From positions 868,001 to 932,000 of the forward strand of contig BDSL01000017.1 of the NCBI GenBank assembly GCA_003116995.1: a stretch of 64,000 bases of DNA, given 5' to 3'. Positions within the stretch are counted from its first letter, which is position 1; each line of letters starts with the position of its first letter. Positions 1 to 64,000 of the stretch are shown in pieces. Both the position numbers and the translations under genes were made by a program. Below the pieces are notes generated by a model. The model ran no database searches. It worked only from the letters and a program-made list of their open reading frames with translations, and was not told the DNA's origin. This stretch comes from Yamagishiella unicocca (lineage: Eukaryota; Chlorophyta; Chlorophyceae; Chlamydomonadales; Volvocaceae).

Positions 1-274
1 GCCCCATGCCGCAAGCTCCTGGGCTGTCTTCCCCCAATCCGCAAAAGGTGATTGCTAACACCTTGCATAACATTCGCCACCGAAGCCGCAAAGTGATGTT
101 TGTCGGGGAGAACGGGTCCGACAGCTGCCTGCTGGGCCGAGCGAGGCCAGCACAGCCTCGAACAGCAAAGCCCCGTGATATGCTACTCACACGCTCAGCC
201 TTCGCGGCCTCCTTTGCAGCCTTGGCTGCCTCCTTGGCCGCCTTCTTCGCCTCAGCGGTCGTGGCGGAGCCCAT
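1..274 (-). CDS. 5' part of an unrecognised gene running off the left edge
   Basis: On the minus strand an ATG at 274 opens an 84-nt exon (274-191) of 28 codons rich in Lys, Ala and Glu (start MGSATTAEAKKAAKE), which looks like a charged helical leader. It ends at a GTGAGT donor in phase 0. A second phase-0 exon begins at 128 after a CAG acceptor and stays open to the window edge (start AAVGPVLPDKHHF, then VANVMQGVSNHLL). The 62-nt intron is short but possible. Codon choice favours G or C at the third position, as in the other genes here. I do not recognise the family; the rest lies outside the window. The opposite-strand frame over the same bases also stays open and cannot be excluded, so confidence is modest. 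Confidence 0.4.
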   Translation of the reverse strand, partial: MGSATTAEAKKAAKEAAKAAKEAAKAERVSSISRGFAVRGCAGLARPSRQLSDPFSPTNITLRLRWRMLCKVLAITFCGLGEDSPGACGMG

Positions 275-974
275 GCTGGTTTGCGAGTCCTGGGACCCGA
301 TTGGGCAGGGACACAGCGATCAACCGCAAATGTTAATACCACATCCAGATCTATGATGCACGGAGAGAGTGAGGATTGGGAATGGTGCAGCAAGAGCATA
401 AGCGCCGCCGACACCAAGCGACCGATCGGCGCTAAGCAAATCTTGCCTCGATGGACAGGCTCGCTACTTCGGCTTCCGACATCTTGCTAATGAAGTTGCG
501 ACTAGCAAGCGCACGGGCCACAGAAAAAAGACACCGAAGTCGAGCCGGAGATGCGAAGGCCTGAATCTTGCTCGTAGCCGCAAACAAAACAAGGTGATAA
601 AGATGTATAATTTAGGTATCGTAGGGCGTAAAAATTGCCGTGGAAAATGTCTAGACCGAGCACCTGCACACCGTACGCCATCGCTCCGATGGCCATTGCC
701 GTAGAATGGGGTATTTCCGCAGGCCAAATTTGCGCTACAAGTCCAGTAATTCGCAACAAAACCTGATCAATATTCTATCTGTTCGTAGATTTTTCTAATG
801 GCATAATGGCGCCAACAATTTCAGCCTCACCGGGGGCCACCTGCTGCTGCTCACAGCGGTATGAATTTACAGCAGCTGACGGCTCTCGGAAGCTAAACTT
901 CGAGTTACACAATATACAAGTATAGCTATAGGGGAGGTTATTGTGTCTATCCCAAAGTCGGACCGCTTGCTGCC
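275..974. other. non-coding stretch upstream of the left-edge gene
   Basis: No frame shows protein-like composition or a convincing splice pattern. It would hold the promoter of the minus-strand gene that starts at 274. A minus-strand frame around 775-1014 has a few Cys residues (SYTCILCNSKFSF) that could be a worn zinc-finger fragment of a transposase, but it is too short to call. Confidence 0.4.
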
Positions 975-3900
975 ACACCTGCTCGTGACCTGCTGCTGCC
1001 CTCTCCGTCATCACATGGGTACTTCAGCTCTTGCTCGACACGTAGGAAAGTCCGGCGAGTTCGTCGACGTGGACTTCCTTGTCGTGTCGACCTGACCTAG
1101 CGGGCCGAGGCCGCCAGCTGCCTGCAGCTGCTGCTGTATGCGATCCTGCGTGACATGGACTCGCGGGCAGCGCCGTGTTCCTGTGGCCTGCTACGTGTGC
1201 CACGCCTCTGAGCTGCGGCGGCACCCCTGCGTCACCCTGCCGGGTGTGCCGGAGCACTGCGGCCTGGCGGCCAGGGTGCGGCCCCCGGGGTTTGCTCGAC
1301 CCGCAGCTGCCACCGGCGGTGCAGGAAGCTTACTTGAGACGCAGTGCCCGTTGGCGCTGAAGCCATGAGCGCTTGAGGCTGGCAATTGGATGCGTTGGGT
1401 GCGCTTACGTGATTGAAAGGATCATCACCGTACGTCAGAGCGCTACCGTACGCTGATGGACATACGTGCCCCAGCATGCCCTGAACGCAGAGATGGATGC
1501 AGCTGCATCCCGAAAAGTCGTTGAACCCACGGCCCCTTGGTGTTCCGTGGCGCTCCATTTACCGATTGGGACATGCATGGCTGAATTCGCATTGTGTCCA
1601 AGAACCTTGACCCGATGGTCAACTCAGTGTTGGGAGACGGGTTAGGCGTTAACCTGACATCAACTTCCTGCCTTGGATCCAAGTGTGGATGCAATACACT
1701 CTTCGTTCAGGATTCAGGAACATCGCTTAGCTTTGGTCATTCGACACCGTATCCTTATCCTAGACCTTCGCAACGCTAACGTTGTAGATAAGAGCATCCC
1801 GGACCGCCATATGGCATACGTGTGGTCTGCCTGTATTATAGCAGCCACAGACTTTCCAGGAGTAGTAACTGTATGTTACAATGGGCCCCATACCAGTAAG
1901 GTAGAGCCATTGGGCGCATCGCCTGACGCTGAAAAGAAGAAGCAAATTACAATCGACAGAGGTACGGCTAGCCACGAACAAGGGCCCAGAGGGCAAACAG
2001 CGGCACCAAGCAACCACCCAGGGGAACGTAGCCCCAATGGCCCCCTATCATCAGCAGTACACCAACTGCAGCCCAAGCAGCCCCCCAGCCAGAGCAGCCA
2101 GCACAGCGCCTCAACAAGCCGAGCTGGAGACCCCCACCTGAGACTCAAGAAGATGCCCACCCAGAACGCGCCAGCACCCAGCCCGAAAGGAGGAGGAGGA
2201 AAAAGGGAGCTCCCGCAGGAGCCAGCCAGCCAGGACCTAATCCGACCCCTCAGGACTGGGCGCCGGGTCAACACACACTAGTTGGCCCTGAATAACTCGC
2301 AGCCGAGGGTAGTGGGGACCAACTCCGCCCCAACCCTTGCTCGGGACCCCCAGCGTCGTGAAGGCCAGCAGACGCGACCAGAAGTCCACTACCCCATGCC
2401 GAATCGCACAATCCCGCAAAACCACTTTAGGGCACACACCCTCGATGCAGCGGCCACCGCTCCCGCCCCCCCGCGCCTCTGGAACGAACAGATCACGCTC
2501 GGCCGCGCGAATCGCCACCGTTTCCCATAGTTGCATGAGGGCGGCCACTCGCACCGATATACTCCAAATCGAAATAGGCGGCCACCCCTTCAGCCGCCAC
2601 CCGAGGCGCGCACCCAACAACACCCCCACGGCAGGGTGGTCGGGTGGATCAACACCCGCCGGTGCCCCCCTGCCCGCCACCGCTGCCCGCCACCGCCATC
2701 CGCCAAGGAGAGGGGACGTCCACCCACAGGCCGCATCACACCGCGATGGCTTACGAGACCTCATGCACCCCCCATCATCGCATCATGACACAGGAAAATA
2801 ACCGCCAGGAAGTGCATGGAAGCGCACGCATCACGAGAAAGGATAGCGGATCTGGCTGCAAGCTATTTGGTAAAGGCGGATAAAACCTAGAAGAGTGGAT
2901 AATTGTATAAACTCAGTACGTCAGTAGCATGATTCCTTCTAAACAGGTATGTAAAAGCCACTTCGGCTTGGCAGATACTCCCTGACTCGACCTGCACACG
3001 CCACCCCGGCCATCTCGGCCAGGCCCCACGCTGCTGTTGCCCTGCCACGAGCCTCTCGCCTGCTGTAGATGGCACGGCCGCCCACCGACAGTGCCAGCAG
3101 CACCAGCTGTCCAGGAGTACACACAGACTGTGCGCGATGCAGTTTACGCGGCCACACACCGCTGCATCCCATTGCCATTTGGTCGCACAGTGGCTGCCTT
3201 GCCGCTATCACCCCCGCAGCAAATCCTGCAGCTCCACATTGTCTTCTGCAAAGTGCAGCGCCTTCTTTCCACCCTGTGGCAGCGAGGAGACGGTGAGGGT
3301 TGAGCTTCAGGGGGCCCGACGTCTCCTTCGGGGTTTGTGCAGGGAGGGAATGGCACAAACCCAGATAGCATTGGAAGGGAAATAAAGCGCAGCTAGCTGT
3401 GTGTTTCAATGGAAGTGCTTGGGAGCCAACATCATGCGGCCTCCTGACCCCTCCTAATCAGGAAGCCGATTTGTGCATGACAGACTTGGAAGAATTGTGG
3501 GCGCGCAACGTGCTGTGGACGTCTACACCGCCGCAGCCGCCACACCAACCGGGAAGCAGCGGGAGAATCAGTTGGCTCTACTCCCCGACCCATGTCTTAG
3601 GCCAGGTGGTCAGTTGGTTGGCCCACTGAGCGGGCAGGTGGGGCCGTGGTGTACTGTGGACATCCACACCACCGCCACCACCACATACCGGTACACCAGC
3701 GGCACGAGTGGCACCGGCAGCTGGCATATGGACTCCCTCCCAAACATGTAGGTTGCTGACCCGAAACCCCTTGCGCCCCAGGTGCGTGACGCGAGCCCGC
3801 CCCTAGCCTGCAGCGTCGGCCACCTGGCAGGAAGCAACAAGCATCCATGCCTCATCGCCTCAATTAACCCTGCCATACCCTGCTGCTGGCCCGGGCCCCG

Positions 3901-5405
3901 CCCGGCCCCGCATCCTCCTGTGCGCCACAGCATCCATGCGACCATCCTTTCTGTACTTTTACATACTAGCCGCCGGACACTACCGAGCTCTGTGCCGTGC
4001 CGTACCCTCCGATGCGTACTTAAAGCATGCGCTCCGCCAATTCCTCTTTCGGCGCGCCGTCTGCTGGGCTTCGTCGTTGCTTTGGTCCCTAACCACCCAT
4101 TTGGCCTCCGAACGCACGTGCTGACGCCCGCCGGTGCCTCCCGCCCCCATGCTTCGCGACGTCCGCAATCACCGCCCGCCCTAGGCGCTGGCCGGGTGAG
4201 TTACATGGCTAGGTAGGGAGGCGTTTTTGCTATCGAATTGCTTGCATGTTCGCTTGCGTTCTTGCCTGCGAGCATCCGAGTGTCCGCCTGTGCTTTTCGC
4301 ATTCCCCGGTCCCCCAAGGCGGCGCTGCGCGACTTCGGCATCCTGATACGGACGCTGGATGGCCCTGTCCGGTACTTTCCTACTTCGTTCATCCATGAGT
4401 TCACGGTCTGTATAGGGGCGGGTCCGGGCGTCGCCACGTGTCGCCGCATTTCGCTATCGCATGTCCAGCCACCTCGACAAGTTCTCCACCATGCGCCCAA
4501 AGCTGGCCTCTCACACCCTTTCCCTAATTCGTGCAGGGTCTTTGTTCCGTTATTAGTTTTTGCATAGCAACCGGAGTAGGCATAGCTTCCGACCGTTCTC
4601 GCTCGTTTCCTCAACCAAGTTCTCCGGCATGTCTTTAAACGTGTGTACCAAACGGGTTTCCTACGCGGCCTCCTAGTCGACGGGTTTTCATTAGCCACAC
4701 CCCCATCTATCCCGCCGCGATTCATAATGCAGTCCAGCAGTCCTAACCCATCCCAACCGTCCAACGGCCCAGTGCACAAGCGCTTTCACGACTCCGCAAT
4801 CTATGTTTCATCCTTTGGATACACCGCCGCCAGTTGATCGGATCGCCTTCGCACATGCCTTTGTGTATGTATTTTCAATGGCATACACAATAGCGGTGAT
4901 GCATCTTCTTTCAAACAAGCCTTATCACAAACACCGCATGCAGATCGCGGCCGCCCAATGCGGGTGAGTCGTCACAGCCCGCGGCGCTAACGAACACGCT
5001 ACGCCTGCAGGAAGGCATGGAGCATTGCCCAGGTGCCCCCGCGCTGCTTTCGGCACCAACCCTCGGAGCGCACCTCGGCTACCGCGTCCTTGTTGGCGCC
5101 TGCCTTGAGCAGCTTACGCACCACCGCCACGTGCCCTCGATCAGCGGCCCAAATCAGCGGTGTCCAGCCATGCTGTCCGTCGATAAGTGGCGGCAGGGGC
5201 AGCATTGTCGGTCAAGCGGTCAGTTGGTTGGCCCACTGAGCGGGCAGGTGGGGCCTTCGTGTGCTGTGGACGTCCACACCGCCGCCACCGCAGCTGGCAT
5301 ATGGACTTCCTCCCAGACAAGTAGGCAGATCCCTGACCCGAAACCCCCTGCGCCCCAGATGCGTAACGCTAGCCAGCCCCTGAAGCAACGGCCACCTCGC
5401 TTGCA
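975..5405. repeat. segmental duplication, block 1 of copy A
   Basis: This block is repeated in direct orientation at about 30655-35677. The offset is 30272 bases over the right-hand part (for example 3399 matches 33671 and 4643 matches 34915), and small indels shift it further left. It carries the 3' end of the U-box/ankyrin gene and a LINE-like relic. Copy B additionally contains a 514-bp and a 67-bp insertion that copy A lacks, so copy A preserves the empty sites. The two copies differ by scattered substitutions, indicating an old rather than very recent duplication. Confidence 0.9.
2237..2764 (-). pseudogene. probable LINE ORF2 C-terminal relic (copy A)
   Basis: A 175-codon minus-strand frame includes the stretches SIWSISVRVAALMQLWE, IEGVCPKVVLRDCAIRH and GVVDFWSRLLAF. 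The pattern of Trp and aromatic residues followed by Cys...Cys...His resembles the region after the reverse transcriptase (zf-RVT type) of algal L1-like LINEs; that family link is from memory and not certain. No RT catalytic block is present, so at best this is a 5'-truncated remnant. Compared with the second copy at 32370-33064, about 71 nt are missing between GGRC and IEGVC, which suggests a deletion in this copy. Confidence 0.4.
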
Positions 5406-8400
5406 GGGAAGCAACAAGTGCCCATATCGTCCCTTCAAAATACCGGTACCTCATACCACAACCAACTATCCTGCGGAACATCGGTGATGCATCTTTTTTC
5501 AAACAAACGTTATCACAAACACAGCAGCACACGGCAGCCGCCCAACGCGGGTGAATCGCGATGGTCGCGGCGCAAACGGACATGCGGCTCCTGCAGGAAG
5601 CAGCGCCCAGGCCCTCCCAGCGCTTCCGGCACCAACCCTCGGAGCGCACCTTGTTTGCCGCGTCCTTATTGGCGCCGGCCTTGAGCAGATCACGCACCAT
5701 CCTTACGTACCCTCCTTGAGCGGCCCACATCAGCGGTGTCACACCACCATACTGTCCGTCGATAAGTGGCGGCAGGGGCAGCATTGTCGGTCAAGCGGTC
5801 AGTTGGTTGGCCCACTGAGCGGGCAGGCGGGGCCTTCGTGTGCTGTGGACGTCCACACCGCCGCCACCGCCACACCAGCGGCACGCGATCGAGTGGCACC
5901 GGCAGCTGGCATTTGGACTCCTAGACAAAGAGGTCCTTGACCCGGAACCTATTGTGCACCAGATGCGTGACGCGAGCCCACCCCTGGAGCATCTGCCAGC
6001 TGGCAGCGGGGAAGCAGCAAGCACCCATGCATATCGTCGTCGTCATCAACCACGCACCTATCCTGCCTCGAACCATCACGCAGTCCAGCAGCCCCATGCC
6101 ATCCCAACTGCCCCGACTGCCCAATGCTGGCTCAAGCGCCTTCACGCCTCTTCACTCATGTCTCGATTCTTCCGTGCCATAGACACCGCCTCCATTTGAT
6201 CAGATCACCCTCATGCAATTGTTTGGTTATGGCTTACTCAACAGCGGTGATGCATCCACTTGGAACCAACCCTCATCACAAACACCGCATGCACATGGCG
6301 GCCGCCCAATGCAGGTGAGTCGTAACGGCCCGCGGCGCAAGAAACGGACATGCGGCGCCTACAGGAAGGCATGGAGCATTGCCCAGGTGCCCCCGCGCCG
6401 TTTTCGGCACCAGCAGCCCTCGGAGCGCACCTAACGTGCTATGGACATCCACACCGCCGCAGCCGCCACACCAACCTGGAAGTATCAAGCATCCATGTCT
6501 CATTTCCTCCATAAACCCCGCCACACCCACATATGTGTCTGCACCCCCTGCTGCCTGCCCGCCCCCCGCCCGGCCCCGCATCGTTCTGTGCTCCACAGCA
6601 CCCGTGCGACCATCCTCTCTGCCGCAGCCCTCGGAGCGCACCTCTTTCACCGCTTCCTTGTCGGCGCCTGCCTTGAGCAGCTCACGCACCACCTCCACGT
6701 GCCCTTGATCAACGGCCCACATCAGCGGTGTCCAGCGATTATTCTGTCCGTCAATCCGTGGCGGCAGGGGCAGCATTGTCGGCCAAGCGGTCAGTTGGTT
6801 GGCCCACTGAACGGGCAGGTGGCTGGGGCCGTGTGTGGCGTGCTGTGGACGTCCTCACAGCCGCCACCGCCACACCAGCGGCACGAGTGGCACCGGCAGC
6901 TGGCATATGGACTCCCTCCCAAACATGTTGCTGATCCAAAACCCCTTGCGCCCCAGGTGCGTGACGCGAGCCCGCCCCTGGAGCGTCGGCCACCTGGCAG
7001 GAAGCAACAAGCAACCATGTCTCATGCCTCCATTAACCCTGCCACACCCTGCTGCTGGCCCGGGCCCCGCGCCCGGCCCCGCATCCTCCAGTGCGCCACA
7101 GCATCCGTGCGACCGTCCTTTCTTTATTTTCACATACTAGCCGCCGTACACTACCGAACTATGCGCCGTGCCGTACCCTCCGATGCATACTTTAAGCATG
7201 CGCTCCGCCAATTCCTCTTTCGGCGCGCCGTCTGCTGGGCTTCGTCGTTGCTTTGGTCCCTAACCACCCATTTGGCTTCCGAACGCACGTGCTGACGCCC
7301 GCCGGTGCCTCCTGCCCATATGCTTCGCAACGTCCGCAATCACCGCCCGCCCTAGGCGCTGGCCAGGTGAGTTACATGGCTAGGTAGGTAGGGAGGCGTT
7401 TTCGCTATCGAATTGCCTGGTCGCTTGCGTTCTTGCCTGCGAGCATCCGAGTGTCCGCCTGTGCTTTTCGCATTCCCCGGTCCCCCAAGGCGGCGCTGCG
7501 CGACTTCGGCATCCTGATACGGATGCTGGATGGCCCTGCTGTCCGGTACTTTCCATCTTCATCCATGAGTTCACGGTCTGTATTGGGGCGGGTCCGGGCG
7601 TCACGACGTGTCGCCCCATTTCGCTATCGCATGTCCAGCCACCTCGACAAGTTCTCCACCATGCGCCAGAAGCTGGCCTCCCACACCATTTCCCTAATTC
7701 GTGCAGGTTCTTTGTTCCGTTATTAGTCTATGCATAGCAGCCAGAGTACCGGTAGGCATAGCTTCTGACGGTTCTCGTTTCCTCAACCAAGTCCTCCGTC
7801 CTAAACATGTGTAGCAAACGGTTTCCTACGCGGCTTCCTAGTTGACGGGTTTTCATCAGCCACGTCCACCTATCCTGCCGCGATTCATGCTGCAGTCCAG
7901 CAGCCCCAACCCATCCCAACCGCCCCAACGGCCCAGTACTGGATCAAGCGCTTTCACGATCTCCATTCTATATTTCAGTCCTTTAGATACACCGCCGCCC
8001 GTTAATCGGATCGCCTTTGTACATGCCTTCGTGCATATTTATGCGATGCATGGCATACACAACAGCGGTGATGCCTTATCACGAACACCGCATGGAGATC
8101 GCGGCCGCCCAATGCGGGTTAGTCGTCACAGCCCGCGGCGCAAACGGAAACGCTACGCCTGCAGGAAGCCATGGAGCATTGACCAGGTGCCCCTCGCCGC
8201 ATTCGGCACCAACCCTCGGAGCTCACGATTGCTCACCCCGTCTGCCGCTTCCGTGTTGGCGCGGGCCTTTATCAGATCACACACAACCGCCACGTGCCCT
8301 TCATTAGCGGCCAGCATCAGCGGTGTCCAGCCATCCTGTCCGTCGATAAGTGGCGTCAGGGCCAGTTGTAGGTCAAGCGGTCAGTTGGTTGGCCCACTGA

Positions 8401-11400
8401 GCGGGCACGTGTGGCCGTGGTGTGCTGTGGACGTCCACACCGCCGCCACCGCCACCAGCGGCATCAGCGGCATGCGGTCGAGTGGCACCGGCAGCTGGCA
8501 TATGAATTCTCTTCCAAACAAATAGACAGATCCCTGTCCCACGCACCTACCCTGCCGCGAACCATCATGCAGTCCAGCAGTCCCATGCCACCCCCCCTCC
8601 CGACAGCCCAATGCTGGCTCAAGAGCTTCCACGATTATTCACTCATATCTCGATACTTTCGTGCAATAGGCACCGCCGCCACTTGGTCAGGTCGCTTTCA
8701 TACACGTGATGGCGATGGCTTACACAACACGCAGTGGTGACGCATCCACTTGTAAATAAGCATTTCGGCAAGCACCACACATACACGGCGGCCGCCCAAT
8801 GCGGGTGAGTCGTCACAGCCCGCGGCGCAAACGGACATGCAGGCGCCTGCAGGAAGGCATGGCGCATTGCCCAGGTGCCCCCGCGCTGCTTTCGGCACCA
8901 ACCCTCGGAGCGCACCTCGTTCACTGCGTCCTTGTTGGCGCCTGCCATGAGCAGCTTACGCACCGTCTCCACGTACCCTTCATCAGCGGCCAGCATCAGC
9001 GCTGTCCAGCCATACTGTCCGTCGATAAGTGGCGGCAGGGGCATCGTTGGGGGTTAAGCGGTCAGTTGGTTGGCCCACTGAGCGGGCACGTGTGGCCGTG
9101 GGGTCGGTGCTGTGAACGTCCGCCGCCGCCGACACCGCCGCCACCACCACACCAGCGGCATGCGGTCGAGTGGCACCGGGCAGTTGGCATATGAATTCTC
9201 TTCCAAACAAATAGGCAGATCCCTGTCCCGAGACCTCTTGCCCCAGATGCAGGACGCAAGCCCGCCCCTGGAGCGTCGGCCAGCTGGTAGGGAAGCCGGT
9301 ATGGAAGCTGGTAGGGAAACAGCTGGTAGGGAAGCAGCTGGTAGGGAAGCAGCAAGCATACCGTCGCCTCCATCAACCACGCACCTACCCTGCCGTGAAC
9401 CATCACGAAGTCCAGCAGTCCCATGCCACCCCCCCCCCTCCCGACAGCCCAGCAGTGCTGGCTCAAGCGCTTCCACGATTCTTCAATCACATCTCGATCT
9501 TTTCGTGCAATAGGCACCGCCGCCACTTGGTCAGGTCGCTTTCATACACGTGTTGGCGATGGCTTACTCAACAGCGGTGACGCATCCACTTGGAACCAAC
9601 CCTCATCACAAACACCGCATGCAGATCGCGGCCGCCCAATGCGGGTGAGTCGTCACAGCCCGCGGCGCAAACGAACACGCTACGCGTGCAGGAAGGCATG
9701 GAGCATTGCCCAGGTGCCCCCGCGCCGCTTCCGGCACCAACCCTCGCAGCGCACCCTGTCTGCCGCGTCCTTGTTGGCGCCGTCGTTGAGCAGCTCACGC
9801 ACCACCTCCACGTACCCTTTACTAGCGGCTCGCATCAGCGGTGTCCGGCGGTTCTGTCCGTCGATAAGTGGCGGCAGGGGCAGCATTGTCGGTCAAGCGG
9901 TCAGTTGGTTGGCCCACTGAGCGGGCATGCGGGGCCTTCGTGTGCTGTGGACGTCCACACCGCCGCCACCGCCACACCAGCGGCACGCGATCGAGTGGCA
10001 CCGGCAGCTGGCATTTGGACTCCCTCCTAGACAAAGAGGTCCTTGACCCGCAACCTAATGCGTCCCAGGTGCGTGACGCGAGCCCACCCCTTGAGCATCT
10101 GCCAGCTGGCAGCGGGGAAGCAGCAAACACCCATACCGTCGCCTCCATCAACCACGCACCTATCCTGCCGTGAACCATCACGCAGTCCAGCAGCCCCATG
10201 CCATCCCAACCGCCCCGACTGCCCCGACGGCCCAGGACTGGATCAAGCGCTTTCGCGACCCTGAACGCATGATTCGATTCTTCCGTGTCATAGACACCGC
10301 CTTCATTTGATCAGATCACCCTGGTTACGGCTTACACAGCAAGGTGATGCATCCACTTGGAACCAACCCTCATCACAAATGCCACAAGCAGACGTCTGCC
10401 GCCAAATGCAGGTGAGTCGTAACGGCCCGCGGCGCAAACGGACATGCGGCGCCTACAGAAAGGCATGGAGCATTGCCCAGGTGCCCCCGCGCCGCTTCCG
10501 GCACCAACCCTCGGAGCGCACCTCGTATGCCGCTTCCTTATTGGCGCCGGCCTTGAGCAGATCACGCACCACCTTTACGTACCCTCCTTCAACGGCCCGC
10601 ATCAGCGGTGTCCAGCCATCCTGTCCATCGATCAGTGCCGGCAGGGGCAGCATTGTCGGTAAAGCGGTCAGTTGGTTGGCCCACTGAGCGGGCAGGTGGG
10701 GCCGTGGTGTGCTTTGGACGTCCAAACCAACGCCACCGCCACACCAGCGGCACGAGTAGCACTGGCAGCTGGCATATGGACTCCCTCCCAAACATGTAGG
10801 TTCCTGATCCGAAACCCCTTGCGCCCCAGCTGCGTGACGCGAGCCCGTCCCACGTATGTCTCTGTTCCCCCTGTTGCTGGCCCAGGCCCCGCGCCCGGCC
10901 CCGCATCCTCCAGTGCGCCACAGCACCCGTGCGACCATCCTTTCTGTATTTTTACATACTAGCCGCCGTACACTACCGAGCGAACTGTGTGCCGTGCCGT
11001 ACCCTCCGATGCGTACTTAAAGCATGCGCTCCGCCAATTCCTCTTTCGGCGCGCCGTCTGCTGGGCTTCGTCGTTGCTTTGGTCCCTAACGCACGTGCTG
11101 ACGCCCGCCGGTGCCTCCTGCCTCCATGCTTCGCGACGTCCGCAATCACCGCCCGCCCTAGGCGCTGGCCGGGTGAGTTACATGGCTAGGTAGGGAGGCG
11201 TTTTTGCTATCGAATTGCTTGCATGTTCGCTTGCGTTCTTGCCTGCGAGCATCCGAGTGTCCGCCTGTGCTTTTCGCATTCCCCGGTCCCCCAAGGCGGC
11301 GCTGCGCGACTTCGGCATCCTGATACGGACGTTGGATGGCCCTGTCCGGTACTTTCCTACTTCGTTCATCCATGAGTTCACGGTCTGTATTGGGGCGGGT

Positions 11401-14400
11401 CCGGGCGTCGCCACGTACGTGTCGCCGCATTTCGCTATCGCACGTCCAGCCACCTCGACAAGTTCTCCAACATGCGCCCAAAGCTGGCCTCTCACACCCT
11501 TTCCCTAATTCGTGTCTATGCATAGCAGCCGGAGTAGGCATAGCTTCCGACGGTTCTCGTTTCCTCAACCAAGTTCTCCGGCATGTCTTTTTCATGTGTA
11601 CCAACGGTTTCCTACGCGGCTTCCTAGTTGACGGGTTTTCATCAGCCACACCCACCTATCCTGCCGCGATTCATGATGCAGTCCAGCAGCCCCAACCCAT
11701 CCCAACCGTCCCAACGGCCCAGTACTTGCGCAAGCGCTTTCACGATCTCCACTCTATATTTCGGTCCTTTACATACACCGCCGCCCGTTAATCGGATCGC
11801 TTTTGTACATGCCTCGTGCATCTGTATGCGATGGCATATGGAGCATTGCCCAGGTGCCCCCCTGCTGCTTCCGGCACCAGCAGCCCTCGGAGCGCACCTC
11901 GTCTGCCGCTTCCGTGTTGGCGCCGGCCTTGAGCAGCTCACGCACCATCACCACGTTCTCTTGACTAGCGGCTCGCATCAGCGATGTACAGCCATCCTGT
12001 CCGTCGGTAAGTGGGCGGCAGGGCCAGTTGTAGGTCAAGCGGTCAGTTGGTTGGCCCACTGATGAGCGGGCGGGCAGGTGGGGCCGTGGTGTGCTGTGGA
12101 CGTCCACATCGCCGCCACCGCCACACCAGCGGCACGCGATCGAGTGGCACCGGGCAGTTGGCATATGAATTCTCTTCCAAACAAATAGGCAGATCCCTGT
12201 TCCGAGACCTCTTGCCCCAGATGCAGGACGCAAGCCCGCCCCTGGAGCGTCGGCCAGCTGGTAGGGAAGCAGCAAGCACGCCGGTAGGGAAGCTGGTAGG
12301 GAAGCAGCTGGTAGGGAAGCAGCTGGTAGGGAAGCAGCAAGCATACCGTCGCCTCCATCAACCACGCACCTACCCCGCCTCGAACCATCACGCAGTCCAG
12401 CAGTCCCATGCCACCCCCCCCCTCCCGACAGCCCAATGCTGGCTCAAGAGCTTCCACGATTATTCACTCATATCTCGATACTTTCGCGCAATAGGCACCG
12501 CCGCCACTTGGTCAGGTCGCTTTCATACACGTGATGGCGATGGGCTTACACAACAGTGGCGACGCATCCACTTGTAAATAAGCATTTCGGCAAGCACCAC
12601 ACATACACGGCGGCCGCCCAATGCGGGTGAGTCGTCACAGCCCGCGGCGCAAACGGACATGCAGGCGCCTGCAGGAAGGCATGGAGCATTGCCCAGGTGC
12701 CCCCGCGCCGCTTCCGGCACCAACCCTCCCAGCGCTTCCGGCACCAACCCTCGGAGCGCACCTACCCTGCTGTCTGCCGCGTCCTTGTTGGCGCCTGCCT
12801 TGAGCAGCTCACGCACCACCTCCACGTGCCCTTCATCAGCGGCCCAAATCAGCGGTGTCCAGCCATCCTGTCCATCGATAAAAGGCGGCAGGGGCAGCGT
12901 TGTCGATCGGCCAAGCGGTCAGTTGATTGGCCCACTGAGCGGGCAGGTGGGGCCGTGGACGTCCAAACCAACGCCACCGCCACACCAGCGGCACGAGTGG
13001 CACCGGCAGCTGGCATATGGACTCCCTCCCCAACATGTAGGTTCCTGATCCGAAACCCCTTGCGCCCCAGCTGCGTGACGCGAGCCCGTCCCACGTATGT
13101 CTCTGTTCCCCCTGTTGCCTGCCCACCCGCCGCCCGGCCCCGCATCCTCCTGTACGCCACAGCACCCGCCGTGCGACCATCCTTTCTGTATTTTCACTTT
13201 CTAGCCGCCGTACACTGCCGAACTGTGTGCCGTGCCGTACCCTCCGATGCATACTCAAAGCATGCGCTCCGCCAATTCCTCTTTCGGCGCGCCGTCTGCT
13301 GGGCTTCGTCGTTGCTTTGGTCCCTAACCACCCATTTGGCCTCCGAACGCACGTGCTGACGCCCGCCGGTGCCTCCTGCCCACATGCTTCGCGACGTCCG
13401 CAATCACCGCCCGCCCTAGGCGCTGGCCGGGTGAGTTACATGGCTAGGTAGGGAGGCGTTTTTGCTATCGAATTGCTTGCATGTTCGCTTGCGTTCTTGC
13501 CTGCGAGCATCCGAGTGTCCGCCTGTGCTTTTCGCATTCCCCGGTCCCCCAAGGCGGCGCTGCGCGACTTCGGCATCCTGATACGGACGTTGGATGGCCC
13601 TGTCCGGTACTTTCCTACTTCGTTCATCCATGAGTTCACGGTCTGTATTGGGGCGGGTCCGGGCGTCGCCACGTACGTGTCGCCGCATTTCGCTATCGCA
13701 CGTCCAGCCACCTCGACAAGTTCTCCAACATGCGCCCAAAGCTGGCCTCTCACACCCTTTCCCTAATTCGTGTCTATGCATAGCAGCCGGAGTAGGCATA
13801 GCTTCCGACGGTTCTCGTTTCCTCAACCAAGTTCTCCGGCATGTCTTTTTCATGTGTACCAACGGTTTCCTACGCGGCTTCCTAGTTGACGGGTTTTCAT
13901 CAGCCACACCCACCTATCCTGCCGCGATTCATGATGCAGTCCAGCAGCCCCAACCCATCCCAACCGTCCCAACGGCCCAGTACTTGCGCAAGCGCTTTCA
14001 CGATCTCCACTCTATATTTCGGTCCTTTACATACACCGCCGCCCGTTAATCGGATCGCTTTTGTACATGCCTCGTGCATCTGTATGCGATGGCATATGGA
14101 GCATTGCCCAGGTGCCCCCCTGCTGCTTCCGGCACCAGCAGCCCTCGGAGCGCACCTCGTCTGCCGCTTCCGTGTTGGCGCCGGCCTTGAGCAGCTCACG
14201 CACCATCACCACGTCCTCTTGAATAGCGGCTCGCATCAGCGATGTACAGCCATCCTGTCCGTCGGTAAGTGGGCGGCAGGGCCAGTTGTATGTCAAGCGG
14301 TCAGTTGGTTGGCCCACTGATGAGCGGGCGGGCAGGTGGGGCCGTGGTGTGCTGTGGACGTCCACATCGCCGCCACCGCCACACCAGCGGCACGCGATCG

Positions 14401-17400
14401 AGTGGCACCGGGCAGTTGGCATATGAATTCTCTTCCAAACAAATAGGCAGATCCCTGTTCCGAGACCTCTTGCCCCAGATGCAGGACGCAAGCCCGCCCC
14501 TGGAGCGTCGGCCAGCTGGTAGGGAAGCAGCAAGCACGCCGGTAGGGAAGCTGGTAGGGAAGCAGCTGGTAGGGAAGCAGCTGGTAGGGAAGCAGCAAGC
14601 ATACCGTCGCCTCCATCAACCACGCACCTACCCCGCCTCGAACCATCACGCAGTCCAGCAGTCCCATGCCACCCCCCCCTCCCGACAGCCCAATGCTGGC
14701 TCAAGAGCTTCCACGATTATTCACTCATATCTCGATACTTTCGCGCAATAGGCACCGCCGCCACTTGGTCAGGTCGCTTTCATACACGTGATGGCGATGG
14801 GCTTACACAACAGTGGCGACGCATCCACTTGTAAATAAGCATTTCGGCAAGCACCACACATACACGGCGGCCGCCCAATGCGGGTGAGTCGTCACAGCCC
14901 GCGGCGCAAACGGACATGCAGGCGCCTGCAGGAAGGCATGGCGCATTGCCCAGGTGCCCCCGCGCCGCTTCCGGCACCAACCCTCCCAGCGCTTCCGGCA
15001 CCAACCCTCGGAGCGCACCTACCCTGCTGTCTGCCGCGTCCTTGTTGGCGCCTGCCTTGAGCAGCTCACGCACCACCTCCACGTGCCCTTCATCAGCGGC
15101 CCAAATCAGCGGTGTCCAGCCATCCTGTCCATCGATAAAAGGCGGCAGGGGCAGCGTTGTCGATCGGCCAAGCGGTCAGTTGATTGGCCCACTGAGCGGG
15201 CAGGTGGGGCCGTGGACGTCCAAACCAACGCCACCGCCACACCAGCGGCACGAGTGGCACCGGCAGCTGGCATATGGACTCCCTCCCCAACATGTAGGTT
15301 CCTGATCCGAAACCCCTTGCGCCCCAGCGAGCTGCGTGACGCGAGCCCGTCCCACGTATGTCTCTGTTCCCCCTGTTGCCTGCCCACCCGCCGCCCGGCC
15401 CCGCATCCTCCTGTACGCCACAGCACCCGCCGTGCGACCATCCTTTCTGTATTTTCACTTTCTAGCCGCCGTACACTGCCGAACTGTGTGCCGTGCCGTA
15501 CCCTCCGATGCATACTCAAAGCATGCGCTCCGCCAATTCCTCTTTCGGCGCGCCGTCTGCTGGGCTTCGTCGTTGCTTTGGTCCCTAACCACCCATTTGG
15601 CCTCCGAACGCACGTGCTGACGCCCGCCGGTGCCTCCTGCCCACATGCTTCGCGACGTCCGCAATCACCGCCCGCCCTAGGCGCTGGCCGGGTGAGTTAC
15701 ATGGCTAGGTAGGGAGGCGTTTTTGCTATCGAATTGCTAGCTTGCATGTTCGCTTGCGTTCTTGCCTGCGAGCATCCGAGTGTCCGCCTGTGCTTTTCGC
15801 ATTCCCCGGTCCCCCAAGGCGGCGCTGCGCGACTTCGGCATCCTGATACGGACGTTGGATGGCCCTGTCCGGTACTTTCCTACTTCGTTCATCCATGAGT
15901 TCACGGTCTGTATTGGGGCGGGTCCGGGCGTCGCCACGTACGTGTCGCCGCATTTCGCTATCGCACGTCCAGCCACCTCGACAAGTTCTCCAACATGCGC
16001 CCAAAGCTGGCCTCTCACACCCTTTCCCTAATAATTCGTGTCTATGCATAGCAGCCGGAGTAGGCATAGCTTCCGACGGTTCTCGTTTCCTCAACCAAGT
16101 TCTCCGGCATGTCTTTTTCATGTGTACCAACGGTTTCCTACGCGGCTTCCTAGTTGACGGGTTTTCATCAGCCACACCCACCTATCCTGCCGCGATTCAT
16201 GATGCAGTCCAGCAGCCCCAACCCATCCCAACCGTCCCAACGGCCCAGTACTTGCGCAAGCGCTTTCACGATCTCCACTCTATATTTCGGTCCTTTACAT
16301 ACACCGCCGCCCGTTAATCGGATCGCTTTTGTACATGCCTCGTGCATCTGTATGCGATGGCATATGGAGCATTGCCCAGGTGCCCCCCTGCTGCTTCCGG
16401 CACCAGCAGCCCTCGGAGCGCACCTCGTCTGCCGCTTCCGTGTTGGCGCCGGCCTTGAGCAGCTCACGCACCATCACCACGTTCTCTTGACTAGCGGCTC
16501 GCATCAGCGATGTACAGCCATCCTGTCCGTCGGTAAGTAGGCGGCAGGGCCAGTTGTAGGTCAAGCGGTCAGTTGGTTGGCCCACTGATGAGCGGGCGGG
16601 CAGGTGGGGCCGTGGTGTGCTGTGGACGTCCACATCGCCGCCACCGTCACACCAGCGGCACGCGATCGAGTGGCACCGGGCAGTTGGCATATGAATTCTC
16701 TTCCAAACAAATAGGCAGATCCCTGTTCCGAGACCTCTTGCCCCAGATGCAGGACGCAAGCCCGCCCCTGGAGCGTCGGCCAGCTGGTAGGGAAGCAGCA
16801 AGCACGCCGGTAGGGAAGCTGGTAGGGAAGCAGCTGGTAGGGAAGCAGCTGGTAGGGAAGCAGCAAGCATACCGTCACCTCCATCAACCACGCACCTACC
16901 CCGCCTCGAACCATCACGCAGTCCAGCAGTCCCATGCCACCCCCCCCCTCCCGACAGCCCAATGCTGGCTCAAGAGCTTCCACGATTATTCACTCATATC
17001 TCGATACTTTCGCGCAATAGGCACCGCCGCCACTTGGTCAGGTCGCTTTCATACACGTGATGGCGATGGGCTTACACAACAGTGGCGACGCATCCACTTG
17101 TAAATAAGCATTTCGGCAAGCACCACACATACACGGCGGCCGCCCAATGCGGGTGAGTCGTCACAGCCCGCGGCGCAAACGGACATGCAGGCGCCTGCAG
17201 GAAGGCATGGAGCATTGCCCAGGTGCCCCCGCGCCGCTTCCGGCACCAACCCTCCCAGCGCTTCCGGCACCAACCCTCGGAGCGCACCTACCCTGCTGTC
17301 TGCCGCGTCCTTGTTGGCGCCTGCCTTGAGCAGCTCACGCACCACCTCCACGTGCCCTTCATCAGCGGCCCAAATCAGCGGTGTCCAGCCATCCTGTCCA

Positions 17401-20400
17401 TCGATAAAAGGCGGCAGGGGCAGCGTTGTCGATCGGCCAAGCGGTCAGTTGATTGGCCCACTGAGCGGGCAGGTGGGGCCGTGGACGTCCAAACCAACGC
17501 CACCGCCACACCAGCGGCACGAGTGGCACCGGCAGCTGGCATATGGACTCCCTCCCCAACACGTAGGTTCCTGATCCGAAACCCCTTGCGCCCCAGCGAG
17601 CTGCGTGACGCGAGCCCGTCCCACGTATGTCTCTGTTCCCCCTGTTGCCTGCCCACCCGCCGCCCGGCCCCGCATCCTCCTGTACGCCACAGCACCCGCC
17701 GTGCGACCATCCTTTCTGTATTTTCACTTTCTAGCCGCCGTACACTGCCGAACTGTGTGCCGTGCCGTACCCTCCGATGCATACTCAAAGCATGCGCTCC
17801 GCCAATTCCTCTTTCGGCGCGCCGTCTGCTGGGCTTCGTCGTTGCTTTGGTCCCTAACCACCCATTTGGCCTCCGAACGCACGTGCTGACGCCCGCCGGT
17901 GCCTCCTGCCTCCATGCTTCGCGACGTCCGCAATCACCGCCCGCCCTAGGCGCTGGCCGGGTGAGTTACATGGCTAGGTAGGGAGGCGTTTTTGCTATCG
18001 AATTGCTTGCATGTTCGCTTGCGTTCTTGCCTGCGAGCATCCGAGTGTCCGCCTGTGCTTTTCGCATTCCCCGGTCCCCCAAGGCGGCGCTGCGCGACTT
18101 CGGCATCCTGATACGGACGTTGGATGGCCCTGTCCGGTACTTTCCTACTTCGTTCATCCATGAGTTCACGGTCTGTATTGGGGCGGGTCCGGGCGTCGCC
18201 ACGTACGTGTCGCCGCATTTCGCTATCGCATGTCCAGCCACCTCGACAAGTTCCACCATGCGCCAAAAGCTGGCCTCTCACACCGTTTCTCTAATTCGTG
18301 CCTATGCATAGCAGCCGGAGTAGGCATAGCTTCCGGCCGTTCTCGTTTCCTCAACCAAGTTCTCCGGCATGTATTAAACATGTGTACCAACGGTTTCCTA
18401 CGCGGCTTCCTAGTTGACGGGTTTTCATCAGCCACGTCCACCTATCCTGCCGCGATTCATGCTGCAGTCCAGCAGCCCCAACCCATCCCAACCGCCCCAA
18501 CGGCCCAGTACTTGCGCAAGCGCTTTCACGATCTCCACTCTATATTTCGGTCCTTTACATACACCGCCGCCAGTTAATCGGATCGCTTTTGTACATGCCT
18601 CGTGCATCTGTATGCGATGGCATATGGAGCATTGCCCAGGTGCCCCGCGCGCGCCACTTCGGGCACCAGCAGCCCTCGGAGCGCACCTTGTCTGCTGCTT
18701 CCGTCTTGGCTTTGGCCTTGAGCAGCTTACGCACCACCTCCACGTGCTCTTCCTTAGCGGCGAAAATCAGCGGTGTCCAGCCATCCTGTCCGTCGATAAG
18801 TGGGCGGCAGGGCCAGTTGCTAGTGGTCAGTTGGTTGGCCCACTGAGCGGGCAGGTGGGGCCGTGGGGTGCTGTGGACGTCCACACCGCCGCCACCGCCA
18901 CCAGCGGCATCAGCGGCATGCGGTCGAGTGGCACCGGGCAGTTGGCATATGAATTCTCTTCCAAACAAATAGGCAGATCCCTGTCCCACGCACCTACCCT
19001 GCCGCGAACCATCACGCAGTCCAGCAGTCCCATGCCACCCCCCCCTCCCGACAGCCCAATGCTGGCTCAAGCGCTTCCACGACTCTTCACTCATATCTCG
19101 ATACTTTCGTGCAATAGGCACCGCCGCCACTTGGTCAGGTCGCTTTCATACACGTGATGGCGATGGCTTACACAACACGCAGTGGTGACGCATCCACTGG
19201 TCAATAAGCATTTCCGTCGGCAATCAAACACCGTATGCACTTGGCGGCCACCCAAGCAATGCGGGTGAGTTGCGACGGCCCGCGGCGCAAGAAACGGACA
19301 TGCGGCGTCTGCAGGAAGGCATGGAGCATTTACCAGGTGCCCCCGCGCTGGTATGGTTCCGGCACCAACTCTTGGAGCGCACCTCGTTCACCGCTTCCTT
19401 GTTGGCGCCGGCCTTGAGCAGCTTAAGCACCACCTTCACGTTCCCTTCACTAGCGGCTCGCATCAGCGGTGTCATCCCAGCCTGTCCATCGTAAAGCGGG
19501 GGGGGGGCAGCGTTGTCTATCAGACAGTCAGTTGGCTGGCTGGTGCCCCTACACAGGTGGTGCATGGCTGTCGAGCCCACTGAGTGGACACATGGGGCCG
19601 TTGGGCGGAGGGAGGTGGTGTGGCGGTGTGCTGTATGTTGGCGTTCTCACCGCCGCCGACTCCAAAAGATGTTTATGATCACCCGTGGAACATCTGAGGC
19701 CAGGCCCCCAGAACGGCCATGGCTGTAGCAGACCTCTGCCACCGCCACACGCACCAGGAGCAGAGAGGACCACACCAACCCATGGCGCACGGATACAAAC
19801 CTCACCGGGCAAGTTACGTCACCGGGCAGCAGGGCACACCCCTCACTACACTGATAAGCGCAACGGCGGCGGTGCAGCGAGGCCACCACCTGACACCAGT
19901 CCAGTTGCACCCTCAACGGTGCTCTGGGACGGCACTCACCCGTTTGATTTCGCTCTCAGGACACCACCTCTGCATTGCCACGTGCACAAACCTAAGAAGT
20001 TCTGGATTGGACCTCCCACCCTACCCTACCTAGCGGACAGCAACGAATGACTTTCTGTCATCATTCGCATCATGCTTCCACGTTTCCTGTAACATCAGAT
20101 TTCCTGGTATCTACAGAACCTGACGACAACAGCCTCCGCCAGCGGGTGAGGAGCGAGGGGCGCACCCAGCCTGCTGCACTCGGTTCGTCCTCCGTACGTA
20201 ACCCGGAGGCCACCCCCGCCCTCACAGCGTATGTTGCACACCAACAGCTTCAAATCAACCTAGACACAGCCTGGGCACACAGGTGGCGGTGCGTGGTGAG
20301 TGCCCGCTTTCCCCTAGTAGTGCCGCAAGCAACATTTTGCCGATATCAATTGGTTAAATGTATGATGAATCGATATCAATCGCTTGGTAAATGACAAAGA

Positions 20401-23111
20401 TACGGACACTAGTTGCTCGCTTTAATGTTGTAAGCTTTTCTCCTATTTACCGCTGCGCAGGAGATAGACGCAAGCACGGCACGTGGCGTACCTCGTCACG
20501 CTCCTCGAGCCACTGCTTCGCATTGGAAGGTTGAGGCACCGGCAGCTCTGCTGCGTCCACCTGATCGTGTTCGAGCTCATGCTGCTTCAGCCATGATTGA
20601 ATCGAGTTACGCAGCGTAATGTTGCCGATCAGCGTCTTGGACGTGAGGGACAGGTCTGAGGCATCGAGTAGTGGGCCGGTGGGCGGAGGCAGGGTTGAGT
20701 GGGGGGGCGACGACATCTACCCAGGAAAGAAGTAAGGTAAATAGAGCTTATAATGCGTGAAAGTAATCGAATACATACCGCCAAAAATGGTGACCTTGGA
20801 GGCGGCCACTCGGTAAAAGTAAGGCAACATGCGGGATGAACGGACGCGTGATCCTGAAATGTTGAATGCGCGGGCTTTGAGATCCCTATGCCGTCCAGCA
20901 TTTCCTCACTCGCAAACACACCGCTTGATGATAGATGCGGATGCGGTGCCTGCTCGCAGCCCATGCGTGTCAGATACATCGGCACACATCCATGCCATGC
21001 TATGCGACAGCGGTCTGTGCCGGAAGGGAAATAAAGGAGGGCAGGGGGAAGGCCAGTAGCGTCCGGGTGGTCTTTGCCGCTGGACCGGACCACTCACTGG
21101 TGATGGGATTGGTGTTCCTCTTGGCCAGGTGCCGCTGGATGGCTTCCCGCTCGAACGAGTGGCCGCCCTCCAAAATGACCGGGTCACGCATCACACGCAG
21201 CGTAATGGAACAGACGAACTCCGGCGGCATGGACCTGGCCGCAGTAGTGGCACGGCGGCTGCTGGAGCTGTTACCCCCACCATCGACGCCCCACTGCTGG
21301 CACAATGCCAGAGCTGCCACGATCTGCGATAGGTACCGCTCCTCCATGTGCCGCTTTCCCCGATGCAGCTCCGTCAGCTCCCCCTGCTGCTGTGCGGCGC
21401 TGATGTCGTCCGCAGCCTGCGGCCACATTTCGACAGCAGGCATCGTACTCACTAATACCCGCATGTGGTAGGTTCAATAAGCTAAGGGGGCATGAGTCTA
21501 GTTCCACCATGCATCATGCACAACAGCTGTGATGCGCACAAGCGCCCACTCGGCAGCGAGGACATGCATGTGTACGTGTTGGAAAGAACTCCACCAGACC
21601 ACGTTGGCCACGTGGTGCGCACTCGCTCCCCCCAAATTGTGACAACTCGTTTCCTAACGTTCTTGTCGGCTTTGGGGGGAAATCGTCCTCAGATTTCTGG
21701 CAATCAACCTAACTTGTCCAGCAAGCACCAACCCGATGACACCACCCCTTATCCAGTCTCTATGCACCCTGCTCCCACTGCCAGTTCCCACGTGTATCAT
21801 ACCTGCGCGCTCATGCCTGTGGCGCTCTTCTCCACCACACCTGCCTGCTCCAGGCTGGCCAGCACTGCAGCCGCGATGCGCTTCGCCTCGACCATTGCCG
21901 TGTCATCAGCAGCTGAGCTGCTGGCCGCACGCTCTGCGACCTGCTGCGCGTTCGCCCTCGGACAATCCATCTGCTCAAATAGCTTCCATGCCTGGGCCTC
22001 GAAGCCAAGTAGCACCTCGAGTGGCACGTTGGCCAGGTCGGCTTGCAAGTCGACCAACTCGGCGTGCTGTTCATCAATGCCCATGGAGGTTTGGACGGCG
22101 CTCAGGTCGTTTGACAGCCGCTTCGCGACGGCCCTCAACTCCGCTACGTATTTGCCTGGTGGGTGGGTGGGCGGGTGTCACATGGGACGTGGGGGGATCG
22201 ACTGCCTTCGTCCATGTCGCGTCCAAGTGCCCCGCCCCTGAGCCCTGACAGAGCTACCAGGACGGAGATCGCGATGTAACTCAGCACGCCGTGTGATGGA
22301 GAGCATGCCGTCGTGCAGATACCATGAGGACGACGTCTCTGCCGCCGCGCCCTCATAGTGCAAAGGTCACCCGCTAGGTTCCCTTGCGTGCTACGCTGGC
22401 CATCTGATTATTTGCACGCCGCCGCGGCGCATTCTCTTTCTTCAAGGACGTCGCTGCAGCATCTGAAGCGCGGGGTATTCGGCAAAGCTGTTCTGCTTGT
22501 AAACGTTTAACTTCTGCTAGCTATTTTGAGGTAAACATTCACCGTGTGTCAGGATGTTAATCCTTGCCTGTACAGGCGCTTCCCTAACATGTACACGGGC
22601 GTACGCAGTACTCCCAGCTCAATATGCTCAATAACAACTTTGTTTCATCCTTCATCCAGCATCCCAGCGCACCAGCAGTGAAGAACTTGGCAATGGTCGA
22701 CATTTTGGCCAGACGCTCCGCCACGGCCAGGCAGTCGGCCATTGATTTATTCAACCCCTGTTGTTTAAAATAGGAACGAACAAAAAAAGGAATACGACTC
22801 AAACCAGGCACAGGTCGCACAGTCTGCTCATGTACCAATCTACCGGTACCCATTAACCAGCGATGCTTAAAAATAAAATTTCTTTTTGAAACCGGCGTCA
22901 CCCTTAAATATCCTACCTCTAGGGCGGAAATGGTATCGGGCTTGGACAGGCGGCAGACTGCCTGCCTGGCAGCTTCCACTCCCGCAGCCACGCGTTGCAC
23001 CAGCTCGCTCATGGCAATACCATCTTGCTTAATATCGTTGAGGTCCGCCAACGCAGCCGCCGCCTTAGAGGCCACGCTGGCGATGCTGGCCACCAACCCA
23101 TTTGCATCCAT
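3208..23111 (-). CDS. MLKL/HeLo-like bundle, U-box and 15-ankyrin-repeat protein (21 exons, 919 aa)
   Basis: Exons on the minus strand: 23111-22917, 22757-22595, 22155-21803, 21416-21098, 20655-20492; fifteen ankyrin exons between 19481 and 5074; terminal exon 3273-3208 (GGKKALHFAEDNV..., TGA). All phases join in frame. Residues 1-130 are helical; the stretch LAKMSTIAKFFTAG matches the pattern of the MLKL-type four-helix bundle used by cell-death effectors and plant HeLo proteins (family knowledge). Residues about 300-370 form a U-box split by a phase-1 intron (PPEFVCSITLRVMRDPV, GHSFER, NPIT, then LTSKTLIGNITLRNSIQSW), expected to recruit an E2 and ubiquitylate bound targets. Residues 399-898 are ankyrin repeats, the likely binding surface. 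The donor of exon 2 (T|GTACAT) is the weakest junction. A ligand, partner or death function is inference. No TGTAA signal was found downstream. Confidence 0.82.
9285..16861. repeat. 15-bp minisatellites in the array introns
   Basis: Short tracts of the unit AGCTGGTAGGGAAGC occur at about 9285-9355, 12259-12335, 14516-14592 and 16785-16861, each with four or five imperfect units. They sit at equivalent places of successive array units and are open in several frames because 15 is a multiple of three. They lie within introns of the U-box/ankyrin gene. Confidence 0.85.
11090..18230. repeat. three near-identical 2.26-kb tandem units inside the ankyrin array
   Basis: Landmarks recur with periods of 2257-2258 and then 2268-2269 bases (11898/14156/16424 and 12766/15023/17292 for the two ankyrin exons of each unit). 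Each unit holds two different ankyrin exons, a 15-bp minisatellite and a roughly 900-bp intron repeat. The difference in period comes from small indels, for example four extra bases near 15329 and near 15737. A fourth, diverged unit is suggested by the exon at 18687 (period 2263) and a diverged upstream one by 10522. The very high identity implies recent unequal exchange or conversion. Confidence 0.92.
19482..20491. other. intron between the U-box exon and the first ankyrin exon
   Basis: This is the spacer between exon 5 and the first ankyrin exon of the large minus-strand gene. It has no coding frame I can support. Its left part (19482-20227) is absent from the duplicate locus, while 20228 onward is shared with 35678 onward, which places the rearrangement junction here. 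Confidence 0.6.
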
Positions 23112-23530
23112 AGCGGCGACTGCAGCACTTCGTGCTAAATGTTCTTACAACGTATATCTTTATTTGGTGCGGAGTTAATAACTGAAGTGCCGTTCCGTGA
23201 ACCTTCCAGGCCAAGCGGCCGTACGAGGGTACCCTCTGGCAACTGTCTCTTAAGCCGTGTTCCCGCCCTTGCGAGTTCCGTAAAAGTAACATGAAGGGTA
23301 TCGGCATCGGTGCGGGTGATGTGAGCGGTGCAATAGGTGGGATCAGGCGAGTAATAAGTGGGAACACGTACGGTTGCGAGTCTGCTGGATGGCCGCGTGC
23401 CCAGTCTCTTAAGCCGTGTTCCTGCCCTTGTGGCTTGTGTCCGCGCCCGGAGTATATCACAGCGCATGTGTACATGGATTATTACGGTGCACTAGGCAGG
23501 AGATGTTTGTTAACGGGAACACTGTGTATA
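20228..23530. repeat. segmental duplication, block 2 of copy A
   Basis: This segment, holding the U-box and N-terminal exons, is repeated in direct orientation at 35678-38084 and, after a 1.67-kb insertion, at 39757-40080. For example 21492 matches 36324. It includes two copies of a CTTAAGCCGTGTTCC motif near 23248 and 23402 that recur in the partner. Confidence 0.88.
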
Positions 23531-23572
23531 TAACTCGAAGTTTAGCTCCGAGTGCCGTCCGCTGTGTCGTGA

Positions 23573-24097
23573 CACAGTGCGTGATTGACACAGTGTAGTC
23601 ACTTACTTAGCTGTAGTCACGGTTCTAAGTGCGTGGGCTGCAGTGTCGAAGTGGATCCGTTATTGTCGTACGAGTGTTGCGATGCGCTGGTGCTAAGGGA
23701 CCGTGTGGTCCCTGTGCCAGGCAGTCCGCGACTGTGTAAGGGCGATACGCGCGCGCACTCGGGCGTGGTTAACCTAGCTGCATGACTGCCACTGCTCGGA
23801 GTGCACGTCAGGGGCTGGTTCGAGAATGAGTCCGAGTTCAGCCTAGCATCCCGGTCCTGCCTCAATGCGCAAGGGCCAGACTTCACGAGAAGTAGCTCAC
23901 TGTATACGTTACACAACTGTGGGTTCGATTCCAGGCAGTCGCGGACTGCCTGGCACAGGGACCACACGGTCCCTTAGCACCAGCGCATCGCAACGCTCGT
24001 ACGGCAATAACGGATCCACTTAGACACTGCAGCCCACGCACTTAGAACCGTGACTACAGCTAAGTGACTACACTGTGTCAATCATGCACTGTGTAGT
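23573..24097. mobile_element. small inverted-repeat element with arms of about 160 bp
   Basis: The left arm (about 23573-23734) and the right arm (about 23938-24097) are reverse complements with few mismatches; shared landmarks are CACTTAGCTGTAGTCACGG, GTGGATCCGTTATTG and GGGACCGTGTGGTCCCTG. The 200-bp centre has no open frame. A sequence identical to a pol III B box (GGTTCGATTCC) lies at 23922-23932 at the inner edge of the right arm. This looks like a non-autonomous inverted-repeat transposon; target-site duplications were not resolved. Confidence 0.7.
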
Positions 24098-24679
24098 CTG
24101 TTGCCTGCATACGAGGATTGCCGTTGCCAGGACTGTGTCGCGACAGCTGCTGCAAATTCATACCGTTAGTCGTGAGGTGGCCCCGGGTGAGGCTAGAATT
24201 GTTATCAGATGAACGTTCGGTGGCCTGGCCACAGCTCGCGATGTGCTGCCTCCTAACGTTGGCGCTGTTGCAGTCACTGGTGCGTTGGTACAGGTTGATA
24301 TGTATGGGTACCCACGGGCGTGTGGCTTTCCTTGCGTACGGGCTGTGCTGATGAAACTGTGTTGAAACATTGCAAATCTTTCACGCCCTACAACGTCAGC
24401 AGTAGTGGCATTGTACGAAATAAATACAGTATGCCTACCGTATCGATATCCACAGGTCGTGCGTGTCAAACGCGACTCGCGTTGCCAGCAAAATTGGCAC
24501 CTGGGCTCCTTTTTCATTGTCCCGCCCTTGGATTGTGATACTATCCGTCAGTTCGTAACCAATTAATACTATCATATGCCGATTTGGGAACTTCTGCAAG
24601 CGGCGCGACAACCAGCGTGAAATGCAGGTCCGTCTTTCCCACTGACTTCTCCTTACAGCAAGCTCGATGTGGCCCTAAA

Positions 24680-27455
24680 TAATAACATTGTTTAAGCAGA
24701 CCATTGTAGCGAGATTTGCCCCATCCGAGACCGTATGAAACTACCGCCGATGCCGACTTTAGACTATGGTACACGGGTCGGACGAACAGCACAGACGGAC
24801 CGGCTGCCCACTTGGCCGAATGCAGAACGGACACCCCTAAAAGGCAAAAATACAAGCGAGCGTCGGAAAGCTGCGCGGAGGATGCTCGTCATGACATTCC
24901 CTGCTAAAAAAAGCCGAGATCGTATGTGGAGAGGGCCGGGACCGTGTAATACGAGCACCCCCCGTATATTCTACCGCCGATGCCGAAAAGTAGTGGCTGG
25001 AGAAACAGCCCAGACGGGCCGCATTTTCGCATGGCCGGCAGCGCAATAAAAGTCCCCAGTACACGAAATAAACAGCGGGGCCTGGGAAGCTGCGCGCAAA
25101 AAGATCGCAAAATGACCGGGAAACAGTAGCCGCGAACGGACGGGATTGCCGCCTGGCAGATGCAAAACAATGGATACCCCTAACAGGCGTTTTTTAGAGC
25201 AGTGGCCCGGACGAGCGCAACTCACAGTGCCCTACACGGCAACACAAGAGGAATAGCAGCATGTCCATGGTACCACATTGGGTTGGCTACAAAAGTATGG
25301 TAGCAGACGGGGGCCGATGAAAGAGAGCGCCAGCTGAGAAAACCGCGTGAATGCGCTACGCTGGTACGCCGCGCGCCTCACGATACAGGCTGGGGACCGG
25401 TATCTAAGGTACCTTACATACCTCGCAACGCAACAAATCAAATGCTTACGTGAACTCAAGCCCGATTTACCCAGGACAAGAAGGGGGGCCATGTCCTGGA
25501 CTCAGCAGAGGCAAGCCGGGCCAAACCCAAGGGGGAAGACCCAGACATCACCGCACCATACGAGATGACAGCGCTAGCAGCCAGCAGACGCCCCGAAAGC
25601 CACCCAAAACACTTGACACCTCACCTCGCCCGCCCAACACAGTGGACCCTGACAAGAAAGACAACCCAAGCACCCCTGGGCACGCCAAGGCCCACCACTG
25701 GAAAAGACGAGCCAGTGCTAGAGGCCCCAGGACCAGATGACAAGTTCGAGCCTGACATATGCAAAACATAGCGCTCCCCAGAAGGATGGCAACCCAGCTA
25801 CAGTACCCCTGGGTACACCGAGGCCAGACAAGTCAAGGACAGCACGTGATTCCATCCTCCACACGACCTTCCATCCACGCATACTAAACCGAAAATAACA
25901 TACACGATCATCTGCTTCACGAAGAAGACGGTTCCCGTCTTTGTGAAGAAATGAAGAAGATGCGGCCTGGGCTTGGATTTCAATTTTTTCCCCCGTACGT
26001 CACTAAACGCGGTGCCCCATCGTGACTGAACCAATTCGCACCAATTCGCTGGGACGAGCACCGCGAATTCGCCAAAGACGGGAACCGTCTTCTTCGTGAA
26101 GCAGATGATCGTGTATATATGTTATTTTCGGTTTTGTATGCGTGGATGGAAAGGCGTGTGGAGGATGGGATTGCGTGCTGTCCGGGACTTGACGACTGGC
26201 CTTGGTGTACCTGCTAAGTTGTCATTCTTGTGGTGAACCCGCGCGCTGTTGTGCATACGATACCGTCAGGCTCCAACTTGTCATCTGGTCCTGGGGCCCC
26301 TAGTGCTGGCTTGACCTCTCCAGAGCAGTAGCATGCAGCGCCACCGGAAATGCCAGCATAGTAGTAACGCCAGCATTATACTCTGCAATTAGTTGCCTAT
26401 GGTTGGGCCGCCAGCACCGGCCCGGTGTCCCCTCGCCTGCACCACTTCTGGAATTGCCCCCTTGCTTGCTCGTGCAATGCGAACATATGTTCGGTATGCC
26501 TGCGGGTCTATCTTGTCGGGGGCGAGCTGTCTTGGGCGTGGCGAGCGAGGTCCCTGTGCCTTTCGGTGCCTTTCGGGGGGTCTGCTCAGGTCTGCTGGTC
26601 TTGCTGTGGTCCCCCCGCTTGGGTTAGGCCCGGCTTGCCTCTCTTAAGTCCAGGACATGGCCCCCCTTCTTGTCCTGGGTAAACCGGGCTTGAGGTCACC
26701 TAAACATTTCATTTGCTGCGTTGTGAGGTATCTTAGGTCCCCAGCCTGTATCGTGAGGCGGCGTACCAGCGTCGCGCATTCGCGCAGTTTTCTCAGCTGG
26801 CGCTGTCTCGCATGGCCCCCCGTCTGCTACCATACTTTTACAGCCAACCCAATTTGGTACCATGGACATGCTGCTATTCATCTTGCGTTGTAGGGCACTG
26901 TGAGTTGCGCTCGTGTGGCCCACCTGCTCTAAAGATTAGAACGCCCCTTTGAGGGATCCTTTGATAAGCATCTGTCAGGTGGCAATCCTGTCCGTTCGCG
27001 GCTGCTATTTCCCGGTGCATTTGCGATCTTTTTGCGCGCAGCTTCCCAGCCCCCGCTGTAAATTTTGTGTACTGGGAAGTTCAATTGTGCTCCCGGCCGA
27101 GGGGAAATGCGGCCGTTTCCAGCTGTTTGTCCGGCCACTACTTTTCGGCATCGGCGGTAGAATGTACGGGCTCGGTGCGCGTATTGTACGGTCCCGACCC
27201 ATTGCACATACGATCTCGGCATTTTTAGGCAGGGATTGGCATGACGAGCATCCTCCGCGCGGCTTCCCGACGCTCGCTTGTATTTTTGCCTATTAGGGGT
27301 ATCCGTTCTTCATTCTGCCATGTGGCAGCGCGGCCCTTCTGTGCTGTTGTTCCGACGAATGTACGAACCCTAAAGTCGGCATCGGCGGTAGTTCTATACA
27401 GACTCGGATGGGGAAAATCTCGCTACAATGGTCTGCTTAAATATTACCACATGTG
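24680..27455. mobile_element. 2.8-kb fold-back (long inverted repeat) element
   Basis: The two halves are imperfect reverse complements of each other about a centre near 26010. The outer arms (about 24680-25510 and 26640-27455) share the ends TTTAAGCAGACC and CATTGTAGCGAGATT and the motif GGCATCGGCGGTAG; inner arms are about 25720-25975 and 26035-26310, and the centre is a hairpin built from AAGACGGTTCCCGTCTT. Each arm also contains internal repeats, since the CGGCATCGGCGGTAG block occurs twice per arm. No transposase frame is present. An imperfect flanking match (GGCCCTAAAT at 24671, GGCCCTTAAT at 27460) could be a target duplication. Confidence 0.78.
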
Positions 27456-27928
27456 AACTGGCCCTTAATGAAGGTTTTGATGAGGATTACAGGGCTTTTA
27501 GTGAGGTTTAGTGCGAAGTTGTGTGTTGTAGGCTAAAGTCCAACTGTTGGGGGCAGTCAGGACTACCAAAGTCCAGAACGTGATACAACATTGTGGAATT
27601 ACCGCAAATCCCCCCTGCGCGAATTTACCCCATTCGCGCGGGCCCAAACCCTTGCAATAGGCGACTCGTTACCTATCTAACAGCAGGTTTGGCTGATGGG
27701 CGAAGCTTGCATGGGGCCGGAGAACTTCCCTTTCCTCGATACAGCAGCAACTGGGGTGAGCATGGGAGCTATTAGTAGGTGTCTGTTACCCAAACACGAC
27801 CACAGCAACAAACGATTGAGACCTTACATGACGCCCCCTGACGCCCGGCCCTGCTGCCTTCATCTCCCCCCCCCTCCGCACCTCATCCCGCGCCAGCCCG
27901 TTCCCCCCTCCACAACCCCCCCCCCGCC

Positions 27929-28909
27929 TTCCTCCGCACGACCATCTCCACCCTCGTCGCCGCCGCCGTCTCCCACACCTTCGCCGACCAGCCCCAGCCC
28001 GTCTGGCCCTTCATCGTCGTCGCCACCACCCTCAACCCCCGTCAACCGGACAGGAAACCTCACCACCGGGTCACCTTCACCCTCACTCCGCCCCAGCACC
28101 TCTACCAACGTGTCGGAGATACCATTACCGGTACCCGTGTCGTCTCCCTCCGCGACTTCGACACCCTCTTCGACACCCTCCTCGCCTCCACCTTCATCCG
28201 CTTCGGACCCGCCCTCGTCTAGCAGACTTGCGGTATCCCCATGGGCATCTCCGCCGCCCCCTTCATCGCCAACCTCTTCCTCGCCTGGTTCGAATACACC
28301 TTTCTCTGCCAAAGCCTCCGGCCCGACCTCGCGCCCGCCGCCCGCACCGCCCTCGCCGCCTTCGCCTTCTCCCTCCGCTTCCTCGACGACCTCCTCTCCC
28401 TCCAAAACCCCCACCTCGCCGCTCTCCTGTACACCAAGGCCACCTATCTGGGCCTCCACGGCATCTACCCTCCGGCCCTGCGCGTCGAGCCCCAACTCCA
28501 CGCCCACTTCCACCACAACGAAATGCCCTTCCTGGACCTTCTCCTCGTTCCCATCCCCGCCGCCGCCTCGTGCCGCCTCCTCACCCGACTCTACGACAAA
28601 CGCGTCCAGCCCGCCTTCGCCCAAGTCCGACTCACCCGATTCATCCCCGTCCACTCCAACGTCAATGAATCCTCCAAGCGCAACATCTTCACCAGCCAGT
28701 TCCACCGCCTCCGCCGTGTCATCACCGACCCCCATATTTTCTGCCTCGAAATCGCCCTGGTCCTCAAAGCCCTCGTCACCCAAGGCCACTCCCAACGCCG
28801 GCTGCTCACCACCCTCCGCGCCCTCGTCGCCGCCTCCCCCTTCCTCTACCACCACGCACGCCGCGCGGGCGCCGTCGACCTCCTGGCCGACATCCACCGC
28901 CACCTATGA
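27929..28909 (+). pseudogene. broken reverse transcriptase, possibly Penelope-like
   Basis: One frame from 27929 to 28909 carries reverse-transcriptase landmarks in order: TCGIPMGISAAPFIANLF, then FSLRFLDDLLSL with the catalytic Asp pair, then MPFLDLLLV, LYDKR, and SNVNESSKRNIFTSQFHR. The frame is interrupted by TAG at 28220-28222, just before the GIPMG block. Upstream it fades into a C-rich tract, so the N-terminus is missing or frameshifted. The motif order resembles RTs of Penelope-like elements and relatives, and a 42-bp direct repeat flanks the region (27873-27914 and 29502-29543), as partial tandem copies of such elements often show. Family assignment is tentative; the RT identity is firm. 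No endonuclease is recognisable. Confidence 0.78.
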
Positions 28910-29279
28910 CCCCACCCGCCCTCGCCCCAGCCACCCCTCCTCCCCCCTGGCGCCCCCCCACCCCCTCGGCCGCCCCGTCGCGCCCTCGCTCCGCCGGCTC
29001 CGCTCTACCTGACCGCCGCTGCGCCCGCCAGCGGCGGGGCCCACACCTCGTCGGGCCAGCCAGCAGCCCCAGACCTCCGTGCCAGCCCCGGCGTCCAGCA
29101 GCCACAGCAGCCGCAGCACCCAGCCCCGGCGTCCAGCAGCCATAGCAGCCGCAGCACCCAACCCCGGCGTCCAGCAGACTCAGCAGCTACAGCACCCAGC
29201 CCCGGCGCCCAGCAGCCGTCCCGGCGGCCCGCGGCCGCCGCCATCGCCCCCGCCAAACCCCCACTTGTAATACGCCGCC

Positions 29280-29500
29280 GGCCTCCCTCCGCGCCTGCCC
29301 CCTCCGCGCCTGCCCCCTCCGCCCCTGCCCCTCCGCCCCCCTCCGCCCCCTGCCCCCTCCGCCCCCTGCCCCCTCCGCCCCTGCCCCCTCCGCCCTGCCC
29401 CCTGCCCCCTCCGCGCCTGCCCCCTCCGCCCCCTGCCCCCTCCGCCCCCTGCCCCCTCCGCCCCCTGCCCCCTCCGCGCCTGCCCCCTCCGCGCCCCCCC
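29280..29500. repeat. C-rich minisatellite
   Basis: A tract of irregular units built from CCCCTCCGCC, CCTGCC and CGCGCCTGCC. One strand is almost pure pyrimidine with no TA step. It ends against the right copy of the 42-bp direct repeat that flanks the reverse-transcriptase relic. Confidence 0.85.
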
Positions 29501-29859
29501 GCCTCCGCACCTCATCCCGCGCCAGCCCCTCCCCCCCCTCCACGCCCCCACCCCCCAGCCGCGACCGAAATACTCCTAGGAAACTGTTCCCGCCGCCTCG
29601 CTCTCCGCTCTCCCCCCGCCTCTCCGCCCACCCGCGCACCCGCCATTCGCACACTGTCTCCTCCCACAGCCCCCCTCTCCCCCTCCCCGCCTGGACCGCC
29701 CCTCTCCCCCGCGTCCCTCGCCGCCGGCGTCGCACTGTGGCGGCGCCGTCCTCGCTGTGGCAGTGCTGTGGGGATCCAACCAGCCCGGACCGCGCACTGC
29801 CTCCCCACCCCCCCGTCTCCCGTCTGCTCGCCTGCTGGCCTTGCCCGCGCCCCCTGCCC

Positions 29860-30620
29860 CGCATCTTCACGCCCCATGCTTTCTCACTGACTTCCTCCGT
29901 CGTGCAGGCCGCCGTACACCGCCGTACATGACCGCGTCGTACCCGTCTACCCGACCTCCCCTTCCCTGCCTCCGCCTCTTTCGCCGCGCCGCTATGGCCT
30001 CCTCGTTGTTTTGACCCCTGTCCACCCGCTCCGCACTTGGATGTTGTTTGTAACGCCTCCTGGTGCCCCCTGCCAGCATGCTTCGCGTCGACCGCCTTCC
30101 CCACCCGCTCTGGGCCGTGGCCAGATGAGTTCTGCCGCTGGGTTGGGCCCCTGATTTGGTGTTTTCTGCTTGTCGTTGCACTCTTGTCTGCGGGCGTCGG
30201 GACCTGCGTCTAGGCTTTCGCGTCCCCCATGGCGGCGCGGTGCGGCTTCGGCCTCCTACCATGGACGACAGCGGACCTTATCTGGTAATGAACGGCGTCC
30301 GCACGGCGTCCGCAACCATCTGGTCGGTATTCGGGCGGGTCGGGACCGGGACCGGAACGCGCTGTCCGCTCTCCCATAGCTCACCAACTCCCCCAGTTCT
30401 CCTGCTAGCGCCCAAAACCGGTTCTGCGCAAACGTTTCCGTGCGTCGCGCGGGGTCCTCGCTTCTTGTCGTCTCGCCGTAGCCGCTTTAGCTTAGCCGCC
30501 AGAGGTCATATTACGACCTTCGGCTATAGTATCCCCAACCCAGTTCTCCAGCATGCATCTCAAAACGTCTGTTCTAAACGGTTTTTCCGGGCATCCACGG
30601 GTCTCCCTCGAAACCCCCCC
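29860..30620. repeat. diverged solitary copy of the array intron repeat
   Basis: The order of motifs (GCCGCCGTACAC, the CTTTCGCCGCGCCG block, a CATGCTTCGCG block, TGGCCAGATGAGTT, then CCCATGGCGGCGC...GCGGCTTCGGC) follows that of the intron repeat at 7100-7560 but with many differences. It lies next to copy B of the segmental duplication and has no ankyrin exon. This shows that the repeat family exists outside the ankyrin gene. Confidence 0.6.
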
Positions 30621-31218
30621 GCTCCCTAACACCCAGCCATCGAACCCCGCATCCCACCGCACCTGCTCGTGACCTGCTGCTGCCCTCCCCGTGGTCACAT
30701 GGGTACGCCAGCTCTTGTTCGACACGTAGGAAAGCCCGACGAATTCGTCGACGTGGACTTCCTTGTCGTCTCACCTGACCTAGCGGGCTGATGCTGGTCT
30801 GGGCCGCCAGCTGCTGCTGTATGCGATCATGCGTGACACGGACTCGCGGCAGCCCCTTGTTCCTGGGGCCTGCTACGTGTGGCACGTCTCTGAGCTGCGC
30901 CGGCACCCCTGCGTCACCCTGCCGGGTGTGCCGGGGCACTGCGGCCTGGCGGCCAGGGTGCGGCCCCCGGGATTTGCTCGACCCGCAGCTGCCACCGGCG
31001 GTGCAGAAAGCTTACTTGAGACGCAGTGCCCGTTGGCGCTGAAGCCATGGGCGCTTGAGGCTGGCAATTGGATGCATTAGGTGCACTTACGTGATTGAAA
31101 GGATCATCACCGTACGTCTGAGCGCTACCGTACGCTGATGGACATACGTGCCCCAGCATGTCCAGGACGCAGAGATGGATGCTGCTGCATCCCGAAAAGT
31201 CGTTGAAGCCACGGCCCC

Positions 31219-31732
31219 AGTGTTTTTTTTTCGTTTTAGGGGGGTCTCGATTTATTCCATCTTAAGTAATAAAATTTCAGGGGTGTCTGATATTTGTTCC
31301 ATATTTGTTCCATAGCGTGCGGCGCTGGGGGGGCCTCCGCCCCCCCCAGACCCCCCCCGATAAGTCACAAGTCCTTTCACAGACCCAGAGCCACGTACAG
31401 TTGGTGTGTTTCTTAGTGTCATTTGTTAGGGCAAACCGCAGCACAGTAGCGCTGGGTCTCTACCCGTTCATCATGTACCGCCCCCTGCTGCTGCTGGCCA
31501 GCCACTTCCGCAGTGCGTCACCAAACGGGAATGTGTGCAGGTCGAACAAGTCCTGCGTGAACATGCGCACGCACAGCGCCAGGTGCTCGTCCAGGCGGTT
31601 GCGTGTGGGGTCCTGCACGTGTGGCTGAAGTAATAAAAATGTACGGGTCGGCCTCGATCTGTTCCATTTTTTCCAAGCCCCAAACCCCAATTTATTCCTT
31701 TTAAGTAATATATTGCTTAAAAAAAAACACTG
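31219..31732. mobile_element. 514-bp TIR element with 9-bp target duplication
   Basis: The element starts AGTGTTTTTTTT and ends AAAAAAAAACACTG, giving short terminal inverted repeats. It is flanked by CACGGCCCC at 31210-31218 and 31733-31741. The paralogous copy A at about 1528 has a single CACGGCCCC and no insert, which is a natural empty site. Near both ends are direct subterminal repeats (TTTATTCC...TTAAGTAATA). The middle carries a minus-strand frame ending in LHTFPFGDALRKW that may be a leftover of a transposase or a captured exon. A 9-bp duplication suits Mutator-like elements; the superfamily is inference. Confidence 0.85.
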
Positions 31733-32369
31733 CACGGCCCCTTGTTGTTCCGTGGCGCTCCATTTACCGATTGGGACATGCATGGCTGAATTCGCATTGT
31801 GTCCAAGAACCTTGACCCGATGGCCAACTCAGTGTTGGGAGACGGGTTAGGCGTTAATCTGGCATCAACTTCCTGCCTTGGATCCAAGTGTGGATGCAAC
31901 ACACTCTTCGTTCAGGGTTAAGGAACATCGCTTAGCTTTGGCATATGGAATACGTGTGGTCTGCCTGTATTATAGCAGCCACAGACTTTCCAGAAGTAGT
32001 GACTGTATGTTACAATGGGCCCAGATGGGCCCCAGACCAGTAAGGTAGAGCCATTGGGCGCATCGCCTGACGCTGAAAAGAAGAAGCAAACTTCAATCGA
32101 CAGAGGTACGAACAAGGGCCCAGAGGACGAACAGCGGCACCAAGCAACCACTCAGGGTAAAGTAGCCCCAATGGCCCCCTATCGTCAGCAGTACACCAAC
32201 TGCAGCCCAAGCAGCCCCCAGCCAGAGCAGCCAGCACAGCGCCTCAACAAGTCGAGCTGGAGCCCCCCACCTGAGACTCAAGAAGACGCCCACCCAGAAC
32301 GGGCCAGCACCCAGCCCGAAAGGAGGAGGAGGAAAAAGGGAGCTTCCGCAGGAGCCAGCCAGCCAGGAC

Positions 32370-33064
32370 CTAATCCGACCCCTCAGGACTGGGCGCCGGG
32401 TCAACACACACTAGTTGGCCCTGAAGAACCCGCAGCAGAGGGTGGTGGGGACCAACTCCTCCCCACCCCTTGCTCGGGAAAAAAATGGTGTCCGACGACC
32501 ATGCGCCAACTATCCTGTCCCGTTGCGTAAAACGGTTTTTATACAACCCCTTGCTCGGGACCCCCAGCGCCGTGAAGGCCAGCAGACGCGACCAGAAGTC
32601 CACTACCCCATGCCGAATCGCACAATCCCGCAAAACCACCCCAGGGCACACACACTCGATGCCTTTACAGGAGCCGCCACATGCCGCCGCTCAGCCTCCA
32701 TCGCGCTGACAGCCGCTAGCACCACGGCAGCGCAGCGGCCACCGCTCCCGCCCCCCCGCGCCTCTGGAACAAACAGATCACGCTCGGCCGCGCGAATCGC
32801 CACCGTTTCCCATAGTTGCATGAGGGCGGCCACTCGCACCGATATACTCCAAATCGAAATAGGCGGCAACCCCGCCAACCGCCAGCCAAGGCGCGCACCC
32901 AACAACACCCCCACGGCAGGGTGGTCGGGTGGATCAACACCCGCCGGTGCCGCCCTGCCCGCCACCGCTGCCCGCCACCGCCATCCGCCAAGGAGAGGGG
33001 ACGTCCAACCACAGGCCGCATCACACCATGATGGCTTCAGAGACCTCATGCACCTCATGCACAC
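32370..33064 (-). pseudogene. probable LINE ORF2 C-terminal relic (copy B)
   Basis: Counterpart of the relic at 2237-2764, sharing the SIWSISVRVAALMQLWE and VLRDCAIRH stretches. It keeps about 71 nt that copy A lacks (encoding AAVVLAAVSAMEAERRH) but is out of frame beyond it, and a 67-bp insertion at 32480 also interrupts it. The two damaged copies together suggest an ancestor with the extra segment present. Confidence 0.4.
32480..32546. mobile_element. 67-bp insertion with 14-bp target duplication
   Basis: CCCCTTGCTCGGGA is present on both sides (32466-32479 and 32547-32560), while copy A has one such site (with one mismatch) near 2330 and no insert. The insert contains TGTCCGACGACCATGCGCC followed by AACTATCCTGTCCCGT. 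The same core recurs at about 48345-48393 and, slightly diverged, at 53090-53137, so it belongs to a dispersed short repeat family. Confidence 0.8.
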
Positions 33065-33479
33065 CCATCATCACATCATGACACAGGAAAATAACCGCCA
33101 GGAAGTGCATGGAAGCGCACGCATCACGAGAAAGGATAGCGGATCTGGCTGCAAGCTATTTGGTAAAGGCGGATAAAACCTAGAAGAGTGGATAATTGTA
33201 TAAACTCAGTACGTCAGTAGCATGATTCCTTCTGAACAGGTATGTAAAAGCCACTTCGGCTTGGCAGATACTCCCTGACTCGACCTGCACACGCCACCCC
33301 GGCCATCTCGGCCAGGTCCCACGCTGCTGTTGCCCTGCCACGAGCCTCTCGCCTGCTGTAGATGGCACGGCCGCCCACCGACAGTGCCAGCAGCACCAGC
33401 TGTCCAGGAGTACACACAGACTGTGCGCGATGCAGTTTACGCGGCCACACACCGTCGCACAGTGGCTGCCTTGCCGCTA

Positions 33480-36400
33480 TCACCCCCGCAGCAAATCCTG
33501 CAGCTCCACATTGTCTTCTGCAAAGTGCAGCGCCTTCTTTCCATCCTGTGGCAGCGAGGAGACGGTGAGGGTTGAGCTTCAGGGGGCCCGACGTCTCCTT
33601 CGGGGTTTGTGCAGGGAGGGAATGGCACAAACCCAGATAGCATTGGAAGGGAAATAAAGCGCAGCTAGCTGTGTGTTTCAATGGAAGTGCTTGGGAGCCA
33701 ACATCATGCGGCCTCCTGACCCCTCCTAACCAGGAAGCCGATTTGTGCATGACAGACTTGGAAGAATTGTGGGCGCGCAACGTGCTGTGGACGTCTACAC
33801 CGCCGCAGCCGCCACACCAACCGGGAAGCAGCGGGAGAATCAGTTGGCTCTACTCCCCGACCCATGTCTTAGGCCAGGTGGTCAGTTGGTTGGCCCACTG
33901 AGCGGGCAGGTGGGGCCGTGGTGTACTGTGGACATCCACACCACCGCCACCACCACATACCGGTACACCAGCGGCACGAGTGGCACCGGCAGCTGGCATA
34001 TGGACTCCCTCCCAAACATGTAGGTTGCTGACCCGAAACCCCTTGCGCCCCAGGTGCGTGACGCGAGCCCGCCCCTAGCCTGGAGCGTCGGCCACCTGGC
34101 AGGAAGCAACAAGCATCCATGCCTCATCGCCTCAATTAACCCTGCCATACCCTGCTGCTGGCCCGGGCCCCGCCCGGCCCCGCATCCTCCTGTGCGCCAC
34201 AGCATCCATGCGACCATCCTTTCTGTACTTTTACATACTAGCCGCCGGACACTACCGAGCTCTGTGCCGTGCCGTACCCTCCGATGCATACTTTAAGCAT
34301 GCGCTCCGCCAATTCCTCTTTCGGCGCGCCGTCTGCTGGGCTTCGTCGTTGCTTTGGTCCCTAACCACCCATTTGGCCTCCGAACGCACGTGCTGACGCC
34401 CGCCGGTGCCTCCCGCCCCCATGCTTCGCGACGTCCGCAATCACCGCCCGCCCTAGGCGCTGGCCGGGTGAGTTACATGGCTAGGTAGGGAGGCGTTTTT
34501 GCTATCGAATTGCTTGCATGTTCGCTTGCGTTCTTGCCTGCGAGCATCCGAGTGTCCGCCTGTGCTTTTCGCATTCCCCGGTCCCCCAAGGCGGCGCTGC
34601 GCGACTTCGGCATCCTGATACGGACGCTGGATGGCCCTGTCCGGTACTTTCCTACTTCGTTCATCCATGAGTTCACGGTCTGTATAGGGGCGGGTCCGGG
34701 CGTCGCCACGTGTCGCCGCATTTCGCTATCGCATGTCCAGCCACCTCGACAAGTTCTCCACCATGCGCCCAAAGCTGGCCTCTCACACCCTTTCCCTAAT
34801 TCGTGCAGGGTCTTTGTTCCGTTATTAGTTTTTGCATAGCAACCGGAGTAGGCATAGCTTCCGACCGTTCTCGCTCGTTTCCTCAACCAAGTTCTCCGGC
34901 ATGTCTTTAAACGTGTGTACCAAACGGGTTTCCTACGCGGCCTCCTAGTCGACGGGTTTTCATTAGCCACACCCCCATCTATCCCGCCGCGATTCATAAT
35001 GCAGTCCAGCAGTCCTAACCCATCCCAACCGTCCAACGGCCCAGTGCACAAGCGCTTTCACGACTCCGCAATCTATGTTTCATCCTTTGGATACACCGCC
35101 GCCAGTTGATCGGATCGCCTTCGCACATGCCTTTGTGTATGTATTTTCAATGGCATACACAATAGCGGTGATGCATCTTCTTTCAAACAAGCCTTATCAC
35201 AAACACCTCATGGAGATCGCGGCCGCCCAATGCGGGTGAGTCGTAACGGCCCGCGGCGCAAACGGATACACTACGCGTGCAGGAAGGCATGGAGCATTGC
35301 CCAGGTGCCCCTCGCCGCATTCGGCACCAGCAGCCCTCGGAGCGCACCTCGGCTACCGCGTCCTTGTTGGCGCCTGCCTTGAGCAGCTTACGCACCACCT
35401 CCACGTGCCCTCAATCAGCGGCCCAAATCAGCGGTGTCCAGCCATGCTGTCCGTCGATAAGTGGGCGGCAGGGCCAGTTGCTAGTGGTCAGTTGGTTGGC
35501 CCACTACTGAGCGGGCAGGTGGGGCCGTGGTGTGCTGTGGACGTCCACACCGTCGCCACCGCAGCTGGCATATGGACTTCCTCCCAGACAAGTAGGCAGA
35601 TCCCTGACCCGAAACCCCCTGCGCCCCAGATGCGTAATGCTACCCAGCCCCTGAAGCAACGGCCACCTCGCTCGCATGTGCTGTACACCCAACAGCTTCA
35701 CATCAAGCCTGAGCACACAGGTGGCGGTGCGTGGTGAGTGCCCGCTTTCCCCTATTAGTGCCGCCTGCAACACTTTGCCGATATCGATTGGTTAAATGAT
35801 GAAAATACGGACTACTTGCTCGCTTTGATGTTGTAAGCTTTCCCCTATTTACCGCTGGGCAGGAGAGGCAAGCACAGCACGTGGCGTACCGCGTCACGCT
35901 CCTCGAGGTACCGCTTCGCCTTATAATGTTGTGGCACCGGCAGCTCTGCTGTGTCCGCCTGCTCGTGTGTGAGGCCAAGCTGGTTCAGCCATGATTGGAG
36001 GGCGTTACGCAGCCCAATGTTGTCGATAAGCGTCCTGGACGTAAGCGTCTTGGACGTAAGCGGCAGCCCAATGTTGTCGATAAGCGTCTTGGACGTAAGC
36101 TGCTACCCCCACCATCGACGCCCCACTGCTGGCACAATGCCAGAGCTGCCACGATCTGCGATAGATACCGCTCCTCCATGTGCCGCTTGCCCCGATGCAG
36201 CTCCGTCAGCTCCCCCTGCTGCTGTGCGGCGCTGATGTCGTCCGCAGCCTGCGGCCACAGTTCGACAGCAGGCATCGTACTCACTTATACCCGTCTGTGG
36301 TAGGTTCAATAAGTTAAGGAGGCATGAGTCTAGTTCCACCATGCATCATGCACAACAGATGTGATACGCACAAGCGCCCACTCGGCAGCGAGGACATGCA

Positions 36401-38006
36401 TGTGTACGTGTTGGAAAGAACTCCACCAAACCACGTTGGCCACGTGGTGCGCACTCGCTCCCCCCCAATTGTGACAACTCGTTTCCTAACGTTCTTGTCG
36501 GCTTTGGGGGGAAATCGTCCTCAGATTCTGGCAATCAACCTAACTTGTCCAGCAAGCACCAACCCGATGACACCACCCCTTTCCAGTCTCTATGCACCCT
36601 GCTCCCACTGCCAGTTCCCACGTGTATCATACCTGCGCGCTCATGCCTGTGGTGCTCTTCTCCACCACACCCGCCTGCTCCACGCTGGCCAGCACTGCAG
36701 CCGCGATGCGCTTCGCCTCGACCAGTGCCGAGGCGAAGCGCATCGCGGCTGCAGTGCTGGCCAGCCTGGAGCAGGCGGGTGTGGTGAAGAAGAGCGCCAC
36801 AGGCATGAGCGCGCAGGTATGATACCAGTGCCGTGTCATCATCAGCTGAGCTGCTGGCCGCAAGCTCTGCGAACTGCGCGTTCATCCTCGGACAATCCAG
36901 CTGCTCAAGCTGCTCAAATATTTTCCACGCCTGGGCTTCGAAGCCAAGTAGCACCTCCAGTGGCACGTTGGCCAGGTCGGCTTGCAAGTCGGCCAAGCAA
37001 CAATGTCTTAATATCGGCGTTCTGCTCATCAATGCCCATGGAGGTTTGGAAGGCGATCAGGCCGTTAGACAGCCGCTTCGTGACGGCCCTCAATTCCGCT
37101 ACGTGTTTGCCCGGTGGTGGGTGGGCGGGTGTCACATGGGACGTGGCGGGATCGACTGCCTTCGTCCATGTCGCGTCCAAGTGCCCCCTGAGCCCTGACA
37201 GAGCTACCAAACAGGACGGAGCGCGCGACGTAACTCAGCACGCCGTGTGATCGAGAGCATGCCGTCCTGCAGACACCATGAGGACATTTCGCCGTCGCGC
37301 CTCCATAGTGCAAAGGTCATCGCTAGATGCTGTGCGTGCTACGCTGGCCATCTGATTATTTGCATGCCGCATTCTCTTTCTTCAAGGACCTCGCTGCAGC
37401 ATCTGAAGCGCGAGGTATTCGGCAAAGCTGTTCTGCTTGTAAACCTTAAACTTCTGCTATTTAAAGGTAAACATTCACCCTGTGTTAGGATGTTAATCCT
37501 TGCATTTACAGGCGCTTCCCCAACGGGCGTACACAGAACTCCCAGCTCAATATGCTCAATAGCAACTTATTTTCCGTCCTTCACCCAGCATCCCAGCGCA
37601 CCCAGCAGTGAAGAACTTGGCAATGGTCGACGTTTTGTCCAGACGCTCCGCCACAGCCAGGCAGTCGGCCATTGATTCATTCAACCCCTGTTGTTCAAAA
37701 TACCGGTAGGAACGACTCAAACCAGGCACAGGTCGCGCAGTCTACGCATGTACCGGTACCCATTAACCAGCGATGCTTTAAAAGGATTTTTTTGAAACCG
37801 GCGTCACCCTTAAATATCCTACCTCAAGGGCAGAAATGATACTGGACTTGGACAGGCGGCTGCCTGGCAGCTTCCACTCCCGCAGCCACGCGTTGCACCA
37901 GCTCGCTCATGGCAAGGCCATCTTGCTTATCATTGAGGTCCGCCAACGCAGCCGCCGCCTTAGAGGCCACGCTGGCGATGCTGGCCACCAACCCATTTGC
38001 ATCCAT
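33480..38006 (-). pseudogene. decayed duplicate of the U-box/ankyrin gene
   Basis: Recognisable parts, in transcript order: exon 1 from ATG 38006 with an 8-nt deletion near 37860; exon 2 near 37660-37560 with one extra base near 37602; exon 3 near 37110-36625 with a 16-nt insertion near 37000 and a 97-bp inverted duplication; exon 4 near 36264-36107 lacking the first half of the U-box; exon 5 near 36040-35885 with the LTSKTLIDNIGL segment locally repeated; one ankyrin exon at 35446-35348; terminal exon 33545-33480. The single ankyrin exon has TGA at 35411-35413 where copy A has CGA. Fourteen of fifteen ankyrin exons are missing. Multiple independent lesions make a functional product unlikely. 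Confidence 0.88.
36624..36825. repeat. 97-bp inverted duplication (hairpin) in pseudogene exon 3
   Basis: The left arm 36624-36720 and right arm 36729-36825 are reverse complements with three mismatches, separated by the 8-base loop ACCAGTGC. Copy A has only one arm (about 21795-21892). The duplicate arm therefore arose after the segmental duplication, inverted and adjacent, as expected from template switching during repair. Confidence 0.95.
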
Positions 38007-38084
38007 AGCGCCGACTGCAGCACTTCGTGTTAAATGTTCTTACAACGTATATCTATATTCGATGCGAAGTTTACTGAAGTACCG

Positions 38085-39756
38085 TTGCAGCTATGTCTCC
38101 CGGTAAGGCGTCTTACTCGGCATGGGATCATACGACATATGGCATGCCACATATTATAGGACGCACCTGTCACAACCCACTTCTCCCTACCCTTTCCTAC
38201 TACAGGTGTCATGGATTGGGTGTCGTGACAGGTGTCAGGAGGCCAAAAGTATAACCTAGGTAGTAGGAAAGGGTAGGGAGAAGTGTGTTGTGACATGTGT
38301 TTTTTCTACGCGGCGACACTCCCCCCCAGCTGAAAGACGCCGGGATGAGGCTGATATAAAGGAGTCGCGGCTCAGAAAGGCCGGCGTGTAGGGACTGTAA
38401 AGTCAAACGTTCTATGCATGGCGCCCCATAATGCATATGACGCCAATATACATGGACGGATATGTCGCAGTGCAAGCAGAACAGTAGCACCAATTCTTGA
38501 AGTATAATGGAACTTTTTAATCTATAAATAACGACCGCGGTAATGTGTGATACCGGTGGAGGCTTCTTTCGAAGTAAACTTGCTTGCTTGTGGGAACTCC
38601 AAGGGGAGACATGGCTCTTGGGATACGGCCGATCATGTGCGCCCAGGGAGCTCGCGTTTAATCCCCACGCCTTGATGTCGCCGAGCAAGTAGCAGAAGTT
38701 GTCGTGGAAGTGAGCATTGAAGCGACAGCTCGCGATGACGACCACGGTGCTCACCCGCACATCCGTGCTCATCTCTCACAGGAATGCAAGAGCAATCCGC
38801 GTGCCCAAAGCTGTCTTTCAGAGTTTTGCCATCAAGTCCTGATGGCGAAGTTTCCATGCCTGTGCTCCCAGGCCGCAAGCCACACTAGCTCGTCGCAGAC
38901 GATTGCACTCAACCAGCAATTCATAATGGAGCTTGTGCAGTCTGAGGTGGTTGTTGCCGCGTTGATCACGGCGGTGAAAGACCTCCTGGACGGAAGTCGG
39001 CAGCCGCTGCCAACGGTATCCGCCATCGCCAGCGACACACAGACGCCACAGGCTACGGTGTCTGCAGACAGTCTGGCAGAAATGTTTGCGGCACCTAAAG
39101 CCACGCAGCAGCCGCAGCAGGGTGTCTATACGCCATTCAGTCAGTTGCCGCAGCTATAATCACCTGAAGTGCATCTGCAGTCTCACCGCGACCATAGGCC
39201 CGAGCCCGAACCCAAACCCACAAGCCTTAGCCTACGACGCAAAACTGAGAAACATGCCGAGTCATTGCCTTTTCGCAGAAATGACACGTCACTACATCAC
39301 CGAAAGCGGGATTGCTCTCCTAATTCAAGCCATCCCCCGCGCCTTACCATCCCCCGCGCCTTACCAGTTTTGTACTATAATACTAGATATTAGTTGGGCG
39401 CGGCGGTGGAAGCATAGGGTCACGTACGGACACAATCGAGCACTTTCCCTCTTGCTTCCAGCCCCACTAGCAGCAAGGGAGCGCCTGAAGCACCGAAAGC
39501 GGGATTGCTCTCCTAATTCAAGCCAGACCATCCCCCGCGCCTTACCAGCTTTGTACTAACATATAAGATACTAGTTGGGCGCGGTGATGGAAGCATAGGG
39601 TCACGTACGGCAACAATCGGGCGCTTTCCCTAATCCAGCCCCGCTAGCAGCAAGGGAGCGCCTGGACCACCGAAGGAGGGATTGCTCTTTTGATTCAAGC
39701 CAGACCATCCCCCGCGCCTTACCAGCTCTGTACTATCATATAAGATACTAGTTGGG
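38085..39756. mobile_element. 1.67-kb insertion in copy B
   Basis: Copy A reads continuously from the exon-1 upstream region into GTGAACCTTCCAGGCC at about 23199; in copy B the same two parts are separated by this segment. It contains a stem-loop at 38166-38302, a plus-strand frame ending SLAEMFAAPKATQQPQQ (38704-39159) that I do not recognise, and a 190-bp tandem repeat at its right end. Its ends show no clear inverted repeats, so whether it moved as one element is unknown. Confidence 0.6.
38166..38302. repeat. 40-bp inverted repeat (stem-loop)
   Basis: CACTTCTCCCTACCC and TTTCCTACTAC at about 38179-38205 pair with GTAGTAGGAAA and GGGTAGGGAGAAGTG at about 38260-38290. The arms extend outward to CACCTGTCACAAC and GTTGTGACATGTG. 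The loop is about 55 bases. No coding frame is evident. Confidence 0.85.
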
Positions 39757-39757
39757 T
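39299..39757. repeat. satellite-like tandem repeat, 2.5 units of 177-193 bp
   Basis: Units begin at 39299, 39492 and 39669 with ACCGAAAGCGGGATTG or a close variant. Each contains CATCCCCCGCGCCTTACCA and TAGGGTCACGTACGG. The third unit is cut short where copy-B duplication sequence resumes with GTGAACCTTCC. Confidence 0.88.
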
Positions 39758-40080
39758 GAACCTTCCAGGCCAAGCGGCCGTACGAGGGTACCCTCTAGCA
39801 ACTGTCTCTTAAGCCGTGTTCCCGCCCTTGAGTTGTACGCGCACCTTGAAGAGTTCCGTAGAAGTAACATGAAGGGTATCGGCATCGGTGCGGGTGATAT
39901 GAGCGGTGCAATAGGTGGGATCAGGGGAGTAATAAGTGCGAACACGGTTGCGTGTCTGGCCGCGTGCCCAGTCTCTTAAGCCGTGTTCCTGCCCTTGTTG
40001 CTTGTGTCCGCGCCCGGAATAAATCACAGCGCTGAAATTGTGTGCATGGATTACGGTGCTCTAGGCAGGAGATGTTTGTC

Positions 40081-41446
40081 AATGGGAACACTGTGATGTT
40101 GGGTGGGAAGACGGCTACCATGTACCTGACGCACGGCAACCCGACCCCGCGACCTGATCCGACCCGGCCAGTAGGTGTACGGTTCTTACGTAAGCTCGGA
40201 GTGCTTTTGGGCAGTATTCTGTGGCGACGAAGGCGGAAACACGGGAACGCGGGCATGACCACGGGCATGACCGGCTGGCCCGTCATTCTTGGGAACGAGG
40301 GAGCACGGGCGTGGCCGGTAGCCGTTTCACTGTAAACCAACTCGCTGAGCAACAGAGACGCAATCGGTGTAACGGGAGGCGACCAAGTTGACCTCGCTCT
40401 CACCACTCAGATTTACGCAAGCAAAGCCGTGAAGTCGAGAACAGGTCGTACAGCGCCAGCAGCTATCTTTACTTATGTACTATATAGCCGTCTTACGGGC
40501 TTGCCTAACACCAAAGACAGGGGTTGTCGTGACCTAAGAAGCGGCATGCTGGAGTCGGCAAAACGTTGACTGCGATGGGCCTTACACTACTGCAGGAGCT
40601 GGAGACGCTCTCGCGACAGCACACGAAAAAACAAAAACGGACCAGCGCCCTCTGGCGCGGTCCGTGCTAAAGCGCGGAGAGGCGCCCGAAAAACGCGGTA
40701 AAAACGCGGGAAAAACCGAGCGCTTGAAAGCGCAGTCCAGCGCGGCCACACCGGCACGGCCGAAAAGACCACACGGCACGAAGACACCTAACACGCTGTG
40801 CCCGAAGCGCCTTGACATTCCCCCAAAAGGGTAAACCTGAAAAATGTGCCACCGGGTATCGACATGACCCACGGGAAACACCTAGCGCGCTCGGGGCCGT
40901 CTTAAGGCCGTGCTAGTAACGCTGAAAGTCCGCGCCTATCATCGCTGTTAGGGCGCCTGCTCCGCTGTCCAAAGCTGCTGTCGCTCCCGGGCGGAACCAA
41001 CCTGGTTGGCGGGGGTCGACGCGGGAACGCTAGGGCGGGCGGGGGGAGGTAGAGACCAAGAATAGCTCGAATAGTGAAGGCAGAATGCGAAACTATTGAG
41101 CAAGCAACGATTAAGTACTAAACACACCCCGATGACCGGGTCAGTGAGCCAAGCCCGTACGTAAGCTAACTTAGAAGCTGTAGTCGCTTCTCTCCTGCCG
41201 CTCCTAAGTACAAAAAGATAAACTTGCGATCAGTCGCATGAACGGCGTGCTTCATAAAATCACTACTGCGCGGTTTTGGGGAGCTCATAAGGCCTAACAC
41301 GATTAATCGGGTTTCCCTGTCAGCTTGGCCCATCCGAGCTTTGGACAGCACTTTCCCAGCTCTTCGCCCTTCACTGTTATGACTTTCCATTTTTTACTTG
41401 TTTTCAACACTTGACCTTGTCACTTTGCACGGCTGTAACACGAAGT
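40081..41446. other. intergenic stretch without a recognised gene
   Basis: No supported coding frame. At 40638-40664 the sequence CGGACCAGCGCC...GGCGCGGTCCG can form a GC-rich hairpin. AT-rich DNA just upstream of 41447 may hold the promoter of the plus-strand gene that follows. Confidence 0.4.
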
Positions 41447-42109
41447 ATGGAGTCGCCGACGCGGAAGTCGCTGCGGTGGCTAGCTGAGCATCCCGCGTTG
41501 CCAGTCGCCTCCAGGGCAGCTCGTGCTCTCGAGGTCATTGTCAATCAGCTGCCGGCGCCACTTCGTGATGAACTGGGGCCCGACACGTCGCTGGGGGAGT
41601 GCCTGCAACGCTTAACGAGTCAGCGGTCAGCGACGCCCGACAATGACCCTCTGCTGTCGCGTCTGGACGCCGCCATCGTTCCTCTCGAGGAGATTCAGCG
41701 TGGGATGCACGTAGGCGGCCCTTACGACATCTCGAGCGAACCAGCGGCCCCCTCGCCCTCGCCGGGACAGGGCTTGTTCCTTGACCTGCAGGAGACCCAC
41801 CTGTTCGCAGAGGTCTCTGACATGCTGGGAAAACGCTACTTGTCGGAGGCCCACAGCATTGAGGGCCTGCAAGAGGTCGAAGGCATCCTCTGGGGTCCAG
41901 CGCGCCGGCCGCTTGTCTGCCTGCCGGCACAGCTGCGTGGCGGCAAAGCGATCAACGTGTTCCTGCTGGTTGATACGGGCGCGCCCGTCACGGAGCTCAG
42001 CCCAAGCGTGTTCAGTGCCCTGGGCTGCGACATTATCCCAATGGCAACCATCATCAACCTTGGCGCTTCATCTTGCCTCTGGGTGCCCGGTCACCGCGTT
42101 GCTTGTTGA
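41447..42109 (+). CDS. retropepsin-like aspartic protease domain protein, possibly retroelement-derived
   Basis: The frame from ATG 41447 (MESPTRKSLRWLAEH) gives 220 residues. Near the C-terminus is INVFLLVDTGAPVTELS, with the Asp-Thr-Gly-Ala active-site signature of single-domain retroviral-type aspartic proteases, followed by PSVFSALGCDI, which fits the helix after the active-site loop. An acidic, Pro-rich N-terminal half precedes it. Such proteases work as dimers and process polyproteins in Ty3-type elements; stand-alone homologues also occur in algal and plant genomes. The frame ends soon after the signature, so the second half of the fold is missing or lies in another exon; a real 3' exon was not found. 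No RT or integrase follows within 1 kb. Confidence 0.5.
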   Translation: MESPTRKSLRWLAEHPALPVASRAARALEVIVNQLPAPLRDELGPDTSLGECLQRLTSQRSATPDNDPLLSRLDAAIVPLEEIQRGMHVGGPYDISSEPAAPSPSPGQGLFLDLQETHLFAEVSDMLGKRYLSEAHSIEGLQEVEGILWGPARRPLVCLPAQLRGGKAINVFLLVDTGAPVTELSPSVFSALGCDIIPMATIINLGASSCLWVPGHRVAC

Positions 42110-43290
42110 ACACCTTAGTTTTCTCTTCTCCCATCCTCAACCCCACATGCCTCACCCCTTCCTCGGCCGCTCCTCCGCCGCGCGCCTCACCTGCAGATGC
42201 AGCCGCATGCCTCACCTGCAGCCTCCAGCCAAGCGCCACAGGTTCCGTGCAGGCGACGTTCACGGCACAGGTGTGGAGCAGGTGGTGGCGCGTGGGCGGT
42301 GCAAATCAGCGCTCATGCGCCAGGCCCGATCAGCTGGTAGCACCTGTGGCTCGCAGAGGCGCCTAGCGGCTTCCAGCAGGTGGTGTGGGGGGTGAGGTGC
42401 GGGTGGCTCTCTTAGCAATGGAGGGGGCGAGAACACGGCTGAGAGCAGTGTTGCGCAATGGAGGGCTGCGAGCTGCGACGGCTGCGAGCAGTGACCAACA
42501 CGGCGCAGCCAGTAGAGCAGGACGAGGCGCAGCCAGGTGGAGGTAGCTAAGGCCGAAGAGAAGCGGTGGGCTTTTGGATGAGGCTACGTAGCTTTGCGGA
42601 GCTAGGTGTGCCTCGGACAGGGTGGTGCGAGTAGAGCCAGACCACCTCTTTTGGCTAAGCAGGGGAACCGGCTGGCAGGTGGTGCAGACCTGAGTTAGGC
42701 TAGAGAAGCAGCAGGGGCGCAGCCGCAGGATAGGAGTGACTCGGCCCTGGTGCCAGTAGGCTCCATGCCTTATCCGCGGTCCAAAAAGGTGTTATTCCTG
42801 GAAGGAGGCTTCACATTGTGGTGGGCCTTCCCTGAGGCGAGGGCTGAGCCTGTTCCGATGCACTCCACGGACAACAACAATAATAGTAATCGGGCTTGCG
42901 GGCTGCGAATCCTAAAGTTGAGGTCACCTTTTAAGTATGAACTTTCCGTCGCACAACAACATCAAATAGCTTTCTTAAGGCAAGCAAAATATATGGCTGT
43001 TTGTCTTAGACAAACTCTCATGTTTCTACGGACATGAAAGGGGCGAGTGGGTGGGCGCACCATGCAAGGTAAGGCCCTTTCCTCAGTTCGGAACTGGGAG
43101 GACGGAGGAGCGGTCGTCGCGCGAAGGAGAACGCACTGCGATAGGCGTCGGTACATTTGCAGAAGCACAAAAACAATTTACCTTTTACTTTCACACTTAA
43201 CTTCGTAGAGGCCGGTTTGGTCCAAATTACAAAAAAGAAGCGTCGACAAGTCACCTACTGCTCTTCAGCGTCATTAGTGTCGACAGCATT
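42110..43290. other. intergenic stretch upstream of the DPY30-like gene
   Basis: Frames here are short, with GC-rich, Arg-rich translations typical of non-coding DNA. AT-richer sequence at about 42880-43250 may hold the promoter of the gene starting at 43291. Confidence 0.4.
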
Positions 43291-43984
43291 ATGGCTGACG
43301 GTACGCAATGCCGAATGAACACTTACCTGGTGCATTCTGTTGCTGACGACTGGACCCTCCGCGCGCAATCTTTCGCGCAGCGGTTGCAGCGGACAGCGGG
43401 GCTCAGGCAGCAGCTGCTCTCCCAGCGGTAGCAATAACCACTCCTGAGGCGGTGAGAATGCCTCCCGGGGTATTAACGCCATCGTGGACGCTCGCGCAGA
43501 CGGGGCGCTTACTGTCCCCGACCTATACCACAGGTCAAGGCCGCGGAGAAGGCCGCTGTGGGCGTACATAAGAAGGTTAATCTCGCAGCAGCCCCCATAC
43601 GGCAGTACCTGGCGAGTGTTGGGCTTTGGGGCTGCTTGGGCAGTGCGTTTTGCACGGAAGGGCTTCCAGGACGAGGTCCCACGAGGCCGATACAGCGGGG
43701 CTTGTAGGGTGAACTCATTTGTCGCGTCAATTGTATGTTGGTCACGATCAAACCTCTCTTAAGGCCTACCCCTCTTCCCTCACTTTCCCTGTGTTTTACA
43801 ATCGCAGGAAGCGACCGTGGTGCCCGTACTCATGCAAGGCATGCAGGCGTTGTGTAAGGAGCGGCCAGACAACCCGGTGGAGTTCCTGGCCTACTACCTG
43901 CTGTCACACAACCCGCAGCCAAACACCAAGTCTGCGGGGGGGACACAAGGGGACGCGATGATCACTGAGGGCGGCACGCAATGA
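43291..43984 (+). CDS. DPY30: DPY30-like protein, histone H3K4 methyltransferase complex subunit
   Basis: Four exons: 43291-43300, 43390-43451, 43534-43611 and 43808-43984, giving 108 residues. The last exon encodes the Dpy-30 motif: residues 51-83 include [17 protein letters not shown] and [16 protein letters not shown], the dimerising helix pair that docks on ASH2-type subunits of COMPASS and on similar amphipathic helices in axonemal proteins. PIRQYL just before the junction matches the family's usual lead-in. The first coding exon is only 10 nt (ATGGCTGACG) before a GTACGC donor. Intron 3 must start with GC (CTG|GCGAGT...GCAG|GAA) to keep the motif in frame, a GC-AG intron. The N-terminal 50 residues are Ala-rich and family-variable. 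Nuclear or axonemal action follows from the family, not from this sequence. Confidence 0.93.
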
Positions 43985-44689
43985 TTGGGGGGTACACACG
44001 GAGAGACCTCAGTTGGGGAGGACGCCGCCACGCCACAATGGAGATGATGCCATGTGACCGTGATGTGAGGACTGGGGTCCAGATGAACGTGACGGAATGG
44101 CGCCGCCGCGTTGTTTAGCAACCTGTTACTGACCGTGCATGGTTGCTGTGGAGCTGGACGGGTCACTTGAACGTTGAGTCAAGACATGTGTTGTGTTGTT
44201 CTCCAACGTATGTTTCACACTCGTGTATAGTACCGAAATTACTGGACGATTCGTATACGCTTGGGAAGCCACGAGTGTTGGCCGTAGCACACGTGGATAT
44301 AGCTTAGAGCGGCGATGCATAGATTGGATTGGATTTGTTACATGGTTTGACTCCAGGTTCGCCAAAAACGCACCCGCAAGTTTTAAATCCACCCAACACC
44401 ACATCGGTAGCAGCTCCCGAACATGTCCCGTACGCGGTGGATCATCCAGGCACGCTCTGAACAGCTCTGAACGAGCCATTTGTTGATTACAGTATGTACA
44501 GCAAGTCCCTCGCGACAACACGGGGAACGTCGTTGCCGCCCCGCCCCTCTCCTCCCCGCTATCAGCTGCAACGCCCGCCCAACCAACGAGAGCGTATACG
44601 CCTCCCAACACCTACAGCTCCTTACAGCCTCCACTCAGCCAGCACCGACTTGCACGTCAGTGAGCATCCCAGCCAGCCCGGCCCGGCCC
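43985..44689. other. convergent intergenic region between DPY30-like and proteasome beta-1 genes
   Basis: Holds the 3' UTRs of both genes. A TGTAA signal for the minus-strand proteasome gene lies at 44491-44487, about 200 nt past its stop. I found no TGTAA for the plus-strand gene within this stretch. Confidence 0.6.
44487..44491 (-). terminator. TGTAA poly(A) signal of the proteasome beta-1 gene
   Basis: TGTAA on the minus strand, the usual volvocine poly(A) signal, about 200 nt beyond the stop codon at 44690. Confidence 0.5.
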
Positions 44690-46283
44690 TCAGGCAATGA
44701 CCCGCTCCCGCCCCAGCTCCCCAAACGTGGGTGGGATCTGGCTGCCTTGGATGAACTGCCTCTTGGCGCCTGATTCGGTGATCGTCACGGTGCGAATGCA
44801 GCCGCCGGAGCTGGCGTCCCACGTCATGGCGAATTTGAGCGCTCGTACGACAAAGTCCATGGCCTCCTGCTCGCTCATGTTCTCCCGCCAGTGCTTGTCG
44901 ACGAAGCCGTTGATGTAGGTGGAGCCGGAGCCGCTCATCGCGAACGGCGCCGCGGTGATGGTGCCGCCAAGCGATATGGAGAACACCTGTGGGCGACGGC
45001 CCGACGTGAGGCAATACGGTTAAGCACTTCAACACGGCCAAAGGCCTCTTCTGAGCAGTAGACGGCGTCGACGTGGACATAGAGACGGAACGTGTACGGC
45101 ACAGCTCGGGAAAGTAGTGGAAACACGGGGGGGGCCAGGGCCAATGGCCCGACCATGCCGTGCTATCATTCCGGTCGTACATCCGGGTCGTACATCCGGG
45201 CCGTAGCAGCACATCAGGGGCAGCAGCGGCGCTTTTGCAGCCCAGCTGACTTGCCTATGCCTGAGCGTGCACCCCGCGACCGTGATTGGGCAACCCGCCG
45301 GGGTGAAGTCACCACTCGCGAGCACCAGCCCCGTATGGCGTAGATCGCCACGTAATCGCCATTACACGTCGATCAATGCAGCAGGCGGCTAATGGCTACG
45401 GGCACAAGCGCGACGTCGCGACGTTCCAAGCGCCGCGTTTCCTAATCTAGACAATGAGCTAGGTACCCATCGCGGCCCCCCTCCACCCCACAGCCTTCCC
45501 TCCACTCCGCCAGCCCCGCTGAAGGACGATACGACAGCGGCTTGCCTTCCCACTCCCATGCAACGCTCCGCAAAGAGCGCCTCACCTGCCCCCCGGCATG
45601 CTTGTCAAAGCCCGCCACGATGAGGCCCGCCTCGAAGTGGTCCTTGTTGTTGTATGCCATCATCTTCACCAGGTTGGCAGCAGTCTTGACCGAGATGCGT
45701 TCGCCCTGGTTGATTGCCCAGGAAGGTAGGGGGGTTTGAGGAGGAAACCGGTGAATCGACAGTTCGGGGCGAGACACAAAAAAACATAGGGTTAGTAAAG
45801 CCGTACATGAGACCATTGGCTTTGAACGAACACACACAGTGTGCAGTTACGCATCCAAACTGGTGGTGCATCCCCGCGGATCCGCCGACGTCGTCCCTCG
45901 TCCTCATGTACAAGCTCTGTAAAAAGGTGCCCCTTGTCACCCTTCCACCCCTTGCGTTCCACATTGACACCACCCGATCCCCGATGCTTAACAGACGACC
46001 CCAGCCTCAAACGCGTCTTCTAACGCACCTCCTCCGCCTGGTGCTGAGCAATGAAGTGCTGCACATACGATGCGATAGCCTGGGTGTCCGAAGCTGAGCC
46101 CGATCTCAATGTGTATACATTGTCACAGAGCGGGGTGATTTTGTCTGCGGTGCGGTTCGCTACGTAGTTGCCGGTGGAGGTTCGGCTGTCAGCCCCTAGA
46201 ATGACCCCACCGTTAAAGCTGACAGCAATGATAGAGGTACCCATCGATACAGGAGTGCATATAGACGCCACCATGCTGTCCAT
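44690..46283 (-). CDS. PBA1: 20S proteasome subunit beta-1 (caspase-like)
   Basis: Three exons, 46283-46029, 45705-45586 and 44986-44690, joined in phase 0, give 223 residues. A 15-residue propeptide ends ...VSMG before Thr16, the N-terminal nucleophile Thr1 of the mature subunit. Asp32 (GADSRTSTG) and Lys48 (ADKIT) correspond to catalytic Asp17 and Lys33. Arg60 ([10 protein letters not shown]) sits at mature position 45, the residue that gives beta-1 its acidic P1 preference. The later [10 protein letters not shown] and WDASSGG blocks carry the conserved Ser and Asp of the active site. It is autocatalytically processed and cuts after acidic residues within the 20S core in cytosol and nucleus. 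The length is close to plant PBA1. The gene is divergent from the unknown gene at 46675. Confidence 0.97.
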
Positions 46284-46674
46284 TTTGACAACAAACAAGG
46301 GAAAAGCAAGCCCCGCGATAGATCGCCCTGTAATTCTATATTATGTATGGAGGAGCGTTACGTTGGTGATCAAGAAGACAGCAATTAACACGTATTCTAT
46401 CAATTGGTCCAGAGCCGGTGCTTTGAGCTGTGGTATCGTCCGATTGACGAAGGAGTGCGTACCGGTACCTCATCTCATGTCATAACGACTTCAAAAATTC
46501 ACCTCTTTGGCAAAAGTGCAAACAGATAATATACTTCTTATCATAGTTGCTATCCAATCTTTCCACAGTATCGTGTGACTTCCTCCATGGTCGCGTCCCT
46601 GTCCAGCTGAAAACCATAACATGAAGAAGAACACCTACCACGTTAATCCGGTTGTAAATAAATGGTAAACTAAA
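46284..46674. promoter_or_regulatory. 391-bp shared intergenic region, head-to-head genes
   Basis: Lies between the start codons of the minus-strand proteasome beta-1 gene and the plus-strand gene at 46675. It is noticeably more AT-rich than the flanking exons. No specific element was identified. Confidence 0.55.
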
Positions 46675-49600
46675 ATGCCGCAACAGCTGCGGACGCGGCA
46701 GGACATATTCGGGCCGGCCGGTGCTCCAATGAAGTGCTCTCCGTTCCGCAGGGAGGAAGAGCAGCGGCGTGCGAGGATGGAGAAGATGATCAGCCGGGCA
46801 AAATCGACTCTGCCGCCGGAAGCTCGAGGTAGGCAGGGTTACACTTACATGCGCGCTTGCCGCAGCCGCGCCTCCACCGCCTTGCGCAAACCTGAGCCTG
46901 ATTTTGGTCTCGCACATCACGCTCCCGCAGCGGGCAACAAACAGGCTGGCCCAAAGAAGCCGTCGCCGTATGCCGCGGAGAGCAACGCAGCACGGGTAGG
47001 ACGGAAGCAGTCCAGCAACGGCCAAGACGCGGCAGGGGGCCCGGTCGTGATGGACGTTCAGGAGCTTGACAGTAAGTCCAAATCGCAGAGTGGAAAGTAC
47101 CGTATCGGGATGGGTGTGGGCGCTCCTGGGGAGCCGTACCTGCTTCACGCGAGGAGTTACCGCACGCTTCCCTACAGAGGGATAGCGGGTCCAGCTCTGG
47201 TGCAAATTGCTGGCACCGTGCATGGTGTAGGATGCCCCGGCACCCTCAATAACCGTCCCCGTAGGATGCCCCTTAATGGCCGTCCCCGTAGGATAGGTGC
47301 GCCAAATGTTCGGGTACGGTATCAGCAGGGCCATCAGCGTTCGCGCATTGTTCCGGCCCCGTCCATGATGTCCAGGTCGCTGCCCCGCACCTTCGCCCCC
47401 CTCTTCCTCGAACCTCCCGCCCCCCCTAATCCCTGCTCTCCGTCTCCTATGTCGTGGAACCGGGTCTTCTTTTCCCCCCATCTCCCTGCCCCCCGTCATC
47501 TGGGGGAATAACGTACCTCTTCTCCACTGCCCCTGGCTGCCGACCTGCGCCAAACTTAAGAACCTGCGGTCAACTTCATAACCTGCGGTCAACTTCGTAA
47601 CCTGCGGTCAAATTCATAACCTGCGGTCAAATTCATAACCTGCGTCTAACTTCATAACCTGCGTCTAAACTTCATAACCTGCAGGCCTCATCTACAACAG
47701 GGTGCAAGAGATCCTGGGCATGCCGCTGATGCGCCGGGCTGCGGCGGCCCGAGGGGCTGCCGGGAAGGGCGGCAGTCCGCCCCAGGCCCCGATGTCCGCC
47801 CGGGGGGGTGCGCGGCGACCCGTGTGGAATAGCGAGTGGAGCGCCCCGGCAGCTAGCGCCCCCGCGCACCTTGACGCGCGGCAGCACGCCGGCGGGGTGG
47901 CGGCACGGAGTGCGCCCGCGGGGAAGACTTACGGTGCGCGTCGCGCGGGGGTCGCGGTCGGGGATCAGGGTTTTAGGGTTCTGGGCTAGTTTGGCACAGG
48001 CTTGCAGGGGACATACAGCACCTAGGCGCTTCCTAGGCCGGATCCCTGCGGATACCTGTGGTCTAGAATGTGCGGTCCGGCCCCGACTTGGCAGCCGCCT
48101 GGCTTCGGCGGGAGCCTTGTCGTCGTTTGGGTTTGCATCAGTGTGATGGCCTACCGGTCCGAACGCCGCAGCCGCCAGCTGCCAGCGCCGCAGCCGCCAG
48201 CTGCCAGCGCCGCAGCCGCCAGCTGCCAGCGCCGCAGCGGGCAGCCTTGTTTTTGTGCTCGCCGCTCCTTAGCGCACCCATTCTCTTCCCCCCCTCCCCC
48301 CGCTGCCCACGGGTCTTCCTCGAAACCCCCCCCCCAGCCCAATCGGTGTCCGACGACCATGCGCCAACTATCCTGTCCCGTCGCGTATAACGGTAACTAC
48401 CATCCCCCCGCTGCTTATCCGTCCGGCAGAGCGCATCCCGTCCAAGCCGACCAGCACCGCCTCGGGTAACGCGCGCCGCCACAACCCTTACGAGGGGACG
48501 CCCACCCGGCAAGCCGCTCCGAAACCCGCCGACGCCCCGCATGCCGGCGCCGTACAGCGGCGCCCCAGCGGCCGTGCGCAGGGTGCAGGTGAGGCCGTTG
48601 CCGCTGTCATCAATCAATTCAAGAACGCCACTGCCGGACCGTGTGTCTTGGTTCCAAACAAATATGTCCCGAAGGATACGTCGCTCTCTTGTTATTACCC
48701 GCAGTGCTGCAGCCACACCATTATGACGCAACACCATAGCACGTATGACGTATAATGACACTATACGTCGTAATCATGAAGTCATGATTACCGGTATTCC
48801 GCGGCAGCAGAGGCAGCGCAAGCAATCGCGGCGTAGTTGACCGCTTAGGAGAATAGCATCTCCTTATTGTTGCACAGCCTACGGCTGCAACTCTTGCAGC
48901 ACAAGCAGAAGCTGACCGTTGTTGAACGTCGTCCCGTCGCTGTTCCTGCTCGCGCAGCTGAGCGGGTGGTGCTGCTGCCGTCGCCGTCCGCTGGCAGCTC
49001 GGCCAACAGAGCCCAGCCCGTACGACCCTCGTCCAGTCGGTACGGCACTGGCCTGGAGCCGGGCGCCGCTGCGGGAGCCGCAGGAGGCGAGAGCCACCTG
49101 CTGGGCCAGTCGGTCGTCTCGGCCATTGTGGCGCTCAACCCGCACTCCCCGGAGGCGCAGGAAGCCGCCGCGCGGATAGCCAAGCACCCGCAGCGCGGCC
49201 AGCCAGGCACTCTCGGTGCGGCGTCCTCAGCCGCGGGCTCCAGCAGCGCCGGCCGCAACGCAGGACGCCCCTCCAGCCTGATCGGGGGCGGCGCCGGCGC
49301 CGCAGGCTCGCAACGGGGGCTGAGCGGCAGCGCCTCTGCGCACGGCGGGGCTGGCAGCAGCAGCAGCGGCGGCGGCGGCGGCCGCGACGGCGCATCCATG
49401 AAGTCCCTGGCGTCCAAGGCGTCGGCATCGGCGTCGCAAGGGGGCTCGCCGGGAACCGGCGCCGGCTTGGCGAGTGCTCGCCGGCCGCCTGTGGGGCCCG
49501 GGGGTCGTGCCTCGGGATCGGGCGCCTCGCCAGCTGCCGGCGCGCAGGCCAGTCCCGCGTCCAAGGGAGACGAGGAGGAGGAGGACGCGTACGGGGATGA

Positions 49601-51749
49601 CTTTGAGGAGTACGACGGCTCGGACGGGGAGGGCGCTGCGGCGCGGGGGGAGGCGGAGGAGGACGGCGAGCAGGGGGCCGCGCCCGATGTGGCGATGCTG
49701 CGGAGCTCCGTGAGCGCGCTGAACGGGCTGGTGCAGCTAAAGATCCAGGTGGGGTGGGGTGGGTTTCGAGGAAGACCCGTGGATGCCAGGAAAAACCGCT
49801 TAGAACAGACGGGAAATATAGCGGGAGTCCGGTGGGGAGTTACAGTGGAAATCTGGGTGAGTGGGTAGAGAGGAAATCTGCGGGTGGGGTATAGCGGAAA
49901 TCCGGGGCGGGGGGGGGGTAGAGAGGAAATCCAGGGGTGCGGTAGGGAGGGAATGCGGTGGGAGGTAACACAGGGCGCCCGTGAAGCTTGCTCAGCAGTC
50001 CTGGATTGGATCAGCGCCCCCACGCATACCCCTTCCGCCCCCTCGCCCCTTCTTGCCCCTCTCATCCCACCCCCCAGCAAGAACTCGCTCGCAGCCAGCA
50101 GCGGCAGTCGCAGCTGGGCGGCCCCGACGGCACCACGCCTACGCCCTCGGCCATGTTGGCATCCATGGCGCTGGTGGGGGCAGAGGACGCGGACGCTCCG
50201 GGGCACGGTCTGGGGCACGGCGACCTAGGCGCCTCCGGCCTCGAGGACGGTCTCCGGCAGAGCGACCTCGATTACCTGGCACGCCTTGGTGGGGGCGACC
50301 CACACGAGGGGCACGAGGGCGGCAGCGGCGACGAGCGGACCTTTGTGATTGAGCCCGGAGCACCCGCTGGTACCAACAAGACCTGGGGGGACCGACAGCC
50401 CTGGGCGGATGGCAAGGGCGACGGCGGCGCCGCCACTGGGTTGGAGCAGCTGCGCGCGCGGCAGGAGAAGGAGAGGCTGAAGCAGCAGCAGGAGCAGGGC
50501 GTGGGCCCCAGTGGGCAGGAGCGGCGGCAGAGCCGGCAGGGAGGGGGCCTCTCCGGGGGTCAGAGGCAGTCGCAGCAGGGGGAGGCGGGGAGGCGCAGCT
50601 CCGGCGTACAGGAGGACGAGGAGGACACGGTGCTGCTGGGGGAGACGTTGACACCGCGTGAGTGGGGGTTTGCGAAAGAGAACCGGAGGGGAGGGGTTCG
50701 AGGGAAACCCGTGGATGTCCCGGAGGGGAGGGGGAGGGAAAGGGAGGGGGCGGAAAAGCGGGGGGGGGACGGGGTGGAGGGACACGGAGAGGGGAAGGGG
50801 GGCCAGGGTAGGGAGGAGGGAGGGCAAGGAAGCGGGGGAGGGAAGGAATGGGCGGGGGGGAGGTGGGGCAAGGAAAGAAGTAGGGAGGGCAAGTGAGCAC
50901 GTAGTGGCCGCCCGTACTTCGCCTGCATGCTTGTCGCTCGTCCAGCACTCGCTGCAGTCTCAAGGGCTCCCATGTAATACTCGCATTCTGGAATGATGTA
51001 TGGCGCAGTCCACAGGTGGCGTTGCCTCGTCGCCGGTCCGATATCATCATTGGGTGCTGCAAGGCACGCATACCGTTTCCTCGGAGACAAAGACAACCAT
51101 AAACACACACGCACACACACGTGTGCGTCACCTCCACTGACCCCCCCCCTCACCCCGGCCCCCGACAGGCCACCGCACAGGCGGCGCCGCCGCGCAGATG
51201 CAGGCGGTGAGCTCCGCCCTCGCCGCGCTGGCCACCTCCGGCCAGCTGACCACCGACGACGCGCAGGACCTGCAGACCCAGACCGACGCGCTGTACGGCA
51301 GCCTGGTGCAGCTGCACAACCTCATGACCGGCCCTCGCGGCGCGGAGCTCAAGACCTCACCGCCCTCGGGCGCCGACGGAACCGGCGGCGACGGCTTCTC
51401 GCCGCTCATCTTGTCCCCCATCGACTCCCCCAGCCAGTCCATCGGCGGGTCGCCCTTAGCGCCGGAGGGGGCTGGAAATCCCGGAGCCAGCCGCGGGACA
51501 TCAGCAAGGCCGCAGCCGCTGTCGCCCGCGCACATGGAGCCCACCGGGCACAGGTTCACGGGGGAGCACGGCGAGTCGTCGCGGCCGGCGGAGGACGTGC
51601 GAGGGGGTGAGAGGGGCGGCGGCGGCTCGCACATCCAGCTGACGCCTAAGCACCGCCTGGTGGCGGAGGACGTGGCGTGGATGGCGGGGCTGGCGCAGAG
51701 CCTGAGCGACAGCCTGCAGATCGAGAACGGGGACCTGCCAGGCATGTGA
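46675..51749 (+). CDS. unrecognised multi-exon low-complexity protein with coiled-coil segments
   Basis: Exon blocks: 46675-46828, 46931-47071, 47685-47933, probably one around 48430-48590, then 48900-49748, 50078-50657 and 51169-51749 (TGA). The first three join in phase 1 and the last three join as phase 0 and phase 1, but the link between 47933 and 48900 is unresolved because the phases do not match directly. The N-terminus (MPQQLRTRQDIFGPAG) and SPFRREEEQRRARMEK are basic and helical. The 48900 block is Ala/Ser/Gly-rich with an acidic patch (GDEEEEDAYGDDFEEYD). The 50078 block has Gln/Arg-rich probable coiled coil (LEQLRARQEKERLKQQQEQ). The last exon has a helical TTDDAQDLQTQTDALYGSL segment. 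I do not recognise the family. GC3-rich codons and the TGTAA at 52214 support a real gene. Confidence 0.6.
47551..47684. repeat. 20-bp tandem repeat ending at a splice acceptor
   Basis: About seven units of AACTTCATAACCTGCGGTC with small variants fill the end of intron 2 of the unknown gene. The last unit reads CATAACCTGCAG and supplies the acceptor of the exon at 47685. Confidence 0.88.
48164..48236. repeat. 22-bp minisatellite, about three units
   Basis: Units of CGCCGCAGCCGCCAGCTGCCAG in an intron of the unknown gene. Confidence 0.85.
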
Positions 51750-52016
51750 GCTCGGGCGGCAGGCCTGCGGGCTGAGTATGCGTGCGGGCTGAGTAAACGT
51801 GCGGGCTGAGTATACGTGCGGGCTGAGTATGCGTGCGGGCGGTGCAGGGTGGGGGAAGGTGGATGGATGCCGTGCGGGCTGGTAATGGGGAGGTGAATGC
51901 CGTATGCCATATGCTATAACTGGAAGTTAGTAGTAGAGCCGTAGCTTGGTTACGGAGCGGTGACTGTGCCGCGCTGTGCTTGTGTTGGGTGTTTTTGTGT
52001 CACGGGTCGATGTAAG

Positions 52017-52038
52017 ATGTGTGTGTGTGTGTGTGTGT
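52017..52038. repeat. GT microsatellite in the 3' UTR of the unknown gene
   Basis: Uninterrupted run of TG dinucleotides at the end of a T/G-rich segment, about 270 nt past the stop codon. Confidence 0.85.
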
Positions 52039-52213
52039 TTGTTCAGGGGGGGGGCGAGGCAGGAAGAAGCCGCAGGGGGCTGCAGGGCAGTCGCAGAGCG
52101 TTTCTGAAGCGGATGTGCCGCGAGCGCTAGCAGGTCGAAATGCCGGTGGCGGCGGCGTGTATGACTTCGTGCGTTGAGAGGATGCACACACGCACACCTC
52201 TTGTGGCAAGGGG

Positions 52214-52218
52214 TGTAA
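52214..52218 (+). terminator. TGTAA poly(A) signal of the unknown plus-strand gene
   Basis: TGTAA about 465 nt past the stop at 51749, the typical volvocine signal and spacing for a longer 3' UTR. Confidence 0.5.
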
Positions 52219-53186
52219 GTAAGTATTGAAGGCATAATAAAGTTAGCGCGATTCCCCTCTTTAGGCAACTAGTACTGCATCCTAGCCACCAGGTGGGGGG
52301 TCCATGAAGGACAGACGCTTACGCGCGCGGCGCGCCCGGGGAGAATGTGATGCTTGCATAGGTCTGGCGTCCTTGTTCGCGTATAATATAAGGTCTTCGG
52401 AAGCACCAGAAACAGGATTCAGTGATTCCGATCTTGTGGCCGTGCGCCTGAATGAGTGACAATGTAGCGGTCTGTAACGTCCGGGTTGATTTGTTGTGAC
52501 TTCGTAAGACTGGCTTTTGGAAGACGCTCTGCAGCGAGATGTATTTGGCGGCCACGCAATTGGGACTTTGTAAGATATTGCGTGCGGACGGTATGCTTGC
52601 AGCAGCGCCGGACAGGCGCGTTAGGAGTTGCTGTAACAACACGTCGCCTGTCGCCAGGCCTGCCGCTCGAAGCACCACAGCGAGCACCCTTACATTCGAA
52701 CACTGCGGCGAGCATTTGGCGGCACAATGAACCACCTCCACCAGGCCCAGCGGGTTTCAAACCTTCCATACCTTCAGCAGAACCACTGACCACCGTTTTC
52801 AGCGGCCGACAGCGCCAGCTGGCACCAGCCGCCTGTACGGCATCCAACCCTTGCACCCACGTGCCCCTTCTAGCGGCACCCATCTGGTAATCGTTTCCGA
52901 CCCTGGCGCCAGGATGCACCCGCCACACCGCAACCCCTGCCGCCCGCCGTTTCCTTCGTCGTCCGCACTCCGCGTCGCCGCCATTCCGTCAAATACGTTT
53001 CTTTTTTCCTTTCTGCAGCCCCAAGAAACCGGCTGCACAGGTTTGCCGGTCGTCCATCCCATTGCTCCAGCATGCGCCCACAACCTAGATGTCCGCCGAC
53101 CATGCGCCCACTATCTTGTCGTTTTTCGTGTCACCGGTTTCACACCACCCCCCGACCTCCCGGGACCTCCTCCGCCCCTTAACCCT
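52219..53186. other. convergent intergenic region between the unknown gene and NUP88
   Basis: No coding frame I can support; overlapping frames on both strands are Arg/Ala-rich and mutually exclusive. A copy of the dispersed TGTCCG...GACCATGCGCC repeat lies at 53090-53137. Confidence 0.5.
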
Positions 53187-56100
53187 CTACGCCACCCGGA
53201 CGCCCAGCCCCAGCCCCAGGTTGATGCCGCCGACAGCATCCGACAGAGTGGCCCCGCCCCCGCCCCCGGCACCTCCGCCCAGCCCCAGCCCTTTTTCCAG
53301 CTGCTCCGCCGTCCGATCGGCGACTGCCGCCGCCACCTGCTGCTCCAGGGAGGCCAGCGCGGCTCGTGCGACGGACAGGCCCTGGTACTGGTGCACGATG
53401 GCGTCGTGGACCTGAGGGGTAGGGGTACACAGGGAGGGGGCGCCTTAGGGTTTCAGAACTAGGTACAAAAAGCTTCGTACCGGTGTACGCCAGTGTAGTC
53501 TGTCTGCGTGGTGTGCGACATTACAAAAGGGTTCACAGGGACGCCCGGTGTCTGTCCTCGCGGGGGCCGTTGCGTGCCTATTACCGCATCATCCGAGCGG
53601 CAGCGGCAACAGCCTAGGCGGCGCTGCCGCTGCCTAGGCTGTTGCGGCAACAGCCTAGGCGGGGGACGCCGCCAGAGACGCGCTCATCCACACAACACTT
53701 TTCATCACGCGCGCCAGCCAGCCAGCGCTGTCAACACGTACGACACTGCCTCAAGCGGCCGCAGCCGCCAAGCAAACATACAAGCTGCTGGTCTCCCCAC
53801 GAGCGACACGAACCGAGGCAGGTGGAAGCAAGCCTGGCGGCCACCCACCACCCTACGGAGTCTACAAAACGCTTCCTTATCGAGCACACTGTTCAGTGCC
53901 GGCCTACGGGTTTCTCTCATACCACCCTCCCAAATCCCCCGCATGTTCAAAACCTACCGACCAGCTGGTTCATTTTCTGCCCCTCCGTCTCCTAGGTCGT
54001 GTCGCCGGGTTTTCTCGCCGCCCCCTTCCCCCCATGTGCCCCCTCCCCCGTCTGCCCCCCTCCCCCGTCTGCCCCCCTCCCCCGTCTGCCCCCCTCCCCC
54101 GTCTGCCCCCCCCGCTCACCTTGTCCATCTGGGCCTCCGGCACGCTGGCGACCCGCACCCCCGCCGCCCTGCCCGCCCCCATGCGCCGCTCCTCGCACAG
54201 CAGCCGCCCCCGCGCAGCAATGGTGCCCCACTGCGCCTGCAGCGAGCTGGACCGCTGCTCCATGTCTCCCAGCTCGTCGCGCACCGCCAGCTCGGCCAGC
54301 GACAGGGCGCGAGGAAGCGACCAGTGCAGGCTCGCCAACATGCCTGCAGGTGGGGTGCCGGGTATCAGGCAGGTGGGGTGCCGGGTATCAGCCAGGTGGG
54401 GTGCCGGGTATCAGGCAGGTGGGGTGCCGGGTATCAGGCAGGTGGGGTGCCGGGTATCAGGCAGGTGGGGCGCCGGGTATCAGGCAGGTGGGGTGCCGGG
54501 TGCCAGGCAGGTGGGGTGCCGGGTATCAGGCAGGTGGGGTGCCGGGTGCCAAACGGGTGCCGGGTGCCAGGCAGGTGCCGTTTGGCGGATCGACTTCGTT
54601 TCGTTCGTTCCTCCAGGCGCCCCCAGCCTCCCCCACACACACACACACCGCGGAATTTGCGGATTCCTTTTATACACCACCGCCCAGCTCACCCGCTCTC
54701 TCCACCAGGTTGTCGTGCAGCTTCGTGAGCCGACTGACCCGGGCCTCCAGAGCCGACTGGCGGCTCTCCAGGCCGGTCGCCATGGCCGACAGCTCCGAAA
54801 CCGCGGCCGCGTGTTTGCCGGCTTCGGAGCGCAGGGCGTCGGCTCTGCCCTGCAGGTCCACGGCCGCACCGTGCAGGAAGGCCATGTGCTTGCCGCGCAG
54901 CGTGGCGATGCAGTCGGTGAGGTGGCGCAGACCCTCGGGGAGGGCGACCGTGAGCGGCGAGGGGGCACCTGCGGGCGGCAGAGGATAGTGGTGGGGAAGG
55001 ATAGTGGTGGGGAAGAATAGTGGGGGGAAGGATAGTGGGGGGAAGGGCAGTGTGGGGGAGGATAGTGGGGGAGTGAGTGTGGGGGAAGGGAGTGTGGGGA
55101 GAGGGAAGGTGAGGGGAGGGAAGGGGAGGGCAGGGAGTGTGGAGTGAGTGTGGGGGCAGTGTGTGGGGAGGGACTTTTGGGGGGATAGTGGAGAGAGTGT
55201 GGAGTGAGCGTGGGGGAAGTGTCGAGGGAGGTGGTGTGTGGGGAGTGTTGGAGGAATCACCTGCCGGCCTTGAGGCGAAATCGAAAACAAGGTGTCCAGG
55301 AAACATCTGGTGGCCCAAGGGGTCGTAAGGGAGTGGGTCCTGGCGACAAGTGAGGTGGCGTGCCGTACAGGTGACCGGCGCGGCATTGCCACCTTCATGG
55401 CGCCGAATCCCAATCCGGCGCCATCGGGGAACCGCTGACCCAGGGGTCGGCGACCGCCGCCGTAACCGATGAACGGAAAGTCCCCCCATACGCCATGTGT
55501 GTTTGTGTGGTTCTGTGTTCGCAGCCGACCCGACGAGCACCCACCCACCTGCAGGCGGCTTCGGGAGCTTCCGGTCCGCGGGGGGGGCCACCAGGGCGCC
55601 GTACACCCCCTTGATGTGCGCCTCCACCTGGGCCTTACGCTGCTCCGGACTCGCCGCTGGCAACCGCGGCGAGGCCGCCCCCGGGCGCTGCTGCTGCGTG
55701 GTCGCCTGCTGCTGCTGGTCCATCAGCATCGACGCCGCACCCGCGGGCTGGAAGTAATGCAGGGACCCTGCAGCAGCAGGCACACATGCCGCCAAGGCCG
55801 TCAAACGGGGGGGGGACGTGACATCATTTCGCCGGTGAGCCATTACGCAGGAACCTCGCCCGCCCCGGCGGCCTAGCTCCCCCACCCTTCCCTGGAGCGT
55901 GTCCGACACCCATGATAAAGCAACATAGGGACCCTGCATGCCCGTGCCGTTGTGGGGCGGGTTTCGGAGCCGCAGCGCGTTACGCCGCAGCAGCTGCCTC
56001 GACGCCTGACTTGCATTGCGGCGCCCTCCTCCAATACCCTGAGCCCAGCTAAGCATAAGCAGCTAAGCATAAGCAGCTAAGCATAAGCAGCTAAGCATAA

Positions 56101-59100
56101 GCAGCTAAGCATAAGCAGCTAAAAGCCCTTCATCCCATCCGCCTTTCAGCTTCTCTGTCCTCACCCCGCCCGCACGTCCACAGTACTCCTCACGCACACA
56201 TCCCGCCCTGTCCCTCCCACGTTCCCCCCTGAAAAGATAAACGAGGCAGGTTTGGGACACCCAGTCCTTTCCCTCCTAGGCTTTACCTCCTCCCATGTCC
56301 CGACCCACGGGTCTCCCCTCAGCCTTCCCCCCCCACCTGCTGCGCTCAGCATCAACAGGCCGCCTCCCAGCAGAGGGTTCGCCACCAGGCAGCTGCCGAC
56401 GGCCGCGGCGGCGGCCGCCGCGGTGGCGGCCGCCGCCGGCGTCGCGGAGCCCTCCGCCGCCGCCGCCGCCGCGTCGTACACGCAATTCACGACCGGGCCG
56501 GGCAGCTCCGAAGGCAGCGGCTCGCCGCCCGCCGCTTCCCCGCCACGGCCCGAGCCCGCCGCGGCCCCCAGCAACCCAGGCAGCATCGCACTCCACGGCA
56601 ACGTGACCCGCCAGCAGGCCCCCGCCCGCTGGCAGACCCACACCGTGGCGGCGCCGCCGACGCCGGCCGCGGCGGCGCCGCCCATGCCCGACTGCATGTG
56701 CACCGATGTGTCGCGCCGCGCCGCGGCAATCGAAGACGCCGACGCCCCGAAACCATCGCCGTACAGGTCACCATCGTCGTCGTACTCGTCGTCCGCGTCG
56801 CTGGCGAGCGCCTCGCTCCTGCCACTGCCGCCGCGCGGCGGCGCCGCCACCGGCAGCTCAACCACGTCCAGGAGCGTCATGCGGGGGGTGGCGCCGGCGG
56901 CCGCCGCACTCGCCGCCGCCGCGTCGCCGGCGGCTGCGCCGCCGGCTCGTAGCGTGCACTTGTACCGCACCGCGCTCGGCGCCGAGTTGGCTGTCCCAGT
57001 GAGGGACATGAACTGCGGGGCCGAGTCGCACCACGCGGGGACCCATGGGCCGGCGGCTGCGTACGCCAGCAGCCGCCCGTCGGCGAAATACACAACGGCC
57101 GTGCTGACACTGGACGGAGCGCCGTCGGCGGCGGCGACCGCTGTGGCGGCGCCGCCGACCCCGCCCCCGCCGCCGCCGCCGCCTGGCCCCGACATGGTGA
57201 TCGTGTGGGAGACGGCCAGCGATACCGCCCGCGTGAGGCCAGGGAGCTCCTGGCGCACGCGGGGGTTCAGCGGACCGACCAGGGCGGGGGACACGCCCTC
57301 CACCACGTGCGGAAGCACTGCGCGGCGGCGGAAGGGACCGGAAGTGGCGCGTATGGGTGGGGAAGCCGAGGGTGGGGAAGCCGAGGGTGGGGAAGCCGAG
57401 GGTGGGGAAGCCGAGGGTGGGGAAGCCGAGGGTGGGGAAGCCGAGGGTGGGGAAGCCGAGGGTGGGGAAGCCGAGCGTGAGGAAGCCGAGGGTGGGGAAG
57501 CCGAGGGTGGGGAAGCCGAGGGTGGGGAAGCCGAGGGTGGGGAAGCCGAGCGTGAGGAAGCCGAGCGTGGGGAAGCCGAGGGTGGGGAAGCCGAGGGTGG
57601 GGAAGCCGAGCGTGGGGAAGCCGAGCGTGAGGAAGCCGAGGGTGGGGAAGCCGAGCGTGGGGAAGCCGAGCGTGGGGAAGCCGAGGGTGGGGAAGCCGAG
57701 GGTGAGGGTGAGTTGACGAAAGCGTTTCGACTGCGGCTGCCCGTGGCTCCGGCACCTTCACCCTCTCCATCGCATCAGCTCCAAACCCCAAACTCCCCAA
57801 TTATGCAACCCCCCACCTCCCATCCCCCACCTCCCAGCTCCCAGCACTCACCTGGCCACCTGTTCTTCGCCGCCGGGTTCTCCACGGCCTCCCGACCGAA
57901 CGCCGCCTCCAGCCACTCCCCCGCCGCCTCCTCCTCCAGCACCAGCCGCTCCAGCAGCGCCGCCGAGCAGCGCATGCGGAAAGCCGCCACCGGCCCCAGC
58001 GCGTACACCAGGCCATCCGCCGCCAGCAGCAGCACCGAAAACAGGCCCCAGCCCACAGCGGGTCCAAACGCGAAGGCCACCACGTCGGGGGAAGTCGGTG
58101 GCTCGCCATTAGTGGCGGCGGCTCCGCCGCTGGCTGTGAGTCCCAAAGGCGGCGGCGAGGCGGCGCCGCCGGGGGTGCCTGAGGAGGCGAGGCCGTAGCG
58201 TTGAGGTCGGGCCGCGGCTCCGAGCACCAGGTGCAGCGTCTGCTCCGCCGCGGCCAGGCTGGTCGTGACGTGATAGAGGCGGAGGCGGTTGTCTGACGTC
58301 AGCACCACCAGGTGCTCCTCGCTGTGCGGGTGCCATGAGGCCTGCGCCGGGGGTGGTGGGGGTGGTGGCGGTGGGGTGGTGGGTGCGATGAGGCGAGGTG
58401 GCGGCGGCGCCCGCGAGGTGTACGTGCGTGTGTGTGTATTTGGGTGTGTGGGTGTGTGTGTGGGGGGGGGGTGCGTGTCTGTGCGCGTGTTTGGGTGGGT
58501 CGGTGTGGGTGCGGGTGGGTGGGTGGGTGTCTGGGTGTGTGGGTGTTAATTTACCGCGGATTGAAGAAGGGGGGTGCAACGAGGTCGCGGCGCCCGCGGG
58601 TGTGTGTGTGGTGGGGGGGAGGAGGACACCCGCTGGCTGGTGTGTGCACCGGTGTTGGTGTGTGCAGAGAGCGGTAGCAGTATGCGCGCGCAACGAGCTC
58701 AGACCACGTGGGATGCGCTTCCCGCCGCGGCGTTTGATACGCACCCTCTCGCAGGCTACCACACTGAGCGCCGGCGCCCATCAATACACCTGCCATCACT
58801 GGGCAATCGCAGTCCAACCCAGAAAACGCTTCCCCACACGGACGTTCCCGGCTCCGCCACCGCGCTTGTCCCTGATCTGACAGGAACCCCAAGACGGGTC
58901 CCAAGGCGCTAACGCACACCTGGAGCAGTACCAGCCCAGGTCTGCTTCCAAACAGCACGGGGTCGACCTGGTGCAGCCTGCACTGCTTTTGGCGGTTCGT
59001 ACCGCCACCACGGGCTGACGCGCCGGAAGGGAGCGGCTGGCCGCCGTGCAAGTCCACCACCGCCATCACCACGATTGATGAATCCTGAATCCATGAAAGC

Positions 59101-59693
59101 CAAACTTTCAGTCGTCGTTGGGCGCCTAACGACAGATCCAAAGCCCGCCGTGAGGGGAGGGCGGCAGGATGGGTAGGGGACGTGGCGTACCACAACACCC
59201 CGTGCACTACCCTAGCCAAGAATGCTGCGTTCGCCGAGCAGCGTCACCTGGTACGCGCTGCCATGGAGGAGAAGATAGCGTCCGCTGGGTGCGACCTGCA
59301 GGCCCCTCACGTCGAAGTCGATGGCCGGCTGGGTACGGACAGTCTGCGTCGCGACCGGCCCGGTAATGCGTACAGGATCCTGCAATGAACCCTGTAGGAA
59401 GATGGCCGTGGATCGCAGTCAATTGCCAGGCAGGGCTAATAGAGCGACCAGCATTTTCGCGCACCTGTCGCTGCTGCGCGTCCAGCACCTCGTGACGACC
59501 GTCCAGCAGGACAATTCGTAAATCACCTTCGTCATGTCGGAGAAGGGCGTATCTGTGGGTCCAGGAGTAAGAAGTCAGCGCGCGCGGAGAGCAGACATCC
59601 CAAAGACCCCTCTACCTACATGGTGCCGGCGGCGTCTGCATCCAGAGCTGTAACATCCCTGAGATCTACCGCTTGCTCGTCTATACGTCTCAT
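53187..59693 (-). CDS. NUP88: nucleoporin NUP88
   Basis: Ten exons join in consistent phases to 957 residues: 59693-59620, 59552-59465, 59379-59248, 59084-58920, 58341-57852, 57317-56337, 55767-55549, 54968-54693, 54343-54120, 53411-53187. NUP88 signatures: VAPSGRYLLLHG (residue about 85), and the junction LVLLQ|ASWHPHSEEHLVVL then TSDNRLRLYHV (about 150-180), followed by VAFAFGPAVGWGLFSVLLL, all of the N-terminal beta-propeller (to about 660). Residues about 740-900 are coiled coil (LRHLTDCIATLRGKH, RLTKLHDNLVERAG, AELAVRDELGDMEQR). NUP88 anchors the NUP214 complex on the cytoplasmic face of the pore and acts in CRM1 export. It is longer than animal or plant homologues because of Ala/Gly-rich inserts in exon 6. 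It shares a promoter region with MND1. Confidence 0.94.
53600..53665. repeat. palindromic GCAACAGCCTAGGC cluster in NUP88 intron 9
   Basis: GCGGCAACAGCCTAGGC is followed after a short GC-rich loop by its reverse complement GCCTAGGCTGTTGC and then by a third, direct copy. The first two can form a 17-bp stem. Confidence 0.9.
54045..54110. repeat. 17-bp minisatellite beside the exon 9 donor of NUP88
   Basis: Units of GTCTGCCCCCCTCCCCC directly downstream (on the minus strand) of the donor at 54119. Intron 9. Confidence 0.88.
54350..54580. repeat. about 22-bp minisatellite in NUP88 intron 8
   Basis: Around ten units of CAGGCAGGTGGGGTGCCGGG with TAT or TGC variants. One unit end (CCACCTGCAG on the minus strand) coincides with the acceptor region of exon 9. 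Confidence 0.9.
54990..55250. repeat. G-rich irregular repeats in NUP88 intron 7
   Basis: Irregular units such as GATAGTGGGGGGAAGG and GAGTGTGGGGGAAG; G-rich on the plus strand. Confidence 0.8.
56047..56122. repeat. 14-bp tandem repeat in NUP88 intron 6
   Basis: About five and a half units of AGCTAAGCATAAGC. Confidence 0.93.
57350..57710. repeat. 15-bp minisatellite, about 24 units, in NUP88 intron 5
   Basis: Units AAGCCGAGGGTGGGG with interspersed variants AAGCCGAGCGTGGGG and AAGCCGAGCGTGAGG. Because the unit is 15 bp, several frames on both strands stay open through it; these are not genes. It occupies most of the intron between 57851 and 57318. Confidence 0.95.
58420..58548. repeat. GT-rich microsatellite in NUP88 intron 4
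   Basis: Interrupted GTGTGTG and GGGTGGGT runs on the plus strand (CA-rich on the gene's strand), between exons 4 and 5. Confidence 0.9.
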
Positions 59694-60008
59694 CCTCGCT
59701 GCGCCGGGGCTTGGTCAGCCGAAAATGTTCTCGAAAGCGGTTAAAGCATTCCTATATTCGGCTGCCATACCAATAGTAATCCGTTAGGTAAACATGGTCT
59801 GTGAAAGCCGTTTGTCTGTCCGAAGGTTAGTCATTTAGTGAGACTTTCGATACGACACATGGACCCGACGAAAGAGCGGGAAGCGCGGGAAGCGCAGTTG
59901 ATGCTCGTCTGTGCACACACACGCGGGGCCATTCAGCATATATGCATTTTACTTGAACACGAAGCTATCTTAACGTTGCTCTGCTTGTCTGCGTATCCTG
60001 TGTTCACC
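59694..60008. promoter_or_regulatory. 315-bp shared intergenic region of NUP88 and MND1
   Basis: Lies between the two divergent start codons and must contain both promoters and 5' UTRs. AT-richer than the flanking exons; no element named with confidence. Confidence 0.6.
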
Positions 60009-63000
60009 ATGCCGCCCAAGAAAGGCTTGTCTGCCGCCGATAAGCGCGATAGGATGCTGGAGATTTTCCATGACTCTGCGGACGTCTTCGTCATCAAGGA
60101 CGTTGAAAAGTACGCTCCCCGTGGCCAGGGTTTCCTACAGCGGCGAATCAGCTCCCTCGGCTGCTCACCCGTCCCGACAGGCTGTCCGTAAAGAAGGGGA
60201 TCATTTCCCAGGCCGTCAAGGATGTCCTTCAGGTATGTTGCACCGCAATCGACATCTCCTGTATGCTGTCAAGCAGCTGGCTGGGCGGCACGGCGGAGGT
60301 GGCTGGCCAGCACAGGCAATGCCATGGCTGCTAGCACTTAGCGCTGCCGCAACAGCCCATGTATGCTGTATGCCCGCATAAGGTGCCCAGCGTGGCTGCA
60401 TGGGGGTGTCTTTCAATGTACGGCATTACTGTGACGCAAGGAAGCATGGGATATGGTATTTAACAGCAATTGACAAGTGCAACAGCCTACCTATTCTTAT
60501 GGCTCACATCGCAAAGACATATATGTAGCCATCCCTCTGGTTTCCCCTGCTTTCAGCCGAGCGTGCGGTCCGTGCGTGCGTATAGTGAACTGTTTTTGTG
60601 CCGGCCCTGCGAAACCCCACACTCTCCAGTCACTCATCGATGACGACCTGGTCCACTGCGAAAAGATCGGCATCAGGTGAGTGATGCTTGGGAGCGCCCC
60701 TTGGCACCTGCTCGAGCCTTCCGAACCTCACACGGTGTTTGGCTGGTCTTGATGCCGCTCCCATACTTGGCCGTGAACCTGACGCCCCTCCCATGCTTGG
60801 CCATGGGTCTGACGCCGCTCCCATACTTGGCCGTGCCTGACGCCCCTCCCAGCAACTACTACTGGGCCTTTCCATCAGAAGCGAGTGTTAAGGTGGGTGC
60901 TGCCGTCTGCGGCTGTTGCCCACCGGGGCGGCAGCAGTTGGCGGGCAGGACAGGGTGACGGAACAGAACCAGCTGCCGTTGGTGTCATTTCGGCTCCTTG
61001 CTCTTCTGGACGTTGTCGTTGCGGCCGAAAGTCGCGCGCCTGCGTCATGAACTACGTAACTCTGTACGTTGTTCGCGTCCCACAGATTGACACAGAAGTC
61101 AAACGATACGAGACGGAGCTCGCTGCTAACAAGCGGCGGCGCGTTGAGGTGGATGCCGGCCTTGCACAGCACAAGGCGGCCAATCCGAACACGGTGCGGC
61201 CGATCCAAACACGGGATGTAAGGGATGCGTCGCGACAGGCCCCGTGAAGGGTCACGAGAAGCGACCTCGTCCCGGCTTGCTGTTGTGAGGTTGACGCCTG
61301 CGAGGCTAGCGGTGCGTCAACCTGGGAGCGATGCAGCTGATCTTGATTTTGAACGAGATCCGGATTCAGCCAGGCGGATTCAAACCCGCGTCAGATTATT
61401 CCTCAATCCGGGCGCTTGGCGATTAGGCTGCTTTGGATTATGTTACACACCGTTTGCGTTCCAAATCGCGCACCCTTTTTGTGTGGCTGCACCGTACAGC
61501 CCACGCCGTGCAGAGCGTGTGGCTTTCCCGGGAAGATTTCGTCCTTACTAATGCGCACACGCGCTCATGTGTTCGAATCGCACGCGCTCATGTGTTCGAG
61601 TCATCGCCAGCGTTTTGGACCTATGACACCGGCTCAGCAATCTTTCGCAACCCGGGAGCCACAGCCACTACAGCCGCTCCTCGCCCGCTTCTGAAAATCC
61701 CTCTTCCGCACCCGTCTCTTCTGCTGCAATCTAAACAACACAGGAGAAGCGCGCGGAGTCCCTCTCTGCGCTCAACGCCCTCAAGGCCCGCGCAGCTGCC
61801 GTGCAGGGCGAGCTGGCGGCGTACCGGGACAGCGACCCTGAAACAGTGGAGGCCATGCGTAAGTCGAGTGGGCCGCCTTGCACCCTTGTTGCCAGACCGT
61901 ATGACGTCAGCATGGCCCGGCTCTTTGAGCTGGCTCGTGTGCGCATCCAACGGTCCTCCAGATGCGTAATTGTGTCGCGTCATGCGCCTTATCCGTTTGT
62001 TGTACGACACGGTGAACGTGGCAACGTCGTACCCCTGCAGGTAACGCGGCCGAGGCGGCCAAGTGCGCTGCCAACCGGTGGCTAGGTGAGCGCTGTGTGC
62101 GCACGACGAAGACGTTTCGGTTTCGGTTGGAGAGAAGGGTCGTTGCAACTGCAATACAGTTACAAATTAGCGGCGTGAGGCTCCCAGCGCTGGAGCCGAC
62201 TGCCGGTGCCCAAACCGATCCTTGACCTGTTAAAATATCAGCATGACCGCGCACGGCCATCAGCAGCACAATCATACCCATCCTTCCGCGTTCTTCTGCG
62301 ACGCCCTGCCCGCGTACACAGACAACACCTACTCGTTGCTGTCCTGGTGCAAGAAGAAGTTTGTCGGTCGCGAGTCGGAGCTCGCAAAATTCTTTGAGGA
62401 GGTGCGCGGCGGGAGCGGGGGCGGGCGGGGACCCAACGCATGCACTGCCTGCGCCGCAGCGATACTGCACGTAGCGCCAACCTGCGGCCCACACGTGCCC
62501 ACGGCTCCGCAACAGCGATGTAGCCTCCGTGAACAGCGATGTAGCCTCCGTTGATTGCGTCGCGCTCTCCACAGCAAACCATATAATCGGCCATTCGCGA
62601 ACTGCGCTGCGTCGGCCTCTTCAACAGGCAATCAATCTAATCGGCCATTCGCGAATATGCCACTGTATATACCATCTGCGCGGTGACTGTCACAAAAGCA
62701 GCCTCGCATGTGGGCGCCGTCGAGCCTAAACACCCTAACACTACTATGGCCTCCCTGTCTGTGCACCCCTGTGCCACACGACGTCGGCAGAACGGCCTGG
62801 ACGAGAAGGCCGAGTACATTGAATAAAGGTCGTCTAAAGGCGGAAGAACTTTCTACACACATTCCGTTATCTCTCAGCGATGCAATCCCGCCGGCATGGT
62901 TGCAAGTGTGTGAAACCCAGAGTCCAGCGCGTCGTATGGTCCGTCCTCGGGAATCCAGCCGCCGACAAACACGGACGCGTCTGGAGGAACGTACAACACC

Positions 63001-63591
63001 CGTGGGTGCGAGCCGTGGATGTGACACTAAGCGTTATCGGCCCAGCTCATGCGGGCGATCATACGGGCGATCGTACGCCATGACGCCTCCAGTCACCGTT
63101 AAGGGCTTGAGACTGTTGCTCATGGCTTGGCGGCTGCTGCGGGTTCGACGACCGCCTTGTGGCTCTGGAAGGACATGTATGTATTCCAGATGAGGGCCAC
63201 TACGTTGGCGGTGAGCACCTGCGGTGTGCGCGAGTGGGTGCGTGTGAGGAGGGCAGGATGTAATGTTAGAGGCGGGGATGCCAGCAGAAGGCAGCAGAAC
63301 GACGATGATCACGGCGTGCCGCAGCACCCAGAGAGTTTTGCGGAAGTCGATTTGAAACCATTACGTCACAGTTTAGCAGTGCCGGAAGTGCGCGGATGGT
63401 ACGGCGACGTGGAGCTCGGAATGGAGCTGGGGCCGACGACTTATATCGCGTTGCATACATATATGTTGGAGCAACTGCATGTTGGACGAACATATTTTGG
63501 AAACCTTTTTCGGGGCCAACGCCGCGAAGGACGGGGCGCAAGGAGGGAGGGAAGTGAGGAGTCCGTTCCGGCGGCTCATTCATCGCATTGA
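60009..63591 (+). CDS. MND1: meiotic recombination protein MND1
   Basis: Nine exons: 60009-60109, 60181-60232, 60630-60676, 60853-60892, 61086-61193, 61744-61858, 62041-62085, 62322-62401 and probably 63298-63591; phases agree throughout. Residues 1-80 form the winged-helix domain (KKGLSAADKRDRMLEIF, KKGIISQAVKDVLQ, SLIDDDLVHCEKIGIS, NYYWAFPSEA). Residues 81-155 are the coiled coil that pairs with HOP2 (YRDSDPETVEAM), then AANRWLDNTYSLLSWCKKKF matches the conserved C-terminal helix. MND1-HOP2 stimulates DMC1/RAD51 strand exchange in meiosis. Exon 1 uses a GTACGC donor inside the Lys codon of EK|LSV; the nearby C|GTGGCC site would break the frame. The last exon is less certain: EE|NDDDHGVPQHPESF resembles the family's C-terminal GIPEDF region, but it makes the protein (293 aa) about 70-90 residues longer than usual. 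Confidence 0.92.
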
Positions 63592-64000
63592 AGTACCGTA
63601 CGCGGACGGCAGGAAACGTTTTAGTCTTGTTGTTGGAGAGTGTCAAGTGGCGTCACTCGTTTCTCATAAACGGAAGTGACGTCCTTAACGGAACGCGATG
63701 TCCTTGGACAAAGGACTGAGGGGGAGTTGCCGGTATGTAGCATGAACACGTCTCGCTGACGACCGTGTGGCATAAGTCGTCAGCCCGGACGCCGCTTTCA
63801 ACTCCCGGCTAGCATGTGACAATTCCCCGCTGAACCATCGCGCGTATTCTAGTGGCGCGTTTGAAGCTGCGCTTGACCGGTCCACCTGCTGCCTCCTGCA
63901 GCAAAGTTCCCTCTGCATGGCTCCCAGACGACACCCCTTATCGTCGTGCTTTATCATGCCAGGCTCCCGACATGAACAGCGCATGGCTGTGTGATCTACC
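63592..64000. other. no gene seen downstream of MND1
   Basis: Frames on both strands are short and of poor composition. No TGTAA was seen close to the proposed MND1 stop, which slightly weakens the last exon of that model. Confidence 0.4.

Follow-up and report, generated by a model that had tools for sequence, protein, structure and literature searches.

The window, a 64,000-nucleotide stretch of a Yamagishiella unicocca contig, contains a spliced gene model on the minus strand that runs from an ATG at 23111 to a TGA at 3208. The model, predicted from DNA alone, comprises 21 exons with a combined length of 2682 nt and encodes 893 amino acids plus the stop codon; all introns are GT-AG, the phases are consistent, and there are no internal stops. 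The 893-residue product carries, in this order, an MLKL_N-like domain, a U-box, 15 ankyrin repeats and a C-terminal cap. The first-pass annotation had placed an MLKL/HeLo-like N-terminus, a U-box and an ankyrin array in a single protein, and the open, phase-consistent model with its Pfam domains agrees with this architecture.

Two alternative exon assignments were rejected. Starting exon 5 at 20716 did not yield a consistent frame, and the acceptor at 20655 gives both the frame and a canonical U-box. Intron 1, which precedes exon 2, is open in the window copy; its retention as coding sequence was ruled out because all 12 modelled paralogues have stops there (its length is also not a multiple of three in L027, L032 and L044).

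Table 1 Features of the U-box/ankyrin gene and of its degraded second copy in the window
Feature	Position	Strand	Basis
Exon 1: start codon, first MLKL_N-like helices, residues 1–65	22917..23111	-	spliced gene model
Exon 2 (85 nt): MLKL_N-like, bears most of the LAKMSTIAKFFTAG motif	22673..22757	-	spliced gene model
Exon 3: end of MLKL_N-like domain and linker, residues 94–211	21803..22155	-	spliced gene model
Exon 4: linker and first part of U-box (about 21233–21098), residues 212–317	21098..21416	-	gene model, Pfam
Exon 5: second part of U-box (to about 20570), then linker to ankyrin array, residues 318–372	20492..20655	-	
Ankyrin exon 1	19383..19481	-	gene model
Ankyrin exon 2	18687..18785	-	gene model
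Ankyrin exon 3 (unit A, first of pair)	17292..17393	-	gene model
Ankyrin exon 4 (unit A, second of pair)	16424..16522	-	gene model
Ankyrin exon 5 (unit B)	15023..15124	-	gene model
Ankyrin exon 6 (unit B)	14156..14254	-	gene model
Ankyrin exon 7 (unit C)	12766..12867	-	gene model
Ankyrin exon 8 (unit C)	11898..11996	-	gene model
Ankyrin exon 9	10522..10620	-	gene model
Ankyrin exon 10	9755..9853	-	gene model
Ankyrin exon 11	8916..9014	-	gene model
Ankyrin exon 12	8237..8335	-	gene model
Ankyrin exon 13	6642..6743	-	gene model
Ankyrin exon 14	5650..5751	-	gene model
Ankyrin exon 15	5074..5172	-	gene model
Terminal exon: C-terminal cap and stop codon	3208..3273	-	gene model, related terminal exons elsewhere
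Three tandem units (2258, 2268 and 2263 bp), two ankyrin exons each	11898..18686	-	
Degraded second copy: one ankyrin exon (with stop), same first and last exons	33480..38006	-	

Among the 16 Pfam families matched by the window protein there is no kinase or pseudokinase of the kind that forms the C-terminus of MLKL, and no NB-ARC or NACHT domain that would place the protein with the NLR/STAND receptors; NTPase, TIR and kinase domains are likewise absent from the Pfam matches of the window protein and its family members. By Pfam, the repeats that follow the U-box in the window protein are ankyrin and not armadillo, the latter being found in a paralogue on contig C15 (see below). Elsewhere in the window, a plus-strand open frame at 41291–42109 resembles, as read from the sequence, a piece of a retroelement gag/protease gene, and an adjoining Nup88 nucleoporin gene (56161–57774, minus strand), 53% identical to its Volvox carteri counterpart, has a long simple repeat in frame. 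In the genome as a whole, PF12499 (DUF3707), which we take to be the pherophorin family, has 161 matches.

The gene belongs to a family that is well supported at the DNA level. The exon-3 protein used as a query gave 18 matches, corresponding to 13 further loci and the degraded window copy. Of 20 genomic regions examined, 12 (L027, L031–L040 and L044) hold the N-terminal exons, always in the identical order, with no internal stop and with the phase 0 donor of exon 1 in common. The intron phases are 0, 1, 0 and 1 in 11 of these 12, the phase of the third intron in L044 varying with the guide protein. The L035 model needs a frameshift; in L027, exon 3 carries a deletion and one splice or frameshift is doubtful. 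A further partial copy of the N-terminal exons is present in L022. In the remaining eight regions, which were left unused, no convincing model of this N-terminus was obtained; a diverged version may be present in L042 and L043.

At 10 of the 11 ankyrin-class loci (the C15 locus is left out of this count) the U-box is succeeded by ankyrin exons; at the remaining one, L034, the contig breaks off about 0.6 kb further on. Five of the loci (L033–L037) are 99.6–99.97% identical to each other over about 3 kb, and L038 and L039 on C62 are 100% identical over 3.3 kb. Such near-identity reflects either very recent duplication or redundancy of the assembly, and the two groups were therefore counted as two. 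They account for six of the ten loci, so that the domain order first noticed in the window is seen again in six distinct cases elsewhere in this volvocine genome. Several of the near-identical copies (L033–L037, L038 and L039) lie on small contigs or at contig ends.

The number of repeats ranges from three in L031 (C34) and L027 (C47) and four in L032 (C62) to 15 in the window. The arrays of L027, L031 and L032 are each closed by a relative of the terminal exon, as is the degraded window copy (33545–33480), which lacks the first half of the U-box and has a rearranged exon 3. On contig C142 (G000:C142:51967–84487, minus strand, partly L022), 25 ankyrin matches extend over about 32 kb downstream of a U-box exon on the same strand; this array is possibly the longest of the family, the 25 matches being candidates for parts of a single gene. 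Six other U-box genes (L028, L029, L030, L041, L045 and L046, on C60, C174 and C80) share the phase-1 U-box intron and have a different N-terminus; no ankyrin exon was found within the 10 kb examined at these loci.

Both of the repeated or catalytic domains named in the first-pass annotation are recovered by Pfam, the ankyrin repeats as 15 PF00023 stretches and the U-box as PF04564 (residues 275–344, E = 5.7e-21, profile positions 2–72 of 73). The U-box is split between exons 4 and 5 by a phase-1 intron with the donor GTGAGT. It aligns to PUB12 and CHIP without long gaps and keeps the equivalents of CHIP Ile235, His260 and Pro269, which are presumably the residues that contact the E2; the His and Pro are invariant in all nine aligned family members, and the Ile is present in eight. 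At two usual prolines the window U-box is off consensus (CSI and IGN), which we counted against the explanation favoured below. The dN/dS of the U-box is 0.17–0.91 (21 pairs of seven members), and the ligase core is thus constrained.

The C15 paralogue (L044; G000:C15:1220218–1230217) has a related N-terminus with a weak MLKL_N match and a related U-box; its identity to the window protein is 42% over the N-terminus plus U-box and 41% over the N-terminal domain. Its next exon lies in a 1092-codon open frame, in which the rest of the U-box is followed by 17 Arm stretches (Pfam Arm, 1.3e-151; ARM_PUB, 7.6e-39); the armadillo repeats resemble one another and sit on a single long exon, and the domain order is that of plant PUB-ARM proteins. 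Relatives outside the genome were sought among proteins of about 490–1560 and 195–620 amino acids, with 7999 candidates scored in each search and Volvox carteri proteins in the database. For the N-terminus plus U-box query, only two matches were found among the 7999 candidates scored, P0001 and P0002, and both are U-box/armadillo proteins; P0002 is, by name, a PUB44-like protein of Actinidia, and P0001 has no MLKL_N match. The other database matches were two short U-box proteins and a 182-residue fragment, P0003, which covers 30% of the query at 59% identity. The ankyrin family is best seen as sharing a common core with a PUB-ARM-like gene, such as the one at C15, but having another repeat domain, through an exchange that may have gone in either direction. 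A single genome thus shows an apparent armadillo/ankyrin exchange behind a related N-terminus and U-box.

Each of the 15 ankyrin exons of the window gene encodes one repeat of 33 or 34 residues and has phase 0 at both ends, so that an exon with its introns can be gained or lost with the frame intact; this one-exon-one-repeat layout makes the repeat number easily changed. The three tandem units differ from one another by only 4, 32 and 28 substitutions, which indicates a recent triplication; when their 67-residue products are compared in pairs, 65, 67 and 65 residues agree. As judged from these sequences, the array grows by tandem duplication of intron-exon cassettes.

Selection on the repeats was assessed by within-locus comparison of 34 distinct repeats from seven non-redundant loci, identical repeats being counted once. 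Two of 57 repeat matches were dropped by a pattern filter; also left out were the repeats of the redundant loci L036, L037 and L039 and two repeats with insertions (L032 and L040); L035, 99.6% identical to L033, was dropped from the final counts. Contacts were scored at positions 2, 3, 5, 13, 14 and 33, which we take to be those randomised in designed ankyrin proteins. The dN/dS is 4.13 at the contacts, 1.23 elsewhere and 1.71 overall (locus bootstrap 95% intervals 2.59–5.94, 0.86–1.70 and 1.40–2.23, respectively). The contacts exceed random sets of six positions with a permutation p of 0.0003, for a set that replaced an earlier one partly picked after the variability table and that was itself chosen with the table known. 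Taken singly, six of the seven loci have the contact excess (3.67–8.19 at contacts), and one, L040, does not (0.79). The sensor role that had been proposed for the array gains support from this concentration of changes at the contact positions.

In a near-identical ankyrin array on contig C193, for which 11 of 14 distinct repeats and five contact positions were scored, dN/dS is 0.73 over all positions and 1.09 at the contacts, and the method alone therefore does not yield high values. This array (L050; G000:C193:69500–75700) consists of 18 single-repeat exons that are for the most part near-identical and spaced by about 304 bp; among the 47 match places listed, none is a U-box match on this contig.

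The synonymous rate deserves caution. In the repeats, pS is about 0.11 and pN at the contacts is 0.36, and G or C occupies 549 of 740 four-fold third positions, a moderate GC bias. Divergence of the flanking introns is 0.00–0.12 in the nearest 50 bp; at 200–300 bp it is 0.22–0.38 upstream and 0.01–0.39 downstream, the distant alignments being forced and noisy. The high exon divergence of L032 stems in part from misalignment at one insertion and was left unused. Both pS and the divergence of the nearest intron sequence lie below that of the introns 200–300 bp upstream, so homogenisation or constraint near the exons may lower dS. Measured against the distant upstream introns, the contacts evolve at or slightly above the neutral rate and the rest of the exon more slowly. 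The concentration of changes at contacts is independent of dS, whereas the claim of positive selection depends on it.

The explanation we favour, though at somewhat less than even odds, is that the window gene encodes a PUB-like U-box E3 ligase of a volvocine family with a diversifying ankyrin array, acting as a recognition-type ligase in defence, in self/non-self discrimination or in the control of selfish elements. The array would bind a foreign protein or another that changes fast, the U-box would recruit an E2 and ubiquitylate the bound protein or the receptor complex, and the N-terminal domain would provide self-assembly or membrane attachment. The pattern of variation suggests that the ankyrin array probably recognises foreign or fast-evolving proteins and makes the family a candidate algal sensor of self/non-self or of pathogens. 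To our knowledge, the means by which green algae detect pathogens, viruses or non-self are little known, and the combination of a constrained ligase core with an array variable at its binding face offers a direct, testable candidate for such recognition.

It is possible, but in our estimate rather doubtful, that the family consists of ordinary housekeeping or stress E3 ligases expanded by duplication and that the ankyrin pattern is relaxed divergence after duplication. U-box/ankyrin proteins are common in Chlamydomonas reinhardtii, where ankyrin repeats occur in 5 of the 30 CrPUBs in the available part of a published survey (PMC4378952), and duplicated protein repeats generally pass through relaxed and positive selection, with high horizontal dN/dS a general feature, according to the accessible portion of a study of repeat evolution (PMC5120217). 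The near-identical copies and the degraded copy fit birth-and-death evolution, and the contacts are near neutral when set against the distant introns. However, relaxation brings dN/dS up to 1 and not to about 4, it does not by itself concentrate changes at the contacts, and the near-identical C193 array gives the low values stated above.

The N-terminal domain bears on a further alternative. The Pfam cut-off for MLKL_N is 27 bits; the window copy scores 15.7 bits as the full protein and 18.1 or 19 bits depending on query length (19 bits for the first 282 residues), below the cut-off in each case. Of the nine aligned family members, eight include the N-terminus, and all eight match MLKL_N (best E = 1.4e-6), three of them above the cut-off. 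When cut to the domain, L031, L032 and L040 reach 30.4, 29.3 and 28.0 bits, and L038, L033, L027 and L044 stay below the cut-off with 25.2, 24.6, 22.8 and 16.7 bits. None of 10 shuffles of two members matched MLKL_N. One shuffle matched EAD8 at E = 0.009, about the level at which the full window protein matches MLKL_N, so the window copy alone would be no evidence for the relationship, and the match becomes convincing only when the paralogues are added. L040 also weakly matches SesA (E = 0.0019), and four of the nine members weakly match DUF7792 (best 0.0069).

A profile built from the eight domains gave six matches among PDB sequences, five of which are MLKL N-terminal chains, and aligned the N-terminal motif singled out by the first-pass annotation with an MLKL N-terminal segment; the MLKL chains head the list, at E values (0.25–0.29) that are not significant alone. 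At the level of the family, with three of eight members over the Pfam cut-off, the claimed relationship is supported, and the N-terminus likely belongs to the MLKL/HeLo superfamily. A six-frame MLKL_N search of the genome misses the family because the domain is split over exons, and returned only contig C84. The gene found there (L049, 1411–2457, minus strand) is a separate one, whose MLKL_N-like stretch falls short of the cut-off with 23.3 bits; the sequence MGNSCNK in its frame may be an N-myristoylation start.

From this relatedness, membrane-damaging cell death by the N-terminal domain is possible. The protein as a whole could then be a self-contained death receptor, in which ligand binding by the array would drive the first helix of the putative MLKL/HeLo-like bundle into a membrane and kill the cell, with the U-box tuning or ending the response. 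We consider this unlikely. The membership in the MLKL_N family and the SesA match in one member speak for it, the domain begins at residue one, as in those HeLo and CC-RPW8 domains in which the helix at the extreme N-terminus is the part that attacks membranes, and HeLo or SesA domains are fused straight to sensors in fungal receptors, in the sections available of a recent account (PMC12881547). Against it, the dN/dS of exons 1–3 (0.50–2.92 over 21 pairs of seven members) gives little sign of a tightly held pore, and the Pfam matches of the window protein include no NTPase switch. Members of the MLKL_N/HeLo superfamily also occur on proteins without a known killing role. PUB-ARM proteins and the C15 gene already place repeats behind a U-box, and the U-box half therefore need not be part of a death device. 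The excess of dN/dS over 1 for exons 1–2 in 6 of the 21 pairs was counted against the recognition-type ligase as well.

A broader version, in which these genes form a volvocine receptor class that takes the place of NLRs by joining in one protein a death bundle, a ubiquitin ligase and a hypervariable ankyrin sensor, and in which the shuffling of one-repeat exon cassettes creates the repertoire, appears equally improbable to us. A six-frame search of the genome for NB-ARC gave two partial matches, each with a stop, in a search that intron-split genes could escape.

That two genes, a U-box gene and an unrelated ankyrin gene behind it, were read as one is very improbable: although the exons were modelled from DNA alone and are separated by introns of up to 1.8 kb, their order and strand are kept with matching phases at all ankyrin-class loci but the one cut short by a contig end, a related terminal exon recurs among loci, the degraded copy retains the first exons together with one ankyrin exon and the terminal exon, and at C15 a single open frame spans both the end of the U-box, its second half, and the Arm repeats.

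Returning to the recognition-type ligase, we compared the window family with known systems. Plant PUB-ARM proteins, exemplified by the SAUL1/PUB44 and SPL11 classes, share with it the order of a U-box followed by helical repeats, and the C15 paralogue has ARM_PUB itself. The window family differs in that its repeats are ankyrin instead of armadillo and diversify at the contacts, and in that its N-terminus matches MLKL_N, with no PUB N-terminal family among its Pfam matches. Its N-terminus is linked to the MLKL, HeLo and SesA four-helix domains by profile match, including the segment with the motif noted earlier; in MLKL a kinase or pseudokinase is present, whereas none was matched in the window protein.

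Among the CrPUBs of Chlamydomonas, also a green alga, are proteins with both a U-box and ankyrin repeats; in the available part of the survey, the PUB-ARM order was not found among the CrPUBs and an MLKL-like domain is not named for them (PMC4378952). While the U-box/ankyrin combination is known from Chlamydomonas, the MLKL_N-like domain together with the diversifying array appears to be what is new here, and the titles and abstract openings of the papers found do not name the combination of an MLKL_N-like domain, a U-box and ankyrin repeats.

The closest mechanistic parallel is provided by the fungal NLRs with highly conserved repeats. In the portions available of the reports on these receptors, the ANK repeats are strongly conserved internally and are under positive selection on their concave side; of the positively selected positions of ANK, TPR and WD repeats, all but one map to the concave surface that binds the ligand, and repeats of such high internal conservation were reported at only 0.4% in green plants (PMC4986451). 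Receptors such as hnwd and Pa_3_8560 thus resemble the window family in their near-identical repeats, changing repeat number and variation at the binding face (PMC4986451, PMC12881547), and some fungal NLRs bear HeLo or SesA N-termini (PMC12881547). The two differ at the centre of the molecule, where the fungal receptors have NACHT or NB-ARC and the window protein has a U-box.
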